A stretch of 64,000 bases of DNA from Methylocystis sp. Sn-Cys. Lineage in GTDB: Bacteria > Pseudomonadota > Alphaproteobacteria > Rhizobiales > Beijerinckiaceae. Positions 1 to 64,000 of this stretch are shown one piece after another (position 1 is the stretch's first letter; every line of letters begins with the position of its first letter). The stretch is from positions 62,001 through 126,000 of the forward strand of contig NZ_JAERVJ010000006.1 in NCBI RefSeq assembly GCF_016745395.1. Direction: 5' to 3'. The notes under the pieces were generated by a model. The model was not told the origin of the DNA, searched no databases, and saw only the letters and a program-made list of their open reading frames with translations. The translations under genes were made by a program, and so were the position numbers.

Positions 1-184
1 ACAACTTACGCCCGAGCTGGAAGCGGGACTCCGACATTGGATTGTCCGTCGGGACGCGAGGCGGCGGCAAGAAATCCGGCAAGGACCAGCGCCATGCAGA
101 CTCGTTTTGGTCCGCTCCTCCATGAGCTGCGGGAGAGATCAGCGTGAAAGCCGTCAGAAGGACGGCAAGACGACGATGAGTCAT
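1..184 (-). CDS. mbnH: MbnH-type di-haem cytochrome c peroxidase family protein, N-terminus only
   Basis: The reading frame starts at 184 and runs off the left edge, so only about 61 residues are visible. They begin with a signal peptide (MTHRRLAVLLTAFTLISPAAHG) and continue with the segment WSLPDFLPPPRVPTDNPMS and then LGRKL, which is the usual entry to the first haem domain of MauG/MbnH-type di-haem peroxidases. The haem-binding motifs lie outside the window. The start codon overlaps the mbnP stop by four bases (ATGA), so the two are translationally coupled. In the known family, periplasmic MbnH oxidises a tryptophan of its partner MbnP to kynurenine, creating a copper site. Identity rests on this short N-terminus plus the neighbour. 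Confidence 0.8.
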   Translation of the reverse strand, partial: MTHRRLAVLLTAFTLISPAAHGGADQNESAWRWSLPDFLPPPRVPTDNPMSESRFQLGRKL

Positions 185-1233
185 TTCGCGGCCTCCACAC
201 GGAAAATTTTCGTGACCGCGCCGGATGGTTTACCGGCGTCGTTCGCGTCAAGGGCGGTTTCTTTGAGCCGAAGCGCCAAATTCTCGAACATCGGCCCACA
301 TTCGGGGTCGGCGGGGCCGCTCATGCATCCCGTCGAGAAGCCCTTGTCTTGGCCGAGATCGATGCCGGAGAACAAGGCCGCCAAATCTAAAACCACGCGT
401 TGTCGGGCCGGGTCGAATGACGCAAATTTTACCGGAATTCGATTGGCGCTGGCGCAAGAGGTGATCTCGCCTTTTACCGCGTCGCCACGACACCCAGTCG
501 AGCCTAAATGCAGCATCCAGGTCGATACGGTGACTGTGCCATCGGCGTTGACCTTCGCAGGCGCCGGCTTCAGCGCATCGGCCATTGCGGGAGCGCCAAT
601 GGCGCTCGCCGTAGCGCCGTCCGCACTGCCCGGCGCAAGCTTGGGCGTGATCGGAGGGCGCGTCACGCCTCCCTCCGGATCGACTTCGACCTTGATGAAC
701 TTACGCCCGGCCTGCCAATTCCAGGCCATCGCCTGAATGTCGAGAGGCGCCGGCGCCGTCGCGAAGTTCGAGTGATTGAGAAAGATGTCCTTTCCCTCTT
801 TATCCCTTACGACGCTTGGAACGCCGACGACGAAGCTGACGCCGCGATAACGTCCTTTCGGCGCCAGGCCCTTGATCGTGTCGTATGTGTCGGCATTGCC
901 GACGCATTTGCCGGTCTTGTCCTCGAAATCCAGCAAAGCGACGTTTGCGTACTGCCAATCATTCTGGTCCAATTCGATGGGAACCTCGCGCCCGGCGGCG
1001 TCGATGAGCGTGGCAGCCGAGATATAGAGTCTCGCATCACGGAGCTGCGCAGAGCGGCCGCCGGTTCCGAGGCCAGGAATGTCTTGTCCGCATCGGACCG
1101 GATTGCCTCCAGCCGCCAATGAGAAACGAATTGCGACCTGCTGCTTGTCGCCTCGATCATCCTGCGCGGCTCGCGCGACGCCAAGAGGCGCAGAAACCGC
1201 CACGAACAGCGCCAACACCCGAAAAATGTACAT
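181..1233 (-). CDS. mbnP: MbnP family copper-binding protein
   Basis: This 350-residue exported protein starts at 1233, where AGGAGG lies seven bases upstream and the residues MYIFRVLALFVAVSAPLGVARA form a signal peptide; an in-frame upstream start at 1263 would bury that signal. Family features are visible in the C-terminal half: LHLGSTGC, a conserved CASANRIPV segment, and GCMSGPADPECGPMF. Several tryptophans (for example DWQYAN and WNWQAG) could be the modified residue. MbnP proteins are periplasmic copper binders matured by MbnH, whose gene follows with a four-base overlap. They occur with methanobactin operons and also alone; no mbnA or mbnB/C gene is visible here, so a link to methanobactin is inference. 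Confidence 0.88.
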   Translation of the reverse strand: MYIFRVLALFVAVSAPLGVARAAQDDRGDKQQVAIRFSLAAGGNPVRCGQDIPGLGTGGRSAQLRDARLYISAATLIDAAGREVPIELDQNDWQYANVALLDFEDKTGKCVGNADTYDTIKGLAPKGRYRGVSFVVGVPSVVRDKEGKDIFLNHSNFATAPAPLDIQAMAWNWQAGRKFIKVEVDPEGGVTRPPITPKLAPGSADGATASAIGAPAMADALKPAPAKVNADGTVTVSTWMLHLGSTGCRGDAVKGEITSCASANRIPVKFASFDPARQRVVLDLAALFSGIDLGQDKGFSTGCMSGPADPECGPMFENLALRLKETALDANDAGKPSGAVTKIFRVEAAK

Positions 1234-1315
1234 AGCTTCGCCTCCTGTTCGCGACGTGCGCAAAAACAGTGCGAGAAGATGGCCGAGCGAATCTAAATCG
1301 CCCGGCGTGGAAGTA

Positions 1316-1726
1316 TTAGGAGAGGGAGGTCGGGGGCCCGCGGGACAGCGGTATGAGGAAACGTCGGGATGGTAGCGACGGAGACTCTTGCGAACTCGAC
1401 GCCGCCGACGATTCTTCTAGATCCGGCGTCAGTAAGATCGCCACAGCCGCGAGCAACGCAGGCGTCACGTTCCAATGGTCGCGTCCGGCGCCCGCACAAA
1501 GCACACACTGGCAATCGTGAGTAGAATGCGCTGGATCGCCATGAGGCGCGTCGTCCCCGCAAATTGCGCCAACCAAAGCGAGCGAAACCCCGGGAATATC
1601 GTTCTGGACGTGGCTCCGGCTGACGGGCGCGAAAAGAAAGGCGAGTGCTTGCAGCACAATTAGACAAATGACCGCGTGCGCACGAAAAGCGCGCAAAAAG
1701 TCCTTTATCTGGTAAAACTGCCGCAT
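1316..1726 (-). CDS. small membrane protein with a His/Cys metal motif (DUF2946-like)
   Basis: This 136-residue protein has one clear hydrophobic segment near residues 15-33 (HAVICLIVLQALAFLFAPV), a second weaker one near 85-100, and between them the cluster HSTHDCQCVLCAGAG, which carries two histidines and three cysteines as a likely metal-binding patch. That arrangement resembles the short DUF2946 proteins often seen beside copper genes, but I recognise it only by shape. It sits 82 bases upstream of mbnP on the same strand and may be the first gene of the copper operon. The Ser/Pro-rich tail is low complexity. The start at 1726 has no convincing Shine-Dalgarno sequence, so the N-terminus is uncertain. 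Confidence 0.5.
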   Translation of the reverse strand: MRQFYQIKDFLRAFRAHAVICLIVLQALAFLFAPVSRSHVQNDIPGVSLALVGAICGDDAPHGDPAHSTHDCQCVLCAGAGRDHWNVTPALLAAVAILLTPDLEESSAASSSQESPSLPSRRFLIPLSRGPPTSLS

Positions 1727-2119
1727 AGTTCCATGTCTCTTATTGCTGTCCGCTTGTCAATAGGCAACCAAGATTACAAGAAGCACATTTCTTGTGGAGC
1801 GCGCCTCGACGGCCACGGTAGTCTCAAGAGCCTCACGGCGCCTTGTCGCTTTAATTCTGGTTTAGTGCAGCTTCCTTCATCCGCCCGTTCTCCTCGTCGG
1901 CCTAGACAAGACGGATCGGGGCAAGTTCTCAGCCTTCCGGCAGCAGACGGCAAACGGCCCGGCCATTGGGCCACGGGATCGAACCGCGCATAAGCCAGCT
2001 CTCAGTAGGGCTTGTCGTGCGGTATGACGACCAAGGCCGAAACAGAAATGGCCCCGGTGACACCTCACCGCAGGCCTTCCGCGCGATCGAGGCGGTAGAC
2101 GCGGTTCCTACCGGCGCGC
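1727..2119. other. intergenic region, no gene recognised
   Basis: About 390 bases between the small membrane protein and the polymerase gene, both on the minus strand. I see no frame with family resemblance and no strong terminator. A T-loop-like string near 1971-1985 (minus strand, GGTTCGATCCC) has no matching tRNA body. Confidence 0.5.
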
Positions 2120-3487
2120 TCACCCTCCTGTCGCAGAAGATAAAGAGCCGCCAGAAGGCGATACGCCGACGTTCGACGACGAGGTGATGCAGTTTGACCC
2201 ACAATTTTTACGGAACGAGCCCAGTGCAAACGCTCCGCGCAAAATGACGCCCCAGAGGAAGTAGTATGGGATCGCAAAATAGGGTTTTTCCAGATTGTCT
2301 TCGCCTAACGAGCCCATAAGAACGAGCACGATAAAGGCTAACATCACAAAGATTCGATCCTGCCAGAGGCGGGAAGGCAAATGGGCGCCTGCGCGAAAAA
2401 ATGCTTTCAGGGCGGCGTAAAAGAGCTCGGCATGCATCCAGAACCAGACGGCAAATCCGATCAGGCCGCATCGAGAAAAAACAGACATCATAGAATTATG
2501 TGGCTCTCGCACTTGAATTCCCGCGACATTTCCAAACGAGATCAGCGGGAATCCGAACCCCAGACCGGTGAGGAACGTCGTGGAATCCGCGGTAACTCGA
2601 TCAATCAGGTCGGTCCACCATTGCATGCGCTGATCCACGCCCGAAGCGGCGGCGGATATCGCGTCGTTGCTCCCGTCCGAGATTCCGACCATCGCAGCAA
2701 TGTGATCGACGAAAAACGAAAGAGAAACCTGACTCGTCAGGCGCCCCGGAACGTGCAATTCCAGGACTTCGATCGCCGCCAGCGCAGCAACCAAAAGAGG
2801 CGCAAAAGATAAAAGCGGTCGTATCGCCGATCTACGCAGGAACCACATTAGCAACAAGAGCGCGGCGAGCTGCATATAGGCGGTGCGATTTTGGAAAACG
2901 ACAATGATATAAGAAGCCAGCGCGCCCGCCAGCAAGGCGGCCCAAGGCGCACCCGGAAATCTGATGATGAGATAGGCCGCCGCCCAAAAGATGACGACGT
3001 CCCCCGTGTTGAACAGGCCGAATATAGGAACCGCCTCACCATGCTCGGATACGATCTGAGGCGACGCCGCTATAATTTCGGTTCTAAAAAGATAGCCGAC
3101 GCTGGCATAGGCGACAGCGACAACAAGCGCTGCCGGAAGCCAGCGGAACAACCGTTCCAAGGCTTGCTGTTGTGACGCAAACGAATATCCTACGATCAGA
3201 TAAAGCGAGTCGATCGCTTGGGACGCGTCGCGCAGCGCCCACAATCCGTATTCGGGCGTAAAAAACACCGCCCAACCGATCGCATAACACCACCACGCGA
3301 CGAGGGGGAACAGTCGGATAACCGACCTCATCTCGAGCAATGAGCTCACCACATTCGATCCCAGCAAGCCCAAAATCAGAACAGTTTCCCCAAGGGGGAT
3401 GCCGAGTCCCGGCAGCCTGATCTGCATGAAGCTAAATCCCAGGATCAGGTTTCCCGCCAGGACCAGGGCCAGGGCAAAATTGAGCAT
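2120..3487 (-). CDS. O-antigen ligase/polymerase-like membrane protein (Wzy type)
   Basis: This 455-residue protein has about ten to twelve hydrophobic helices spread over its length. A large loop around residues 255-325 ends in TGLGFGFPL and REPHNSMMSVFSRCGLIGF, the H-N-containing region typical of Wzy_C/O-antigen ligase proteins. Such proteins act on the periplasmic face of the inner membrane and polymerise or transfer lipid-linked oligosaccharide repeats. AGGAGG precedes the ATG at 3487 and overlaps the stop of the flippase gene, so the two are one transcription unit. The final 30 residues are Ser/Gly-rich and look dispensable. The base composition is more AT-rich than most of the window. 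Polymerase versus ligase cannot be decided from sequence. Confidence 0.8.
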   Translation of the reverse strand: MLNFALALVLAGNLILGFSFMQIRLPGLGIPLGETVLILGLLGSNVVSSLLEMRSVIRLFPLVAWWCYAIGWAVFFTPEYGLWALRDASQAIDSLYLIVGYSFASQQQALERLFRWLPAALVVAVAYASVGYLFRTEIIAASPQIVSEHGEAVPIFGLFNTGDVVIFWAAAYLIIRFPGAPWAALLAGALASYIIVVFQNRTAYMQLAALLLLMWFLRRSAIRPLLSFAPLLVAALAAIEVLELHVPGRLTSQVSLSFFVDHIAAMVGISDGSNDAISAAASGVDQRMQWWTDLIDRVTADSTTFLTGLGFGFPLISFGNVAGIQVREPHNSMMSVFSRCGLIGFAVWFWMHAELFYAALKAFFRAGAHLPSRLWQDRIFVMLAFIVLVLMGSLGEDNLEKPYFAIPYYFLWGVILRGAFALGSFRKNCGSNCITSSSNVGVSPSGGSLSSATGG

Positions 3488-3496
3488 CCAATCCTC

Positions 3497-4873
3497 CTAG
3501 TCCCTGTGACCTTGCGCATCAGACGCACGCTTCGATAACCGGTAGGAACACCATATGTTGCGGCTGAGAAGAATTACGCTACTCAGCGCCCAACCGATGA
3601 AGACGCCCAACAATCCGAATGCCGCGCATGCGGCTATGCCGATCGTCATCGTTGACGCCGTCCAAGCAAATTTGGAAAGGGCTATGGATTTCATCTTGCC
3701 GTTGAGGCGTAAGTTGAGCTCCACGATTGCGTTCAAAACGGAAAGCACCGGGATGACACAAAGCCACACGATCAGCGACGGGCTAACGAGCTTGTCGAAC
3801 GCGCCTCGATAACAATAGTGAATGGCTTGCATGCCAACGAAAGAAAACAGGAACGCGTAGACGGCGGTCCCGCTCAAAACTGTGCCGGCGAAAAGCCCGA
3901 GCGTTCTTCGGTATCGATCGCGCTGGTTGGCCGAATGGTACCTCGCAAGCGTTGGCGCGGCCGCCGATAAAGTCGCCGCCGTCGCAAGATTTACCGGCAA
4001 GATCATGTTGAAAATAGCGCGGACGGCTGCAGTTGCCTCGAGGCCGATCATGGAGGGTCCCACCAAGTGGAAAATATTGCCGCCGAGCCAGTGGTTCGTC
4101 TGAGCGATAATGGCCCAGCGCCCATAGCGCCAATGGTCGCGCAACACCTCGCGGATCATCGACCCGACGCGCGCGAGCCTTAAATCGGGACGAAGAAATA
4201 CGACCATAATAAACAGGCAGGGAAGAGCCATCGCTCCCCCGATCGAGATAATGGCGTAAGACGGCCTCAAAACGCCGGCGATGTGCAGAACGAACAGAAA
4301 TGCCGGCGCCAAGATGGCGTAAGCCACTCCGCCAAGCGCAAACAATCCGTTATAGGAATGCGTGTAACACAACTGTTGCGTCATCGGGCGCAGGAACAGC
4401 AGCGGCGCTGCAATGAGGGCCCCCACCATCGTCTCCGCAATGAGGGGAGATCCCCGATCGTGAAAAATCGATCCCGCCGCCAGAAGCGCCAAAGATGCTA
4501 ACACTGATGTAGCGAAATGCAGGAAGACGACCGCTCCCGTATAGCAGCGCAGGCGATTTGCGTATCTGGCGGGCCCGAGGATCGGAATTGGCTCAGACAC
4601 GAGCGCTTCGAATAGCATACAGGTTACGATAATCAGGGAATAGCAGAAGCTGTATACGCCCACGTGATCGATCGGCATCCAGCGCACGAGCAAAACGGTC
4701 AGCATGAAGTTCGTGCCGGCGAAAATAGCTTGTTCGGCAATGGCCGACATGATTTTGATGAAATGAAGTAACCCGCTGGGCGCTTTTCTCAGACGCGCAA
4801 AGTCGAGCGCCGTCGCCTTCTGTTCGCCCTGCGCGTCATCAACAGTCGCGGCGGAAGGTCCTTCCATGGTCAC
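3497..4873 (-). CDS. polysaccharide flippase, Wzx/MATE-like
   Basis: This 458-residue polytopic protein has roughly twelve hydrophobic segments following a 40-residue hydrophilic N-terminus, the usual build of Wzx-type lipid-linked oligosaccharide flippases. Length and helix spacing fit the polysaccharide biosynthesis family (oligosaccharide flippase, MOP superfamily). It would turn undecaprenyl-linked repeat units across the inner membrane for the polymerase encoded just downstream, nine bases away. An alternative start six bases further in (MEGPSAATVDDA) is equally plausible. The upstream neighbour on the same strand encodes an exported beta-helix protein, so all three may form one exopolysaccharide operon. 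No catalytic motif is expected in this family, so the call rests on topology and neighbours. Confidence 0.78.
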   Translation of the reverse strand: MTMEGPSAATVDDAQGEQKATALDFARLRKAPSGLLHFIKIMSAIAEQAIFAGTNFMLTVLLVRWMPIDHVGVYSFCYSLIIVTCMLFEALVSEPIPILGPARYANRLRCYTGAVVFLHFATSVLASLALLAAGSIFHDRGSPLIAETMVGALIAAPLLFLRPMTQQLCYTHSYNGLFALGGVAYAILAPAFLFVLHIAGVLRPSYAIISIGGAMALPCLFIMVVFLRPDLRLARVGSMIREVLRDHWRYGRWAIIAQTNHWLGGNIFHLVGPSMIGLEATAAVRAIFNMILPVNLATAATLSAAAPTLARYHSANQRDRYRRTLGLFAGTVLSGTAVYAFLFSFVGMQAIHYCYRGAFDKLVSPSLIVWLCVIPVLSVLNAIVELNLRLNGKMKSIALSKFAWTASTMTIGIAACAAFGLLGVFIGWALSSVILLSRNIWCSYRLSKRASDAQGHRD

Positions 4874-4898
4874 TTTCCAATCTCACGGATGGCTGTGC

Positions 4899-6059
4899 TT
4901 AATGATGCTCGGAAGGCTGGATAATGCAGCGCCGATCCCCCGGGTCGTCTGGTTCGAACGGCGCCTGGTTTTCGGCCTTGACAGTATTATTGTTGGAGAC
5001 CGTTACGTCGCTGCGCCCGAATGTGGACGCCGGGCGATGGGCGCTGTTGATGATAGTATTGCCCGTTATGACGTCGCCGGCGGAATAGGCCGTAATCCCC
5101 ACTTCAAATCCGTCGACATAATTTCGCTCCGCAATTGCACTCTCGCCGGAAATCTCAATTCCAATGCCGGTCCGCAATGTCGTTTGCACATAATTGCCGA
5201 TCACCTTTGTCCCTACTCCACCGTCGGTGACGATCGAATATCCGATTGTGTCAGCGGCCGGATTGTTCCAGGTCGAGAAGCGATTGCCTTGAACGAGAAG
5301 ATTCCGACTTTCTCCGGGTCGTGGCGGAGCCTTTCCCTGGATCTCGATTCCCATACGGGAAATCCCCAGTCCGACATTATCCGAGACGATAACGTTCCGT
5401 CCCTGATTCTCGACGTCACCGAGTACGATGCTCATTCCCTGATAAACATTTTTGAAGACGTTGTGGTCGATCGACGAATTATCGAGATTATACCCGTAGA
5501 CGCCGGAGCCGCCTGCGGCGACGTCCTCGAACCGGTTGCCCGATATCCGTGCGCGTTTCAGGAAATTGAAGGTCAGTCCGTTATGTCGAAACGTCGAGTT
5601 CGAAATCTCGATGTTCGACACGGAATCGGGCGACGCATTCCCAAACAGTCTGATCACGCCTCGCATTGGATTGGCGCCGTTGCCCAAGAAGCAGAAAGAA
5701 TCGATCCTGATGTCGTGGCTGTCGTTTGGATCCGCGGTAAAGATTGGGCTCGAGCTCATCGCGCTCAGGATTGCGTTCTCTCCTTGAAATGTAACGCCCG
5801 ATTTGAGGGCGATTTCGCCAAGGTGAAATAGCCCCGGAGAAAAGATGATTACATCGCCAAAGGCTGCCGCGATGATCGCGGATCGGACCGCCAAGGTGTC
5901 ATCCCCTCCGGAGGGGGATACTCTCCTTTCGGCCGCATAGCCGCCGCTGTCCGCCACGCAACCAAGGAATAAGACGCCGGCGACTCCAATGGGAACGCGT
6001 GTTGAAGCGCGGCAGTATTTTGTTCGAGTGCGTTCAAAATTCGCGTGAAAGGTTCTCAA
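4899..6059 (-). CDS. exported right-handed parallel beta-helix protein
   Basis: The 386-residue product has a hydrophobic stretch near residues 23-35 that can serve as a signal peptide and then a long series of short turns of the form xNxFxxV..GI.I (for example ISGNRFEDV, IDHNVFKNV, IVSDNVGLGI, LVQGNRFSTW, VIGNYVQTT, VTGNTIINS). This is the pattern of pectate-lyase-like right-handed beta helices (NosD/CASH and Pectate_lyase_3 folds). Such proteins act as polysaccharide lyases, epimerases or binding proteins in the periplasm or outside. I cannot identify a substrate or catalytic residues. It precedes the flippase and polymerase genes by 25 bases on the same strand, so a role in trimming or modifying the same polysaccharide is the reasonable inference. 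Confidence 0.75.
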   Translation of the reverse strand: MRTFHANFERTRTKYCRASTRVPIGVAGVLFLGCVADSGGYAAERRVSPSGGDDTLAVRSAIIAAAFGDVIIFSPGLFHLGEIALKSGVTFQGENAILSAMSSSPIFTADPNDSHDIRIDSFCFLGNGANPMRGVIRLFGNASPDSVSNIEISNSTFRHNGLTFNFLKRARISGNRFEDVAAGGSGVYGYNLDNSSIDHNVFKNVYQGMSIVLGDVENQGRNVIVSDNVGLGISRMGIEIQGKAPPRPGESRNLLVQGNRFSTWNNPAADTIGYSIVTDGGVGTKVIGNYVQTTLRTGIGIEISGESAIAERNYVDGFEVGITAYSAGDVITGNTIINSAHRPASTFGRSDVTVSNNNTVKAENQAPFEPDDPGDRRCIIQPSEHH

Positions 6060-6487
6060 TCTATTCGCTCACTGTGTCGTTTAGAACCGACAACAACATA
6101 GCAGCCATTTTGTGGTCGGGGTCCGACACAAAAGATTTGTCGCGTGCCTACTTAGAGTTAACTCCGGAGGGTATTTCCCGAGCAGCAGGCGACGCGATCG
6201 AGGGTTTAGGATGTTGCCGAGCGCTCCCACGCATGCCACTCAATGGAACGATCGCTGATTATGCATCTTATGGGTTGAACTTTTGGACTAAGTAAGCCTG
6301 CACATGCGTTCAATTGACCGTTTCCGGACTTTCCAATTACCTTCCCTGACGCCGTCGTTCTGCGGATAGCGCCATCGCCCAAAACCGCTAACTCGATGAA
6401 TCGCAAGATAGCCGCGATCTGCCCATTGGGGCCGCCCCACTCCGTCGCGTTTGACAGCGAAGAGAGTCAAAAGAAGGTTAGAGCATC
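6060..6487. promoter_or_regulatory. divergent intergenic region between beta-helix and acyltransferase genes
   Basis: About 430 bases separate two divergent genes and should hold both promoters. The stretch is AT-rich compared with the rest of the window. I find no convincing small gene, terminator or long palindrome, and I cannot assign -35/-10 elements with confidence. Confidence 0.4.
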
Positions 6488-7732
6488 ATGGGCCCACGCG
6501 CTTCGACTGCGAGTAGCCATTCAGAATTCGTATCGATCCAGATATTGCGGGCTTTCGCCGCATTCATGATCGTTGTCTGGCATTCACATCTCTCTATAAA
6601 GAACTTCGAAGATACGTACTGGCGATCCGACAGCTTTGAATACATGCAAGAACATTACCTGTTCCCGTTCAGGCACCTTGATTTTGGGGTGGATATTTTT
6701 TTCTGCCTGAGCGGCTTTATAATGTGTATGCTTGTCATGAGTGGGAAGGAGGCACAATTTAGGCTATACGTTTCCAGGAGGGTCGCTAGAATATACCCGA
6801 TGTATTGGTTTTTCTCGCTTCTCGTGGTTGCCGCCTATGCATTGAACAATAATTTCAATGTTGGCGGACTCTCGGGAGATAGAGCGGCGGATATTCAAAG
6901 AATTGCCTTATCGCTGTCTCTCATTCCCCAATATAAAGCGCCGGTGCTCGGCGTCGCCTGGACGCTTATCCAGGAAATGATATTTTATTGTAGCGTGGCG
7001 CTGATTTTGATGTTCAATGGCTCGAGAGGCCTCGTTGCCTGGATCGCCTCTTTATCTGCGGTCTGCATAGCTCTGTATTTGGCTGGAATCGACCTCGTCA
7101 ACGGGCAATTGTTGAGCCTCTATTACGTGGAATTTTTGTTCGGAGCGTTGGCCTACCGCTTTCATCGAAGCGTCGCTCCGCGCGAGCCAATTGCTCAGAT
7201 TTTGTTGGCCGTCGCACTTTATGTTGTTGTGGGGGCGGCGCTCGAGCGTTGGCGAAGCTCCGGTCCTTCTTTGCTGCGCGTATTCGGCTGCGGAACAATG
7301 GGGTTTTTCTTCATCACAGGCTCGATTGGGCTCGAGAGATGGGCGTCACAAACGTCTTTGACGACGCGCTTCCTGCGGGTGATGGGAGATAGCTCATACG
7401 TGCTGTATCTCAGCCACTGGCTCGTGCTTTCAGCTCTCGGTAAGATTGGCGGGCTATTCGTCGGACTGCCCCGACCAGCAATCTTGCTTTGGCACGCGGG
7501 CTCGATTGCAGCCGCGGTCTCTTTTGCTCTCGCGTTCCACTTTTCCGTCGAAAAGCCCTTCAATAAATGGCTGTGGCGGCTTTTGCCCACTCGAAAAGAA
7601 CGCTCGGCTTCTAATGACGAACATTTTGCGCCGTCGATCCACGGCAGCGATTTTGCCGAGGGCAAGGAGAGAGTTTTAGTTGGGACGCCGGCCCAACTTG
7701 CCGGCGCGGGCTCGTCTGAGAAAGCCTCCTAA
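6488..7732 (+). CDS. acyltransferase 3 family membrane protein (ExoZ/OafA-like)
   Basis: This 414-residue protein opens with the family signature IQILRAFAAFMIVVWHSH (catalytic-type His near residue 36), followed by HLDFGVDIFFCLSGFIM and RVARIYPMYW, all hallmarks of acyltransferase family 3 integral membrane enzymes such as ExoZ. About ten hydrophobic helices follow, ending with FSVEKPFNKWLW, again typical. These enzymes transfer acetyl or other acyl groups to sugars of exopolysaccharide or lipopolysaccharide. The last 40 residues are hydrophilic and probably cytoplasmic. Codon use is noticeably more AT-rich than in the flanking high-GC genes, suggesting the polysaccharide block was acquired. 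It is convergent with the GMC oxidoreductase gene. Confidence 0.85.
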   Translation: MGPRASTASSHSEFVSIQILRAFAAFMIVVWHSHLSIKNFEDTYWRSDSFEYMQEHYLFPFRHLDFGVDIFFCLSGFIMCMLVMSGKEAQFRLYVSRRVARIYPMYWFFSLLVVAAYALNNNFNVGGLSGDRAADIQRIALSLSLIPQYKAPVLGVAWTLIQEMIFYCSVALILMFNGSRGLVAWIASLSAVCIALYLAGIDLVNGQLLSLYYVEFLFGALAYRFHRSVAPREPIAQILLAVALYVVVGAALERWRSSGPSLLRVFGCGTMGFFFITGSIGLERWASQTSLTTRFLRVMGDSSYVLYLSHWLVLSALGKIGGLFVGLPRPAILLWHAGSIAAAVSFALAFHFSVEKPFNKWLWRLLPTRKERSASNDEHFAPSIHGSDFAEGKERVLVGTPAQLAGAGSSEKAS

Positions 7733-7837
7733 TACGACGCTTTATGCGAGAAGAAACGAAGCCGCAGACCCATTGGCCTCGGCGATTTTGGGCCGGCGAG
7801 ATGTAGACGTTCGATCGATCTCGACGTTCGCGCGCGC

Positions 7838-9433
7838 TCAAGATTCTAAGCAGTATGTTCTGCCTGTTTTGAGCAGTCGCGGCGTAAGCCGATCGGCAAG
7901 CCGAAACGCCGCCATCAGTAACATCATTGTCGGGTTTGCGCCTCCGCCAGTGGGAAAAGCCGACGTTGAGAGGACGCTCAGATTCGGGATGGCGAATGTT
8001 TGGAGGTTTTTATCGACCACGCCGGTCGTTGGACTTTTCCCCATCCTGGTCGAGCCTCCAGGGTGATAGACGCCTCCTCCCGACGCCAGCTCTTCGAGAA
8101 TCGTCGCTTGTGGCTTGATCTCGAATCTGGCGACCGAGGCGAGTGCGCTTGCCTCCCAGAAGCGCACGAAATGTTCGGTCAATATGGCGGCGTTACGGGC
8201 GTCTTCGTCACTTGGACGCCAATCTATCTCGGCGAGAGGATTCCCAAAGAAATCCCCTCGCTCGGAGGAAAGTGTGATCCGGTTTCTCGCGAGGGGGGTC
8301 TGCTCGATAACCATCTCGAGTTGGTGAGTCGCGCCTGGCGGATAGAGAAGGCGTTTCTCCGCCATGCGCCACCAGACTGCGCGGGCAAACCAGGGCAGTT
8401 GGGACGCCAGGAGCAATAAATCGCTCGTGGAAGGAAATCGTCCCTCTTGTCGCGCGCCGACGATTCCACGTAAGGCGTCCAAACCATTTTGCGAATGAGA
8501 AGCAAAGGAAATATGCGCAAAGCCGGTGCACGAACCAAGCCTTTTGCGTAGCTTCGGGTTCGGCTCGAGACGAAGAAATCTGAGCATCTTGTGTTCGAAG
8601 CGGATTCCCGCGGTTCGGTTCAAAGCGCGATCGTCACAGACCTGTATTCGGGCCGTCGGCGCCGCGAGATGGTCGTGGAAAAAACGGCCGAGGATGTTGT
8701 CGGGAGCAAAGATTCTGTGCCCGTAGCGCCGGTCCAAAAGGAGGAGAATGCGCGTGCTCTCGATGGCGCCGGCGGCGACGACAACTTCCCGCGCTTTCAC
8801 GGAAAGGAGCCGGCCATTCAAACTCCTCGCGCAAACGGTTTCCATGCGTCCGCTAGAGTCGAGAGAGAAATCACTGACTGTGGCGCCGAGCCATATCTGC
8901 GGACCGCTTTCGCGTTCGAGCTCCTTACGCAAAAGATTCGCCGTGTTTCGATTGGAGACCGGTATGGCCTTGGCAAGGCGGGGTATGAAATCGAGCTGAG
9001 CGGCCTCCTTATGGCCGACCACTTCGGGCGCCTCGTATGGGCCCTCACTGACGCCAAACAGTTGTTCGACGTCCCCCTGGTAGCGGGTGAAGGCTTCCAC
9101 GCCGACGGGCCATATGGCGTCCCAACCCGCGATGGGATCGGCGTCCTGCGGCAAGAAAGGGATCAGGGCGCCGCCCCATCTGGTGGAGGAGCCCCCGAGG
9201 CAACGGAATCGTCCTTCCTCGGCGCCCTTATAAATAGCCCCAGTTTGGATGACCTCATTGAGAGGGTGCCTGTCTTCCGTCTGCTGTTCTTGACCCGACT
9301 CGACGACGACGACGCGCAAGCCTTTTCGACTAAGGAGAACGGCGATAACGAGACCGACCGTGCCTCCGCCGATAATGGCGACGTCGGCCTCCAACTTTTG
9401 GTCCGCGCTTGATGTCATGAGATTTTGGATCAT
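7838..9433 (-). CDS. GMC family FAD-dependent oxidoreductase
   Basis: The 531-residue protein has an N-terminal Rossmann motif (VAIIGGGTVG, residues 18-27) with the acidic ribose-binding end VVVVESG, the GSSTRWGG segment of GMC enzymes near residue 80, and the C-terminal active-site region YHPGGSTRMG followed by NLSVLSTSAFPTGGGANPT. GMC enzymes oxidise alcohols, sugars or sterols with FAD. No signal peptide is visible, so it is probably cytoplasmic. The substrate is unknown; its place next to an aldo/keto reductase and polysaccharide genes suggests a sugar or polyol. The aldo/keto reductase gene lies 123 bases upstream on the same strand, so the two may be co-transcribed. Confidence 0.85.
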   Translation of the reverse strand: MIQNLMTSSADQKLEADVAIIGGGTVGLVIAVLLSRKGLRVVVVESGQEQQTEDRHPLNEVIQTGAIYKGAEEGRFRCLGGSSTRWGGALIPFLPQDADPIAGWDAIWPVGVEAFTRYQGDVEQLFGVSEGPYEAPEVVGHKEAAQLDFIPRLAKAIPVSNRNTANLLRKELERESGPQIWLGATVSDFSLDSSGRMETVCARSLNGRLLSVKAREVVVAAGAIESTRILLLLDRRYGHRIFAPDNILGRFFHDHLAAPTARIQVCDDRALNRTAGIRFEHKMLRFLRLEPNPKLRKRLGSCTGFAHISFASHSQNGLDALRGIVGARQEGRFPSTSDLLLLASQLPWFARAVWWRMAEKRLLYPPGATHQLEMVIEQTPLARNRITLSSERGDFFGNPLAEIDWRPSDEDARNAAILTEHFVRFWEASALASVARFEIKPQATILEELASGGGVYHPGGSTRMGKSPTTGVVDKNLQTFAIPNLSVLSTSAFPTGGGANPTMMLLMAAFRLADRLTPRLLKTGRTYCLES

Positions 9434-9556
9434 CGCGACACTCTCCAGCGCGTTTTGGCTCGCATGGGATCATGCGAGCGATGAGAAAGCGCGCAGATTA
9501 AAAAACGTGGAGCGCATACCTTTCGCAAAAGCCTAGCACCTTTTGCGCAATGCGCT

Positions 9557-10390
9557 CTAAGAGGCGCACGCGACCGCTGCGGTCGCGTCGTGCTTATCGA
9601 CGGCGCTCACGAGACCGCCGATTCGCTCCGGCCGCCCTGTCGATACGAGGATGCATCCGGCGGAATTTCGTCGCAGCGCGCCTGCGAGCGCTTTTTCCGC
9701 GCAAAAATTCGGATGACGCTTCGCTTCAGAAAAATAGCCGAAGGTGATCTGAAGGGGGCGGCCGGCTTGGATCAAGACGTCTGCTTCGCGGCCCTCGACG
9801 CTGTCGCTACATTGTACGATCTTGGCGAGCGGCGACTCGCTGGCAAGAAATGGCGCAAGCCGTCCCGCTTCACATGCAATTCCGAAATTCGCCACGCGAT
9901 CCCGCTCGCATTCGAGCCACCGAAGCCACTCGTCGGCGGCCAGCAGATGGGCGTGAGGTTCGTGCAGCAGATAGAGATCGACACGCTCCCTACCCAGCCG
10001 CCTTAAGCTTCCGTCGAGGGATCTTCGCGCTCGATCGACACTCCAATCCACGGTCTTCTTGCAAAGGGATGGTAAGATTTTTCCTACGCCTTTCCGAAGC
10101 GCTACAGAAATGGGCGTCTGATCTTCACCCCCTGCTGTGTAAATCCCAACTTTCGTCGCAACCGTCGCGTCTGGATGCGAAGCCAGGATTGCTCGCAAGT
10201 CGCTCTCCGCGATGCCGCTTCCATAAGAGGGCGCCGTGTCGAAATGCGTGATTCCCGAATCATAGGCCGCCGCGAGAAGACGATGACGCGCGGACGTCGA
10301 GCCTATGGAGCGCAGGCTAAAAAGCCGACCTGTGCCAAATCCGATCCTCGATAGACGCAAATTGGTCCCGTCGAGCAAGACGTTTCGCAT
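9557..10390 (-). CDS. aldo/keto reductase
   Basis: The 277-residue protein carries the complete catalytic tetrad of the family: Asp51 and Tyr56 in HFDTAPSYGSG, Lys80 in VATKVGIY, and His143 in LYLLHEPH. It is shorter than the usual 310-340 residues because the C-terminal cofactor loop region is abbreviated, although the segment LVSTGRPERIGG near residue 250 still resembles the NADPH-binding end. It would reduce a carbonyl with NADPH in the cytoplasm; the substrate is not evident. It is the upstream partner of the GMC oxidoreductase gene. The last codons form a perfect GC-rich hairpin (ACGCGACCG arms) that overlaps the stop but has no U-run. Confidence 0.82.
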   Translation of the reverse strand: MRNVLLDGTNLRLSRIGFGTGRLFSLRSIGSTSARHRLLAAAYDSGITHFDTAPSYGSGIAESDLRAILASHPDATVATKVGIYTAGGEDQTPISVALRKGVGKILPSLCKKTVDWSVDRARRSLDGSLRRLGRERVDLYLLHEPHAHLLAADEWLRWLECERDRVANFGIACEAGRLAPFLASESPLAKIVQCSDSVEGREADVLIQAGRPLQITFGYFSEAKRHPNFCAEKALAGALRRNSAGCILVSTGRPERIGGLVSAVDKHDATAAVACAS

Positions 10391-10789
10391 GGGCTAGGCC
10401 TCAACAACGCGGTTGGAAGCATGACAAGCTACCGCGCCATTGGCGCGAGTGGTTGCCTGGCTGCATGGGATTGGTTCGCGCCCCCTCGCGGTCATAGCTG
10501 ACGAGGGATCATGTCCCCGGCTTGCGTGCAGCCGCTCATCCTTGTGGTTTCCAGCCCTCTGTTTGCACGCTCGTCACCCCGGTCGCGAGGATACTAATCC
10601 GATAGCGCAGGAAAACTCAGCGAGCATCCGTGCTACCCCAAAATCGCGCACCCGCTTCTTCGAACAACCGAAAGCACGGCCTCCATGAAACGCCAGTTAT
10701 CCTTGCCGCTGCGCCCGGGATCGCTAGCTTGCCCGAACGCAGCGGCTCCATCTGCGCCCACGCGGCGCGCGCCAAATCCGTGACGGGTT
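10391..10789. other. intergenic region, no gene recognised
   Basis: About 400 bases between the aldo/keto reductase start and the aldehyde dehydrogenase stop, both on the minus strand. It should hold the promoter of the reductase. No frame in it resembles a known protein, and I see no clear terminator. Confidence 0.45.
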
Positions 10790-12307
10790 CTAGAAGAAAC
10801 CAACCTTGTTCGGATTGTAGGAGACCAGCAGGTTCTTCGTCTGCTGGTAGTGACCGAGCATCATATGGTGGTTCTCGCGGCCTACGCCCGATTGCTTGTA
10901 GCCGCCGAAGGCGGCATGGGCAGGATAGGCGTGGTAGCAATTGGTCCAAACGCGTCCTGCCTGAATGGCGCGGCCCATTTGATAAGCGCGGTTGACGTTG
11001 CGCGTCCAAACGCCAGCGCCGAGGCCGAAGATCGTGTCATTGGCGATCTCCACTGCTTCTTCGTCGGTGTCGAACGTCGTGACGGAAAGGACCGGACCGA
11101 AAATCTCTTCCTGGAAAATGCGCATCTTGTTGTGGCCACGCAGCACTGTCGGCTGCACATAATTGCCGCCCGCGAGATCGTCTGGCAGCTCCGCCTTGCC
11201 GCCGCCGATCAGTAGTTCAGCGCCTTCCTTCCGGCCGATGTCGATATAGGAGAGGATCTTGTCCATCTGTTCGCGAGAGGCCTGCGCGCCGACCATCGTC
11301 TTCTCGTCGAGCGGATCGCCCTGCACAATCGCGCCCACGCGCTTCAGGGCCTTTTCCATGAAGGCGTCATAGATGTTCCGCTGCACGAGCGCGCGGCTAG
11401 GACAGGTGCATATCTCGCCCTGGTTCAACGCGAACATGACGAAGCCTTCCAACGCCTTGTCGAGGAAAGCGTCGTCCTCGGCCATCACATCGGCAAAGAA
11501 AATATTGGGCGACTTGCCGCCGAGCTCCAGGGTCGCGGGGATCAAACTATCGGCCGCATAGCCGGCGATCAGGCGGCCCGTCGACGTCTCGCCGGTGAAG
11601 GCGATCTTGGCGATCCGTTTGGAAGATGCAAGCGGCTTACCGGCCTCGACGCCAAAGCCATTGACGATATTCACGACGCCCGGCGGCAATAGGTCGGCGA
11701 CGAGCTCCGCCCAGATCAAAATGGAAAGTGGCGTCACCTCCGCCGGCTTGAGGACGACGCAATTGCCGGCGGCGAGCGCAGGGGCGAGCTTCCACGCCGC
11801 CATCAATAGCGGGAAATTCCAAGGGATAATCTGACCGACGACGCCGAGCGGCTCGTGAAAATGATAGGCGATAGTATCCTGATCGATCTCCGAAAGGCCT
11901 CCTTCCTGCGCGCGTATTGCCGAGGCGAAATAGCGAAAGTGATCAATCGCCAGCGGCACGTCGGCTTTGGTGGTTTCTCGGATCGGCTTACCGTTGTCCC
12001 AGCTCTCGGCTTCGGCAAGGATCGTGAGATTCTGCTCCATGCGGTCGGCGATCCGGTTCAGAACGCGCGCGCGTTCGGCGACGCTGGTTCTGCCCCAGGA
12101 GTCTTTTGCCGCATGGGCGGCGTCGAGCGCCAGCTCTATGTCCGCTGCGTCAGATCGTGGGATTTCGCAGAGGATTTGCCCGTTGACCGGCGACGGATTC
12201 TGGAAATGTCGGCCATTCGCCGACTCGACCCATCGGCCACCAATAAAGTTCCCGTAATGCTCTTTGAATTTGGGTTGAATCGAACGGATGAAGGCTGGTT
12301 TGTTCAT
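10790..12307 (-). CDS. NAD-dependent aldehyde dehydrogenase (ExaC/AldB-like)
   Basis: This 505-residue protein is full length for the aldehyde dehydrogenase family. Visible motifs are the cofactor-binding [28 protein letters not shown], the catalytic base Glu261 in LELGGKSP and the nucleophile Cys300 in [13 protein letters not shown]. The TCPSR context is that of the acetaldehyde dehydrogenases that work with PQQ alcohol dehydrogenases (ExaC/AldA type). It would oxidise acetaldehyde or a similar short aldehyde to the acid in the cytoplasm. The upstream gene on the same strand encodes an AcoR-like regulator, and a TGTCGCAA palindrome lies 105 bases upstream of the start. Regulation by that protein is therefore likely. 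Xenobiotic or methanol-side aldehydes are alternatives. Confidence 0.9.
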
Positions 12308-12412
12308 GGGGGTTTCCTCGGATTATCACACGCCGTTCTCCGGCGTCGCCCGAGGAAATTCTACCTATAGAGCTTCATCCGCTAGCGTCGGACGAAAAGC
12401 CTCAGCGCCGTC

Positions 12413-12430
12413 TGTCGCAATTTTGCGACA
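12413..12430. promoter_or_regulatory. palindromic operator candidate upstream of aldehyde dehydrogenase
   Basis: TGTCGCAATTTTGCGACA has eight-base perfect arms around two bases. A nearly identical 18-mer lies at 13618-13635 upstream of the AcoR-like gene and xoxF. AcoR-type regulators are known to bind TGTC...GACA palindromes, so this is the likely operator; that assignment is inference. Confidence 0.65.
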
Positions 12431-12469
12431 CTCGAGCGCGTTCAATTTTCAAACCCGAACGCACTCGAG
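12431..12469. other. inverted repeat between regulator and aldehyde dehydrogenase genes
   Basis: Directly next to the palindrome, CTCGAGCGCGTTC and GAACGCACTCGAG form a 13-base stem with one mismatch and a 13-base loop. It lies after the AcoR-like stop on the minus strand but has no U-run, so it could be a weak terminator or a protein site. Confidence 0.4.
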
Positions 12470-12515
12470 AGCGTGGCCGCACAAGAGCGGTCATATTCCC
12501 AGTTTTCGGAATTTC

Positions 12516-13484
12516 TCAGTGCGTATTCGAAATGCCGAGCTTGTTCATCTTACGGTGCAGCGTCGCTCGGCTGACGCCGAGCAGCTTAGCCGCGGCCGAG
12601 ACATTACCTTCGGCGCGGGCGAGCGCTCTGCGGACCGCGCCGCGCTCGGCGTCGACAAGCTCCGCCTCCCCGCCGACGCCCGTCGGCAAGAGGAGATCGA
12701 CGGCCGGTAGCTGCGCGGCGATGCGGGCGTCGGAAATATCGAGCTCCAGTCGCGCTGACCGGGTCGCGCCGATAATGAGATCGTGGCGATCCACCGCGAG
12801 CAGCGAGGCGCCATTGCGGCCGGCGCTCGGCGACAAGACAATGCGGGCGTCGGCGAAGAATTGACGGAAATTCAAAGCTTCGATCGCTCGCGCGGCGTCG
12901 GCCAGGGCCACCGCGACGAGGCCGATCAGCCCCTCGGATTTGATTTCTCGGCCGCAGGAAACGTCCAGAGCAGCGGCAAGCCGGCCTTGATGATCGTAAA
13001 TGGGCGCAACGGTGCAGCTCAAGCCGGTATGACGGGCGCGGAAGTGCTGGTCGCGATGAATCGTGAGCGCGCGGGCTTCCGCGAGGCAAGTGCCGATGCC
13101 ATTCGTGCCCTCGCGCGCCTCGCTCCACATCGCCCCGAGCCGCAGACCCCAGCCTTGAAAGACAGCCTCGTCGGCGCCGCGCCCTTCGATCGGCACGCCA
13201 TCCTTGTTGGTCAGCAACACGCAGCAACCAAGCTCGGCGACGGCGCCGAACAGCCGATCGATTGGGGCTTGCGCGACCCGCGCCAGGGGCTCCAGCTCTT
13301 CGCGCGCCTGGCGCAGCTCGGCTTCAGTGAGGACATCTGGCGCGCGGCTCTGACCGGGGTCGAGCCCGTATACCGTCATCGAGCGGCGCCAGCTCGCGGC
13401 GATCGCCGACGTCGCCGGCGCGATCTCATTCTGGACGACCGAGCGCACCAAATCCGTGTGCGTATGTGGGATCCGCCCCTCCAT
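12516..13484 (-). CDS. AcoR-like GAF-domain regulator lacking the AAA+ domain
   Basis: The 322-residue protein starts with the AcoR-type segment AIAASWRRSM, continues with a GAF-like sensor domain (about residues 70-200, including MWSEAREGTNGIGTCLAEAR and HTGLSCTVAPIYDHQGRL), and ends in a Fis-type helix-turn-helix (RALARAEGNVSAAAKLLGVS, then RATLHRKMNKLG). The sigma-54-contacting AAA+ module, with its GAFTGA loop and Walker motifs, is absent between GAF and HTH; the family's usual length is about 600-660. It must therefore act without sigma-54 remodelling, as a repressor or sigma-70 activator. It lies between the aldehyde dehydrogenase gene (same strand, downstream) and divergent xoxF, and the promoter gaps of both contain the same palindrome. 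Confidence 0.82.
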   Translation of the reverse strand: MEGRIPHTHTDLVRSVVQNEIAPATSAIAASWRRSMTVYGLDPGQSRAPDVLTEAELRQAREELEPLARVAQAPIDRLFGAVAELGCCVLLTNKDGVPIEGRGADEAVFQGWGLRLGAMWSEAREGTNGIGTCLAEARALTIHRDQHFRARHTGLSCTVAPIYDHQGRLAAALDVSCGREIKSEGLIGLVAVALADAARAIEALNFRQFFADARIVLSPSAGRNGASLLAVDRHDLIIGATRSARLELDISDARIAAQLPAVDLLLPTGVGGEAELVDAERGAVRRALARAEGNVSAAAKLLGVSRATLHRKMNKLGISNTH

Positions 13485-13617
13485 CGAAGGTCTCCGGGAA
13501 AAGAAGAAGAAACGAGTATAAGCGCTTTCTCAGCGAGATGCACGCCGCTCCACCGCAGACGTCGACGCTCCGCGCGCGGTAGGAAACCGCCTTGCATTCC
13601 GGATCGGTGCGAAAAAT

Positions 13618-13635
13618 CGTCGCAGAATTGCGACA
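13618..13635. promoter_or_regulatory. second copy of the AcoR-type palindrome, regulator/xoxF gap
   Basis: CGTCGCAGAATTGCGACA keeps the TTGCGACA arm and differs from the 12413 copy at only a few positions. It lies 134 bases upstream of the regulator start and about 190 upstream of xoxF, so it could serve autoregulation, xoxF control or both. Confidence 0.6.
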
Positions 13636-13739
13636 CACGGCGTTTCATTGCTTCGCCCCCCACTAGCGGTCGGCGCCGCCTTGTTTGAAATTCCCTTGGC
13701 ACGAGCCGGCAATACGGTCCTCTGCTCCTCCCCGCGATA

Positions 13740-13771
13740 GACAGCGCACGTTCTCCCAGGCGTGCGCTGTC
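13740..13771 (+). promoter_or_regulatory. perfect 11-base inverted repeat 55 bases upstream of xoxF
   Basis: GACAGCGCACG and CGTGCGCTGTC flank a 10-base loop, ending 54 bases before the xoxF ATG. There is no U-run after it. It may be a stable 5'-leader hairpin or a binding site for a dimeric regulator; lanthanide- or methanol-dependent control is speculation. Confidence 0.55.
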
Positions 13772-13825
13772 GATCCATCTGAGAGAGAGCCGCTTTCAAA
13801 AGATGCCGGGCCATGGAGGAAAGCC

Positions 13826-15724
13826 ATGAACAAGTTCTTGGTGTCGTCGTCTCTTACAATGCTGGCGCTCGCTTTAAGCAACGACGTATGCGCCGACGAG
13901 TTGCTCGAGCTGCAAAAGGACCCGACACAGTGGGTGTCGCCCACGGGGGATTACGCCAATCTCCGCCATTCGGCCCTCAAGAAAATCACGACGGAAAACG
14001 TCGGCAAGCTCGTCGTCGATTGGCAGTTCTCGACCGGCGTATTGCGGGGCCATGAAGGCGCCCCGCTGGTGATCCATAACATCAAGATACCTGCCGAGGA
14101 AAAGGACGGCGTGGTCGTCAAGCAAGCTTACACGACCGACGTCATGTATCTGCATACGCCTTTCCCCAATGTCGTCTACGCCCTCGACCTTAAGGACCGC
14201 GACCACAAGATCATTTGGAAATATGCGCCGCAGCAGGACGCCTCGGTCATTCCGGTGATGTGCTGCGACACCGTGAACCGCGGCCTCGCCTATGGCGACG
14301 GCAAAATCTTCCTGGCGCAGGCCGATACGACGCTCGTCGCTCTCGACGCCGCGACAGGCGCTTCGTCGGGCGCGACCAAAGACAAGCCGATCTGGTCGGT
14401 TAAATTCGGCGATCCTTCGAAAGGCGAAACGTCAACCGCCGCGCCGCATATTTTCAAGGATAAGGTTGTCGTCGGCAACGCCGGCGGCGAATATGGCGTG
14501 CGGGGCCAGATCAGCGCCTATGAAATCAAGACCGGCAGACTGATATGGCGCGGCTATTCGACGGGTCCGGACAGCGACACGCTGATCGACCCTGAAAAGA
14601 CGACGCATCTCGGTAAGCCCGTGGGCAAGGACTCCGGGATCAATAGCTGGCAGGGCGATCAGTGGAAGTTGGGTGGCGGAACGACCTGGGGGTGGTACAG
14701 CTATGATCCGGAGCTGAACCTCATTTACTATGGCACGGGCAATCCTTCGACCTGGAATCCGTTGCAGCGGCCCGGCGACAATCGTTGGTCCATGACGCTA
14801 TGGGCGCGCGATCTCGACACCGGCAAGGCGCGTTGGCTCTACCAGACGACCCCCCACGACCAGTGGGACTATGACGCCGTCAATGAGCTTCTGTTGGTCG
14901 ATCAGGAGATCGGCGGGAAGAAAGTGAAGACGGCTGTCCACTTCGACCGCAATGGTTTCGGCTACACTCTCGATCGCGTCAACGGCGATCTGCTCGTTGC
15001 GGAAAAATTCGATCCGGCTGTCAATTGGGCGACCAGGATCGACATGGACAAATCGTCGAAGACCTACGGCCGGCCAATTCTCGACGAAAGATTTTCGCCC
15101 GAAAAGAATGGCGAAGACGTGACGACGCAAGGCGCCTGCCCGACGACGCTCGGCTCCAAAGACGAGCAGCCCGCGAGCTACGACCCGAACACGGGGCTTT
15201 TCCTTGTTCCGACAAACCATGTCTGCATGGATTTCGAGCCGTTTCGCGTGAGCTACTCGGCTGGTCAGCCCTATGTCGGCGCCTCGGTGGAAATGTTCCC
15301 TGCCGACCGCGACAAGGGGCAGACGCACACGGGCAATTTCATCGCCTGGGACGCCAGGAAGGGAAAGATCGTGTGGTCGAATAAGGAGCAGTTCTCCGCG
15401 TGGTCGGGGGCGGTCTCCACCGACGGCGGCGTGACGTTCTACGGCACGCTCGAAGGCTATCTCAAGGCGGTCGACACCAAGACCGGCAAGGAGCTCTACA
15501 AGCACAAGACGCCTTCCGGCATCATTGGCAATGTCATCACTTATGAGGTCGAGGGGAAACAATATGTCGCGGTGTTATCGGGCGTCGGCGGTTGGGCCGG
15601 CATCGGCCTCGCGGCCGGTCTGACCAAGAGCAACGACGGTCTTGGCGCAGTCGGCAATTATCGCAGCCTTTCCAATTATACGGCGCTCGGCGGCGTGCTG
15701 ACGGTCTTCTCGATAAGGGAGTAA
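13826..15724 (+). CDS. xoxF: XoxF-type lanthanide-dependent PQQ methanol dehydrogenase
   Basis: The 632-residue preprotein starts at 13826, where GGAGGA lies seven bases upstream and a signal peptide ([23 protein letters not shown]) follows. Visible features are the adjacent cysteines Cys146-Cys147 in [13 protein letters not shown], repeated beta-propeller W motifs, and the active site [11 protein letters not shown], where Asp348 is catalytic and Asp350 is the extra carboxylate diagnostic of lanthanide rather than calcium enzymes. It oxidises methanol in the periplasm with PQQ. An insertion of about 20 residues (near 86-107, containing KIPAEEKDG) and another near 184-190 set it apart from the XoxF5 pattern I know, so the clade is open. 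No xoxG or xoxJ gene is adjacent. A terminator follows. Confidence 0.93.
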
Positions 15725-15753
15725 CGATCCGGATTTACTCCGACTGAGGTCTC

Positions 15754-15796
15754 GCGCCTGGCGCATCCCGTCACGGGACGCCGGGCGCTGTTTTTT
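15754..15796 (+). terminator. rho-independent terminator after xoxF
   Basis: GCGCCTGGC pairs with GCCGGGCGC, an inner TCCCGT/CGGGA stem stacks within, and six Ts follow (15791-15796). It lies 30 bases after the xoxF stop and marks xoxF as monocistronic. Confidence 0.85.
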
Positions 15797-16079
15797 AGGA
15801 AGACGCCGGCTGCGATTTGATCGCTGCTCTTCCTGATGGGCTTCAGTCGCCTTATCGGAGACGCGAACTCGGCCAGCTTTATTCATCCTGCTAGCGACGC
15901 TCGATTTGTAGCCCTATATCCTTGCTCGCCGGGGCGCCCGGCAGCGCTTGCACAGCTCCCCAGAAGGCGCGGCTTACGCCTGCTCTCGCGCGCCCAGAAC
16001 AAAATGATGCGGCGCGGATTGATTTGCGCCCGCCGGTCAGCAAATCTCCTGCGAGCGAACCGATAAAAGAACCGCCCGA

Positions 16080-16646
16080 ATGCCCCACGTTCCAGACGAC
16101 GTTTACTCGAAGCGGACGAGAAGCATCGCTGACAATCTCCAGAAAGAACTAAAGCGTGTCGCTGCCGAAGCGCCGTGGCGACAGGTTCAGGAATTCGTCG
16201 ATTTACTCGGCGTCGCGCAGATCGTTTACGGCCTCGAAGAGGTGGCGTCGCCCGAGGGTAAAGAGGCGGAAATGTTGCGCGCCGCAGCATTGCGTTTCGA
16301 GCGGCTGCTCCACCGCAAACGGGACAGGCTCGCCAGGGAAAATCCTTTTATGACAAAGGACGCCCGCACCCGTTTCGACAGTGATATCGAAGTCGTGCGC
16401 CGCTATACCCATGCCCTCTCCGCAGAAGCGCGGGTCGCGCTGGCCGTCCGCGACGCTTTCGATTGCGCCAATGAATCATATCCAGGAAGCGATAAAATTC
16501 CGACAAGTCTCACTCCCGACGGGCCGCTCATAGCGTTGACTTGCGCCGCGTTGGAGTTCACGCCCGTAAGAGACAAGGCGCCGCAAGCGCTCTGCAAAGC
16601 GCTTGAAAAATGGCCGGTCCTACGACGGCAAAAGAAAGAAGGGTGA
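16080..16646 (+). CDS. hypothetical protein, helix-rich
   Basis: This 188-residue frame encodes a charged, apparently all-helical soluble protein (for example QKELKRVAAEAPWRQVQEFV and LRAAALRFERLLHRKRDRLA) with no signal peptide, membrane segment or motif that I recognise. Codon positions look coding and the frame is clean, but no family can be named. A weak ribosome-binding site (GAACCGCCC) precedes the ATG, so the start is tentative. It lies alone between xoxF and the siderophore operon, on the same strand as both, with more than 350 bases on either side, so it is probably transcribed separately. It could be a diverged regulator of neighbouring genes, but nothing in the sequence shows this. 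Confidence 0.5.
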   Translation: MPHVPDDVYSKRTRSIADNLQKELKRVAAEAPWRQVQEFVDLLGVAQIVYGLEEVASPEGKEAEMLRAAALRFERLLHRKRDRLARENPFMTKDARTRFDSDIEVVRRYTHALSAEARVALAVRDAFDCANESYPGSDKIPTSLTPDGPLIALTCAALEFTPVRDKAPQALCKALEKWPVLRRQKKEG

Positions 16647-17093
16647 GGCGAGACCAAACGCAAAAATGAAGCCGCCCAAAGGAGCGGTCCAAGTCAGAGC
16701 CAGAGAAGCGATCTCCGCGCGCGCGCGAGAACTGAGTGGCCGGTCGCCGCGGCGCAACTCTGCCAGCCCCGGGCAAAGTTGACGCAATGCTGCGCAAACC
16801 TCTTCACGCCATTCACGCGGAGCGCCCGATCGCCGAGCGCATCCAAATTGAAACCCTTCTCAACTGCTTCCTGTAAGGCTTCCAATAGAGACCTCAAATG
16901 CGTTGACGATCTTCAACGCGTGTCGGATGCTTATCGAGATCGATAGCCAATTTCAGCTTAGAGAGCATTGAAGATGAATATGGTCTACAGCTCCTCTTAA
17001 CTCTCATCACTCACGCAAAAACCGCTGAACTCGCGTGCCGGCAGCGCAGCCGAACGCAGCGACATTGTCTTGCGCGTTGCACGGAGCGCACAG
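16647..17093 (+). promoter_or_regulatory. upstream region of the siderophore operon with a block shared with hemP
   Basis: No convincing gene lies in this gap. At 16848 TTGAAA and at 16875 AAGGCTTCCAAT recur with identical 27-base spacing upstream of hemP (31690 and 31717), followed in both by GAGAC and a later GCRTTGAC. The string ATTGAAACCCTTCTCAA (16847-16863) resembles the Irr-type iron control palindrome TTTAGAA-N3-TTCTAAA. An iron-responsive promoter for the operon is the natural reading. Confidence 0.5.
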
Positions 17094-18110
17094 ATGATTC
17101 CGAATTTATGTTCTTTCGTTGGTGACACGCCTCTCGTGGAGCTGGAAGTCTCTTTCGACAATGCGGCGATCAGGTTGTTCGCCAAGTTGGAAATGTTCAA
17201 CCCCGGAGGCAGTATCAAGGATCGTCCGGCCTTGTTCATGATCCGACAAGCGATGGCTGACGGCAAAATCACTGGAGCTAGCCATTTGGTCGAGAGTTCG
17301 TCCGGAAACCTCGCCATCGCCATCGCAATGATCGCGCGACAGATGAAGCTGGAGTTTACGGCCGTCATCGATCCAAACATCACGAAAAACAACCGCGAGC
17401 TGATCGAGACTTACGGAGGCAAAATCGAACTCGTCGATGAAAAGGACGAAGAAGGCGGCTATTTGCAATCGCGAATTTGTCGCGTACGCCGACTTCTGGA
17501 CGAACTACCAAACGCCGTCTGGCTGAATCAGTACGCCAATCCAGACAACCGACGATCTCATTACGAAGGCGTCGGAGCGGAAATTGTAAGAGACATGCCG
17601 GTCGAGCCGACACACGCCTTTATCGGCGTCAGCACATGCGGAACGATCATGGGGGTAGCACGTCGACTACGCGAAGCATGGCCAACCGTTCGTATCGTGG
17701 CCGTCGATGTCGTCGGCTCCGTCATATTCGGCTCTCCAGGTGGAAAGAGACGGCTTCCGGGCATCGGCGCCAGTCGTGTTCCAGAACAGCTCGATACGCG
17801 CGAGATCGATGAGGTCGTCTATGTGACCGATTGGGAGTCTATCTTGGGTTGCCATCGGCTCGTTCGCGAAGAAGGACTTCTTGCGGGCGGCTCCTCGGGC
17901 TCGATTATCGCAGCAATTGAAAAAATGGCCCCTCGCCTTCCGCGGGGCGCTGTCATCGTGACGATCATGCCCGATCGCGGCGAGCGTTATCTCGACACCG
18001 TCTACAATCGTAACTGGCTCTCTGAGAGCGATCGTGTGCGGCGACCACTCGACGAGTCGCACAGAGTCCTCGCCAAGTTCCGCGAACTGCAAAGCGTCAA
18101 CCGATCTTAG
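17094..18110 (+). CDS. sbnA: SbnA-like PLP enzyme, N-(2-amino-2-carboxyethyl)-L-glutamate synthase
   Basis: The 338-residue protein is a cysteine-synthase-fold PLP enzyme: Lys42 in NPGGSIKDRPA is the Schiff-base lysine, SSSGNLAIA is the substrate-binding loop, and GGSSGSI is the phosphate-binding loop. The ATG at 17094 is chosen because GGAG lies seven bases upstream; a TTG at 17070 is possible but lacks a site. In staphyloferrin B biosynthesis SbnA joins O-phospho-L-serine and L-glutamate to make ACEGA, which SbnB then oxidises to L-2,3-diaminopropionate and 2-oxoglutarate. The neighbour 39 bases downstream is SbnB-like, which favours this role over cysteine synthesis. It is the first gene of the operon. 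Confidence 0.9.
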   Translation: MIPNLCSFVGDTPLVELEVSFDNAAIRLFAKLEMFNPGGSIKDRPALFMIRQAMADGKITGASHLVESSSGNLAIAIAMIARQMKLEFTAVIDPNITKNNRELIETYGGKIELVDEKDEEGGYLQSRICRVRRLLDELPNAVWLNQYANPDNRRSHYEGVGAEIVRDMPVEPTHAFIGVSTCGTIMGVARRLREAWPTVRIVAVDVVGSVIFGSPGGKRRLPGIGASRVPEQLDTREIDEVVYVTDWESILGCHRLVREEGLLAGGSSGSIIAAIEKMAPRLPRGAVIVTIMPDRGERYLDTVYNRNWLSESDRVRRPLDESHRVLAKFRELQSVNRS

Positions 18111-18149
18111 CTGACCAAAAGCATCTTTCTCTTCCTGAGGTCTACAACA

Positions 18150-19193
18150 ATGAGCGCTCTCGATATCGCCCGTCATACGCCGGCGACCACTCATGTATTG
18201 CGTTTTCTCTCTCGCACCGACATCGCTTCTCTCGGCGGCGATCGTTCCGGGCTCTACATGCAAGCGGTGGAAGACGGTTTCCGACTTCATGCCGCGGGCG
18301 ACTATGCACAGCCGCTGAAGCCCTATTTACGCAGCCCCCGTTCCTCCCATATCGCCGACCGGATCATTGCAATGCCTGCCTGGATCGGCGGAAACGATCC
18401 GATCGCCGGGCTCAAATGGATCGGATCGAAACACGACAACCCGTCCGCCCGGTCCATCGACCGAGCGAGCGCCGTCATCGTCCTGAACGACCCCAGCACG
18501 CATTTCCCGATCGCAATTCTCGAGGCGGGTCGGATCAGCGCTCTGCGCACTGCTGCTGTAACGGGCGTAGCCTGCCGTCGCCTCGCGAAGCCACTATTCG
18601 ATCGCGTAGCGATTATCGGTTGCGGCCCCATCGGACGCACGCAGATCGAAATGTTCTGCGAGCAATTCCCACACATTCGAGAGATCCGTCTTCACGACGT
18701 CCATGCAGGAAACCTCAGCGAAGGCGTTCAATGGGCGCAAGCCGCGTTTCCCGACGTAGAATTCGTGCCTGTCGAGCAGCCTCGCGCCGCCATTGAGGGA
18801 GCGGACGTGGTGGTGACCTGTACGGTAACCGATCGGCCATACTTGCAATTCGAGTGGCTCTCGCCGGGAACATTCCTCGCCAATGTCTCCATAATGGACG
18901 TGGAGAAAGAAGTCTTCTTGAGGGCGGACAAGGTCGTCGTGGACGACTGGGATCAGTCCAACCGCGAAAAAAAGATCATCAATCAACTCGTCGAGGCGGG
19001 CGCCTTCTCGAGGCGGCAGCTCTATGCGGAACTCGGCGAGATTGTCGTCGGCTCCAAGCCGGGCCGCGAGAACGCCGAAGAAATTATTCTGCTCAACCCG
19101 ATGGGAATGGCGATCGACGACATTGTCTGCGCGCGGGCTATTCTCCGCCGCGCGGAAGCAGAAGACGTCGGAACAATGCTCGATTTGTTTTGA
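18150..19193 (+). CDS. sbnB: SbnB-like NAD-dependent ACEGA dehydrogenase
   Basis: This 347-residue protein belongs to the ornithine cyclodeaminase/mu-crystallin fold. The Rossmann motif AIIGCGPIGRTQIEMF sits near residues 152-167, and SALRTAAVTGVA just before it is characteristic of the family. SbnB oxidatively hydrolyses ACEGA to L-2,3-diaminopropionate and 2-oxoglutarate, giving two building blocks of staphyloferrin B. The start at 18150 follows CTGAGG, a moderate ribosome-binding site. It is 39 bases after sbnA and eight bases before the first NIS synthetase gene. Ornithine cyclodeaminase is the alternative by fold alone, but operon context makes SbnB much more likely. Confidence 0.9.
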   Translation: MSALDIARHTPATTHVLRFLSRTDIASLGGDRSGLYMQAVEDGFRLHAAGDYAQPLKPYLRSPRSSHIADRIIAMPAWIGGNDPIAGLKWIGSKHDNPSARSIDRASAVIVLNDPSTHFPIAILEAGRISALRTAAVTGVACRRLAKPLFDRVAIIGCGPIGRTQIEMFCEQFPHIREIRLHDVHAGNLSEGVQWAQAAFPDVEFVPVEQPRAAIEGADVVVTCTVTDRPYLQFEWLSPGTFLANVSIMDVEKEVFLRADKVVVDDWDQSNREKKIINQLVEAGAFSRRQLYAELGEIVVGSKPGRENAEEIILLNPMGMAIDDIVCARAILRRAEAEDVGTMLDLF

Positions 19194-19201
19194 GGTCGAT
19201 C

Positions 19202-20977
19202 ATGCGCCAACCGCTCATCGCCTCAGCCGACCCTGTGCTCGCGGAGCTTCTGGAACTCTTGTGGACGGAGGACATCGCGGGCTTTCGCTCTCGGATGCTG
19301 GTCGAAGCCCGAGACGGCCGAGCGACTGCCTGCTTGCGCCTCGGCGAGCACGCGCTTTCGGCGGAGTTGGCTTGGGACGCCTGGCGCGAGGAGCTTCGAC
19401 CGGTGGCGGTCTTCGAGCGCTCGTCGGGGGATGTTCGTCGGACACTAAATGCTAGAGATCTGTTGTGGATTGCGCTTTCGAGTCTGAGCGATCTCGATCT
19501 CGCCATACTCGATCGCACCATACGTCAGCTCGACGATAGCGTTCAAAATTTCGAGTTTCTGGAGAAAGCCGCTCCTCGCCTCGAGAATGAGAGCAAGCTC
19601 GCCCTCGCAAAGGGCGACAATTCGATCTGGGAACAGTTAGCGGCGTGGCGCGACAGGCCTTTCCATCCTCTTGCGGGCGGCAGGGGAGGCTGGGGACGGG
19701 ATGAAATCGAATCCTATGGAGCGGAGTTTGGGCGCTTATTTGCGCTGCGTTGGTGTGCGGCGCCGCGTGATCGTATCCGGATGTCTCCCGCGATGGAGCG
19801 TGGAGAGCCGGCGGATTTCATCCTCGACTCACCCCAGGCGGAAGCGTTGACGGAAAAAATGGCGCGAAGCGGCCTTGCGGAGAGTCATATCGCGCTACCT
19901 GTTCACCCTTGGCATTTGGACACTGCGGTCGCTCTGGAATTCACCCCCGAATTAGCCTCGGGCGAGATCGTTGCGCTAGAGTTCATCGGACCTCTCGTTT
20001 CTGCAACGTCGTCTTTGAGAACAGTTGCAATTGCTGCAAATCCGCGTCGCCACATCAAGCTCCCCTTGGATGTCTGTACGCTGGGCGTGCGCCGGCTCAT
20101 GAGCGCTCAGTCGCTTCACAACGGATTGATGGGCGCAGCGCTGCTGGAGCAAGCCTGCTCGCGTAGGCCGATCATTGGTGCGCGGGTTCGGATCGCCGAC
20201 GAAACACGCTTCTGGACTTTCGACGAAGCCTCGCACGACATATTCGCACCACGGACGGCCGTTCTCGGTTGCGCCATTCGCGACCTTCCTGTCTCCGCCA
20301 ACGACACGGCGCTGGTCCCGTTGGCGAGCTTTTCCGTCGCGCCATGTGCGGGATTGCCTCCGGTGATCGAACAGGCGCTCGAGATTCGGCCCGGAACAAG
20401 TGTCGAAGGCTTTCTCGAGGAGCTCTTTCAGCTCGTCATCGGCGTCGCTATCGAGGCGCTGCATTGCGGCTTCATGCCGGAGATGCACGGTCAGAACGTC
20501 CTGATCGAGCTGGTTAGGGGGCAGCCTACCAGGATCGTGCTGCGCGATCACGACACGGTGCGCTGCCTACCGGAATGGCTGAGGAGAGCGGGCCTTCAGC
20601 CGCCGGCCTATCTGATCAAAGATCCCCGCCGCGCGACCATGCTCCTGGAGCGCCCGGAGAGCCTGATCGCCTATGCGCAGACACTGCTGTTCGATGTCGC
20701 CCTGCGTGCGATCTGCGAAGCGATCGATCGTTCGGGGCGTCTCGAGCTTCACGCCTCGAAGCGCCTCCTCCGGCGCGTCACTACGCGGGAGATCGAGACG
20801 CTGGAGGCGCCGCCAGATATACGCGAGCGGCTGAGAACCGCTTTTCTCGATGATCGAGAATGGCCTTTCAAGCAGATTTTGACTCCTCTTCTCGCAACCA
20901 CGCAACTCGGCCTCGGCATGCCAAGTGCGATCGGCCGGGCGAAAAACCCGCTCGCGAATCCGGAGCAGGCCGCATGA
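19202..20977 (+). CDS. sbnC: NIS siderophore synthetase, SbnC position (IucA/IucC family)
   Basis: The 591-residue protein starts at 19202, eight bases after sbnB. Family signatures include LPVHPWHLD, IKLPLDVCTLGVRRL, EMHGQNVLIEL and LRDHDTVRCLPEW, which form the ATP and citrate binding core and C-terminal FhuF-like part of NIS synthetases. NIS enzymes adenylate a carboxylate and join it to an amine. By position it corresponds to SbnC, which performs the last condensation with 2-oxoglutarate. One oddity: the N-terminal basic motif (HPxxKxRxGF in typical members) reads HPLAGGRGGW here, with the lysine lost, whereas both other synthetases keep it. It overlaps the exporter gene by four bases. 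Confidence 0.87.
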   Translation: MRQPLIASADPVLAELLELLWTEDIAGFRSRMLVEARDGRATACLRLGEHALSAELAWDAWREELRPVAVFERSSGDVRRTLNARDLLWIALSSLSDLDLAILDRTIRQLDDSVQNFEFLEKAAPRLENESKLALAKGDNSIWEQLAAWRDRPFHPLAGGRGGWGRDEIESYGAEFGRLFALRWCAAPRDRIRMSPAMERGEPADFILDSPQAEALTEKMARSGLAESHIALPVHPWHLDTAVALEFTPELASGEIVALEFIGPLVSATSSLRTVAIAANPRRHIKLPLDVCTLGVRRLMSAQSLHNGLMGAALLEQACSRRPIIGARVRIADETRFWTFDEASHDIFAPRTAVLGCAIRDLPVSANDTALVPLASFSVAPCAGLPPVIEQALEIRPGTSVEGFLEELFQLVIGVAIEALHCGFMPEMHGQNVLIELVRGQPTRIVLRDHDTVRCLPEWLRRAGLQPPAYLIKDPRRATMLLERPESLIAYAQTLLFDVALRAICEAIDRSGRLELHASKRLLRRVTTREIETLEAPPDIRERLRTAFLDDREWPFKQILTPLLATTQLGLGMPSAIGRAKNPLANPEQAA

Positions 20978-22140
20978 GCGCGTCTCTTCTGAGCTCCCGA
21001 CACGCTTCGCTTCTCCTCGTGCAATTCCTGACGGCCGCCACCCCACTCGCCGTTATCCCGTTCCTCTCGTTGCAGTTGGAGCAACTGACGCGAGGTCGGA
21101 CAGCGGAGGCGTCTTTCTGGACCGCGGTGGCGGCTGCCGCGCCCGCAGCGACAGCGGTGGTTGCGACACCGTTGTGGAGTCGTTTCGCGCGCGGGCGGGA
21201 GGTATCTCTGCTGCTATCTTCGACCTGCGTGTTGACCGCCGCGAGTTACGTAACCATGGCCATCGCGGATGGCGCCGCGACTTTCGCGATCGGTCGCGCT
21301 CTGCAGGGCGCCGCCGGCAGCAGCATCATCCTGCTGCTCGCCATCGACGGCTCGAGCGCGCGTCCCACGCGCGGCTATATCGACTTACAGCAAGCATTCT
21401 CCGCAGGCTGCTGTGTCGGGCCCATTCTCGGCGGATGGGCTTTCGCGCATCAGCGCCTCTCGGTCTTATTGTTTTTCGCCGCCGCCGCTCTTGTCGCGCT
21501 CGCGACCGCCTGCGCCCTGCTCTTCCGGAGCGCCTACTTCGATCCACCGCAACGACGCGAAGGCGAGACCCAATTGTCCGAGTCGGTCTTTGCACTTGGC
21601 GGTCGCAATCGCGTCCTGATCGTCGCCGCCCTGTTCGGAACGGCTGGCGCTTTCGGCTTCATTCCTTTTTTCGCCGAGTGGGCGATGAGGCGAGACGCCG
21701 CCCGTCTCGACTCGAGCGCCGCAGGCATGGTCCACGCGTCGGCCTGGTTAGCCGCGATGATCGTCCTCCCCATTTGGAGCCGAGTCATCGAAAGCGTGGC
21801 GGCGACCCGTTCGATCGCGTTTTCACTGTTGGGGACGTCGGCGGCCTGCGCAGCGCTGTCCCTTTCAGCAACCACGCCCTGGATTATCGCTTTTCGCGTC
21901 GCGCACGGAGCCTTTCATTCTGGGCTCAATCCGGCCGTCTACGCCGGCGTTCGCCAATCGGACGAAGGAGTCGGCGAACTCGCCTCGGCCCGTACTGCTG
22001 TGACCTTGGGGCAGATTCTCGGGCCTGCGCTATGCGGCGCCGTCGTTCCCTTTGCCGGCGTCGATGGCGCGCTCGCGCTCGCTGCGGGGCTTCCCGCCGT
22101 TGGACTGCTGGTTCTCCTCAGCGTGCGAGGCGATCGATGA
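20974..22140 (+). CDS. sbnD: SbnD-like MFS siderophore exporter
   Basis: This 388-residue protein has about twelve hydrophobic helices and the major facilitator organisation, with a basic loop (LWSRFARGREVSLL) after the second helix corresponding to MFS motif A. It starts inside the stop of the preceding synthetase gene (ATGA) and its own stop overlaps the next start, so translation is coupled on both sides. SbnD exports staphyloferrin B from the cytoplasm; the same fourth position in the operon supports that role here. The protein alone would only be called an MFS transporter. The C-terminus is short and basic (LLSVRGDR). Confidence 0.85.
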   Translation: MSASLLSSRHASLLLVQFLTAATPLAVIPFLSLQLEQLTRGRTAEASFWTAVAAAAPAATAVVATPLWSRFARGREVSLLLSSTCVLTAASYVTMAIADGAATFAIGRALQGAAGSSIILLLAIDGSSARPTRGYIDLQQAFSAGCCVGPILGGWAFAHQRLSVLLFFAAAALVALATACALLFRSAYFDPPQRREGETQLSESVFALGGRNRVLIVAALFGTAGAFGFIPFFAEWAMRRDAARLDSSAAGMVHASAWLAAMIVLPIWSRVIESVAATRSIAFSLLGTSAACAALSLSATTPWIIAFRVAHGAFHSGLNPAVYAGVRQSDEGVGELASARTAVTLGQILGPALCGAVVPFAGVDGALALAAGLPAVGLLVLLSVRGDR

Positions 22141-23855
22141 CGACCACGAGCGAAGAACCTGCGGCCTTTTGGGACCGTCTGGAACGAAACCGGCTGATCA
22201 ACACCTGGGTGCGAGAGAGATGCCCAGAGCTTGCCGCGAGGATGGCGGAGAGATCCACAGAGGCGGCGGCAACCGTCTGGGAGATTCCTCTCGGCCGCCA
22301 ATCCCTGCTCGCCGTCTGCGGACGCTACTCGCCAGGCGGATTCCACGATTGGAACGCGGTTCGGCTCCATGACTCTCGGACGAGCGCAGATCAAATCGCG
22401 CCGTTCGATCTCGCCCGCCTCATGCTTGACTCGCTCGGCGATGGAACAGCAGACGCGAGAAATCAAGCCTGCGAACGGATTCTTCATTCGATCGAATCGA
22501 GCCGCAACCACGCCACATTTCTCTCGAAACAGGAGCTAGTCTCTTGTGCAGAGCAAGCCGAGCGCAGTCTTTGGTTCGGACATCCTTTCCATCCACTCGC
22601 AAAGAGCATCCTCGGTTTCACGTCGAACGATTTCGACAGATACGGGCCCGAACGGCACGCGCGATTTCAGCTCTGCTGGCTTCTGGCGAAACCCGATCGG
22701 GTCGAGAGCTACGGTTGCACGCCAGAGTCGATGTCGAGCGCCGACGCCGTTCTGACCGCGGCGTCCGGATTGAGCACGAGTGTGATCGCCGGACGGACGC
22801 TCATTCCCTGCCATCCTTGGCAGGCCGAACGGCTCAGGAACATTCCGCATATTCGCGACGATTTGGATTCGGGAACATTGTCGCTTCTCGGTCCGTCGGG
22901 CGACGTCTCCATACCGACCTCCTCGGTGCGGACCGTTTGGTTCAAGGAGCGCAAACTTTTCGTCAAACTTCCTCTCGAAGCTCGCATCACCAATTTCTCA
23001 CGCGTGAACACCGCAGAGCAGTTGGCCCGCAGCATAGCTGGGGCGCGCGCGATCACGGCGGCCGCAGAGCAGGTGCGCGCAGCAGGGCTCTCCATTCTGC
23101 GGGAGGCAAGCGGACGAATCCTGCGCGACCGGCGGGATTCTCGCCGCACCTATCCCGAGACTGGCTTTCTCTTGCGATTGGCCGACTTCGACGAAGGCGC
23201 CGATCCGATCGTCGTCGCCGGTTTCGTGGAGCGCGATCCCCGCACAGCTCGTCCGAATCTGTCCGCCATCGCAGGACAGCATTTCGATGGACAGCAACGG
23301 ACATTCGAGTGGGTCGAAAGATACATGGAGGTCGTTCTGCTTCCACTCGTCAGGCTGTTCGCCACGACAGGTCTCTGCCTCGAGGCGCATGCGCAAAACA
23401 GCCTCGTCGGTTTCGAGAGGGGCTGGCCACGGCGCCTTTTCGTGCGCGATCTTGAGGGGGTCGCCGTCGATCGCGCGGTTTTCCAGCGCGCCTGTCCGTC
23501 CGTCGTCGATCTTGACGAAGCCTTGTTCTACGAGCGCGACGTGGTTCGTCGACGTTTTCTCTATTACGTCATCGTCAATCACGTCGCGCACGTCTTATCC
23601 GTCGTCGCGGAGCTTTCCGGCATGAGGGAGGAAAGCCTATGGGCGGCGAGTCGCAGTGTGCTCGAGAAGGAAGCGGGCGCAGCCCGAACAATTATCGAAG
23701 AGATTCTTTCCGCGCCTTTCCTGCCCGCCAAAGCCAATCTCATGAGTTGCGTCGCCGGACGCGGTGAAACGCCAGATTACGTGATGATCGCCAATCCGTT
23801 CACCGCCGGATGCGCCAGTATTCGTCCTAGAAATCTCGAAGAGGCTTCGCCATGA
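22137..23855 (+). CDS. sbnE: NIS siderophore synthetase, SbnE position (IucA/IucC family)
   Basis: The 572-residue protein overlaps the exporter stop by four bases. Signatures are GHPFHPLAKSILGF with YGPE following, LIPCHPWQAERL, VKLPLEARITNFSR, and CLEAHAQNSLVGFE with FVRDLEGV near residue 425. These are the ATP-binding and acid-binding regions of NIS synthetases. In the staphyloferrin B pathway SbnE condenses citrate with the first L-2,3-diaminopropionate in the cytoplasm. The Gly-Phe/Lys signature is intact, unlike in the synthetase two genes upstream. Assignment to SbnE rather than SbnF rests on gene order, since the subtypes cannot be separated by eye. Confidence 0.88.
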   Translation: MTTTSEEPAAFWDRLERNRLINTWVRERCPELAARMAERSTEAAATVWEIPLGRQSLLAVCGRYSPGGFHDWNAVRLHDSRTSADQIAPFDLARLMLDSLGDGTADARNQACERILHSIESSRNHATFLSKQELVSCAEQAERSLWFGHPFHPLAKSILGFTSNDFDRYGPERHARFQLCWLLAKPDRVESYGCTPESMSSADAVLTAASGLSTSVIAGRTLIPCHPWQAERLRNIPHIRDDLDSGTLSLLGPSGDVSIPTSSVRTVWFKERKLFVKLPLEARITNFSRVNTAEQLARSIAGARAITAAAEQVRAAGLSILREASGRILRDRRDSRRTYPETGFLLRLADFDEGADPIVVAGFVERDPRTARPNLSAIAGQHFDGQQRTFEWVERYMEVVLLPLVRLFATTGLCLEAHAQNSLVGFERGWPRRLFVRDLEGVAVDRAVFQRACPSVVDLDEALFYERDVVRRRFLYYVIVNHVAHVLSVVAELSGMREESLWAASRSVLEKEAGAARTIIEEILSAPFLPAKANLMSCVAGRGETPDYVMIANPFTAGCASIRPRNLEEASP

Positions 23856-25684
23856 CCCCATGCGAACCGAGCTATGCCAGGGCGCATGATCAAATCGATC
23901 TTGGCGCATGGGCGGCGGCCGGCCGTCGAGTCGTCTCGCAATTGCTGACGGCCCTCGTGAACGAAAGCCTCACGCCCTACTGCGCGGTTTCGATCGAGCC
24001 GGTCAATTCCCGCGAAGTGGAAGTCGTTCTGGACGTCCTTCCGGGAGCGCTTCGCTATAGGATGCGGGCGCGTCGTGCGCTCGCCTACGATCGCCTGTTG
24101 GTCATAGAGGACACGGTGCGCAGAATATCGGACACAGAGCAGAACCTCCCCGGTCCGATGCGTCTGCTGACCGATCTTTTTCCAGCGCTTCCAGGAACGC
24201 GGGAGGCCCGAACGCAGTTCGTAGAAGAAATTCTCCGTACCTGGTCGAACCACGCACAATCGCTCTGCTTTGGCGCGGCCAGAGGCGCCAAATTATTGGC
24301 GCTTCCGTTCGAGGAGGCAGAGAGCGCTCTGACCGATGGGCATCGGCTCCATCCATGCTTCAAATCCCGCATCGGCTTCTCGCCCAGCGACAACCTTGCT
24401 TACGGACCCGAATTCGCTAACGCCGTCCGACCGGTTTGGCTCGCCGTCCATCCGGAACTGGTAGCGAGCCGCGCTATTCGCACCGGGCAGGACCAAGATC
24501 ATGCCATTATCGCTGCGTCGATCGACGAGGCGAGCAGGCGAGAATTCGCCGCCGTGCTCACCAGCATGGTCGACGAGCCAAGCGCCTACCACTGGCTGCC
24601 CGTGCATCCCTGGCAATGGGAAAGGATTGTGGAAGCGGGAACGGTTGCGCCGAGGGCGGATTCGCGCATCGTCCTCCTTGGGAGATCACAGCGCCGATAT
24701 CTGCCTCAACAGTCGATCCGCACGCTGTCGGATATAACCGAACGTCACGCGCCGTCTCTGAAACTCGCTCTGTCCATACGCAACACGTCGACGGCGCGGA
24801 CACTCGCGCGCCATACGGTCTTGAACGCACCGATCGTCAGTGAATGGCTGAGAAACATCGCATTCTCGGATTCCTTCCTCAGCAAAACGGGAGCAATTTT
24901 TCTCATGGAACATATGGGCAGCGCCGTTGCTTTGCCGAGAGATGACGATCCGGCCGGAGGACTGACCGGCGCTCTGGCGGCGATCTGGCGCGACCCCATC
25001 GGAATCTTTCTTGCCGAAGACGAAGAAGCCGCGCCTTTTTCGGTGCTCACCCATCTCGATCACGACGGCCGGCCGGCAATTGAGGACTGGATTCGGCGAC
25101 ATGGCGCGCAAGCATGGACATCGGCTTTGCTCCGTGCGGCGATGCTTCCGGTGGTCCATCTGCTTCTCGCTCGCGGGGTCGCCCTCGAGAGCCACCAGCA
25201 GAACATGATCTTGGTGCATCGCGAGGGATGGCCGGTCCGCGTTGCGCTGAAGGATTTCCACGACGGCGTTCGGTTCATCCCGAGCAAGCTCGATGCGCCG
25301 CGCCCGAACCTCGCCCCGACCCCTGTCGAGCATGCGCGCGTCAATCGCAATTCCTATGTGGAGGCGAGCGATCCCGAAGACGTGCGCGACTTCATGTTCG
25401 ACGCTCTGTTCGGCGTCAATCTCGCCGAACTCGCCTTGTTCCTCGACCGCCACTTCGATTTCGACGAACAGCGTTTCTGGCTGCTGGCGATCGATATGCT
25501 TCGAAAATATCTGTCGGAAAACGACAGCGCGCGCGCTGGCGTGAAGACGTTTCGTTTTCTCGATCCGTCGGTCGCTGTCGAAGATCTCGCGCGGCGCCGT
25601 CTAGAGCCAGACGCCACTTCGGGAAGGCGCGCACGCAATCCTCTCGTCGGTCTGAACGGCGACGTCGTCGGGATGTTCTCGTGA
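23852..25684 (+). CDS. sbnF: NIS siderophore synthetase, SbnF position (IucA/IucC family)
   Basis: The 610-residue protein begins in the stop of the previous gene (ATGA). It has the full set of NIS motifs: GHRLHPCFKSRIGFSPSDN with YGPEF, LPVHPWQWE, LKLALSIRNTSTAR, LESHQQNMILV and LKDFHDGVRF. It is the most canonical of the three synthetases here. SbnF in staphylococci joins a second L-2,3-diaminopropionate to the citryl intermediate (the decarboxylation by SbnH comes in between). A GTG start of the next gene lies within its stop codon, so the operon continues without a gap. The position-based name is inference; the family assignment is firm. Confidence 0.9.
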   Translation: MTPCEPSYARAHDQIDLGAWAAAGRRVVSQLLTALVNESLTPYCAVSIEPVNSREVEVVLDVLPGALRYRMRARRALAYDRLLVIEDTVRRISDTEQNLPGPMRLLTDLFPALPGTREARTQFVEEILRTWSNHAQSLCFGAARGAKLLALPFEEAESALTDGHRLHPCFKSRIGFSPSDNLAYGPEFANAVRPVWLAVHPELVASRAIRTGQDQDHAIIAASIDEASRREFAAVLTSMVDEPSAYHWLPVHPWQWERIVEAGTVAPRADSRIVLLGRSQRRYLPQQSIRTLSDITERHAPSLKLALSIRNTSTARTLARHTVLNAPIVSEWLRNIAFSDSFLSKTGAIFLMEHMGSAVALPRDDDPAGGLTGALAAIWRDPIGIFLAEDEEAAPFSVLTHLDHDGRPAIEDWIRRHGAQAWTSALLRAAMLPVVHLLLARGVALESHQQNMILVHREGWPVRVALKDFHDGVRFIPSKLDAPRPNLAPTPVEHARVNRNSYVEASDPEDVRDFMFDALFGVNLAELALFLDRHFDFDEQRFWLLAIDMLRKYLSENDSARAGVKTFRFLDPSVAVEDLARRRLEPDATSGRRARNPLVGLNGDVVGMFS

Positions 25685-26487
25685 CCGCGCGGCTGAGGCT
25701 GCGAAGCCTGCTCGATCAGGGCCAGCCCGCCGGAGGGCTTTTCCTTTCCCTGCCCGCCCCTCAAATCATCGAGATCGCCGCCGTCGCAGGATTTGATTTC
25801 GTTCTGATCGATCTGGAGCACACGCTGATCGGCGGAAGGGAGCTGGAGGAGCTGATCGCCGCGGCCGATCGCTCGGGAATAAGCGCTTTGGTGAGAGTGG
25901 CGGATGCGCGCTCCGAACGTATTCTTCCGGTCCTGGACGCGGGAGCGGCCGGCATCGTAGTCGCGCGCGTCTCGAGCCTCGAGGACGCGAGAGAAGCGAT
26001 TCGCCGAGCGCGCTACGCCCCCTTGGGGAACAGGGGATTGAATGCCGGCCGGCTCGGGCGTTTTGGAGACTGCGACCTGCCCGCGCTTCTTCGGCAACTC
26101 GATCGGGAAACGCTCCTGATCGCGCTCATAGAGGATGCCGTCGGCCTCGCCGCCGCCGAAGAGATCGCTTCTCTGCCCGGGCTCGACGGCCTGCTCCTCG
26201 GAGCCGCCGATTACTCTCAGTCGATTGGCGTCCCCTGGCAAACCACAGCGGAGCCCGTTCGGGCGGCGGACCGACAACTCGCCGCGATCGCCCGTCGAAC
26301 CGGCCGCTATTTCTTTGCAATTCCGCGGCGCGACGAGGATGTCGTCGATCATCTCCGCGACGGCGCGCTCGGAATCATCGCCGGCAATGACCGTGGCGTT
26401 CTGCGGCAGGCGCTTTCGTCCAAAGACCGCCTCTGGCGCGAGATTTACCGCAGGCAAGAATTGCAAGAATTGGAAGCAGGAGAATAG
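25681..26487 (+). CDS. sbnG: SbnG-like citrate synthase (HpcH/HpaI aldolase fold), GTG start
   Basis: The frame starts with GTG at 25681, overlapping the preceding TGA (GTGA); no ATG occurs near the N-terminus. The 268-residue product has the HpcH/HpaI aldolase fold features: FDFVLIDLEHTLIGG near residues 38-52, ALVRVADARS, and LIALIEDAVGLAAAEEIAS. SbnG is a metal-dependent citrate synthase of this fold that supplies citrate for staphyloferrin B independently of the TCA enzyme. A 2-dehydro-3-deoxy-glucarate-type aldolase is the alternative by fold, but the place between SbnF-like and SbnH-like genes points to SbnG. The stop is seven bases before the sbnH ATG. Confidence 0.87.
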   Translation: MTARLRLRSLLDQGQPAGGLFLSLPAPQIIEIAAVAGFDFVLIDLEHTLIGGRELEELIAAADRSGISALVRVADARSERILPVLDAGAAGIVVARVSSLEDAREAIRRARYAPLGNRGLNAGRLGRFGDCDLPALLRQLDRETLLIALIEDAVGLAAAEEIASLPGLDGLLLGAADYSQSIGVPWQTTAEPVRAADRQLAAIARRTGRYFFAIPRRDEDVVDHLRDGALGIIAGNDRGVLRQALSSKDRLWREIYRRQELQELEAGE

Positions 26488-26494
26488 AGGACGA

Positions 26495-27712
26495 ATGACC
26501 GCCTTCGCTCCATCCCTCGAAATGATAGAACATCTGGTCAGCCGCGACCGTCCGGTGTCGGCCTTCATCCATGATCTCGACGCGCTCGATCGTCACGCGC
26601 GTCGGCTCGTATCCGCTCTGCCGCCGGGGGCCGATCTTTTCTACGCGATCAAAGCGAACAGCGATCCGGCCATACTGAGAACATTGGCGCCGATCGTCGC
26701 CGGCTTCGAGGTCGCCTCGGCCGGAGAAATCCGCAAAGTGCGCGAGGCGATCGGGGACGACGCCCGCATCATTATGGGCGGGCCGGCGAGAACCGCCACG
26801 GATTTCGCCGCGGTCATCGACCATGTCGTCGAACGCGTGCATATCGAGAGCATTCATCTTCTCCATCTCGCCAACGCGGTGGCCGAGGCCAGGAATACGA
26901 CGCTTCCCATTCTCCTTCGCGTGAATCTGTCAGGTCCGGTTCCCGGCGCGACGATCACCATGGGCGGACGGCCGACCCAGTTCGGAATAGACGAAGCCGA
27001 GATCGACGAAGCCGTCGCCGCGCTCGCCGCCTGTCCGCATCTGCGCTTCGACGGATTTCATCTTCACACCGTATCCAACAATCTCGACGCCGATACTCAT
27101 GCAGATTTCTGTCTCGAGGCTCTATCGCGAGCGAGGCGCATCGCCGATCGTCACGGGCTCGATCTCCGCGTCGTGAATCTCGGCGGCGGTTGGGGCGTCA
27201 ACTATGCCAGGATAGACGCTCTTTTCGATGTGGATTGCCTCGCCGGGCGCCTGCGAGACGCGCTGGAGCCGGGTGCGCCGCAAATTCAGTTCGAGTGTGG
27301 GCGGATCGTCGCAGCCTATTGCACTGTCTATGTGAGCGAGGTCGTCGACGTCAAAACGAATCATGGAAAGGCCTTTGCGCTCCTGCGCGGCGGTTCCCAT
27401 CATTTCCGCCTGCCCTCGGCGTGGCGCCACAGGCACCCATTCATCGTCATTAATCGGGAGAACTGGCCATGGAAATGGCCAAGGCGCGCCCATACGGATT
27501 GCCTGGTCACCGTGACTGGAGAGCTCTGCACGCCAAAGGACGTGCTGCTCGATGCAGAACCTCTTTCCACTTTGCGCATAGGCGATCTCGTCTGTTTCCT
27601 CTTGGCGGGCGCCTATGGCTGGGACATTTCGCACCACGATTTCCTCAGCAATGCTCATCCGGAAAGGATATTTCTGCCCGCTCGGCAGGCCGGCGGGGAC
27701 AAGGAAAGGTGA
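26495..27712 (+). CDS. sbnH: SbnH-like PLP-dependent decarboxylase
   Basis: This 405-residue protein is a fold-III PLP decarboxylase of the Orn/DAP/Arg family: Lys53 in LFYAIKANSD binds PLP, DGFHLHTVSN (His) stacks on the cofactor, VVNLGGGWGV is the phosphate-binding glycine loop, and GELCTPKDVLL supplies the active-site cysteine. SbnH decarboxylates the citryl-diaminopropionate intermediate to the ethylenediamine unit of staphyloferrin B. AGGAG precedes the ATG at 26495. The gene follows sbnG by seven bases and is followed by sbnI after four. Diaminopimelate decarboxylase (LysA) is the nearest alternative; the length and operon place favour SbnH. Confidence 0.9.
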   Translation: MTAFAPSLEMIEHLVSRDRPVSAFIHDLDALDRHARRLVSALPPGADLFYAIKANSDPAILRTLAPIVAGFEVASAGEIRKVREAIGDDARIIMGGPARTATDFAAVIDHVVERVHIESIHLLHLANAVAEARNTTLPILLRVNLSGPVPGATITMGGRPTQFGIDEAEIDEAVAALAACPHLRFDGFHLHTVSNNLDADTHADFCLEALSRARRIADRHGLDLRVVNLGGGWGVNYARIDALFDVDCLAGRLRDALEPGAPQIQFECGRIVAAYCTVYVSEVVDVKTNHGKAFALLRGGSHHFRLPSAWRHRHPFIVINRENWPWKWPRRAHTDCLVTVTGELCTPKDVLLDAEPLSTLRIGDLVCFLLAGAYGWDISHHDFLSNAHPERIFLPARQAGGDKER

Positions 27713-27716
27713 ACAT

Positions 27717-28226
27717 ATGAGAACGCAGAACATTCGCCTCCTCTCGCCCTTGGAATTGAAGCCGCATGAGCAGACCGACAGTTGCCGCGTTCGCCATGTG
27801 ATCGGTCTCCTCCTGCGCGAGCAGGCATGGACGCGCCCCATCTGTGTCGAGGCGACAAGCCTTTGCGTCATGGATGGCCACCACCGGCGCCTCGCCGCCA
27901 TCCATTTGGGGCTCGCCGCGGTCCCCGTGATCGCCTTCACCTATGACGAGATCCGGCTCGGAAGCCGACAGCCGGGCATGAGCATAGGGCCGGAGGAATT
28001 GATCGATTGCGCAATGCGAGGGCGTCTCTTCCCGCCCAAATCCACGCGCCACGTCTTTCCGCCGTTCCAAACGGATGCTATCCCGCTCGCAAAGCTTCTC
28101 TCCTCGCCGGCTCGCCTCAGAGCATGTCCGGAAGAGAGCCCAAGTTACCGGAGACACGTTGACGCGAGTTGGAATTCGCAAGCCTCCGAGCGCGCCTCTT
28201 GTTTCGCCACATCACAAAGCCCGTGA
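27717..28226 (+). CDS. sbnI: SbnI-like ParB-fold serine kinase, C-terminally short
   Basis: The 169-residue product has the ParB/SerK nucleotide-binding core: LLSPLELKPHEQTD near the N-terminus (the HE glutamate is the catalytic position in SbnI/SerK) and CVMDGHHRRLAAI. SbnI makes O-phospho-L-serine for SbnA from serine and ADP, and in staphylococci also senses haem. S. aureus SbnI is about 254 residues; here the frame ends early and the last 36 residues are read antisense to the 3' end of the convergent PepSY gene, with no family resemblance. The C-terminal domain therefore seems lost, leaving the catalytic core. The start at 27717 is four bases after sbnH. Confidence 0.8.
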   Translation: MRTQNIRLLSPLELKPHEQTDSCRVRHVIGLLLREQAWTRPICVEATSLCVMDGHHRRLAAIHLGLAAVPVIAFTYDEIRLGSRQPGMSIGPEELIDCAMRGRLFPPKSTRHVFPPFQTDAIPLAKLLSSPARLRACPEESPSYRRHVDASWNSQASERASCFATSQSP

Positions 28227-29310
28227 CGAACAGCACGAGCGGCGCAAAGCCGGATGCGAATGCCGCCAGACGGCCAAGCGCTCCGAAAGTGGCGCCGTTG
28301 TGCAACCAGAGCTGTTCAGTAACGTATCGATCGCCCGCCGACATAACATCCGAGGTGCGAGCGTGAACGATGTCGCCCGTCCAAGGGTCGAGCCAAATCG
28401 CCCCCCGTGAACGCAGGGCCGGATCGGCTCCAGCCGGACGGAACAACACTCGCCAGGTGTTGCGCGATTCGGTCGGAGGATTGAGGAGCGCGATGTTTGC
28501 ACCCGGTTGCGCGGCGCGCGCGCGCGCGAGGATTTGATCAGCGGAAAGTTTGCGCGCGTTCTTGTCCAGCGGCGTTGCGACCTTCGGCGAGGGATAGGGC
28601 GTGGCGATCGAGATCAGGCCGATCACCGGCCGCATGACGTCGGGAAAAACGATTCCCACGCCGGTAGCTGCAATCATCGCCAGCGCAGGCAAAGTCCACG
28701 CGCCGGCCGCATTGTGAATGTCCACGACAAAACGCTGCGGCGAAACGCCTTTGCGGAGAGACATCGAGCGCCAGACGCGCCCCGGCCGCGGCCACCATAA
28801 GTATAGCCCCGACAGGGCCGAGCAGAGCAGACAGAGACCCAGGACGCCGACGAGCTCCCTCCCCCACCACTCGCGCAGCAATAGCGAGGAGTGCAATCGG
28901 TAGATCGTGAACGCGAACGCGTTCGTATAGTCGCGCCTCCCGAGGACCGCGCCATTCGAGGGGTCGATCATCGTGGTCCAGAGGTCCGAATGAGGCCCCT
29001 TGCCGTGCGCATGAATCGCAATCCAAACGGGCCAGGTCGTGTCGGGCGCGATGATGGATGTGATCGGCGCCGGGTCGGCCGCAGCCGCCGCTTGCATCGC
29101 TTCGGCGGCCGTAACATTGCGTTCGGAGCCGAGTGGATTGTAGAGCGCCGGATTCAGCGCAGCGTCGATCTCGCGGTAGAAGACGTTGAAGCTGCCGGTG
29201 AGACCGATGAGAACGAGCAGAGCGCCGGCGACGAGCCCGATCCATCTGTGCAGCAACATGAACGCCCCGCGTAAACGGTGCGTCCATGCGGCTGCAGAGC
29301 CAGTGATCAC
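28117..29310 (-). CDS. PepSY-associated membrane protein, probable siderophore-iron reductase
   Basis: This 397-residue inner-membrane protein has four main hydrophobic segments and histidines in or next to them (LLHRWIGLVAGALL, IYRLHSSLLL, VVDIHNAAGAW, LWLHNGA), the pattern of PepSY_TM proteins such as FsrB/PiuB that probably bind haem and reduce ferric siderophores. The start is a GTG at 29310, supported by GAGGAAG seven bases upstream. It lies 15 bases after the receptor gene on the same strand, so the pair are co-transcribed and act on the same ligand. Its 3' end overlaps the convergent sbnI frame by 110 bases. Reduction of the siderophore made by the adjacent operon is inferred. Confidence 0.83.
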   Translation of the reverse strand: MITGSAAAWTHRLRGAFMLLHRWIGLVAGALLVLIGLTGSFNVFYREIDAALNPALYNPLGSERNVTAAEAMQAAAAADPAPITSIIAPDTTWPVWIAIHAHGKGPHSDLWTTMIDPSNGAVLGRRDYTNAFAFTIYRLHSSLLLREWWGRELVGVLGLCLLCSALSGLYLWWPRPGRVWRSMSLRKGVSPQRFVVDIHNAAGAWTLPALAMIAATGVGIVFPDVMRPVIGLISIATPYPSPKVATPLDKNARKLSADQILARARAAQPGANIALLNPPTESRNTWRVLFRPAGADPALRSRGAIWLDPWTGDIVHARTSDVMSAGDRYVTEQLWLHNGATFGALGRLAAFASGFAPLVLFVTGFVMWRNKRRARRLANSNSRQRVSGNLGSLPDML

Positions 29311-29325
29311 GGAAGGCTTCCTCTC

Positions 29326-31524
29326 TCAGAAGTCCACGGTGGTCGAAACCAGGAACGTGCGAGGCGCGCCTGCGGTGAGAAGACCACGTCCGGTCGTCGC
29401 CCAATAGTTCGTGTCGAGGACATTCTCGACACTCAGGCGAAGCGTCACCGGCCGGCCCTCTAAGTCGATAGTGTAGCGCCCACCGAGGTCCAGCCGCGTC
29501 CAGTCTGGTATGCTCTGCGTGTTGGCCTGATCGTAAAATTGGGACGAGGTGTAGATGACGCGGCCGGTGAGCGTCGCAGTTCCCGGCGCCGACCAGAACG
29601 GCAGGTCGTATTCGCCGTATAGGTTGAGCTGCACGTCCGGGACACCGGCGGCGGTCTTGCCATTATTGGTTCCGCTGGCGGTCTTCGTCAGCACGCCGTC
29701 GAGCAGGGTGACGCCGCCGAGAAGACGCACTCCCGGCAAAGGCTCGCCGAAGATATTGAACTCCAGACCGCGATTGCGCTGCTCGCCATCGACCGAGAAA
29801 CGCCGGGTCGTCGGATCGGTAAAGCTGCTCGGCTGCGTGATGTCGAAGGCGGCGAAGGTCAGTCCCAGAACTCCGAAGTCGTATTTCGCCCCGACCTCGA
29901 TTTGCCTCGCTATGAACGCCGGAAACGCCTCGCCGGCGTTCACCGCATTCACCGGCGCAATGCCCCCCGAGGTCAACCCTTGAATATAGTTCGCATAGAG
30001 CGACAGATTCTCGATCGGTTTCACCACCAATCCCGCCGCCGGGCTGAAAGCCTGATTTGTGGAGCTAGACGCGATCAGTCCCGTATTGGCGTTGTAATTT
30101 TTGACGTCGATCTGCTGCCAGCGTCCGCCCAGGGTGAGGAGCGCCCTGTCGTCGAAAGCCGACAATGTATCGGCGATCGCGACGCCGCGATTCATGCGCG
30201 CGGCGGTCCGCGGCGCGTCTCGCGGTAAACCGAAATCGCTTCGCGCAGGAACATAGAGAGGAACAAAAATGTTCGAGGTGATCGCGCGGCCGACGGTCGA
30301 GTTGGTAATCCCCGTGTCTTGCCACAGACCGACAGCAGAAGCTGCGAGCTGATGCTTAATCGGACCCGTCTCGAAGCGGGTGCGCAGACCAATGTCGGTC
30401 GTATTGCTCTGCACGTCCTGCGGCGTGAGAGTGGGCGTCGTGCGAAAATCGCCGCGCGCGTTGACTATCTGCAACACTCCTCCGAAGAACAGCTCGTCGA
30501 ACCGGGAGTGGCCGAACGCCGCGTAAACGGTGGCGTTTTCCGATACGTCATATTCGGCGCGCAATGCGCCGTGCCAATGGTGGGCGTTATAATATTCCCA
30601 TGGCTGCTGCGGGTTGATGACAAGCGATGGCGAACTTGGAATCGGAAAGCCGGTCGATACGGTTTTTTGCCGCGTTGGCGCGTCGAGATCGCGCCCCTGG
30701 AGTTCGAGATCGGTGGTAACGCGCAATCTGTCGCCACGGTAGTCTAGAGCCAGCGCTGCGACCCCGAACTCTTCGCCTTGGAAGTCGATCGGCGTGCTGC
30801 CCTTGCGATAGGCGCCATTGAAGCGGATGCCCCACTCGTTATTTGGACCGAAACGGCGGCCGACGTCCACATGTGTGCCGAGCTGTCCGCGGGACGCGAA
30901 GCTCGTCGTAACGCGCGTGATTGGCGCGTCGGTCGCCCGTTTGGGAATGAGGTTGATCGCGCCGCCGATTGTTCCGAGCGGCGGCACGCCGTTCAAAAGA
31001 GCGCTCGGCCCTTTGAGAACCTCTATTCGTTCCATCGGCTCGATCGCCTGGCTGCGCCAATCGGCGACGCCATAGAGACCGTCGATTGCAAAGTCGCCGG
31101 CGAATACCGGAAACCCCCGGACCAGAAATCCATCGATTCCGCCATATCGGGGCGCGTTTGTGCGGATCGAGGAATCATTGTCGGCCACATCCGTCACGGT
31201 TCGCGCCTGCTGATCGCGAACGAGCTTTTCCGTATAGCCGGTAAGGCTGAACGGCGTGTCGAAGACATTGCGGTTGCCGAGCACACCCAAGCGAGCGCCG
31301 CTGCCGACCAGACCGCCGGCGTACGGCGCAGGCGGCTGCCCGATCACGCTGGTTGGCGGGGATTTACCGGCGGACGGACGAGGCGCCTCTCGCGTGCTGG
31401 GCGTCGCCGCTTGTATGTCGATGGTCGGTAAGGCTTGTTGCGCGTCGGCCGGCAATGCGCTGCAAGCGGCGATGAACAACAAAGAAGCAGCGCCGCGTGG
31501 CGCGTTGTGAGATATGCCACTCAT
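29326..31524 (-). CDS. TonB-dependent ferric siderophore receptor (receptor 1)
   Basis: The 732-residue precursor has a signal peptide (cleavage near ADAQ), a TonB-box-like LPTIDI, an N-terminal plug with ERIEVLKGPSALLNG and GGAINLIPKRA near residues 167-200, and a beta barrel ending in LVSTTVDF with a terminal phenylalanine, all typical of outer-membrane siderophore receptors of the FhuA/FecA class. It imports a ferric siderophore using TonB energy. It is followed by the PepSY gene and lies next to the sbn-like operon, so that operon's product is the obvious ligand, though unproven. The region upstream carries a palindrome and a repeated leader also found upstream of receptor 2. Confidence 0.92.
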   Translation of the reverse strand: MSGISHNAPRGAASLLFIAACSALPADAQQALPTIDIQAATPSTREAPRPSAGKSPPTSVIGQPPAPYAGGLVGSGARLGVLGNRNVFDTPFSLTGYTEKLVRDQQARTVTDVADNDSSIRTNAPRYGGIDGFLVRGFPVFAGDFAIDGLYGVADWRSQAIEPMERIEVLKGPSALLNGVPPLGTIGGAINLIPKRATDAPITRVTTSFASRGQLGTHVDVGRRFGPNNEWGIRFNGAYRKGSTPIDFQGEEFGVAALALDYRGDRLRVTTDLELQGRDLDAPTRQKTVSTGFPIPSSPSLVINPQQPWEYYNAHHWHGALRAEYDVSENATVYAAFGHSRFDELFFGGVLQIVNARGDFRTTPTLTPQDVQSNTTDIGLRTRFETGPIKHQLAASAVGLWQDTGITNSTVGRAITSNIFVPLYVPARSDFGLPRDAPRTAARMNRGVAIADTLSAFDDRALLTLGGRWQQIDVKNYNANTGLIASSSTNQAFSPAAGLVVKPIENLSLYANYIQGLTSGGIAPVNAVNAGEAFPAFIARQIEVGAKYDFGVLGLTFAAFDITQPSSFTDPTTRRFSVDGEQRNRGLEFNIFGEPLPGVRLLGGVTLLDGVLTKTASGTNNGKTAAGVPDVQLNLYGEYDLPFWSAPGTATLTGRVIYTSSQFYDQANTQSIPDWTRLDLGGRYTIDLEGRPVTLRLSVENVLDTNYWATTGRGLLTAGAPRTFLVSTTVDF

Positions 31525-31556
31525 GAAATGCGAACCCCAGCTCTGTGCAACAATTT

Positions 31557-31605
31557 CGGCTGGCTGGCTCGGCCCGTCGGCCTGGCTGGCTCGCTACATA
31601 TGCGC
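31557..31605 (-). repeat. leader element shared by receptor 1 and receptor 2 genes
   Basis: A string of about 48 bases built from CTGGCTGG, CGTCGGCC and TGGCTCGCT recurs at 40046-40093, in each case 30-80 bases upstream of a TonB receptor gene and in the same orientation. Its centre can form a short GGCC-type hairpin in the transcript. Confidence 0.6.
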
Positions 31606-31687
31606 GCCATAGGCGTGCATGTTGGAATGCCCACCCTTGTCTTAGCCGAGACATGACAGGTCGATCAATGATTATGGCCGGTGATCA

Positions 31688-31705
31688 CTTTGAAAGATTT
31701 CCAAG
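31688..31705. promoter_or_regulatory. iron-type palindrome in the receptor 1/hemP gap
   Basis: CTTTGAAAGATTTCCAAG is an inverted repeat with one mismatch. Close relatives occur at 40163-40180 upstream of receptor 2 and at 44131-44146. It resembles the Irr iron control element (TTTAGAA-N3-TTCTAAA), which would make it a shared operator for divergent hemP and receptor 1. Confidence 0.5.
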
Positions 31706-31778
31706 CGGCAAACTGCAAGGCTTCCAATGAGACGCTTCGAGCATTGACCGACGACGCTGCTTTGTCGAAATTCTTTGC

Positions 31779-31970
31779 ATGACGAATTTCAACGATCATC
31801 CGACAAAGCGGAATCCCGATCCGCAGCAGGCTTCAAAAAGCCGAGCCGTGACTCGCGAGCACCATGCGAGCGACCTCTTGGGCGAGAAAAAGGAAGCCAC
31901 GATCATCCACGCCGGAGAGCATTACCGCCTCCGCATTACTGCGAACAACAAGCTCATTCTGACCAAATGA
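31779..31970 (+). CDS. hemP: haemin uptake protein HemP
   Basis: The 63-residue protein ends in the diagnostic HemP core: LLGEKKEATIIHAGEHYR followed by LRITANNKLILTK, covering residues 33-63 to the C-terminus. HemP is a small cytoplasmic protein found at the head of haem and siderophore uptake operons in proteobacteria; in some species it activates receptor genes. It is divergent from receptor 1 and precedes tonB and the transporter on the plus strand. The first 30 residues are hydrophilic and unconserved. A 33-codon frame ending in the hemP start (ATGA overlap at 31780) precedes it, but I cannot say it is translated. Confidence 0.9.
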   Translation: MTNFNDHPTKRNPDPQQASKSRAVTREHHASDLLGEKKEATIIHAGEHYRLRITANNKLILTK

Positions 31971-32110
31971 GATGCGCGCACCCGGCCGCCAGTTCCGCGC
32001 GTCCGGAGCCGAATGTTTTCTAGCAATGCGAGTGCAGGCGATGCGCTTTCGACGTCGGCCTATAGCGACCCCGAGCACGAGCGCCAGTCATGAAAGATAC
32101 GTCGATCTAA

Positions 32111-32227
32111 CCTGTCGCCATGGTGGCGATGAACGGCGTCACCGATATCGCGATTGTCGCCGACTCGCGCAGCAAGACCGCCCCGGGCGCGAGAACGACG
32201 GCGGCGGCTGGAGTAGCGGTAAAATGA
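32111..32227 (+). pseudogene. probable exbD C-terminal remnant upstream of tonB
   Basis: After an in-frame TAA at 32108, the frame reads PVAMVAMNGVTDIAIVADSR and then a short Ala-rich tail, ending with a TGA that overlaps the tonB ATG (ATGA). The string resembles the C-terminal end of ExbD (a MDxxxxAGVTDIxIV pattern), and the coupling to tonB fits an exbD-tonB order. No ExbB or the rest of ExbD is present, so I read it as a deletion scar. The match is short and the call is tentative. Confidence 0.4.
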
Positions 32228-32940
32228 CTGATCTTACGCCCGCCTCCTTCGAAGCCGGAGCGCTGATGGCCGATCCGCCGCCCGTCACGCCGAATTGGCT
32301 GCGGGCCGCGAGTCTTTCGGGCGTGCTGGCGGCGCATGGGGCCGTCGCATGGCTGCTGCTGGCCGTCGCCGTTCCGACCATCTCGAATCTGGATTCGATC
32401 AGCATGGATCTCGTGCCGCAAGGCGATTTCTTCGAGTCGCAACAGGTGACGGCAGCCGAGGAACAGCCGCCGCCGCTCGAAGAAGTGGCGCAGCCCGATC
32501 TGCCTTTGCCGCCACCCGTGGTGATGTCACCCGACGCGCCGCCCCTGCCGGTGAAGAAGGAAGTGGTCGAGAAGAAAAAGAAGAAGGTCGCCGAAAGGAA
32601 GCCCGAGGTCGACCACGCCGACAAGCGACGCGAGGCGCAGGCGCGCCGCCGCATGGGCGCGCCCGAAGGCCATTCGGAAACGCCCGCCATGTCGCAGAGC
32701 GATTATAAGGCAATGCTCGCCGCAACGATCCGCCAACACACGCCGGCGACGTCGTCCGCCGGCGAGGGCTCGGCCAGCGTCGCCTTCCATGTGACCGCCG
32801 GCGGCGGCATCGCCGGAATATCCGCCAGCGGATCGACGCCTGCGCATGCGGCGTTGGCGCGCCAGATCATGTCGTCCGTCCACGCCCCGCCCCCGCCGGG
32901 CGGCGGCTTCTTCGCCAGCCAGAATTTTCACTTCCATTGA
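32224..32940 (+). CDS. tonB: TonB energy-transducing protein
   Basis: The 238-residue protein has one N-terminal membrane anchor (about residues 31-51, with the conserved-type histidine in LAAHGAVAWLL), a proline-rich periplasmic spacer (QPPPLEEVAQPDLPLPPPVV), a Lys/Glu-rich stretch (KKEVVEKKKKKVAERKPEV), and a C-terminal domain of about 80 residues with repeated beta/alpha character ending in FFASQNFHFH. This is the layout of TonB, which couples the inner-membrane proton gradient to outer-membrane receptors. ExbB and ExbD are not encoded nearby apart from a likely exbD remnant. It is 14 bases upstream of the binding-protein gene, so it is part of the uptake operon and probably serves receptors 1 and 2. 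Confidence 0.85.
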   Translation: MTDLTPASFEAGALMADPPPVTPNWLRAASLSGVLAAHGAVAWLLLAVAVPTISNLDSISMDLVPQGDFFESQQVTAAEEQPPPLEEVAQPDLPLPPPVVMSPDAPPLPVKKEVVEKKKKKVAERKPEVDHADKRREAQARRRMGAPEGHSETPAMSQSDYKAMLAATIRQHTPATSSAGEGSASVAFHVTAGGGIAGISASGSTPAHAALARQIMSSVHAPPPPGGGFFASQNFHFH

Positions 32941-32954
32941 ATGTGGAGTCTGTC

Positions 32955-34037
32955 ATGGCGAGACGAAAGAGACATGGGCGCTGCTTCGCCGCTGTTCTTC
33001 TCACTATCGGCGCGCCGGCATGGGAGCGGGCAAAAGCCGAAGATCGTCCGGTTACGCGCGTGGCGACAATTCCCATCCCCTCGGCGTCCATATTCATCGC
33101 CGTCGACGGCTCGGCCGAACGGCTCGTTGGAATGCACCCGCTATCGAAGAGCGCGATGGAGGAGGGCGTGCTCGGTCGAATGTTTCCCAGCGCGCGCGTC
33201 ATCAATTCTTCGATTGCCGCGGGCGGCGCGGATGGTTTCATGCCAAATGTGGAGACGCTCGCAATGCTTGATCCGGATGTCGTCGTCCAATGGGGCGATC
33301 GCGGCGACGATATCGTCGCGCCTTTGCGTAACGCCGGGATGCATACGGCTCTGATGCGTTACGGAACCGAGCAATTCGCGCGCGACAGTCTGACGTTGAT
33401 GGGAGAGATCGCCGGGAAACCCGACAAGGCGCGCGCGCTGATCGCCTGGCGCGAAGCCGTCGCCACGGAGATCGCGGCAAAAGCGGCGGCCATTCCCGAT
33501 AAACGCCGCTTGAAGGTCGTCTATCTTCAACGCGCTTCGACCGGGCTCGTCGTCGGCGGAGCGAACACCTACTCTGACTACTACATTCGTCTGATCGGCG
33601 GCGTGAACGCCGCAGCGGAGCTGAGCGGCGCGCTCGCGATAAACGCCGAGCAGCTCGCGCAGTGGGACCCTGACGTCATCCTGCTCAACGGCTTCGAGGA
33701 ACAGCTCACGCCGCGTCGCATTTACGACGATCCGCTTCTCTCCGGCGCGAAAGCGGCCAAGGAGCGGCGCGTCTACAAAATGCCGATCGGCGGCTATCGC
33801 TGGGACCCGCCGAGCCATGAGAATCCACTGGCTTGGATGTGGCTGGCGCAACTCCTCTACCCGGATCTGTTCCGTTACGATCTGCGAAAAGAAATCGAGG
33901 AGAGCTACCAGATCGTCTACGGCTATCGGCCGTCGCTCAGCGATATCGACTCCGTGTTGCGACTCTCTGTGAATGGCGACGCGCGCGGCTACGATCGATT
34001 CACAGCCGTAGCGCCGACACCCGGACACGCGCCATGA
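32955..34037 (+). CDS. periplasmic iron-siderophore/haem-type binding protein
   Basis: The 360-residue precursor starts at 32955, with GGAG six bases upstream and a signal peptide ending near ERAKA; a TTG at 32937 is less likely. The body matches the class III binding protein fold (TroA/FepB/BtuF), with PSASIFIAVDGSAERLVGMH, LAMLDPDVVVQWGD and LAQWDPDVILLNG in the two lobes, and a long helix linking them. It captures the ligand in the periplasm and delivers it to the permease encoded next, with which it overlaps by four bases. No lipobox is present. Ligand identity (ferric siderophore, haem or cobalamin) cannot be read from the sequence. Confidence 0.87.
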   Translation: MARRKRHGRCFAAVLLTIGAPAWERAKAEDRPVTRVATIPIPSASIFIAVDGSAERLVGMHPLSKSAMEEGVLGRMFPSARVINSSIAAGGADGFMPNVETLAMLDPDVVVQWGDRGDDIVAPLRNAGMHTALMRYGTEQFARDSLTLMGEIAGKPDKARALIAWREAVATEIAAKAAAIPDKRRLKVVYLQRASTGLVVGGANTYSDYYIRLIGGVNAAAELSGALAINAEQLAQWDPDVILLNGFEEQLTPRRIYDDPLLSGAKAAKERRVYKMPIGGYRWDPPSHENPLAWMWLAQLLYPDLFRYDLRKEIEESYQIVYGYRPSLSDIDSVLRLSVNGDARGYDRFTAVAPTPGHAP

Positions 34038-35095
34038 GCCTTCTCTCCGCGATCACAAGCGAGGCGCGCGCCGCCCGCTCGACGCTGCCCCGATGGGCCG
34101 GCGCACTCGGCGTCGCAGGCCTGTTCACCGCCGCCGCGTTGACCGCGCTCTGCGTCGGCCGCTTCCAAATCATGCCGGAAAAGGCGATGGCGATTCTCCT
34201 GTCTCGCATTGCGCCTGTCACGCCCGATTGGAGCGCGATGGACGAGCGCATAGTTCTGCTGGTCCGAGCGCCCCGCGTCATCCTCGCCTCGCTGTGCGGC
34301 GCGGGGCTGGCGATGAGCGGCGCGGCGCTGCAGGGCGTGTTCCGCAATCCGCTGGTCGCGCCTCAAATCCTCGGCGTCTCACCCGGGGCCGCCTTCGGGG
34401 GCGCGCTCGCCATTCTCGCGGGAGCGAGCGGCTATGCTCTGATCGGCGCCGCCTGCGCGATGGGCGTGGCGGCGCTGGCTCTGGTCGGCGCGCTCGCTCG
34501 CGTCGACGGCCGCAGCGACGCCATCATGCTGGTCCTGACCGGCATCGTCGTCGGCGCGCTATTCACCGCGCTCGTCTCGCTCGTGCAGTTCCTCGCCGAT
34601 CCCAACAGTTCGCTGCCGGCGATCGTCTTCTGGCTGATGGGCAGCTTCTCGGCCGCGACCTGGACGCGCGTCTTCGTCGCTGCGCCTGCCGTTCTTGCAG
34701 GCATGGCGCTCGTCTGGCTCATGCGCTTTCGTATCAACGTGCTTTCGCTCGGCGAAGAAGAGGCGCGCGCGCTCGGCCTCGCGGTGGATCGCGATCGCTG
34801 GCTCGTGTTCGCCGCGATCGCCCTCATCGAGGGGGCGACCGTATCGGTCGCCGGCGTCATCGGCTGGGTCGGGCTCGTCGTGCCGCATGCGGCGCGGATG
34901 CTGGTCGGCTCCGACCAGAGATTGCTGCTGCCGACAGCAGCGGCGCTCGGCGCCTCCTATCTGCTGTTCGTCGATAGTCTCGCGCGCGCAGCGACGGCGG
35001 CCGAAATCCCGCTCGGCGTCATCACAGCGGTGATCGGCGCCCCGATTTTCGCGGCGCTGCTCAGAAAGACTCGCCGCAAGGAGATCCGCGCATGA
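34034..35095 (+). CDS. FecCD-family ABC transporter permease
   Basis: The 353-residue protein has nine to ten hydrophobic helices and the FecCD signatures RAPRVILASLCGAGLAMSGA with LQGVFRNPLVAPQILGVSPG following, plus GWVGLVVPHAARMLVGSDQR near residue 280, which docks the ATPase. It forms the inner-membrane channel of an iron-siderophore/haem/cobalamin importer, normally as a homodimer when only one permease gene is present, as here. It overlaps the binding-protein gene and the ATPase gene by four bases each, so all three are translated together. The FecCD family also imports cobalamin and molybdate. Confidence 0.92.
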   Translation: MSLLSAITSEARAARSTLPRWAGALGVAGLFTAAALTALCVGRFQIMPEKAMAILLSRIAPVTPDWSAMDERIVLLVRAPRVILASLCGAGLAMSGAALQGVFRNPLVAPQILGVSPGAAFGGALAILAGASGYALIGAACAMGVAALALVGALARVDGRSDAIMLVLTGIVVGALFTALVSLVQFLADPNSSLPAIVFWLMGSFSAATWTRVFVAAPAVLAGMALVWLMRFRINVLSLGEEEARALGLAVDRDRWLVFAAIALIEGATVSVAGVIGWVGLVVPHAARMLVGSDQRLLLPTAAALGASYLLFVDSLARAATAAEIPLGVITAVIGAPIFAALLRKTRRKEIRA

Positions 35096-35844
35096 TCGGT
35101 TTGGAGAACGCCGGCGTACGCCGCGGGCGGTGGATTTTCTCCGACGTGTCTTTCGCGGTCGAACCCGGACAAACGCTCGCGGTGCTCGGGCCGAACGGAC
35201 GCGGCAAGACGACCCTCATCAAAGCGCTCGCCGGACTCGTTCCGCTCGCCGCCGGGCGGCGGATCGCGCCGCCGCTCATCGGCTATGTGTCGCAAGCGAT
35301 CGGCTCCGACATATCCTATCGCGCGCTCGATGTGGTGGTGATGGGCCGCGCACTGCGCCTCGGCCTGTTCGGCGCGCCGGGCGCCGCCGACTATCGCGCC
35401 GCACTCGACGCGCTCGAGCAGGTCGGCGCGGCCCAATTTGCCGAGCGGCCGTTCGATCGACTCTCGGGCGGAGAGCGGCAGATCGTGCTGCTCGCACGCG
35501 CGCTCGCCACCGGCTCTTCCGCGCTCGTTCTCGACGAGCCGGCCTCGGCGCTCGACCTCGCCAATCAGAACCGGCTGCTCGCGGTTTTGCGCGACCTCAA
35601 GACGGCGGGTCGTCACGCCATTCTGTTCTCGACGCATCTGCCCCAGCATGCGTTGAGCGTCGCCGACGACGCTCTGCTGATGATGGACGCCGCGAGCCAT
35701 GTAGTCGGTCCGGTTCGAACCGTGCTCGACGAAACCAATCTGACGGCACTCTACGGCTTGCCCGTTCGTCGCCTCAGCCTCTCCAGCGACAGTGGCGGAA
35801 CGATCGAAGCGGTCGTGCCCATGTTCGGCGGAGTCTACGCTTGA
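35092..35844 (+). CDS. ABC transporter ATP-binding protein (FecE-like)
   Basis: This 250-residue ATPase has the Walker A motif GPNGRGKTT (residues 33-41), the signature LSGGERQIVLLARAL, the Walker B segment ALVLDEPASALDLAN and the switch histidine in ILFSTHLPQH. It powers the importer formed with the preceding permease and binding protein. An arginine stands at the usual serine position of Walker A, which is tolerated in some members. It is four bases overlapped with the permease, and the next gene begins with TTG inside its stop codon (TTGA), extending the coupled operon into genes that are not transporter components. Confidence 0.92.
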   Translation: MIGLENAGVRRGRWIFSDVSFAVEPGQTLAVLGPNGRGKTTLIKALAGLVPLAAGRRIAPPLIGYVSQAIGSDISYRALDVVVMGRALRLGLFGAPGAADYRAALDALEQVGAAQFAERPFDRLSGGERQIVLLARALATGSSALVLDEPASALDLANQNRLLAVLRDLKTAGRHAILFSTHLPQHALSVADDALLMMDAASHVVGPVRTVLDETNLTALYGLPVRRLSLSSDSGGTIEAVVPMFGGVYA

Positions 35845-36491
35845 TCGACGACCACAGAGCGGCGCTGCTGATCCTCAGCGCGGACGGCACGCCCCCCGCG
35901 GCCTTCGCGAAGTCCATCGCAGCCGGATTGCTGCAGCCGGTACGGCAAATCGCACTCGAAAATCATCAACTCGCGCGGGCGCGCGGACTCGTCACCACAA
36001 TGCATCTCGATCAGATCGATTTTGCCGCCCGCGCGAGCGCGCTCATCGAATTCTTCGATCGCGGCGGCCGGCTCGCCTTCATGGGCCATCTTGCACGCCC
36101 TTTCCTACCCGAGCTCACGCCTTTCATCCCGCTCGCTTCGGGGCGACGCATCGATTTTAGGCTCGTCGCAAACGGGTCACATCCGATCTTCGAAGGGATC
36201 GATCGCGCTTTGCTCGAGACCCGTCGCGGCGTCGCCGGATTCTATGGTCGCGGCTATGCGCCTATCCCGAGGGGCGGCCGGGCGCTGACCGGCATCGGGC
36301 CGGAGAAGGCGCCGATCGACTGGGTATGGGAGCGACCGGAAGGCGGCGAGATCCTGATGCATTCCGGCAACGACCTCTGGAGTGTGTGCGATGACGCGGC
36401 GGTGAACATCCTTCTCGCCGAGCGTCTGACCGCCTGGTGCGCCGGCGCCGGCGAGACGTTCGACCACATGGACACGGTGCCATTCGTATGA
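35841..36491 (+). CDS. unknown protein, glutamine-amidotransferase-like fold suspected, TTG start
   Basis: The frame starts with TTG overlapping the ATPase stop and encodes 216 residues. I do not recognise a named family. The segment ALIEFFDRGGRLAFMGHLAR followed by PFLPEL, and SHPIFEGID later, resemble class I glutamine amidotransferase-like/ThuA-type proteins, in which a Rossmann-like core carries a regulatory rather than catalytic role; no clear catalytic cysteine-histidine pair is seen. There is no signal peptide. Its four-base overlap with both neighbours ties it to the iron transporter. A role in handling the imported ligand or in regulating the transporter is a guess. Confidence 0.6.
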   Translation: MIDDHRAALLILSADGTPPAAFAKSIAAGLLQPVRQIALENHQLARARGLVTTMHLDQIDFAARASALIEFFDRGGRLAFMGHLARPFLPELTPFIPLASGRRIDFRLVANGSHPIFEGIDRALLETRRGVAGFYGRGYAPIPRGGRALTGIGPEKAPIDWVWERPEGGEILMHSGNDLWSVCDDAAVNILLAERLTAWCAGAGETFDHMDTVPFV

Positions 36492-37096
36492 CCATCCTCG
36501 CCGTCCACGCTGGCGCAGCCTATCATTGCGAAGCGCTCGAGGCGCCCCGCTACGCGCGCTTCTTCGACCGGCTCGTCCGCCCCGAAGAACTCGATAGCGT
36601 CGTCTTGTCGGACTTCGACGTCGTTCTCATCCCTTGTCGCACGCCCGCGAGCCGCATGGCGCCGCATCGGCAGCGCCTCGTCGCGTTTCTCGACGCCGGC
36701 GGCTGCGTGGTCGCGATGGGCGAGACCGAGCAGGAGCGATGGCTGCCCGGAGTTTGCTTCACGCCCTGCCCGACAAATTGGTGGTGGTGGCTCGAACCCG
36801 GCGCGAGCCTGGGTCTGACGATCGCCGCTCCCGACCATCATCTGTTCGAGCGCATCGGCCCGAACGACGTCACATGGCATCTGCACGGCGCCTTCGATCC
36901 GCCGAGAGGCGCGTGCTCGCTCGTCGAAGACGCCGGTGGCCGCTCGGTCCTCTATATCGACAAGGTCACGACGCGCGGTCGAATGATCGTGACGAGTCTG
37001 GACCCCTTCTACCATCACGGGTCGCACTTCATGCCGGCGGCCACGCGTTTTCTGGACGGTTTCCTTCCCTGGTTGAAAGAGGAGTTTTGTCGATGA
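36488..37096 (+). CDS. unknown protein, amidotransferase-like fold suspected
   Basis: This 202-residue product starts inside the preceding stop. It shows the same overall pattern as its upstream neighbour: FDVVLIPCRTPASRM followed by LVAFLDAGGCVVAMGE (residues 45-79), then DHHLFERIGPND and MIVTSLDPFYHHG. These are features of the class I amidotransferase-like fold (DJ-1/ThuA relatives), and the cysteine in LIPCRTP sits near the usual nucleophile strand, but no catalytic triad can be assigned. The unusual WWWWL run at residues 98-102 may form a binding patch. The pair may be paralogues or a heterodimer. The function is unknown, and the link to iron uptake is by operon only. Confidence 0.6.
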   Translation: MTILAVHAGAAYHCEALEAPRYARFFDRLVRPEELDSVVLSDFDVVLIPCRTPASRMAPHRQRLVAFLDAGGCVVAMGETEQERWLPGVCFTPCPTNWWWWLEPGASLGLTIAAPDHHLFERIGPNDVTWHLHGAFDPPRGACSLVEDAGGRSVLYIDKVTTRGRMIVTSLDPFYHHGSHFMPAATRFLDGFLPWLKEEFCR

Positions 37097-37647
37097 CCGA
37101 AAATGGCGAGAACAAAATGCCGAAACTCGCGCCCGCCTGGCTTGAGACGCTGGACCACGGCGAGCCGATCGCCATCTCTTTCGACGACATCCTCAAATAT
37201 CACGGCCGAAGCTTCGTCGGCGGGGCGGCGCATGGCTTCAAGGCGATGCAGCGCGCGTTCCCCCTGCTCTGCGCGGACGCACGTCCGGAACGCTATGAGG
37301 TGACGATCGAGACCGCATTCCCGGGGCCGGGCGCGCGCGACGCTTTCGAGATGGTGACGCGCGCCGTCACCGGCGGCCGATACGAGGTCGATACCGATCT
37401 CGTCGGCGACGAAGTCATCGCCAGTCCGCGAGGACGCTATTTCTTCCGTTTCTCCTATCGTGGAATGGTCGTCGACGTGAGTCTGCGTCCCGGGCTCGTG
37501 CGCGACGAATTCATCGAACTCGCCCGCAAGGGCGCCGCCACCCCCGCCGAGGTGGCGCGCCTCGACTGGTTGAAGCAGGAGATGTCCGATCGTCTGATGA
37601 GCCTGCCGGCGGAAGAGGTCTACGACGCGGCGTTCGCCACGCAATAG
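37093..37647 (+). CDS. FmdE-like domain protein of unknown function
   Basis: The 184-residue protein starts inside the previous stop and ends the operon before a strong terminator. The segment ISFDDILKYHGRSFVGGAAH and the following GFKAMQRAF recall the FmdE domain start (FxxLxxFHGHxCxGxxxG), but the cysteine ligand of FmdE proteins is replaced (RSFVGG), so metal binding by that site is doubtful. The middle (GGRYEVDTDLVGDEVIASPR) keeps the general FmdE spacing. FmdE domains occur with formylmethanofuran dehydrogenase and in metal-related proteins, which makes a cofactor or metal-ligand role thinkable. I rate the family call as moderate and the function as unknown. Confidence 0.55.
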   Translation: MTENGENKMPKLAPAWLETLDHGEPIAISFDDILKYHGRSFVGGAAHGFKAMQRAFPLLCADARPERYEVTIETAFPGPGARDAFEMVTRAVTGGRYEVDTDLVGDEVIASPRGRYFFRFSYRGMVVDVSLRPGLVRDEFIELARKGAATPAEVARLDWLKQEMSDRLMSLPAEEVYDAAFATQ

Positions 37648-37665
37648 TGAAGCAATCCATCGAAG

Positions 37666-37700
37666 CGGCGCGGGACGACAATGTCGTCTCGCGCCGTTTT
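37666..37700 (+). terminator. rho-independent terminator of the tonB/transporter operon
   Basis: CGGCGCGGGACGAC and GTCGTCTCGCGCCG form a 14-base stem with one G-U pair and an AAT loop, followed by TTTT. It lies 18 bases after the last gene and before the convergent receptor 2 gene. Confidence 0.85.
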
Positions 37701-37795
37701 GTCGTTGTCGGAATGCCTTCGCCCGCGGCGTTCACGGCGATCCGGAGCGGCGCGGGCGAAGGCGACAGGTTTATCGCGGCCAGAGATCGAAGCGC

Positions 37796-40015
37796 TCAAA
37801 ACCGATAGGATAGTCTCGCAGTGAAATTGCGCCCCGGCTCAAGCAGAGGATTGGTCAGGCTCCGGCCGAAGGAGACATTCGCGAAAGTCGCTGCGTCGAC
37901 ATAAGGAGTGTTGAAGACATTCTCCAGCCCCAATGACAGCGTCGTGTCGCCGAGCTCCGGCGCGATCAGCGTTCCGAGTTGAAAACTCGAATAAAGATTC
38001 AGGATCGCATAGCCGGAGGTCTTGTATTCGGACGACGTGTCGATGCGCGTCTTCCCCGCCGCGGCGTTGACCACGCCCATCAGCGAATAGCCGCCGCCTG
38101 GCGGCGCGAACTGCAATCCGACGCGCGCCCGGAGCGGCGCGATATAGGGCAGCGGCGTTTGCGTCGAAATATTCGTCCCGCGCAGATAGGTAAGATTGCC
38201 GGAGATATTGAGCGAGGGCGTCGCCTGCCAACGCTCCTCGACCTCTATGCCGTCGACCTCGGCGCTGCCGACATTCTGGTTCTGCGTATAGGTGGACAGG
38301 CCCAAATAAGTGACCTGCTTCGCCAGGATCAGATTGTGATAGATGCTGTGGAACCCTGTGATGCTGGCCGTCGCGTCGGCGCCGTGGAATCGAAGCCCGC
38401 CCTCGTAAGTGAGACCTGTCTCGGGCTTGAGATCCGGATTCGGGATCGTCGTCGCGGTGGAATTGAACAGTTCCGAATTGGTCGGCTGCCGGAAGGATGT
38501 CGCGACATTGCCGACGAGGTCGAGTTCCGGCGTCATGCGCAGGATCGCGCCCACGCTGCCCGTCGGCGCGAGTCTATCGACATTGCTGTTCGCCTGATAG
38601 GAGGCCAGCAAGGCCGTCGATGCGAGCGGCCAGGTTTTCGTCTGCGTATTGAAATAATCGAGGCGGCCACCCGCCGACAGAGTGAGCGGCGCGATGGGCG
38701 TCCATTCATGCAACGCGAACACCCCGCCATTGGTCTGAGTCGAATCGGGAACCGTCTGGTTCGGGAGCGTATATTTGATCGCCGTGATGCGTCCGGCGGC
38801 GTTCAGAGCGGCGACGAGCGAGCTCGACTGGCTGCCCGGCCGCGCCTCGTGAAAGGCGTCGCCGCCGATCTTGGTGACGCCGCTCCCCCAGCCCTCGATA
38901 TTCCACGGCATCACACCCAATGCGCGCCCGCCCACAACGAGCGGTCCGACCACGTAATTATCCCCGAACGACCTTTGTCTCGCGTTGCTGGCGTTGAACG
39001 TCAGCACATGCGTGTCGAAGTAATTGACGTAAGCCGATGCTTCGACGTGCTTGAAGAGGCCTGCCGCAAAGTCGCCGGAGTAGTCGATGCGGCCCATCAG
39101 CAGTTCGTTGGGGCTCTGGCGCACTTTGAGAAATGGATAACCGGGCGCTCCACCCACGCCTCCGGCGCGGCCGTCGGTTTCGGTATAGCCGCGGAAGGTT
39201 GCGGAGATGCGTTGGTCGGGCGTCGGCGCATAGCCCAAAGTGAAGCTGCCTCCCAGGCTTCTGTAGTCGCTGTTCCGCGCCACGCCCTGCGGAGTCTCGT
39301 AAGAAACGCCTTTGCGACCGCTGACCCCGCCGCGAACCGAGAAGCCCTCACCGGCGCCTTCGACCCATTCATATGTGCTGAGCGCCGTGGCGGCGCTGCC
39401 GAAGCCGAAGGAGGCGCCGCCGCCAGTGAAACGAAACGGACCGGAGGAATCCGCCTGGGGCTGACGCATGACAACATTGACGAGGCCGGTGAGCGCATCG
39501 CTTCCGTATAGGACTGAAGCCGGCCCACGTATGACTTCGACCTGCTCGATCTCCTCGGGCGCGAAATAGTTGAGCTGCAGCGTGTTGCGGCCACGCAGGC
39601 GATTGCCGTCGATGTAGAGAGGAGACCGCATGCTGTTGGAGCTGAATCCGCGCAGATAGATCTGCCCGCCGATGCCGCCCGAGCGGGCGATCGAAACTCC
39701 CGGCGCCTGGCCGAGCACGTCGAGCAGGCTCGTGGGATTCGTGAGTTCGATCTGCTGGCGGTCGATGACCGAGACATTCTGCGTCGCCTGTTTCAGAATA
39801 CTCGGCTCAGCCTGCCGAGCGCCGATCGGACCGACGCTCGAGCGACGGCTTCCGTCGCGCCGGGGAGAGCCTGTTCCCGATGCGGAAGGCGCCGCATTTT
39901 CCGAGGATATGTCGATGGTCGGCAGCACTTCCTGCGCCTGCGCCGCGCAAGCGCATGCCGCAGCCATGATCAACGATGAAACGCTGCGAGACGCCTTATG
40001 GCTTACGCTTTCCAT
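37796..40015 (-). CDS. TonB-dependent outer membrane receptor (receptor 2)
   Basis: The 739-residue precursor has a signal peptide (SSLIMAAACACAAQAQ), a TonB box (LPTIDIS), the plug motifs IEQVEVIRGPASVLYGSDAL and GLVNVVMRQP (residues 155-190), and a barrel ending in FTARLSYRF. The single-tyrosine and short-loop pattern is nearer to the CirA/BtuB/haem receptor class than to receptor 1. It would take up a ferric chelate, haem or catechol compound with TonB. It is convergent with the transporter operon, whose terminator separates them, and shares an upstream palindrome and a repeated leader with receptor 1, indicating common control. The substrate is not evident. Confidence 0.9.
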   Translation of the reverse strand: MESVSHKASRSVSSLIMAAACACAAQAQEVLPTIDISSENAAPSASGTGSPRRDGSRRSSVGPIGARQAEPSILKQATQNVSVIDRQQIELTNPTSLLDVLGQAPGVSIARSGGIGGQIYLRGFSSNSMRSPLYIDGNRLRGRNTLQLNYFAPEEIEQVEVIRGPASVLYGSDALTGLVNVVMRQPQADSSGPFRFTGGGASFGFGSAATALSTYEWVEGAGEGFSVRGGVSGRKGVSYETPQGVARNSDYRSLGGSFTLGYAPTPDQRISATFRGYTETDGRAGGVGGAPGYPFLKVRQSPNELLMGRIDYSGDFAAGLFKHVEASAYVNYFDTHVLTFNASNARQRSFGDNYVVGPLVVGGRALGVMPWNIEGWGSGVTKIGGDAFHEARPGSQSSSLVAALNAAGRITAIKYTLPNQTVPDSTQTNGGVFALHEWTPIAPLTLSAGGRLDYFNTQTKTWPLASTALLASYQANSNVDRLAPTGSVGAILRMTPELDLVGNVATSFRQPTNSELFNSTATTIPNPDLKPETGLTYEGGLRFHGADATASITGFHSIYHNLILAKQVTYLGLSTYTQNQNVGSAEVDGIEVEERWQATPSLNISGNLTYLRGTNISTQTPLPYIAPLRARVGLQFAPPGGGYSLMGVVNAAAGKTRIDTSSEYKTSGYAILNLYSSFQLGTLIAPELGDTTLSLGLENVFNTPYVDAATFANVSFGRSLTNPLLEPGRNFTARLSYRF

Positions 40016-40045
40016 GAAACTCGCCCTTCCAGTCCGGCATGTCTT

Positions 40046-40093
40046 GCTGGCTGGCTGGGGCGTCGGCCGCCTTGCTGGCTCGCTCTTTTGCGC
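40046..40093 (-). repeat. second copy of the receptor leader element
   Basis: The string GCTGGCTGGCTGGG, CGTCGGCC and TTGCTGGCTCGCT repeats the order and spacing of the copy at 31557-31605, starting 31 bases upstream of the receptor 2 ATG. Its middle can pair as GGCG/CGCC in the transcript. Confidence 0.6.
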
Positions 40094-40162
40094 ATCGATT
40101 GCGCGAAGGAGAAATACCTAGCCGCCCGAACTGGTCCAGGCAACAGGTGCGCCCGCATATAT

Positions 40163-40180
40163 ATTTGAAACATTTCCAGG
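40163..40180. promoter_or_regulatory. iron-type palindrome upstream of receptor 2
   Basis: ATTTGAAACATTTCCAGG matches the 31688 site at 14 of 18 positions and lies about 70 bases upstream of the leader repeat, as it does at receptor 1. Irr- or Fur-type control is inferred. Confidence 0.45.
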
Positions 40181-40220
40181 TTTTTGGCGCGCCATTGCTT
40201 CTAGCGGGCGGACATAGGGT

Positions 40221-40757
40221 CTAGCGCGGTCGAAGATGCCCTATGCTGCGCTCTACCGCCAAATCAATGCGCGCCTCGAGCCCCTCGTTGCTTACCTCGT
40301 AATTTGTAAAATCGCCGTCATTGGCGAAAACGCCGATCGGCAGCGTCAAGGACTGGAAGAAGCTGAACAGCGGTCGAAGCTGATGGTCGATGACCAACGC
40401 ATGGCGATCGCTCCCCCCGCAAGCCGCGAGCAGGACAGGCTTACCGATCAATGCCTCGTAGTCTATGAGATCGAAAAGATGCTTGAAAAGCCCAGTGTAG
40501 GATCCCCGATAGACCGGGACCGAAACCACGAGCGCCTCTGCCGATTCAATCTCGCGGATTGCTTCGGCGATGCGCGGGGGCGCGCCCTTCGGAGAGAGGA
40601 CGCCGCCTAGTTCAGGGGCCAGATCGGCAATCTCTATGGAATGGATGTTGAAAGCGCCGTGAGTGGCTAGCTTTCTCGCAATGGCGGCGGCGAGCGCAGC
40701 CGAGCGCGAAGGCCGACTCAAGCCGCCCGAGACCGTGACAAGTTTCACTTTGCTCAT
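40221..40757 (-). CDS. NAD(P)H-dependent FMN reductase (MsuE/SsuE-like)
   Basis: This 178-residue flavodoxin-like protein has the FMN phosphate loop SGGLSRPSRSAALA near residues 10-23 and VSVPVYRGSYTGLFKHLFDL (residues 98-117), both characteristic of SsuE/MsuE-type reductases that feed reduced FMN to sulfonate monooxygenases. The neighbours support that: a GTP cyclohydrolase II domain gene (flavin synthesis) 25 bases upstream and a regulator with a sulfonate-binding domain beyond it. The monooxygenase itself is not in the window. A general azo- or quinone-type reductase is the alternative. The protein has no signal peptide and acts in the cytoplasm. Confidence 0.83.
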   Translation of the reverse strand: MSKVKLVTVSGGLSRPSRSAALAAAIARKLATHGAFNIHSIEIADLAPELGGVLSPKGAPPRIAEAIREIESAEALVVSVPVYRGSYTGLFKHLFDLIDYEALIGKPVLLAACGGSDRHALVIDHQLRPLFSFFQSLTLPIGVFANDGDFTNYEVSNEGLEARIDLAVERSIGHLRPR

Positions 40758-40782
40758 CGCTGTTCCTTAGTCTGTTTCAGTT

Positions 40783-41586
40783 TCAGGCGTTTTGGAGTCG
40801 AGCCGCGGCGGAAGGGGTCAATCGAGTAAGGTCGAGTTGATGACGCATTCTTCGGCTCTTGGTTTCCAAATAGCGGATGTTTTCATACGTTGCCGCCGCA
40901 TGGAGAGAGACAACCTCTTTGATTGCGACGCCCAGAGAGGTCAGCGCTTCTGTCTTGGCTGGATTGCTGGTCATCAGGCGGACGCTGGTCACGCCAAGGA
41001 GAGTCAGGATTCCTGCCGCGGTGCCATAGTTTCGGGCGTCGACCGGCAAGCCGAGCATTAAATTCGCATCGACTGTGTCCGCTCCTTGATCCTGTAGCTC
41101 GTAAGCGCGCAATTTTTGCGTCAGCCCGATCCCCCGCCCCTCGTGGCCCCGAAGATATATCAAGACCCCTCTGCCCTCCCGCGCGATACGCTCCAACGCG
41201 AGATTAAGCTGGGATCCGCAATCGCATCGCAGAGACCCGAGGAGATCGCCCGTCAGGCACTCTGAATGCATTCTGACCAACGTGCCGTCGCCCTCGACCG
41301 GCCCCATGACAATCGAGAGGTGCTCTGCCCCGTCCGCAGCTCTGAAAACATGGGTGGTAAAATCACCATAACGCGTCGGCAAACGTGAAACCGATATGCG
41401 CTTGGGACGCTCATTCTGCTTTTGCCGATAAGCGACAAGATCATTAACTGTAATTATAGGAAGTTCGTGCCGCTTCGCGAATTCGACCAGCTCAGGCCGC
41501 CGCGCCATTTCACCGTCGTCGCGAATGATTTCACAGAGTGCGCCGACGGGTGCGAATCCCGCGAGGGAGGCGAGTTCGCTGGCGCT
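40783..41586 (-). pseudogene. ribBA: 5'-truncated ribBA: intact GTP cyclohydrolase II domain, most of DHBP synthase missing
   Basis: Reading back from the stop at 40783, the frame contains a complete RibA domain (HSECLTGDLLGSLRCDCGSQ zinc site, YLRGHEGRGIGLTQKLRAY, NYGTAAGILTLLG, MTSNPAKTEAL) preceded only by the last 70 residues of the RibB domain (LASLAGFAPVGALCEIIRDD onward). Resemblance stops at about 41584, where sequence encoding an OmpW C-terminus on the other strand begins. The RibB active site is therefore lost. An internal ATG at 41505 could still allow translation of the cyclohydrolase, which would supply the first step of riboflavin synthesis, so it may be functional in part. No promoter can be recognised after the junction. 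Confidence 0.75.
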
Positions 41587-41913
41587 TATGGGCCCGGAAA
41601 CGGCTGGACCCCGCTCGTCACCGCGCTTGGCTTCACCGGATTCAATTCTGTGCGAGACCTGCAAATCGGCCAGTCCGTCGGCGTGGCCGGTCAGATCGGG
41701 TTCGATTACATGATCACGCCCAATATTGGCATAAACGTCGATCTTAAACGCATCATGGCGCAACCGACAGCCTATGCGACGATCTACAACACCGCGCTCA
41801 ACCAGAATATCTATGTTCGAGTGCAATCCAATCTCGACCCATGGCTCGCCAGCGTCGGCGCGACGTTCCGTTTCGGGGGCGCCTCTCCGGCGCCCGTGCT
41901 GGCCAAATATTAA
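41584..41913 (+). pseudogene. OmpW family outer membrane protein, C-terminal fragment
   Basis: The plus-strand frame from about 41584 to the stop at 41913 encodes the C-terminal half of an OmpW barrel: GVAGQIGFDYMITPNIGINV, DLKRIMAQ, and the closing SNLDPWLASVGATFRF with a terminal-type phenylalanine strand. The normal protein is about 210-230 residues with a signal peptide; here the N-terminal half is replaced by sequence that on the opposite strand is ribBA. It cannot be exported as it stands. The fragment ends 19 bases before the stop of the fusion regulator gene. Confidence 0.7.
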
Positions 41914-41932
41914 GGAGGCGCCGCGGCTCGCT

Positions 41933-43921
41933 CTACGAGCCGCGCCACACCGCATCGGCGATAGCGGCGCGGGCGGGCAATTGTCCCGAGCTGAGATACG
42001 CGTCAGCAATCGCTTGCTGCTCTTCGATGATCTCATCGTCGAGAGGCTGGGGCCGGAACTCTAACCGATTCAAATGACGCTCGGCGACAGAGTGGTCGAG
42101 GTTCAAGCAGCGGGCAATAGCCCTAAGATCGTTTGGCTGCCTGGCCGCTCGGCTCGCGCCCAGGGCGCGAATCTCCGTAAAAATCGCTTCGATAATTTGT
42201 GGATGCCCGACGGCGAATAAGCGGCGCGCAACATAGAATTGTCGATTCACGACATGTTCTGAGCCATCGAGGAGAATACGCGCAGCGTCATTGTCCCGCG
42301 CCACGCTGAGGAGGGGTTCCCAAATCCCCCAGGCGTGGATAGCGCCACCTTTGAGGTCGTCGAGCAAATCGAGACTGGGAGGGATGTATATTGGTTCAAT
42401 ATCCGCACGCGAAAGCCCCCGCCTCTTCAGGGCCGTCATCAGGAAATAATCCGCATTCGACCAGCGGCTGAACGCGACTTTCTTTCCTTTCAAATCGTCG
42501 ACGGTGCGGATGTTTCGATCGGCGACGACAATGGCGACGTCGCTGGGCGCCGGTGGTTCGAATCCTACATAGAAGAATGACACCCCCATAGCGACGGCGA
42601 ACACGGTTGCTGCTTCGCCCGTAACGCCAAAATCAATCTCGCCGCGCCCTATTGCATCGAGTATGTCGGGCCCGGAATTGAATTCCCGCCATTCCGCGTG
42701 AAAGCCCAAGGACGCCAATCTGGCGTCGAGAGAACCTAACGCTTTCAGAGCCGCAAGAGTGCCGAATTTCTGATAGCCCAGCCGGGTGACATTTATATCT
42801 TTATCTCGGGTTTTTCCGTTGGTTGGCACACGGAATTTCTTGCGTGGCGCTATCATGCCCATATGAGCAAGATGCGTGCGCAACGCGTTGCGTGTCAGTC
42901 CGAGCTTTTCGGCGGCGTGAACTTGATTTCCGCCCTCGCGTTGGAGTGCGGTTGAGACGAGCGACCGAGTGACGAACTCGAAAAGATTTATTTCACCGCG
43001 AGAAATAGCTCCTTCGAAGAGTTGACGAAGTTGTTCTTCGAAATCTAGCGATAGTTCGATTTGAGCAGCGGACGATTCGACGATTGGCACATGCTGAACG
43101 AGCGAGCCATTTGTTAGTAGGAGCGCATTGTGAAGAACATTCTCTAGTTCGCGAATATTCCCTGGCCAGCTATAATTCATCAACTTTTGTAAGGCGCCGG
43201 GGGTCAGCTCCGGATCACGGCGACCGAGCTTCTCTCCGTAAAGCTTCAAAAAGTAATCAGCTAGCGGCTTGACGTCCCCTTTTCGCGCGCGCAACGGCGG
43301 CAAATGAATCGTCGCGACATTCAACCTGTAGAATAGGTCGTTGCGAAAGGTCTTGGCTTGCACGGCCGCATCGAGATTGACGTTGGTCGCGGCGATGAGC
43401 CGAACATCAATTGGACGCGGGCGACGCGAACCGACGCGGACGATTTCTCGCTCTTGCAAGACGCGCAACAATTTCACCTGCATAGGCGGCGGGAGGTCTC
43501 CGATCTCGTCAAGAAGCAGCGTGCCTCCATTGGCGGCCTCGAACCAGCCCATCTCTGTCTTCAAGGCGCCCGTGAACGCTCCTTTCTCATGCCCGAATAG
43601 TTCAGCTTCGATGAGCGTTTCACTGAACCCCCCGCAATTCACGGCGAGAAATGGTCCGTTTTTGCGCTTGCTGTGGGCGTGAATGTAACGTGCGACCAGC
43701 TCCTTTCCGGTCCCAGTCTCTCCGATGACCAAAACGGTCGCGTCGCTGGGCGCGACGCGAAGGATGTCTTCCTTCATCTTCAGCGACAACGGATCTTCGA
43801 ACACCATCGCAGTGGCGCGACTTGTGGCGCCATGTGGCACGCCGGAGACGGTCTCCACGCCCGCCCGGCTCTTGCCCTGAACCACGACTGAGAGGGACGA
43901 GGGGTCGCAAGCCATTTCCAC
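41933..43921 (-). CDS. sigma-54-dependent activator fused to an SsuA-like sulfonate-binding domain
   Basis: The 662-residue protein begins with a short N-terminus, then an AAA+ domain with Walker A GETGTGKE (67-74), the sigma-54 contact loop GAFTGA (114-119) and Walker B TLLLDEIGD. A Fis-type helix-turn-helix follows (GGNQVHAAEKLGLTRNALRT, 330-349). From about residue 379 to 640 comes a substrate-binding domain of the SsuA/NMT1 type (LGYQKFGTLAALKALGSLD, IDFGVTGEAATVFA, DLKGKKVAFSRWSNADYFL, IHAWGIWEPLLS) without a signal peptide, so it is cytoplasmic. A sulfonate-type ligand or sulfur-starvation signal is the inferred effector. The neighbouring FMN reductase supports sulfonate metabolism. A palindrome lies just upstream of the start. 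Confidence 0.9.
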   Translation of the reverse strand: MEMACDPSSLSVVVQGKSRAGVETVSGVPHGATSRATAMVFEDPLSLKMKEDILRVAPSDATVLVIGETGTGKELVARYIHAHSKRKNGPFLAVNCGGFSETLIEAELFGHEKGAFTGALKTEMGWFEAANGGTLLLDEIGDLPPPMQVKLLRVLQEREIVRVGSRRPRPIDVRLIAATNVNLDAAVQAKTFRNDLFYRLNVATIHLPPLRARKGDVKPLADYFLKLYGEKLGRRDPELTPGALQKLMNYSWPGNIRELENVLHNALLLTNGSLVQHVPIVESSAAQIELSLDFEEQLRQLFEGAISRGEINLFEFVTRSLVSTALQREGGNQVHAAEKLGLTRNALRTHLAHMGMIAPRKKFRVPTNGKTRDKDINVTRLGYQKFGTLAALKALGSLDARLASLGFHAEWREFNSGPDILDAIGRGEIDFGVTGEAATVFAVAMGVSFFYVGFEPPAPSDVAIVVADRNIRTVDDLKGKKVAFSRWSNADYFLMTALKRRGLSRADIEPIYIPPSLDLLDDLKGGAIHAWGIWEPLLSVARDNDAARILLDGSEHVVNRQFYVARRLFAVGHPQIIEAIFTEIRALGASRAARQPNDLRAIARCLNLDHSVAERHLNRLEFRPQPLDDEIIEEQQAIADAYLSSGQLPARAAIADAVWRGS

Positions 43922-43928
43922 GCTCCGA

Positions 43929-43953
43929 TTAGTTTATAATACCGATAAACTAA
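43929..43953. promoter_or_regulatory. palindrome immediately upstream of the fusion regulator
   Basis: TTAGTTTAT and ATAAACTAA are perfect nine-base arms around seven bases, ending eight bases before the regulator ATG. The position over the ribosome-binding/promoter region suggests autoregulation or an upstream activator site. Confidence 0.55.
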
Positions 43954-44307
43954 CTTAGATGATGTTTCAACCGCGACGAGTTCTACCCAAATTTTTGATC
44001 CAGCGCCCGCCGCGACCGAGCGGTCCAAAGAGCCCACATCTCCCCTGCCGCGATCGACGGTCAGTCGAACGAGCGACCTCGTTCGGTCACCATCATGTTC
44101 TCGAACTTGCTTTCTCCCGTTCATGCTATGTTTAAAAGTTTCTAAGACCTGCCTACGCAAAGCCCAGCCGCGGCGCGCGCGAGTGGGGGCGCCCATTCGA
44201 TCTTGGGGGTGAGCGAAAGAGCACGCGTCACAAGACGCGAAAAAGGCGCTTTCAAAAAGCTATTGGTTTCGTATATTTAGAGGTGCGGCGATCGTCGGGG
44301 ATTTCAA
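43954..44307. other. intergenic region with one iron-type palindrome
   Basis: No protein family is recognisable in this gap. TTTAAAAGTTTCTAAG at 44131-44146 resembles the palindromes upstream of receptors 1 and 2. The region must contain the promoter of the fusion regulator. Confidence 0.4.
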
Positions 44308-44529
44308 ATGACGCTATCCGGTCGTCAGAGCAACAGGGTGATTTGGCTCACTCCGAGGCAGGGCCAAAGCCTGGAGACGCGGGTCCTTATCCACGGCCTT
44401 GCCGCCTTCCTGGCTTTCGTGATGGCGACATCTCTCGCGGCAGAGTTTTTGGCGCAGTCTATCGTCGCCTGGATGGGGCCGGGTAGAGGTTTCGTGCTGA
44501 GCTTTCTTTCCGCATCTAGTTTTCTGTAG
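44308..44529 (+). CDS. small membrane protein, hypothetical
   Basis: The frame encodes 73 residues with one long hydrophobic segment (VLIHGLAAFLAFVMATSLAA, followed by EFLAQSIVAWM, residues 26-56) and a basic, Arg/Gln-rich N-terminus, fitting a single-pass inner-membrane protein with the N-terminus inside. GGGGA precedes the ATG by six bases. I recognise no family. It is divergent from the fusion regulator and convergent with the Cys-rich protein gene, so it stands alone. The codon usage is acceptable but the evidence that it is expressed is weak. Confidence 0.35.
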   Translation: MTLSGRQSNRVIWLTPRQGQSLETRVLIHGLAAFLAFVMATSLAAEFLAQSIVAWMGPGRGFVLSFLSASSFL

Positions 44530-44573
44530 AGGCCGAGCGGCGGTATGGAGAGCTGGTCCTTTCGGACACGCAG

Positions 44574-44819
44574 CTAATGCCATCCCAGCAGGCACACATT
44601 CGTCCACACCTGCTCGAAGCCGTTCCAGACAAATTGGAAGCAGTCGCTTCCAAAGTCGTGACCCTTGTAGCACGTCGGGCAATCGAGGCGCGGCGGCATG
44701 GGACGTACGAGGACGGGTCGAGCGTCGTAGATCGTGGCCGCGCATGCGGTCATCGGCGTAAGCGCCGCGGTTGCGAGAAGGGCGACGCCCGCCATTGAGC
44801 GGATGGAGCGCATGTTCAT
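44574..44819 (-). CDS. small exported cysteine-rich protein, hypothetical
   Basis: The 81-residue product from the ATG at 44819 (or 44813) has a signal peptide (SMAGVALLATAALTPMTACA), leaving a mature part of about 57 residues with four cysteines (LDCPTCYKGHDFGSDC and WTNVCLLGWH) and several aromatic residues. The spacing CPxC-x10-C suggests disulfides or a metal site. No family is recognised. A longer in-frame version from 44951 would add 44 residues without signal-peptide character and is rejected. It is downstream of the sensor kinase gene on the same strand, separated by 187 bases, so it may or may not share the transcript. Confidence 0.5.
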   Translation of the reverse strand: MNMRSIRSMAGVALLATAALTPMTACAATIYDARPVLVRPMPPRLDCPTCYKGHDFGSDCFQFVWNGFEQVWTNVCLLGWH

Positions 44820-45006
44820 GAGGAGGCCCTTCTGCCAAAGCTGCTTCAAGCCGCATCTATCGCGCTCGGTCGCGGCGACAAGCAGCAAGTATGGACAACG
44901 GGCGCTTGCCTCGCCGGCTGCTGCTACGGAAAGGCTCTTGGCTGGGCGCAATAGAGCCTTGCATCCGGGCGCGAGAAGGAATGGCTTTGGGACGTCACGC
45001 CTCGAG

Positions 45007-46401
45007 CTATGCGCTCGGACCCGAGCCAGAAACCTTCACAAACGAAATTTTGAAAGTCGCGCCCCCGCCCGGCGTCTCCTCTAGAGAGAGCGCGCCTCCC
45101 ATCAGTTCGACCAGCTCTTTCGAGATCGCCAATCCGAGCCCCGCGCCCTTTCCGCTGGTCTCGCGGCGCCAGAATGGTTCGAATATTTTGTCCCGATCCG
45201 ACGGCGATACGCCATTGCCGTGGTCGACGACCTCGATCACGGCGGGCTCCAGGACGCGCACCTGAATGACGCCGCCTTCCGGCTCGGCGCGAAGCGCATT
45301 GTTGAGGAGATTTGTCACCACGCATTCGAGCGCCCATTTGTGCAGGCGGAGACCGATTCGGCTGCGCGGCTGTTCGAAGGCTATGTTCCGTTTGTTTTCG
45401 ATTACGAGAGGCGTGAAATCGGCAATCAACGCAAGGACGGTCGTCCCAAGATCGAGATCATCGACCTCCTTCTCGCATGAAACTGAAAAACGCGCTGTGG
45501 CGAGCAATTGCTCGACGATCGACTGAATGCGGTGAATATCCCGCCGCATGTCACGCCTGAAGGCCTCGTTATCGGGATTATCGGCGTGAGCGCACATGAT
45601 CGCGATCGGCGTCCGCAATTCATGCGCCGCATTCGCCGAAAAACGGCGCTGCGCCGCGACGCCGGCGTCGAGGCGAGTCAGCGCGCCATTGACCGCGTCG
45701 ATAAAGGGAACAACCTCCTTCGGAGCGTCGTCCGAGGAAATGCGTCGATGAAGCGTATTTACGTCGATCGCGGCAATATCGGCGGCCGCGGCGCGCAATG
45801 GCGCGAGCCCGTGCCGAACGACAACCCATCCGACTAGGACTGCCCCAAATATGCCCGGCGCAATCACGATCGCCGTGTGCAAGGTCAGGAACAGCCTTGC
45901 GACCTCGTAAAGGTCTTCCCATGCAAAGCGGTAGCCGTAGACGGCGATCACGAACCGGCCGATCGCCGTCTCGATGAGCCGCAGGCTGCCGCGCGCGCGC
46001 TTGGCCTCGTCCCCGGGTAGATGAAATTTCAACGCCAGGGCGTCGATCCGATCGAGACCGGCGAGCGCCGCGACGAGTTCCGGCGACGAGCCGGGCAGCG
46101 CTTTTTTCGTTTGCGGGTCGACAACGGCGTATCGCGCCTGCGGATCGGCGATCATATAGTCGCGCAGAGCCGCCGTCGGTTGAATGATGGCGTTCTCGTC
46201 CGGCGTTCGCGCGAGCGACTTCTGGACCAGGGCGATGAGCCGATACTCTCCCCACTCGTCCGGGCTCATCGCCGAGGCGGCGCCCAAGCCCAAAATGGAG
46301 ATGGCGAACTCCATGAGGGGAACGAGAAAGACGATTGCCACGAATTGCGCCGCCGCAAGGCTGACGATCAACCGGAAAGAGATGGATTGTCGCGCGCTCA
46401 C
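45007..46401 (-). CDS. two-component sensor histidine kinase
   Basis: This 464-residue kinase has two membrane segments (about 11-37 and 177-199) around a periplasmic domain of some 140 residues, a HAMP region, the phosphoacceptor box FSANAAHELRTPIA, and ATP-binding boxes (LLNNALRAEPEGG, VVDHGNGVSP, KGAGLGLAISKELVELMGG). It senses an unknown periplasmic signal and phosphorylates the response regulator encoded upstream, with which it overlaps by four bases. The divergent TonB receptor gene, 231 bases from the regulator start, is the likely target, so the signal may be a metal or metallophore. It is of the QseC/PmrB general class. Confidence 0.88.
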   Translation of the reverse strand: MSARQSISFRLIVSLAAAQFVAIVFLVPLMEFAISILGLGAASAMSPDEWGEYRLIALVQKSLARTPDENAIIQPTAALRDYMIADPQARYAVVDPQTKKALPGSSPELVAALAGLDRIDALALKFHLPGDEAKRARGSLRLIETAIGRFVIAVYGYRFAWEDLYEVARLFLTLHTAIVIAPGIFGAVLVGWVVVRHGLAPLRAAAADIAAIDVNTLHRRISSDDAPKEVVPFIDAVNGALTRLDAGVAAQRRFSANAAHELRTPIAIMCAHADNPDNEAFRRDMRRDIHRIQSIVEQLLATARFSVSCEKEVDDLDLGTTVLALIADFTPLVIENKRNIAFEQPRSRIGLRLHKWALECVVTNLLNNALRAEPEGGVIQVRVLEPAVIEVVDHGNGVSPSDRDKIFEPFWRRETSGKGAGLGLAISKELVELMGGALSLEETPGGGATFKISFVKVSGSGPSA

Positions 46402-47078
46402 GCTTGCGGCGCTCGCGCAATCATATAACCAATGCCGCGCGCCGCATGTATCTCGACCTGTGCGCCGAGATCGTGCAGCCGCTTGCGCAAGCGCGAGACG
46501 AGAATGTTCAGGGCGTTGCCCTGCACGTCGTCATCGAATCCGTAGACTTCGTCCTGAAGCTGGTTGCGCAGGACGATACGGCCGGAATTCCGCATCAAAG
46601 CTTCGAGCAAAGCGAGCTCGCGTCTATGGAGCACCAAGGGCTTTCCGTCGATTGACACCTGATGACTAGCAAGATCGAATGAGAGCTTGCCGAGAACGAC
46701 GGGCGGCGGCGCCTCCGCGCCGGGGCGCCGCAGGCAGGCCCTGATCCGGGCCATCATCTCGTCAAGATCGAAGGGCTTTGCGAGATAATCATCCGCCCCG
46801 GCATCGAGTCCGCAGATACGGTCGCTCACGGTCTCGTAAGCGGTCAAGACAAGAACACGGATGCCGGGCTGCAGCCGCTTGAGGTCCGGCAGAAGCTCGA
46901 GCCCGTCGCCGTCGGGGAGTCTGCGATCGAGAAGCGCCAGCCCGTAATGGTGACATTGCAGAGCGGCCCGCGCTTCCTCCAACGCGCCGACATAGTCCGC
47001 GATAAAGCCGGATCTGCCGAGACGCGCCACGATGGCCCGCGCCATCTCCGGCTCGTCTTCGACTAGCAGCGCGCGCAT
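46398..47078 (-). CDS. OmpR-family response regulator
   Basis: The 226-residue protein has a receiver domain with the phosphoacceptor Asp51 in LALLDRRLPDGDG and the conserved Lys in DDYLAKPFDLDE, followed by a winged-helix OmpR/PhoB DNA-binding domain (from about residue 128, including VLHRRELALLEALMRN and VDVQGNALNILVSRLRKRL-like segment near 190). It overlaps the kinase gene (ATGA) and is divergent from the third TonB receptor gene. That geometry makes it the probable activator of the receptor and the downstream isonitrile-hydratase-like gene. The family is PmrA/QseB-like; the stimulus is unknown. Confidence 0.9.
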   Translation of the reverse strand: MRALLVEDEPEMARAIVARLGRSGFIADYVGALEEARAALQCHHYGLALLDRRLPDGDGLELLPDLKRLQPGIRVLVLTAYETVSDRICGLDAGADDYLAKPFDLDEMMARIRACLRRPGAEAPPPVVLGKLSFDLASHQVSIDGKPLVLHRRELALLEALMRNSGRIVLRNQLQDEVYGFDDDVQGNALNILVSRLRKRLHDLGAQVEIHAARGIGYMIARAPQA

Positions 47079-47309
47079 GTCGACAGGCAGTTTGCCGTCA
47101 GGCGCGCGTCAGAGGGAAGAAATTGGAGCATAGATCGTTCCGCCGCAAGCGAACAGCTTTGTAGGTAAATCAAGACATGGCAATTTTGCAACAGTCGCGC
47201 GCAAGCGCGGGAGGGGCGTTCTCACGTTATCTCCGTGAAAGCTTGGCTTTCTATACCCCGCTCCGGGATGCGGCAACTTCCCGACGAAAGAGCGCTTTAG
47301 GAGGCCATT

Positions 47310-49622
47310 TTGCTCAATCGCAATCGACTACTGGGACATGTGTGCGCGGGGGCGCTGGCGGTTTCATATGCAGGCGACGCCGTCGCTCAACAGAATTTGC
47401 CCACGATCGACGTCGGCGTCGCGTCGCGGGCGCAGGCGCGAGGGGCCGCGCGGCCGGAGCCTGCGAGCCAGGCGGCCTCGAATCAGCGAGACAACGGCCC
47501 CCCAGTCCGGCAGACGACCGCTGGACCAGTGCGCGGCTATCAGGCGCTGACGTCGCGCGCCACGCGCTTCGAGACGCCGATCAAAGAATTGCCGATGTCG
47601 ATCGTGGTGATTCCGCGCAAGCTCATCGACGACCAGCAAGCGGTATCCCAAGCCGAGGTTTTCCGGAACGTCTCGGGCCTGCAGCCGGTCAGCCCGCTAT
47701 TTCCGGGCGAGCTCGGCCCAAGCCTTCGCGGCATGCGCGCCGAGCGTTACATCGATGGCTTGCCGAATTACTACGATCTCGGCGTGCGCGACCTCCTCGC
47801 CAATGTCGAGCGGGTCGAGGTGTTGAAGGGGCCGGCCAGCATCCTGTTTCAGGGCGGCGCGAGCCCGGTCGGCGGCGTGGTCAATGTCGTTTCCAAGCTG
47901 CCGACGCCGGATCGTTTCGCAGAAGCCGGCATCCGCGGCGGCGGCTACAGCTTCGCAAGCCCCTATATCGATATTAATCAGCCGCTTACCGAGAACAAGA
48001 GCGTTTTGTTCCGGCTGACCGCGCAATATGAAACCACGCGTTCGAACATCGATGTAGTGCAACGGCGCAGCTATACGATCAATCCGACGATCAAAATCGC
48101 GCCGACGGATGCAACCTCGCTGATCGTGCAGGGATATCTCACCCGGCGCGAGCAGCCTGACTATCCGGGATTGCCAGCGATGGGCACGATCGACAGAACC
48201 TTCTATTCGGTGCGCCCGACCGCCTTCCTGTCCAATGCTGGGCTGCTTGCGACAAGCACGTCCTCCTCAGGGGTCACGCTCCGCTTCGATCATAAGTTCG
48301 ACGAGACGTTCTCGACCTTCACGAGCGCGCGCTTCTCATCGTCGAGCCTCTATGAGCCGTCGCAAATTCCGTTCGGCAACAAGCCGACCTTTTACAAAGA
48401 CCCCTATGTGGGCGTCGTTGGCGGGCCGAGCCAGTTCTATATGGCCAACGTCATCATGGCCCAGCAGACGAAAGAAATCTCCGTCACATCGAATGTGATG
48501 GCGAAGTTCGACGCGGGGCCGACACGGAACAAGCTTCTTGTCGGCGGCGATTTCAACCGCGTCTGGGATCAGGGGTACATGTCCAGCGCCAACGCTACCC
48601 CGCCCGATCCAAAGATCCAGAAGACGCTGAACTTTTTCGGATTGGGCGCCTATGCGTCCTTTTATCCGACCCTCGTCGACTTCCGTGCGCCGGTCTTCCC
48701 GCCCTACGCCTATCCGCTTCCCGGCCAGGGCGGCTACACGATTTATAGCCGCGGCAACAGCGCCTATCAAAACGCAGGGCTGACGGCACAGCTGCAGTCC
48801 ACGATTTTCGAGCGGTTGCATATTCTTGCCGCCGGCCGCGTCGCCTTCATCGATATTTATTCCGAGGAAGGCGCCGCCCGCCCGCCGCGGAAATTCAATT
48901 CGAGCCAGACAACTTTTCTGCCCCGCGTCGGCGCCCTATTCGACGTTACAGATTGGCTCTCGGTCTATGGCAGTTACGCGCGAGGCCTCCGGCCGGTCTC
49001 CATTTTCCTCGGCGTAGGCGGCGCGGCGCCGAAGGCGGAGGGATCGGAGCAATGGGAGGCGGGCGTCAAGCTGGACGGCCCGATGGGACTGTCGGGGACG
49101 CTCGCCTACTTCGATCTCAAGCGGACCAATGTCGTGACGACGCTCGCGGGAAGCATCACACAATATCAATCGGGCGAGTGGCATTCGTCCGGCGTCGAGG
49201 CTGACCTCGTTTGGCAGCCAACGACGGACCTCTCCTTTCTCGCAAGCTACGCACATATCGACGCCAAGGTTTCGAAAGATCTGAATCCCAAGATCCAAAA
49301 TGCGCCCTTGAACCTGGCGCCGGCGGACTCCGGGCGCCTTTGGGGGAACTACGCCTTCGACGGCTTTCTCAAGGGCTGGTCGTTTGGCGCGGGGCTTTAT
49401 GCAGCTTCCGGGCAGGTGATCGAGATCGGCAGCCCCTGGAGCACGAGCGGCTATGTCACTTTCGACGCCGCTCTGACCTACAAGCATGAACACTTCACTT
49501 TCTCGGTCAACGGCAAAAATCTCTCTGATCATCAGTATTTCGTTCAATATCCGTATCTTTCCGGCCGCGTCATGCCGGGCGAGGGACGCACGTTCTTCGC
49601 CAATCTTTCCGTTCGTATGTAG
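47310..49622 (+). CDS. TonB-dependent receptor (receptor 3), TTG start
   Basis: The reading frame starts with TTG at 47310, chosen because AGGAGG lies five bases upstream and the signal peptide (LLGHVCAGALAVSYAGDAVA) follows directly. The 770-residue product has a TonB box (LPTIDVG), plug motifs (VERVEVLKGPASILFQGGAS and GGVVNVVSKLP, residues 170-200) and a barrel ending in RTFFANLSVRM. It has the general form of FhuE/FepA-type siderophore receptors. The next gene, nine bases on, encodes an exported isonitrile-hydratase-like protein, and a two-component system is divergent. The ligand is unknown; a copper or lanthanide chelator is as possible as an iron siderophore. Confidence 0.9.
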   Translation: MLNRNRLLGHVCAGALAVSYAGDAVAQQNLPTIDVGVASRAQARGAARPEPASQAASNQRDNGPPVRQTTAGPVRGYQALTSRATRFETPIKELPMSIVVIPRKLIDDQQAVSQAEVFRNVSGLQPVSPLFPGELGPSLRGMRAERYIDGLPNYYDLGVRDLLANVERVEVLKGPASILFQGGASPVGGVVNVVSKLPTPDRFAEAGIRGGGYSFASPYIDINQPLTENKSVLFRLTAQYETTRSNIDVVQRRSYTINPTIKIAPTDATSLIVQGYLTRREQPDYPGLPAMGTIDRTFYSVRPTAFLSNAGLLATSTSSSGVTLRFDHKFDETFSTFTSARFSSSSLYEPSQIPFGNKPTFYKDPYVGVVGGPSQFYMANVIMAQQTKEISVTSNVMAKFDAGPTRNKLLVGGDFNRVWDQGYMSSANATPPDPKIQKTLNFFGLGAYASFYPTLVDFRAPVFPPYAYPLPGQGGYTIYSRGNSAYQNAGLTAQLQSTIFERLHILAAGRVAFIDIYSEEGAARPPRKFNSSQTTFLPRVGALFDVTDWLSVYGSYARGLRPVSIFLGVGGAAPKAEGSEQWEAGVKLDGPMGLSGTLAYFDLKRTNVVTTLAGSITQYQSGEWHSSGVEADLVWQPTTDLSFLASYAHIDAKVSKDLNPKIQNAPLNLAPADSGRLWGNYAFDGFLKGWSFGAGLYAASGQVIEIGSPWSTSGYVTFDAALTYKHEHFTFSVNGKNLSDHQYFVQYPYLSGRVMPGEGRTFFANLSVRM

Positions 49623-49631
49623 GAGTAAAGC

Positions 49632-50474
49632 ATGAGCACGCTCGACCGCCGCCAGGTCGGAGAGGCGATCGCCGCCTTCGCCGCGATTCTTGCAAGCGGC
49701 CGAGCGTTTGCCGCGAGCGACAAGCCGAGCGACAGCGCGGCGCCTGGGCATGACATGTCACAGATGCCGAGCCACTGGCATGGCAAGGAGCGGATCGCCT
49801 TCCTGATCTATCCGGGCTTCACCGCCCTCGACATGGTCGGGCCGCACTACATGTTCGCAAGTCTGATGGGCGCAAAGATCGACATTGTCGCCAAGACGCT
49901 CGACCCCGTGCGTAGCGACACGGGTCTGATCTTTACGCCATCGGCGCGCTTCGAGGAGGCGGTCGCGGATTACGACATCCTTTGCGTTCCCGGCGGGACG
50001 CAAGGGACGCTCGCCGCCATTCGAGACGACGCCACAATCGCCTATGTTCGCGACATCGGCCAAAAGGCTCGTTTCGTCACCTCTGTCTGCACAGGTTCGA
50101 TCGTCCTCGGCGCGGCGGGGCTGCTCGAGGGCTATCGCGCGACCTCGCATTGGGTGACAAAGCCATTGCTGCCGATCGTCGGCGCAATACCAACCGATGG
50201 GCGCTTCGTGAAGGACCGGAACCGCATCACGGCTGAGGGCGTCACGGCCGGGCTGGACTTCGCACTTTCTCTTGTCGCGGAGTTGCGGGACGAGAGATAT
50301 GCGCAAGGCGTACAGCTCCTCGCCCAATACGCGCCCGCCCCGCCCTTCAACGCCGGCGATCCAGCTACGGCGCCGAAAGAGGTGACCGGGATGATCGACG
50401 GGATGTTCACGGGCCTGAGGCAAGAAATGCGCGCCGCCGCCGCGGCGACCTATGAAAGAAACAAGAAGCCTTAG
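49632..50474 (+). CDS. exported DJ-1/PfpI family protein, isonitrile-hydratase-like
   Basis: The 280-residue product has an N-terminal twin-arginine-like signal (DRRQVGEAIAAFAAILASG, cleavage near AFA), then a His/Met patch (HDMSQMPSHWHG), then a DJ-1/PfpI domain with IAFLIYPGFTALDMVGP, LCVPGGTQG and the nucleophile-elbow VCTGSIVLGAAGLLEGYRAT, very close in pattern to isonitrile hydratase (InhA). Members in the cytoplasm convert isonitriles to formamides; export is unusual. AGGAG lies upstream of the ATG. The gene is nine bases after the receptor 3 gene and is co-transcribed with it. A role in breaking a metal-isonitrile complex in the periplasm is inferred. Confidence 0.8.
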   Translation: MSTLDRRQVGEAIAAFAAILASGRAFAASDKPSDSAAPGHDMSQMPSHWHGKERIAFLIYPGFTALDMVGPHYMFASLMGAKIDIVAKTLDPVRSDTGLIFTPSARFEEAVADYDILCVPGGTQGTLAAIRDDATIAYVRDIGQKARFVTSVCTGSIVLGAAGLLEGYRATSHWVTKPLLPIVGAIPTDGRFVKDRNRITAEGVTAGLDFALSLVAELRDERYAQGVQLLAQYAPAPPFNAGDPATAPKEVTGMIDGMFTGLRQEMRAAAAATYERNKKP

Positions 50475-50483
50475 ATTGGTTCA

Positions 50484-50590
50484 GCGTCATTGCCGACGCT
50501 CGCGTAGCGAGCGATCGGGAATCCAGAGCAACACCCGCTGCTTCTGTGGCTCTGGATTCCCGGTCGGGCTTTCAGCCCGCCGGGAATGAC
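50484..50590. repeat. 107-base palindromic intergenic repeat, copy 1
   Basis: The element can fold from GGGAATCCAGAGC with GGCTCTGGATTCCC and from the CGGGCTTTCAGCCCG hairpin. It ends with GGGAATGAC, matching GTCATT at its start. It lies just after the exported PfpI-type gene. About nine in ten bases match copy 2 at 53051. It could terminate transcription from both sides. Confidence 0.75.
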
Positions 50591-50675
50591 AGCCGCCAAT
50601 GTAGCTGTTCAAATGGAAATGGCGTCAGCCTTTCGCGCCGGGAGGAACGCCCTACCACGGCGCTCCAAAGCGGCG
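50591..50675. other. short gap between repeat and pqqA, no gene
   Basis: About 85 bases downstream of pqqA on the minus strand, with no pqqB start in it. The pqqA transcript would run into the palindromic repeat. Confidence 0.5.
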
Positions 50676-50753
50676 TTAAATCTCAGCCGATTCGTAGCTC
50701 GTGACTTCCATGCCAACGCACACTTCGATGATAATCGGGCTCGACCAGGTCAT
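50676..50753 (-). CDS. pqqA: PqqA, PQQ precursor peptide
   Basis: The frame from ATG at 50753 to TAA at 50676 encodes 25 residues, a W-containing start (MTWSSPII) followed by VGMEVTSYESAEI. Glu16 and Tyr20 have the E-x3-Y spacing of the cross-linked residues of the PQQ precursor, and the C-terminal YESAEI is typical of PqqA. AAGGA lies eight bases upstream. The radical SAM enzyme PqqE with PqqD joins the two side chains, then the peptide is processed to PQQ, the cofactor of MxaF and XoxF. No other pqq gene is adjacent, so this is an orphan or extra copy. It lies downstream of the sensor kinase gene on the same strand. Confidence 0.88.
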   Translation of the reverse strand: MTWSSPIIIEVCVGMEVTSYESAEI

Positions 50754-50893
50754 GACTGCTTCCTTCTATCGGGGCCCTGGATCGGGCCCTTGAGGCAAGA
50801 TAACGGTCTGCGCTGGTTCGATCAGCCTGAAATTTCGCCAAAGGGCTGTTCCAAAGCTTCCCGACCAACTCCGCATTCTCCGAGGCATTCGCC

Positions 50894-52291
50894 CTACTCC
50901 CGATCGGCCTCGTCTTCGTCGCGGATCGGCAGCGAGACGATCACCCGCGTCCCTCCCGCCACGCCTCGCTCTACTTTCATCCGACCGCCCAGTCCCTGAA
51001 CGCGCTCGCGCATCCCGAGCAGGCCCATTCCGGAACGGTGCTCTTCCGCGATGCCGACCCCATTGTCTTCGACGACGATAATTAATGTCGGCGCATCCTC
51101 CGTTTCGCTTTCTCCCATTTCGCCGATCATATCGCACCCGAATTCGGCAGAGACCCGCGCCCAACTTGCATTGGCGTGCCGAAAGACGTTGGTCACGCTC
51201 TCCTGAACAACTCTGTACGCCGTCAACGCGGTAGTCTCGTCGAGCGACGATAAATCATGGGGGCACGACAGCCGAAGATCGACTTCTGGATGGCCCAGCG
51301 ACCAGGACGCGAAAAGATTTTTGAGCGCCGCCTCGAGCCCGAGTTCGGAAAGCCCCGTTGGCCTCAGGCGCCCGAGCAGACCCCGGAACAAAGACTGAAG
51401 CGCCTCGCCTGCCCGATCCATGATCGTGCTGATCTGGCGTAATCGCTCAGGGTCCGCCGGAGACTGCGCGACAGCCTCCTGTAGAGACGCCGCCGCCGCG
51501 CGGATCGAAAACAGGCAGGGGCCAGCCTCGTCGTGGAGGTCTCGGGCGATGTCTTTTCGCTCGCTGTCCTGAATCTCGATGAGCTCGTTGACGAGATCGC
51601 GGTTCTCCTGCCGCACGCGATCGAGCGTCGCTGCGAGCGAATTGAGCGCGTTCGAGATGTCGCGAAATTCCGTGGCGCCCTGCGGCGCGATCCGGATTCC
51701 GCTTTTCCGCGCTTCGAGGTCGGCAAGGCAGGCCTGCAGCGCTTCGAAAGGCGCGAGCGAATACCGAACGAGGAGCAGCACGAGAACGATGATGGCAAGC
51801 GTCACGACCAGACTGATCGACGCCAGCCAGGTCATGTCCGACCAGATCTCCTCCAACTCGTCGAGGGGATTGGAGACGATCGCGACGCTGCCATAGTCGC
51901 GCTCATGGGCGCGGATGGGAACGATGACGACGCGTGGCGGAGGAACATCCACGAGTCGCACAAACCAAGCGGGCGGATTGTCGGCGAGAAGGCGTTCTGG
52001 CTGAGACCACTGCGCCGGCGGCGCTTCGCCCCGTTCGAGTATCGTGATGTCGACATGGCGCAAACGACCGAGATTTGCGTAGAGTTGACGCAAGGCTGGA
52101 GCTGGATTCGCGTTGCTGGGAATACTTGCAATTGTTGTCAGGACAAACTCCCGAGCGAGACGGAGATTGCTTCCCGCCTCGGCCCGCACGCGCGGTCCCG
52201 CATGCATGAGCTGAATCGTGAGATTGATCAGGAGCATTGCAAGAAGCACGAGGCCGATCAGCCAACTCAGCCCCGCTTTCAGTGAGATCAT
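50894..52291 (-). CDS. NarX/UhpB-type sensor histidine kinase beside the mxa region
   Basis: The 465-residue protein from ATG 52291 has two membrane segments (about 6-29 and 152-178) bracketing a periplasmic domain, a HAMP region, a HisKA_3 box (SERKDIARDLHDEAGPCLFS) and an HATPase domain (VVEDNGVGIAEE, RSGMGLLGMRERVQGLGG). Kinases of this class pair with LuxR-type regulators, and the regulator encoded divergently 105 bases away fits. By place and class it resembles MxaY of Paracoccus, which controls methanol dehydrogenase genes. pqqA lies 140 bases downstream on the same strand. The signal could be a C1 compound or PQQ status; neither is shown by the sequence. Confidence 0.85.
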   Translation of the reverse strand: MISLKAGLSWLIGLVLLAMLLINLTIQLMHAGPRVRAEAGSNLRLAREFVLTTIASIPSNANPAPALRQLYANLGRLRHVDITILERGEAPPAQWSQPERLLADNPPAWFVRLVDVPPPRVVIVPIRAHERDYGSVAIVSNPLDELEEIWSDMTWLASISLVVTLAIIVLVLLLVRYSLAPFEALQACLADLEARKSGIRIAPQGATEFRDISNALNSLAATLDRVRQENRDLVNELIEIQDSERKDIARDLHDEAGPCLFSIRAAAASLQEAVAQSPADPERLRQISTIMDRAGEALQSLFRGLLGRLRPTGLSELGLEAALKNLFASWSLGHPEVDLRLSCPHDLSSLDETTALTAYRVVQESVTNVFRHANASWARVSAEFGCDMIGEMGESETEDAPTLIIVVEDNGVGIAEEHRSGMGLLGMRERVQGLGGRMKVERGVAGGTRVIVSLPIRDEDEADRE

Positions 52292-52396
52292 CGGCTTTTG
52301 CCTGTGAAAGAGCAGCCACAAAACGGCCACAAGACGATTGACACCGCGCACGCTTTTCACAACAAAGATTTTAGGTCCACAACAAGAAAAATCGTC

Positions 52397-53029
52397 ATGC
52401 GTGTTTTGATCGTCGACGACCATCCGATGGTGATCGAGGGCTGCCGCGGCATGCTCTCCGGGCAAAAAGACATCGACGTGATCGAGGCCCACAACGCCGA
52501 CGAAGCGCTCGAAAAATATGCTTCCACCGCGCCCGACGTCATTGTTCTCGACATCAATCTCCCCGGTCTCTCCGGGTTCGAGCTGCTGCGCCTGTTGCTG
52601 AAGCGAAACCCGGATGCGAAAGTCATCGTCTTCACCATGAACGACGATCCGGTTTTCGCGGCGCGGGCAATCGAACGCGGCGCGCGAGGCTATCTGGCAA
52701 AAAACGAGGACCCGAAAGTCTTCATCAAGGCGCTTCGATCCGTTGCGGCGGGCGAACGCTATCTCTCCGGCAATCTGGCGCTGAGACTCGCCTTCGCCGA
52801 CCAGAGCCTGACCAAGAATCCGCTCGACGCGCTGAACAGCCGAGAGATCGAAATTCTGCGCAACCTCGCCAATGGCAAGGATATGACCGAGATCGCGCAT
52901 ATTTTGAAGGTTTCCTACAAGACGGTCGCCAACAACTGTATTTTGCTCAAGCGCAAACTCGGGGCACGGTCCAAGGCCGACCTTCTGCGCATTGCGGTCG
53001 AGAACAAAGTCGCCATGCGGCTGGTGTAA
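52397..53029 (+). CDS. mxaB: LuxR/NarL-family response regulator, MxaB-like
   Basis: The 210-residue protein starts at 52397; a longer frame from 52298 lacks a site and adds non-conserved residues. The receiver domain has acidic pocket VDDHP (residues 6-10), phosphoacceptor Asp52 in VIVLDINLPG and KNEDP; the LuxR helix-turn-helix is at 148-200 (LNSREIEILRNLANGKDMTE, VSYKTVANNCILLKRKLGA). In Methylobacterium the regulator MxaB lies at the end of the mxa cluster and is needed for mxaF expression; in Paracoccus the equivalent is MxaX. Its placement next to the mxa operon and a class-matched kinase supports that role here. The name is an inference from context. Confidence 0.8.
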   Translation: MRVLIVDDHPMVIEGCRGMLSGQKDIDVIEAHNADEALEKYASTAPDVIVLDINLPGLSGFELLRLLLKRNPDAKVIVFTMNDDPVFAARAIERGARGYLAKNEDPKVFIKALRSVAAGERYLSGNLALRLAFADQSLTKNPLDALNSREIEILRNLANGKDMTEIAHILKVSYKTVANNCILLKRKLGARSKADLLRIAVENKVAMRLV

Positions 53030-53050
53030 TAGATCCGCTTGATTGGGCCG

Positions 53051-53157
53051 GCGTCATTCCCGACGCTCGCGTGAGCGAGCGATCGGGAATCCAGAGCAAA
53101 ACCAGCGCTTTTGTGGCCCTGGATTCCCGGTCGGGCTTTCAGCCCGCCGGGAATGAC
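53051..53157. repeat. 107-base palindromic intergenic repeat, copy 2
   Basis: This copy has perfect terminal inverted repeats (GTCATTCCCG and CGGGAATGAC) and an internal GGGAATCCAGAGC/CCTGGATTCCC pairing. It lies between the convergent ends of the response regulator gene and the last mxa gene, where a bidirectional terminator would be useful. It is a dispersed REP-like element; more copies in the genome are expected. Confidence 0.75.
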
Positions 53158-53191
53158 ATCAATCGGAGCTATTCTAACGGAAATAGTACAT

Positions 53192-53710
53192 CTACCTGAA
53201 CTGCTTTTGCGTTCGGTAGCGCTCCGAAAGAAGGCGCAAAGCCTCTTCGCGCGTCACGTCCTTGTGACGTAGATTGAAATAATGCTGGCAGAGGACGCCA
53301 TAGGTCTGCTTCTGTCCGGCCTCGGCGGCGACATTCGATAGCGCCTCCAGCAAATCCGCATAACCCTCGACACGTCCGTCGTCCGCCAGCATTTTTCCAG
53401 TCTGCGCCGTCCGGTTGGCGAGCATGCGGTCCGTTTCGAGGAAATGCGGGCGCGCTGCGAGCAGCGCCGCACGCATGCGCCCGACCGCCACCTCGCCGGC
53501 GACGCCGTCGTGGCCGGCTTCCCGGCGCGCCAGCCAGAGCGCCGGGTCGGTATTGTCCGTCGCGCTCAGCCAGGGGCCGCCGCTTTTGGCCTCCTGCGCC
53601 TCGATCACATCATTTGCGCCGCTCGCGCGTTCCTCTTTGCCGCAGGCTGCGCAGAGGAGGCACGTGACGAGCACAAATGCCGCTTTCGAGGCGGTCGACC
53701 GCGGCGGCAC
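53192..53710 (-). CDS. putative lipoprotein at the mxaE/mxaH position
   Basis: The 172-residue protein starts with GTG at 53710, one base after the mxaD stop. Its N-terminus is a lipoprotein signal (FVLVTCLLCAACGKEE), the likely lipid-modified cysteine being the last of LLCAAC. The mature part is helical and hydrophilic (RMRAALLAARPHFLETDRML, KMLADDGRVEGYADLLEALS). In Methylobacterium the mxa operon continues after mxaD with mxaE and mxaH, small exported proteins needed for methanol oxidation. This gene takes that position but I cannot decide between them from the sequence. It ends the operon before the palindromic repeat. Confidence 0.65.
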   Translation of the reverse strand: MPPRSTASKAAFVLVTCLLCAACGKEERASGANDVIEAQEAKSGGPWLSATDNTDPALWLARREAGHDGVAGEVAVGRMRAALLAARPHFLETDRMLANRTAQTGKMLADDGRVEGYADLLEALSNVAAEAGQKQTYGVLCQHYFNLRHKDVTREEALRLLSERYRTQKQFR

Positions 53711-53711
53711 G

Positions 53712-54236
53712 CTATTTTCCTTCGACTTTTCTCTTCAGGCTCTCCAGCCCGTTATGGAGATATGTCGCCATCGCGGTGCGCGCCGCGTCATCGTTGAGAT
53801 TTTCGGGCGGCTCGTTGCTCGTGTCGCCGCGATAGAGGCGCCCATACCATTTCACTTGGCTGCCACCGCTCGCCGCCGGCTCCACCGTGAAGGTGAGCGT
53901 GTAGGAACTCACCGGCAGCGCGTCGAGATTGGGATCGGACATGCGCCAGGAAAGCTTGTGCGCCGCCGCGTCATATTCGTCGAGGCCTTCCTTCAACGCC
54001 CCGCCCTTCTTGAGCGTCACTTCGCGCTCGGCGCCCGCAGCGTCGCCGCCCTTGGCCTTCACCGCCTGGACGTCCGGATGCCAGGCTGCCAACCCATCGA
54101 ATTTCCCCGCGACCGCCCAAACCGCCTTGGGATCGGCGGAAATGACGATGGTTTCATCGACCTTGATCGGCGTCGGTCCATGTGCGAACGCCGGCGCGGC
54201 GAGCAAGAAGGCTATCAACGACACTGCTTTCTTCAT
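53712..54236 (-). CDS. mxaD: MxaD, periplasmic SRPBCC-fold protein
   Basis: The 174-residue precursor starts at 54236, with GGGAG upstream and a signal peptide (MKKAVSLIAFLLAAPAFA). The remainder is a polyketide-cyclase/START-like SRPBCC domain: VDETIVISADPKAVWAVAGK and FDGLAAWHPDVQ, then VSSYTLTFTVEPA and VKWYGRLYRGDTSNE. MxaD in Methylobacterium is a periplasmic protein that speeds electron transfer from methanol dehydrogenase to cytochrome cL. It lies between mxaL (23 bases upstream) and a lipoprotein gene. The name is supported by gene order. Length matches the family. Confidence 0.87.
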   Translation of the reverse strand: MKKAVSLIAFLLAAPAFAHGPTPIKVDETIVISADPKAVWAVAGKFDGLAAWHPDVQAVKAKGGDAAGAEREVTLKKGGALKEGLDEYDAAAHKLSWRMSDPNLDALPVSSYTLTFTVEPAASGGSQVKWYGRLYRGDTSNEPPENLNDDAARTAMATYLHNGLESLKRKVEGK

Positions 54237-54259
54237 TTGTTTCTCCCTCATGGTTGTGA

Positions 54260-55237
54260 TTACGCGGCGCGCGCGATTTGTCGCTTGCGCGTGAGCCGCT
54301 CCAAAAGCGGCGCGATCAAGAAGACCGCAAACAGGCAGGCGGCGGAGGCGCCGCCGACAAAGGCTCTGAGATCGAGATACCCCGAGCGTGGACGCGCCGT
54401 TGCCGCGGCAAGATAGTCGTCGCGCAGACGCGCTGCGTCGCCGAGATGGGCGTAGCCGAGGCCGGTTTTTTCGGCGAGCGTGCGCAGATAGTCTTCCTTC
54501 ACCGAGGAAAGATGCTCCGCGCCGACGGCGGCCGTCGCGCCGAAGGGCGCGTTGCGGGCATTGTAGCCCTCCCTTTGCTCGGCGCCTTTGGGCGGCAGGC
54601 CGAAACGGCTCTCATGCGGGACTTCGTCAACGGCGACGAAGCCGATGTCCCGCCCCCGGTCGTCGAACTTCGGGATCGGCGAGAGATCGTAGCCGCCGGT
54701 TCCCACGATCAACCCACGCGTCTCACCGGCTTTCCCGTCGAAAGCGGGACCGCCGGATGGCGGCAGCGGCGGGGCCTCGTGGCCGTCCGTGAAAAACAGC
54801 AGGTCCGTCTTCAACTCGCGCGCCATGTCGATGGCGCGGAACAGACCCGCCGCTATTCGGCTATCCCCCTCCCAGGCCATGCGCCAATCGAGCGCTGCGA
54901 TCGCAGAGTCGAGCGGCGAGAAATCGGCGCAGGCGTCGATGGGCTCGAAGAGCAGGAACGGCCGCCGTTCGGTGAAAACGCCGAGCGCGACGCGCGAGGG
55001 GCAAGGGAGGCTGGCGATCAGCTCCCGCAAGGCGGCCTTGGCCTTTTCGAGACGGCTGATCGGTTTGCCCGAGGCGGCGTAGTCGCGAACATTCATGCTG
55101 CCGGTGATGTCGACGACGGCGAGGAGGTCATACCCCGGGCGCGTCACCAGCACCCGGGGCGTAATGAATGTAGCGACGAGCAGCGCCACCGCCAGCGTCA
55201 GCAAGATGAACCGGGGATCACGCAAGTCCGGGCGCAT
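54260..55237 (-). CDS. mxaL: MxaL, von Willebrand factor A-domain membrane protein
   Basis: The 325-residue protein has membrane segments near the N-terminus (FILLTLAVALLVATFITPRV) and C-terminus (GGASAACLFAVFLIAPLL), enclosing a VWA domain with the metal-site motif DITGS (Asp43-Ser47) and LLFFTDGHEAPP later. With MxaA, MxaC, MxaK and MxaS it is needed for calcium insertion and assembly of methanol dehydrogenase in the periplasm. The start overlaps the mxaK stop by one base (TGATG). It is one of the two VWA proteins typical of mxa operons, the other being MxaC. Confidence 0.9.
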   Translation of the reverse strand: MRPDLRDPRFILLTLAVALLVATFITPRVLVTRPGYDLLAVVDITGSMNVRDYAASGKPISRLEKAKAALRELIASLPCPSRVALGVFTERRPFLLFEPIDACADFSPLDSAIAALDWRMAWEGDSRIAAGLFRAIDMARELKTDLLFFTDGHEAPPLPPSGGPAFDGKAGETRGLIVGTGGYDLSPIPKFDDRGRDIGFVAVDEVPHESRFGLPPKGAEQREGYNARNAPFGATAAVGAEHLSSVKEDYLRTLAEKTGLGYAHLGDAARLRDDYLAAATARPRSGYLDLRAFVGGASAACLFAVFLIAPLLERLTRKRQIARAA

Positions 55238-55827
55238 CAGGGCAGACCTTTCGGCTTGCCCGGAATATCGGTCCAGAGCTTTTTCGGATCGGCGCTGAGC
55301 TCGTCGCCGCTCGTTCGCTCGAAGTCCGGAAAGTCGCGCACAAGTCGCGCCGCCACGTCGAAATTATATTTGGCGTCCCAGAATTCCGGGTCGAGTTGGA
55401 GCGCGCGGCGATATTCCCGCTTGGAAAGATTCACGAAAGGAGCCGCCGCTTCGAGCTCGGATCTCTCGATATGCGCCAGCGCCACGCGCAGCAGCGCATT
55501 GGCCAAGAGATAATGCCCCCGCGCGCGGGTCTGCGTATCGCCGACGCGGTCCAACGCCTCCAGAAGACCGCGGGATTGATCCAGTTCGTCGCGTTTCGTC
55601 AGGAAAGCAATGCGCGCGAGCAGCAGTTCCGGGCGCGCGTCGGCGTCGATTTGAATATCGTGGCCTGTGCGGAGCAATTCGATCGTGTCATTCGTGGCGA
55701 GCGCGCGGCGCCACGCCACCAATTCGAAGCCGGTCGCGACAGCAAGCGTCAGGAGGAGTGCGACGAGCAGCGCAGAATGCTGCTCGCGCCAAAAAACGAC
55801 GGCTCTTTTGCGCAGGCGGTCGATCAC
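55237..55827 (-). CDS. mxaK: MxaK, membrane-anchored maturation protein, GTG start
   Basis: The 196-residue protein starts with GTG at 55827 inside the mxaC stop (GTGA), followed by VIDRLRKRAVVFWREQHSAL and a membrane anchor (LLVALLLTLAVATGFELVAW, residues 21-40). The periplasmic remainder has TPR-like helical pairs (ELLLARIAFLTKRDELDQSR, GHYLLANALLRVALAHIERS) ending in WDAKYNFDVAARLVRDF. MxaK is known from genetic work in Methylobacterium to be required for methanol dehydrogenase calcium insertion; its biochemical role is undefined. Longer in-frame starts upstream would overlap mxaC coding sequence and lack family resemblance. Confidence 0.86.
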   Translation of the reverse strand: MIDRLRKRAVVFWREQHSALLVALLLTLAVATGFELVAWRRALATNDTIELLRTGHDIQIDADARPELLLARIAFLTKRDELDQSRGLLEALDRVGDTQTRARGHYLLANALLRVALAHIERSELEAAAPFVNLSKREYRRALQLDPEFWDAKYNFDVAARLVRDFPDFERTSGDELSADPKKLWTDIPGKPKGLP

Positions 55828-56822
55828 GGGACGCCTCTGGGTGACGCGAGCTGAACTTCCGCTAGTTTTGCGACGAGCAGCAGACACACTGCGCCGAGCG
55901 CCGCTGCAAAAAATGTCCCGGACAGATCGCGTCGCGGCAGCTTTTCGAAATACGGCATGGGCCGGCGCTCGAGCTGATCGATCTGACGCAAAGCTTCCTC
56001 GGTCGCTTTGGGTCCTTCCGCTTCGAAAGCGCGATAGGGCACGCCAAGCGATTTGAAATAAAGATCGAGATGGCGCTCCGGGGCCGCTTGTGGGGACTCG
56101 TCGTTGTCGTGCGCGTCGTAGATCCCCTGGCTTCCCTCGGTGCGCAGGAAAAGCCAATAAAGATTGACGTGGGCCTTTTTGAAATCCGCGCGCAGATCGT
56201 CCTGGATTTTCGGATCGATGACTCCCGCGCCGTCCGATATCAGAAGAACGGCCCGGGAATGATCGGCGTCACTCGCGCGAAACATCGAAAGCGCCATGAC
56301 GAGGCCACGTGCAATATTGGTGTAATCCAGCCCCGGCCGATCCATGGCGTCGATCGCTGCTTTGGTCGCGTCAGGGTGATCGGAGAGCGGCGTGACGAGC
56401 ATGGGCGAGGTCGAGAAGGCCGCGACGCCGACAAGGTCGCGCCGCCGACTCTCGACAAAGCCTTTCAATATCCGCTTGGCGGCGGCCGCCTTGGACTCTT
56501 CGTCGCCAGAAGGGTTCCGGCCCGCAAATGTCTCGTTCATACTGCCGCTGCGATCGATCAGCATAACGATCTGCGCGCCTTCGGCCACGCGCTCGACTTC
56601 CTCTCCGGGAAGGAAAGGACCGGCCGCGCCCGCGAGACTCGCGAGAAGCGCCATGACGCCGAGCAACTTCAAGCCAACGTCGACGAGTCCGGAAAGACGG
56701 TCTTCGGGTGCGCAATCCAGTGAGGAGATCGCGCAATCGCGCAATGCGGATTTCCACAGCGGCGCGAGGGCGGCGGGCGCCAGCAGGAGCAGTTCCGGGA
56801 GGTCGAAGCTGATAAGCGTCAC
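55824..56822 (-). CDS. mxaC: MxaC, VWA-domain membrane protein, GTG start
   Basis: The 332-residue protein starts with GTG at 56822 overlapping the mxaA stop. An N-terminal hydrophobic segment (LPELLLLAPAALAPLW) and a second near 48-68 precede a VWA domain with the metal site in VMLIDRSGSMNE (Asp90, Ser92, Ser94), and a third helix lies near the C-terminus (LSGTFFAAALGAVCLLLVAK). It belongs to the BatA/MxaC group. It acts with MxaL, MxaK and MxaA in delivering calcium to methanol dehydrogenase. The GTGA overlaps at both ends keep translation of mxaA, mxaC and mxaK in step. Confidence 0.9.
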   Translation of the reverse strand: MTLISFDLPELLLLAPAALAPLWKSALRDCAISSLDCAPEDRLSGLVDVGLKLLGVMALLASLAGAAGPFLPGEEVERVAEGAQIVMLIDRSGSMNETFAGRNPSGDEESKAAAAKRILKGFVESRRRDLVGVAAFSTSPMLVTPLSDHPDATKAAIDAMDRPGLDYTNIARGLVMALSMFRASDADHSRAVLLISDGAGVIDPKIQDDLRADFKKAHVNLYWLFLRTEGSQGIYDAHDNDESPQAAPERHLDLYFKSLGVPYRAFEAEGPKATEEALRQIDQLERRPMPYFEKLPRRDLSGTFFAAALGAVCLLLVAKLAEVQLASPRGVP

Positions 56823-57712
56823 TGCGCGCGCTCCCGGCGTGCGAGCGCTTTTACAAAATCGAGGAGCTCGGCAAGGGGGTAATCGCCGACGTGATCTCCC
56901 GCTTGCGAAAAGAAGGCCCATCGCGATGCTGAGAAGAAGCGATCGAACGCAGGCTTCAGGGGCGCGAATTCCGGCCGCCGCGCCAAAAAACCGGGGACGT
57001 CCTCAGCGAGGAGCGACGCGCCGTTCGCAAGATCGATCGCGCGATGCAGGCTCTGAAAGGCCAACGGAAGAACGGTCGCGTCGGTCGCCGCGCGAGTCTG
57101 AACCGTGAGCTTGCGCGCCAGCGCGCTGAAAATGCGCGCGGGTCTTTTCTGGAATGGCGGCCAGGCGCGATCCCGCGCGACCGCAGTGAGCGAGAGTAAA
57201 GAGAGAGCGGCGAATGCCAGCGCAAGACGCTTCGGCTCGGTCTCCTCCGCATAGACCACCGGCGCATCCGGGCGCAAATAGTCCTCCGAGCGCTCCTGCT
57301 TTTCAGGCGCGATTTCGCGCAAGGGCGCGACGCCCACGCGCCAGGCGGGAACCGAAATGGTTTCCTCTCCAAGACGCACATCGAAAGCAGGAATGTCGAT
57401 GTTTCGCACATCGAGCGCGACGTAGAAATTCTGGTAGACCAGATCGATGTCCCAACGCGTGTCCGCGCCGACCGCTGTCGCGTGAACGCCTACGTCTTTG
57501 AGGTCGAGCGAAACCCCGAGGGGCCCCGGCCGCGGAAGTGAGGAGGCCGAGAGCTTCGCGTCCGCTGATGACATAATCTCGATGCGGGCATGGATAAGAT
57601 CGCCGACAAAATAGCCGAAAGGCCGCGCGGAATGAATTTTGACGCGCTGGTCGGCGGCCTGGGCGCAAGTGGCCCAGAAGAGCGCGACAATGAAGAGTGG
57701 CGCGATACGCAT
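56819..57712 (-). CDS. mxaA: MxaA, periplasmic calcium-insertion factor
   Basis: The 297-residue precursor from ATG 57712 has a signal peptide (MRIAPLFIVALFWATCAQAA) followed by a beta-rich domain (VKIHSARPFGYFVGDLIHAR, ETISVPAWRVGVAPLREIAP) and a membrane segment near residues 172-187 (KRLALAFAALSLLSLTAVAR), then a cytoplasmic helical tail. GAGG lies six bases upstream. A GTG at 57724, overlapping the mxaS stop, is the alternative start. MxaA mutants in Methylobacterium make methanol dehydrogenase lacking calcium. The order R-S-A-C-K-L matches other methylotrophs exactly. Confidence 0.88.
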   Translation of the reverse strand: MRIAPLFIVALFWATCAQAADQRVKIHSARPFGYFVGDLIHARIEIMSSADAKLSASSLPRPGPLGVSLDLKDVGVHATAVGADTRWDIDLVYQNFYVALDVRNIDIPAFDVRLGEETISVPAWRVGVAPLREIAPEKQERSEDYLRPDAPVVYAEETEPKRLALAFAALSLLSLTAVARDRAWPPFQKRPARIFSALARKLTVQTRAATDATVLPLAFQSLHRAIDLANGASLLAEDVPGFLARRPEFAPLKPAFDRFFSASRWAFFSQAGDHVGDYPLAELLDFVKALARRERAQ

Positions 57713-57720
57713 GTCGCGCC

Positions 57721-58566
57721 TCACGCCGCCATGAGACGTAAACTGAGGGATCGGGAATCGACACGATCCTCGACGAAAACCGGCGGTCGAACGCGTCCGG
57801 CCGCGAGCTGAATCAACGCCGCCCGGCGCTTCGACTCGGCGTCGATCCATTTTTGCCGCAGGCCCGGACGCATGACAATTGTACGCCGCCGCGCTGTTTC
57901 GGGCTCACGTAAATCGAGCAAACCCCAGCGCGGCGGATTCAGCTCGACAGAGTCGACGAGCACCACCGGCAAAACATCGTGAAGCGCCAGCGCGTCAAAG
58001 ATCCTCTGGACAAGCGCCGCCGACCATCGGAAGTCGGAGATGAGCAGAACGAGCTTTCGCCCCGCGCCGAGGCGTATCGCGGCAGTCTCGAGGCTTTCCG
58101 CGTTCGTGCCGGCCGGACGTTCGTCGCGAAGCCGATCAACGGCGTGAAGCGCCGCCCTTCGCGATAGCGTCGCCGGAAGAAAGGCGCTCTCACGCAAAAC
58201 GTCGCCGCCGGCGACGAGACCGAAGCGGTCGCCAATGCGCGTCGCCGAAAAGGCGAGCGCGGCACAGAGGTCGCAGGCGACCTGGAAACGGTCGACCGCG
58301 CCGACAAAGCCCATGGACGCGGAAAGGTCGACAAGCGCGTAAACGTCGATCGCGCTTCTTTGCTCGAAGCGCCGGACATGAGTCTCGCCGAAAGGATCGC
58401 GCAATGTCGCGCGCAGATCGATGCGTCTTGCGTCAGGATAGCGCAGGAAGGGCGCTTGGTCACGGAACACGCCGAACCCACCGACCTCGCTCGATACATG
58501 CGCGCCGGCATGATTGGACCGGAAGCGTCCGCGAGGGCGGTACAGAAGGTCGCCAGTTATGGTCAT
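57721..58566 (-). CDS. mxaS: MxaS, DUF58 protein of the MoxR-associated system
   Basis: This 281-residue soluble protein carries the DUF58 region: PYPDARRIDLRATLRDPFGE-type segment near residue 45 and a VWA-like core IDVYALVDLSASMG near 73-86, with LVLLISDFRWSA later. DUF58 proteins work with MoxR ATPases and VWA partners in maturation of exported or membrane metalloproteins. The start overlaps the mxaR stop (ATGA). It is cytoplasmic as judged by the lack of a signal peptide. Gene order and length fit MxaS. Confidence 0.9.
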   Translation of the reverse strand: MTITGDLLYRPRGRFRSNHAGAHVSSEVGGFGVFRDQAPFLRYPDARRIDLRATLRDPFGETHVRRFEQRSAIDVYALVDLSASMGFVGAVDRFQVACDLCAALAFSATRIGDRFGLVAGGDVLRESAFLPATLSRRAALHAVDRLRDERPAGTNAESLETAAIRLGAGRKLVLLISDFRWSAALVQRIFDALALHDVLPVVLVDSVELNPPRWGLLDLREPETARRRTIVMRPGLRQKWIDAESKRRAALIQLAAGRVRPPVFVEDRVDSRSLSLRLMAA

Positions 58567-59594
58567 GGAACCGGAATCGTGTCGAATGCGGCTTGGCAGA
58601 GCTGCTTGACCGGTTCGTCGCCGCGCAGCGCATGAATGGGATCGACAAAAATGCGATGCGCCATCACCTCGAGAAAAACGTCTTTGATGTCGTCCGGCGT
58701 CAGATAGTCCCTACCCTCGAGCCAGGCGCGCACCCGCGCCGCAAGCGCCAGAGTCGCAAGGCCGCGTGGGCTGGCGCCGCCCTTTACAAGCGTCGCGACG
58801 TCGACGTCGCGCAACGATATGCCGACGGACGCCGGCTCGGTCAGCGCGCGCCAGAGGTTCAACACATAAGACTGGAGGGTCGGGCTCGCCTTCACCGTCT
58901 CCTGGATTACGCGCGCCACGCTCCCGATCTCGCGATAGTCGACCGTTCCGGGCGCCACTCTGTCGAGAAGTAAATCGACATCCTGAAAGACGGGATCAAA
59001 AATAAGGCTGCGCCGCGCCTCTGGATCGGCGGGCGCCTGCATGGAAATTTCCATAAAGAAGCGGTCTCTTGCGGCGGCAGGCAGTTCGAATGTCTCTTCG
59101 CGCTCGACCATATTGCGGTCGGCGAAAACCTGGAGATAGGGAAAATTGACCAGACGGTTGAACGCCGTCACGCTTCGTTCGGCCATCAGCCGCAAAAGGA
59201 GCGAATGGACCTGTGGCCGCGCGCGATTGATCTCGTTGAAGAAGAATACGGGCAGCGTATCCGCCAGCCGCAGAAGCTCCGAGGCTTCGACGCGCGGGCG
59301 ACCGTCGTCGCCAAGATAGGTATGGTAGAGGATGTCGCTCGGCATCATATCGACCGTGCCCTCGAAACGGGCGAAATCCCCGCCGAGCGCGCGGGACACC
59401 GCTCGAAGCAAGGTCGTCTTGCCGACGCCGACGTCGCCTTCGATCATGATATGGCCGCGGGCAAAAACGCCGATCGTGACGAGCCGAATGACGCGCTCCT
59501 GGCCGATGACCGCTTTTCGGATTTCCTGCTCGAAGGCGAGCGCGCGTTCGCGCCATTCGCCGAGCTTGTGCTCTTTTTGGGAGTCGTCGTTCAA
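58563..59594 (-). CDS. mxaR: MxaR, MoxR-family AAA+ ATPase
   Basis: The 343-residue ATPase has Walker A GDVGVGKTT (residues 53-61), a Walker B segment reading VFFFNEINRA in which the usual first Asp of DEINRA is Asn, and sensor regions FADRNM and FFMEISM. MoxR-type ATPases are chaperones for cofactor insertion; MxaR is the founding member, needed for active methanol dehydrogenase. It lies 131 bases after mxaI, and a strong terminator-like hairpin stands in that gap, so expression should be lower than that of mxaFJGI. The rest of the accessory genes follow with overlaps. The Asn in Walker B is the one unusual residue. Confidence 0.93.
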   Translation of the reverse strand: MNDDSQKEHKLGEWRERALAFEQEIRKAVIGQERVIRLVTIGVFARGHIMIEGDVGVGKTTLLRAVSRALGGDFARFEGTVDMMPSDILYHTYLGDDGRPRVEASELLRLADTLPVFFFNEINRARPQVHSLLLRLMAERSVTAFNRLVNFPYLQVFADRNMVEREETFELPAAARDRFFMEISMQAPADPEARRSLIFDPVFQDVDLLLDRVAPGTVDYREIGSVARVIQETVKASPTLQSYVLNLWRALTEPASVGISLRDVDVATLVKGGASPRGLATLALAARVRAWLEGRDYLTPDDIKDVFLEVMAHRIFVDPIHALRGDEPVKQLCQAAFDTIPVP

Positions 59595-59614
59595 GACACG
59601 ACCTTACAGCGCGA

Positions 59615-59691
59615 TAAAAAGGGCGGCCACGATCTCGGGAACGGACGCGATGCGCTGTTGTTGAACAACATCGGATCCAGATCGTGGCCGC
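59615..59691 (-). terminator. terminator or attenuator between mxaI and mxaR
   Basis: On the minus strand, GCGGCCACGATCT and AGATCGTGGCCGC form a perfect 13-base stem around a 43-base loop that itself contains a GTTGTT/AACAAC hairpin; CCTTTTTATC follows. It sits after the structural genes and before the accessory genes, where partial readthrough would set the ratio. Confidence 0.8.
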
Positions 59692-59726
59692 TTTCGTTCA
59701 TCGCGGAAAAACCGCGACGAATTCGA

Positions 59727-60017
59727 TTATTGAGCGATCTTGCTCACGTCATATTCCCATTTGCCGGTCTTCTTGAAATTCTCGACCCGCTTTTTGTTGC
59801 GATCTTCCATGGACTGGATCGAGGCCTGCTGCTTGGCGAGTTCCTTCGGATCGTGCTTGGGGTCGTATTTCGAGCCCTCGACCTTTTCCGGAAAGCCCGG
59901 CTTGGGTTCCCAGCAGTTGCCGGGCGCTTTGCACTTGGTGCCGTCATAGGCGAGAGCGCTGCCGGCGCTGAACATGATGCCAACGGCGACCGCCGCAGCG
60001 AAATGCATCTTACGCAT
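59727..60017 (-). CDS. mxaI: MxaI, methanol dehydrogenase small (beta) subunit
   Basis: The 96-residue precursor starts at 60017 (GGAGGAACC upstream) with a signal peptide (MHFAAAVAVGIMFSAGSALA). The mature 73 residues have the disulfide pair Cys29 and Cys35 in YDGTKCKAPGNCWEPKPGF and the lysine-rich helix region EDRNKKRVENFKKTGKWEYD. This is the beta subunit that wraps the MxaF dimer partner in the periplasmic a2b2 enzyme and is found only with the calcium enzyme, not XoxF. It is 82 bases after mxaG and precedes the attenuator. Confidence 0.95.
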   Translation of the reverse strand: MRKMHFAAAVAVGIMFSAGSALAYDGTKCKAPGNCWEPKPGFPEKVEGSKYDPKHDPKELAKQQASIQSMEDRNKKRVENFKKTGKWEYDVSKIAQ

Positions 60018-60099
60018 GCCTGGTTCCTCCATATGTGCGAGGCTCGAGCCTCTTTGTTTGCGCCTCCCGCCGATCGGCGGAACTTGCTTCGCCGTGACC
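60018..60099 (-). other. mxaG-mxaI gap with two perfect 14-base palindromes
   Basis: GAGGCTCGAGCCTC (60039-60052) and CCGCCGATCGGCGG (60067-60080) lie in tandem in the 82-base gap. As RNA they form two GC-rich hairpins without U-runs. They may protect or process the transcript, helping different subunit levels. Confidence 0.5.
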
Positions 60100-60675
60100 T
60101 TACTTTTTGGCCTGGCACTTGCCTGGCGGATTGTCCGGCAACGTCTCATGTCCGGCGTAAGGCTTGAACGACTTGCGCTGCGTATCGCTCAGCCAAGTCG
60201 CCTTCTCCGGCGCTTCCTTGAAGAGGTGGCGGACCCAAGCCATTACCTTCAGCATCTCGTCGAGCTGAAGATTCTGATATTGCGGCCCCATCGACGCCTG
60301 TGCGCCGCCATAGATCGTCGAGAACAGGCCTTCGTCGGTCTCGTTCTGCGGATAGGTCCAATAAGCGTCGTTGAGGCCGGGCCCGATCTTGCCTTCGCCG
60401 ATATGGCCATGGCAGCCCGAACACGCCGAGAGGAAAGTCTGCTCGCCCTGTTTCAAGCAGCTCAGATCCTCATTGTAGGGGTTGACGCCCGTCGTCATGA
60501 ATTCCTTGACGGCGGGAGTGTCTTTACCCTCCGGCAGCGCGTCGCTGAAATTGAGGACTTCGCCAGTGATGGTGTTGCGGAAGGTAATGGCCGACTGTGC
60601 GATTGCCGCTACGGCTACGAAGGCTCCGACCGCGGCGACGATCACACGCGCCGCATTTTTTCTTTGCTTGAACAC
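60100..60675 (-). CDS. mxaG: MxaG, cytochrome cL
   Basis: The 191-residue precursor has a signal peptide (residues 1-27), one haem c site C85-S-G-C88-H89, and a likely methionine ligand at 129 (AQASMGPQYQ). The flanking FLSACSGCHGHIGEGKIGPG and LNDAYWTYPQNETDEGLFST are typical of cytochrome cL, the specific periplasmic electron acceptor of MxaFI methanol dehydrogenase. It lies between mxaJ (30 bases upstream) and mxaI. The C-terminal KCQAKK cysteine is not part of a haem site. No xoxG is near xoxF, so this could in principle serve both enzymes, but cytochrome partners are usually specific. Confidence 0.95.
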   Translation of the reverse strand: MFKQRKNAARVIVAAVGAFVAVAAIAQSAITFRNTITGEVLNFSDALPEGKDTPAVKEFMTTGVNPYNEDLSCLKQGEQTFLSACSGCHGHIGEGKIGPGLNDAYWTYPQNETDEGLFSTIYGGAQASMGPQYQNLQLDEMLKVMAWVRHLFKEAPEKATWLSDTQRKSFKPYAGHETLPDNPPGKCQAKK

Positions 60676-60705
60676 GTTTTCTCTTCCTGCTCAGTATGCG
60701 CGCGT

Positions 60706-61623
60706 CTATTGGGTCACCGGCAAAAGGGGGACGCCTTCGGCTTTGAGGATTTCATCGATCTTCGGCTTGGCGGCGACCAGCGCGGTGTTGACGGCGTCCA
60801 GCAACGCCTTGTCGTCACGGCGAACGGCGACCGATTGTTCGAAGCGTTGCGGCACTTTTTCGCCATTGCTCTTCGCCGCATCGTCTTCAATCAAGCTCAT
60901 TCGCAAGGGAACGGTCGACGCCTTGACGTAACGCGCGACATCCGGCGCAAATCCCACTGCGATTTCGGCGGAGCCATTCACAACCTCGCCCACCATGCGA
61001 CTCGGATCGATCTGCGTATATTGATTGCGCGCTGATCTGAAGTTCACGAGCGAGTAAAGATAGGCCATATTATCTTCATATTGGCCCATGTCTTTGAGGA
61101 GCACTTCGCCCGGCGAGCCAAAGGCGACGACGATGTGGCCAGCCTTTTTCAGTCGAGCGTCGTTCCACGACTTCACGTCGAGGCCGCGATCCGCGCGGCT
61201 CACGAAGACGTAGCCAGTCCGGTAATAAGGTTTCGACGTCGCGACGCGCGGATCGCCCGTATCGAGGCCGATGATGATGTCGCAGAGGTTCTTGTCGAGA
61301 TAGTCGCGGACGAGATAGATCGCTGGCCGCTCGGACCACACGAACTGCGCCTTGCGCTTCAACGCGTCGGCGAGCGCTACCCCAATCTTGTTTTCGAGAC
61401 CCGAGCCGTCTTCCAACGACAGCGGCGGTTGGTTCTTTGCGGCGCAGATTCGCAGCGAATGAGGATCGGCTGCTTGTCCAGGCGCCTGCGCCGGATTCGA
61501 AGCCGCGTTGTTGACGGCGTCGCCGGAAACGCCAAGCGACGCAGCGGTCGCCGGCGCGGCGCCGAGGAGCGCCGCAGCAGCGACGGCGCTAAACCATGTA
61601 GACGAGCGAGTCGGACGCAACAT
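60706..61623 (-). CDS. mxaJ: MxaJ, periplasmic binding-protein-like methanol dehydrogenase chaperone
   Basis: The 305-residue precursor starts at 61623, with a signal peptide (AVAAAALLGAAPATAASL). The body is a family-3 solute-binding fold: LRICAAKNQPPLSLEDGSGL near the N-terminus of the mature protein, NLCDIIIGLDTGDPRVATSK, and the hinge region GYVFVSRADRGLDVKSWND. MxaJ is required for active methanol dehydrogenase and is thought to help subunit assembly. A hairpin lies in the 98-base gap after mxaF. Longer in-frame starts run into mxaF coding sequence and are rejected. Confidence 0.93.
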   Translation of the reverse strand: MLRPTRSSTWFSAVAAAALLGAAPATAASLGVSGDAVNNAASNPAQAPGQAADPHSLRICAAKNQPPLSLEDGSGLENKIGVALADALKRKAQFVWSERPAIYLVRDYLDKNLCDIIIGLDTGDPRVATSKPYYRTGYVFVSRADRGLDVKSWNDARLKKAGHIVVAFGSPGEVLLKDMGQYEDNMAYLYSLVNFRSARNQYTQIDPSRMVGEVVNGSAEIAVGFAPDVARYVKASTVPLRMSLIEDDAAKSNGEKVPQRFEQSVAVRRDDKALLDAVNTALVAAKPKIDEILKAEGVPLLPVTQ

Positions 61624-61721
61624 CTTCGCTTCTTTCGTGAACTTCCTCGGGCGTTTGCCCGAGCGCAGATTTATGCGCCCGAGCAAACGTCTCAATTGCT
61701 TCTTGCAAAGCAGAGAGGAGA
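61624..61721 (-). other. mxaF-mxaJ gap with hairpin
   Basis: CTCGGGC and GCCCGAG (61646-61663) form a perfect seven-base stem with a GTTT loop, without a U-run, and CTCGGGC recurs nearby. It could stabilise the mxaF message or limit readthrough into mxaJ. Confidence 0.5.
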
Positions 61722-63596
61722 TTAGTTGGCCTTGTATTCGCCGAGGTTCAGATCGTCGTAGGGACCCTTGCCGTCGAGCGCGAAGACCATCACGCCGCCG
61801 CCCATCTGGGTATAATTGGCAAGCTGCTTGAAGGCGCCGACCGCGCCAAGACCGGCCGTCGGATCCTGAAGGTCGAACACGAGGCCAACGCCCGGCCAAC
61901 CACCGACGCCGTACAGGATGGCCACATATTCGACGCCCTTGTGCTGATAGACGATCGGATGGCCGATGACGCCGGACGGAAGCTTGAACTTCCAGAGCAG
62001 GTCGCCGGTGTCGCTGTTGCGAGCCTTGATGAAGCCGTCGAGCGTTCCGTAGAAGACGACATTGCCAGCGGTCGCGGCGGTGCCGCCCCAAACCGCGAAG
62101 CGCTCCATCTTCTCCCATTTGAACTGGCCGGTGATGGCGTTGTAGGCCTTGATCTGACCCAGGCCCTCGCCCTTCTGGCGGTCGCCCTTCGGACCCGGAA
62201 ACATGTTCAGCGTCGCGCCGACGAAGAACTGACCGGCGCGGTACGGAAGCATGAAGGGCTCCCAGTCCATGCAGATATGGTTCACGCCGAGGAAGAACAG
62301 CTCCTTGGTCGGGTCGTAGGAGTCGAGCCCCTGATTGTGATAACCCATCGCCGAGGGGCAAACATCCTTGGCGAGATGATCCATGCGGGTGCCATATTCG
62401 GGGTCGCGAACCGGCAGGCCGCTCTTCAGATCGACCTTTTTGAAGACATTGACCGTGTCGTCGATTTTGTCCGCCGAGACCAAGGTGCCGTCCGTGCGGT
62501 CGAGCGTGTAGACGATGCCGTTGCGGTCCGGATGGGTCAGCAGCTTGCGAAGCTTGCCTTCCTTATCCTTCTGCTCGCTGAGCATCATGAAGTTGATGCC
62601 CGCGTAATCCCATTCGTCGTGCGGCGTCTTTTGATAGCCGAATTTCGCCGCGCCGGTTTCGAGATCGCGGCCCCAAATGGTCATCGTCCACTTGTTGTCG
62701 CCCGGACGCATCGTCTCGTTCCACGGCGCGGGGTTGCCGCTGCCGTAGTAGACGAGATTCGTGCCCGGATCATAAGCGAACCAGCCCCAATTCGTGCCGC
62801 CGCCGATCTTCCAGGCGTCGCCTTCCCAGGTCGACGTGCCAAGGCCCTTCTGGCCATAATGCGGATTCGCCTTGTTGAAGTCGTCGCCGATCAACACGTC
62901 GGAATCAGGCCCCGTGGCGTAAGCGCGCCACTTCTGCTCACCGGTACGAACGTCGTAAGCGGTCATATAACCACGCACGCCGAGCTCGGCGCCCGAGCTG
63001 CCGACAAGCACCACATCCTTGTAGACATGCGGCGCAACGGTCAGGGTCGAGCCGACTTTGAAGTCGGAGTTTTCGATCTTCCAGTATTCCTGGCCGGTAA
63101 CCGCGTTCAGGGCGACAACATTGCCGTCGAGAAGCGTCTTGATGATCAACGACGGCGTCTTGCCATCGCCAGGCCAATAGGCAAGGCCGCGATTGACGAT
63201 GTCGCAGCAGGCGACGGCGCGCGCGGCGGCGTTCTGCTTGGGCTTGTGCTGCCAAAGAATGCGCGTCGGATCGCTCAGATCGAGCGCAAAGGTGTTGTTG
63301 GGAAACGACGTATGAACATACATTTTTCCGTCGACGACAATTGGCGCGCCTTCGTGGCCGCTCAGCAGGCCCGTCGAAAAAGACCAGGAAACCTTGAGGT
63401 TCTTGACGTTGTCAGCGTTGATCTGCGTGAGCGTGCTGTAGTGGTTCGCGCTGTAGTTCTTGCCCTGCATCGCCCAGTTGTCTTCGCTCTTCGCGAGCGC
63501 TTCGAGCCGGTCTTCGGCCTGGGCGACCGACGCCATAGTGACGGGCGCCGCGATCAGGACCGACAGCAGGGAAACGGAATTTAAGAATTTCCTCAT
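61722..63596 (-). CDS. mxaF: MxaF, calcium-dependent PQQ methanol dehydrogenase large subunit
   Basis: The 624-residue precursor starts at 63596 with AGGAGG eight bases upstream and a 27-residue signal peptide. Subtracting it gives the canonical numbering: adjacent Cys103-Cys104 (precursor 130-131, [13 protein letters not shown]), Glu177 (GAELG), Asn261 (GSGNPAPW) and catalytic Asp303 in [10 protein letters not shown]. The residue two after Asp303 is alanine, marking a calcium rather than lanthanide enzyme. It oxidises methanol to formaldehyde in the periplasm, passing electrons to cytochrome cL. It heads the operon mxaFJGIRSACKLD, whose full order is conserved here. Two inverted repeats lie in its upstream region. 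Confidence 0.98.
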
Positions 63597-63939
63597 AGAC
63601 GAGTCCTCCTGCGACGTCCTGCAAGACCGTTGGCGGCTTCTTGAAAGGATGACGTCGCCTCGTGAAGACGCTCCAGCATTTCTCCAGAGTCGTCATGTTC
63701 GTTGAAGGTCGCTTCCTTGGAAGCGCTTGCCGCGCTTTATGGGAGAGACGATCCGCGAGCATATAAATTTAAGCGTCGCAGCGTGTCTCTACGATTTATC
63801 GGTAATGTGCCTCGGGAAAGAATGGCATATCGCCTCCCGGTATTTCCTACGCACCGGCGCTAACGCGTCGTCATCTTGACGCGGGTCGACATGCGGTATC
63901 TTCTCCCGCCGAACTGCATGGCTATAAGAAGCATGACGC
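63597..63939 (-). promoter_or_regulatory. mxaF promoter region with two overlapping inverted repeats
   Basis: Between 115 and 142 bases upstream of the mxaF ATG, CGCTTCCTTGGAAGCG (63710-63725, seven-base arms) overlaps AAGCGCTTGCCGCGCTT (63721-63737, six-base arms). An AT-rich stretch (TATAAATTTAAG, 63762-63773) lies just upstream. These are the best candidates for activator binding, for instance by the MxaB-like regulator. I cannot assign -35/-10 with certainty. Confidence 0.55.
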
Positions 63940-64000
63940 ATGTCTGATCGTATGGTTTTCGGCCTTTTTGGCGCCTATCTGCTGACGCTCGGCGCCGCCG
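63940..64000 (+). CDS. partial gene divergent from mxaF, membrane-type N-terminus
   Basis: The frame starts at 63940 and leaves the window after 20 codons: MSDRMVFGLFGAYLLTLGAA. The residues form the beginning of a membrane segment or signal anchor. Nothing more can be seen. In several methylotrophs a small divergent gene (for example mxaW in Methylobacterium) shares the mxaF promoter region, but similarity to it cannot be judged from 20 residues. There is no clear Shine-Dalgarno sequence. Confidence 0.35.
   Translation, partial: MSDRMVFGLFGAYLLTLGAA

Follow-up and report, generated by a model that had tools for sequence, protein, structure and literature searches.

The 64 kb stretch of Methylocystis DNA analysed here (the window) very probably carries a plasmid-borne siderophore system of the staphyloferrin B type, a reading that draws on the observed gene content, gene order, orthology, phylogeny and plasmid location and on the predicted fold of SbnI. 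Full-text literature searches returned no report of a staphyloferrin B system in a methanotroph, Methylocystis included, in agreement with a preliminary description of this DNA. The same description named staphylococci and Ralstonia/Cupriavidus as the known carriers, a list that was incomplete because a cluster from Methylobacterium aquaticum 22A, with demonstrated roles in iron and lanthanide acquisition, has been published (Juma et al., 2022; PMC9301485). The operon is ordinary in its chemistry and informative in its location, and what stands out most is the compact SbnI at its end. It is a concrete candidate for an iron siderophore of a type II methanotroph; earlier literature describes enterobactin-like genes in M. 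hirsuta and different siderophore clusters in M. trichosporium OB3b.

Operon content and predicted pathway

Nine plus-strand genes spanning 17094-28226 follow the order sbnABCDEFGHI (Table 1), as established from open reading frames, Pfam and NCBIfam roles and PDB matches; the nine-gene set, the roles and the A-I order described earlier are all borne out by these data. The order is identical to that of other sbn operons, and chance is excluded as its cause. Four-base overlaps, previously said to form most of the junctions, are present at half of them (C/D, D/E, E/F and F/G, four of eight), and the remaining four junctions are gaps of 39, 8, 7 and 4 bases.

Table 1. Genes of the sbn locus and its surroundings in the window, with the evidence for each assignment.
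Feature	Position	Strand	Assignment and evidence
XoxF-type methanol dehydrogenase (context only, outside operon)	13823..15724	+	best PDB 6oc5/6dam XoxF; WDYD motif
sbnA	17094..18110	+	PLP enzyme; TIGR03945 432.6 bits vs cut-off 349.95
sbnB	18150..19193	+	dehydrogenase; TIGR03944 379.9 bits vs cut-off 326.9
sbnC	19202..20977	+	NIS synthetase; IucA_IucC + FhuF; NF033583 266 bits; best PDB 7cbb; SbnC clade
sbnD	20974..22140	+	MFS exporter; MFS_1; position kept in most colinear operons
sbnE	22137..23855	+	NIS synthetase; IucA_IucC + FhuF; SbnE clade 99/99 vs AcsD-type
sbnF	23852..25684	+	NIS synthetase; NF033586 422 bits; SbnF clade
sbnG (GTG start)	25681..26487	+	HpcH-fold citrate synthase; best PDB 4tv5/4tv6, E 6e-52
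sbnH	26495..27712	+	PLP decarboxylase; best PDB 6knh, E 1.4e-105
compact sbnI (169 aa)	27717..28226	+	predicted ParB-fold free serine kinase; SerK motif match, AF2 model
PepSY-associated TM protein	28117..29310	-	so annotated in homologous plasmids
TonB-dependent siderophore receptor	29326..31524	-	TIGR01783 365.7 bits vs 223.5
hemP-like small gene	31779..31970	+	plasmid annotation; boundaries from sequence; right end of two-plasmid block

SbnA and SbnB, the pair that would supply L-2,3-diaminopropionate (L-Dap), both scored above their NCBIfam equivalog cut-offs. The staphylococcal SbnC model was matched over most of its length, at a score below the model's "exception" cut-off of 700 bits, and the SbnF match likewise lay below an "exception" cut-off of 900 bits; SbnE gave a weak match to the SbnF model and none to an SbnE model. 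In the PDB search SbnG hit 4tv5/4tv6 far ahead of other HpcH proteins. These entries have generic names, and we take them to be Staphylococcus aureus SbnG, with 6knh as SbnH and 7cbb as SbnC. By homology, then, SbnG is a predicted citrate synthase and SbnH a predicted citryl-Dap decarboxylase. In a synthetase tree of 90 rows, from which two mis-split rows (Herb_fusN and Nocardiop_fusN) were removed afterwards, SbnC, SbnE and SbnF of the window each fell in their own ortholog group with Staphylococcus. Together with the SbnA/SbnB scores and the gene order, these groups support the staphyloferrin B-type assignment made in the preliminary description.

The individual reactions, the roles in export and import and the identity of the product are all read here from the named homologs. 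Compact SbnI would convert serine to O-phosphoserine, which SbnA would combine with glutamate to give ACEGA, the first step to L-Dap, and the dehydrogenase SbnB would then free L-Dap and 2-oxoglutarate. With SbnG making citrate, SbnE would condense citrate with Dap, SbnH would decarboxylate the SbnE product (citryl-Dap), SbnF would join citryl-diaminoethane to a second Dap, and SbnC would perform the last condensation, with 2-oxoglutarate. The sbnC mutant of M. aquaticum still grew (PMC9301485), suggesting that this last step may be dispensable for function. SbnD would export the siderophore, and the TonB-dependent receptor and PepSY membrane protein would re-import its ferric complex.

The receptor beside the operon is probably the cognate siderophore receptor: it is kept adjacent to sbn in several genera, and the receptors in this position in Methylobacterium, M. 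suflitae and the second plasmid copy described below are 61-95% identical to that of the window. The PepSY gene also adjoins the receptor in M. suflitae and in the second plasmid copy, and its product is predicted to be an inner-membrane ferrisiderophore reductase or uptake partner. No iron-responsive site was recognised upstream of sbnA, where we found neither a palindrome conserved between copies nor a sigma-70-like site. Two more TonB-dependent receptors are encoded on the same plasmid segment, at 37796-40015 (minus strand) and 47310-49622 (plus strand).

Relatives, plasmid setting and transfer

The whole window is colinear with a plasmid of the methanotroph Methylocystis iwaonis SD4 (NZ_CP143315; 97.3-98.6% DNA identity), which makes the host a Methylocystis, and the presence of a repC gene on the same contig indicates that the plasmid is of the repABC type. 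One genome of the same species holds two sbn copies, which match plasmids pSS37A-Re-1 and pSS37A-Re-2. The second copy has only positions 16950-32122 in common with the window, a block of 15.2 kb at 90% identity that runs from sbnA through hemP, and the flanks of this block are unrelated between the two plasmids. It is this block, from sbnA through the PepSY gene and the TonB receptor to hemP, that moved between plasmids.

The A-I order was also found in M. suflitae, in Agrobacterium and Rhizobium plasmids, in a Kiloniellales MAG, in two Methylobacterium and in Nitrosospira, Burkholderia and Collimonas, and the A-H order in Herbaspirillum, Prauserella and Staphylococcus agnetis, so that colinear operons extend across Alphaproteobacteria, Betaproteobacteria, Actinobacteria and Staphylococcus. 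An operon tree was built from seven concatenated proteins (A, B, C, E, F, G and H; 3062 columns), with Betaproteobacteria represented by Collimonas, Herbaspirillum, Burkholderia and Nitrosospira in place of Ralstonia and Cupriavidus. Branches supported at 100/100 set apart three groups, namely Actinobacteria, Betaproteobacteria and the eight rows from Alphaproteobacteria, and Methylocystis was nested inside the last of these, not near Staphylococcus. The window operon therefore belongs to the alphaproteobacterial branch of a widespread sbn family, and it is a real but expected member, since the family is widespread and already known in a related methanol-eating bacterium.

Strong SbnC matches occurred in four of 199 family genomes (two of them of this species) and, counting the genome of the window itself, in two of 397 order genomes. 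This patchy distribution and the plasmid locations point to horizontal spread among Alphaproteobacteria, and together with the two-plasmid block they make transfer as a unit within that class well supported. The preliminary description had taken conserved order as implying such transfer across phyla; at that scale the claim is not supported by the tree, in which the operons cluster by class. Recent transfer from Staphylococcus, in particular, is unsupported by the concatenated tree, though the gene order is common across phyla.

The nearest relatives outside Methylocystis are the operons of the Agrobacterium/Rhizobium plasmids (L008-L010) and of the Kiloniellales MAG (L014), which carry the full A-I set, compact SbnI included, at 41-74% identity; the Agrobacterium/Rhizobium clusters have an ABC-type iron-siderophore importer in place of the PepSY protein. 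The M. aquaticum 22A cluster is likewise an alphaproteobacterial sbn cluster with an adjacent TonB receptor in a C1-utiliser, and it makes a hydroxycarboxylate siderophore (PMC9301485). There SbnE and SbnF are fused and no sbnI was reported, whereas the window has separate E and F and a compact sbnI. Two other Methylobacterium loci (L015 and L016) combine the E-F fusion with compact sbnI, and their sbn-adjacent receptors are 61% identical to the window's. The staphylococcal operon has genes A-H in the same order (in S. agnetis, where the locus ends soon after H) and the same predicted chemistry, but the window proteins are 24-54% identical to it, uptake is of the Gram-negative kind (TonB receptor, PepSY), and SbnI lacks about 100 middle residues.

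A compact SbnI

The terminal SbnI has 169 residues in the window and 128-174 in the alpha- and betaproteobacterial homologs examined, compared with 240-254 in the staphylococcal SbnI chains in the PDB. The last gene had been described as a ParB-fold serine kinase; its fold and motifs agree with this, and the full-length SbnI architecture of about 240-254 residues gives way to a compact form. The gene is missing from the plasmid gene tables, but every copy retains an uninterrupted reading frame. Compact homologs close the alpha- and betaproteobacterial operons, Herbaspirillum being the sole one without a match.

Residues E18, DGHHR (53-57) and TRH (110-112), in window numbering, are conserved in eight homologs. 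An AlphaFold (AF2) model had block means of 88-98 pLDDT for residues 11-130; its superposition gave Z 18.0 and an rmsd of 1.6 across 128 residues of archaeal SerK (5x0k), and Z 16.9 for S. aureus SbnI (5uje). The extent of the 128-residue superposition indicates that compact SbnI lacks some 100 residues from the middle of the chain. E18 aligned with SerK E30, a residue mutated in several SerK structures in the PDB, and the assignment of the catalytic glutamate rests on these mutants. SerK, staphylococcal SbnI and the compact protein thus have in common a ParB-like kinase fold, the predicted catalytic glutamate and the DGHHR and TRH motifs, and differ in length and in the middle region.

SbnI relatives were found in seven other genomes among 385 class genomes, none of which had SbnC at E 1e-40. 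An SbnA-like PLP enzyme lay within 5 kb of the relative in four of the six genomes inspected (G785, G616, G874, with two copies, and G809), and none was found within that distance in G577 and G641. These neighbours, by guilt by association, and the motifs and modelled fold suggest that compact SbnI acts in the O-phosphoserine step, making it a small candidate enzyme for that reaction and an under-described component of sbn systems. Its presence questions the claim that alphaproteobacterial sbn clusters are without a serine kinase; the M. aquaticum cluster was described as lacking sbnI, yet has a hypothetical gene at its distal end (PMC9301485), the position that compact sbnI occupies in the Methylobacterium loci L015 and L016.

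A separate cluster (L127 3581-13323 and L128) encodes a TonB receptor, a PLP decarboxylase, an SbnA-like enzyme, a compact SerK/SbnI, an octopine-type dehydrogenase, one IucA/IucC synthetase and an MFS exporter, and looks like an NIS metallophore cluster with an opine-type dehydrogenase.

Product, metal and the methanol dehydrogenases

Given the low identity to the S. agnetis proteins, the operon could make a molecule related to staphyloferrin B in which a single building block is replaced, for instance by a different keto acid or amine. Divergence is greatest in SbnC, SbnD and SbnE (24-31% to S. agnetis), and SbnE has a long alphaproteobacterial branch (1.42), but the precursor enzymes A, B, G and H are all kept, with SbnA and SbnB above their equivalog cut-offs, and the M. 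aquaticum mutant is rescued by Ralstonia solanacearum carrying sbn genes, suggesting similar products (PMC9301485). We consider an altered product unlikely.

It is comparably doubtful that the siderophore is used chiefly as a lanthanophore, solubilising lanthanides for plasmid and chromosomal XoxF with iron as a secondary cargo. The idea arises from the xoxF gene, with a lanthanide-type DYD motif, 1.4 kb upstream of sbnA, and from M. aquaticum, which dissolves La2O3 with its sbn siderophore and depends on this compound when it grows on methanol through XoxF; the sbn promoter of that species, however, responds to iron and not to low lanthanide (PMC9301485). Moreover, the xoxF neighbourhood is confined to one near-identical plasmid lineage, which leaves a lanthanophore role possible: the moved block excludes xoxF, the second plasmid copy on pSS37A-Re-2 (L007) has no xoxF at all, and the M. 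suflitae contig has none in the stretches examined. A xoxF-sbn functional unit conserved across genera was not found among the sbn loci compared. In the window, a divergent DhaR-like regulator and an ExaC-type acetaldehyde dehydrogenase gene precede xoxF (10790-15724), possibly forming an alcohol-oxidation module.

A bolder proposal, which we advance tentatively and hold to be improbable as a whole, is that the proteobacterial sbn operons close with an overlooked minimal serine kinase of about 130 residues, which provides O-phosphoserine for SbnA-type enzymes across metallophore clusters of several kinds, and that in this Methylocystis the siderophore also supplies lanthanide to the XoxF encoded nearby. 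If true, one plasmid would combine acquisition of copper (by methanobactin), iron and lanthanide with both kinds of methanol dehydrogenase.

An MxaF-type methanol dehydrogenase gene (61722-63596, minus strand; calcium-type, WDYAGIN) lies in the window; its counterpart in the SD4 plasmid is the first gene of a full mxa operon. The genome has five homologs of PQQ methanol dehydrogenase, and this one alone lacks a DxD motif, so the MxaF-type enzyme is apparently plasmid-borne only. The fifth homolog, with a DHD motif, is about 12 kb from the IucA/IucC-like gene on contig G000:C4 described below. Just left of the window (G000:C17:58539-59375) is a methanobactin mbnB gene 99% identical to that of the SD4 plasmid, where its neighbour is annotated as a methanobactin precursor domain-containing sigma factor and no separate mbnA is listed. 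Because the plasmid thus also has methanobactin genes, XoxF and apparently the sole MxaF, metal competition could be tested by single-gene deletions.

Returning to the staphyloferrin B-type reading, an achromobactin-type pathway with homologous synthetases, aldolase and decarboxylase can be dismissed as highly improbable: Pseudomonas clusters that, by gene order, we take to be achromobactin clusters have counterparts of E, F, C, G and H, but these clusters are without sbnA and sbnB and differently ordered, and in the SbnE tree a split with 99/99 support set 20 sbn-type rows apart from the 10 rows of AcsD-like and other proteins, which turns against achromobactin the synthetase grouping proposed earlier as a test.

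A cluster in Candidatus Methylobacter oryzae (L086), a gammaproteobacterial methanotroph MAG, has NIS genes resembling SbnF and SbnE, an SbnH-like gene, a TonB receptor and PepSY; no SbnA or SbnB matches were found in it, and its SbnE-like protein groups with AcsD-type proteins. On another contig of the window's genome (G000:C4:29730-30266) there is a weak 410 aa IucA/IucC-like gene.
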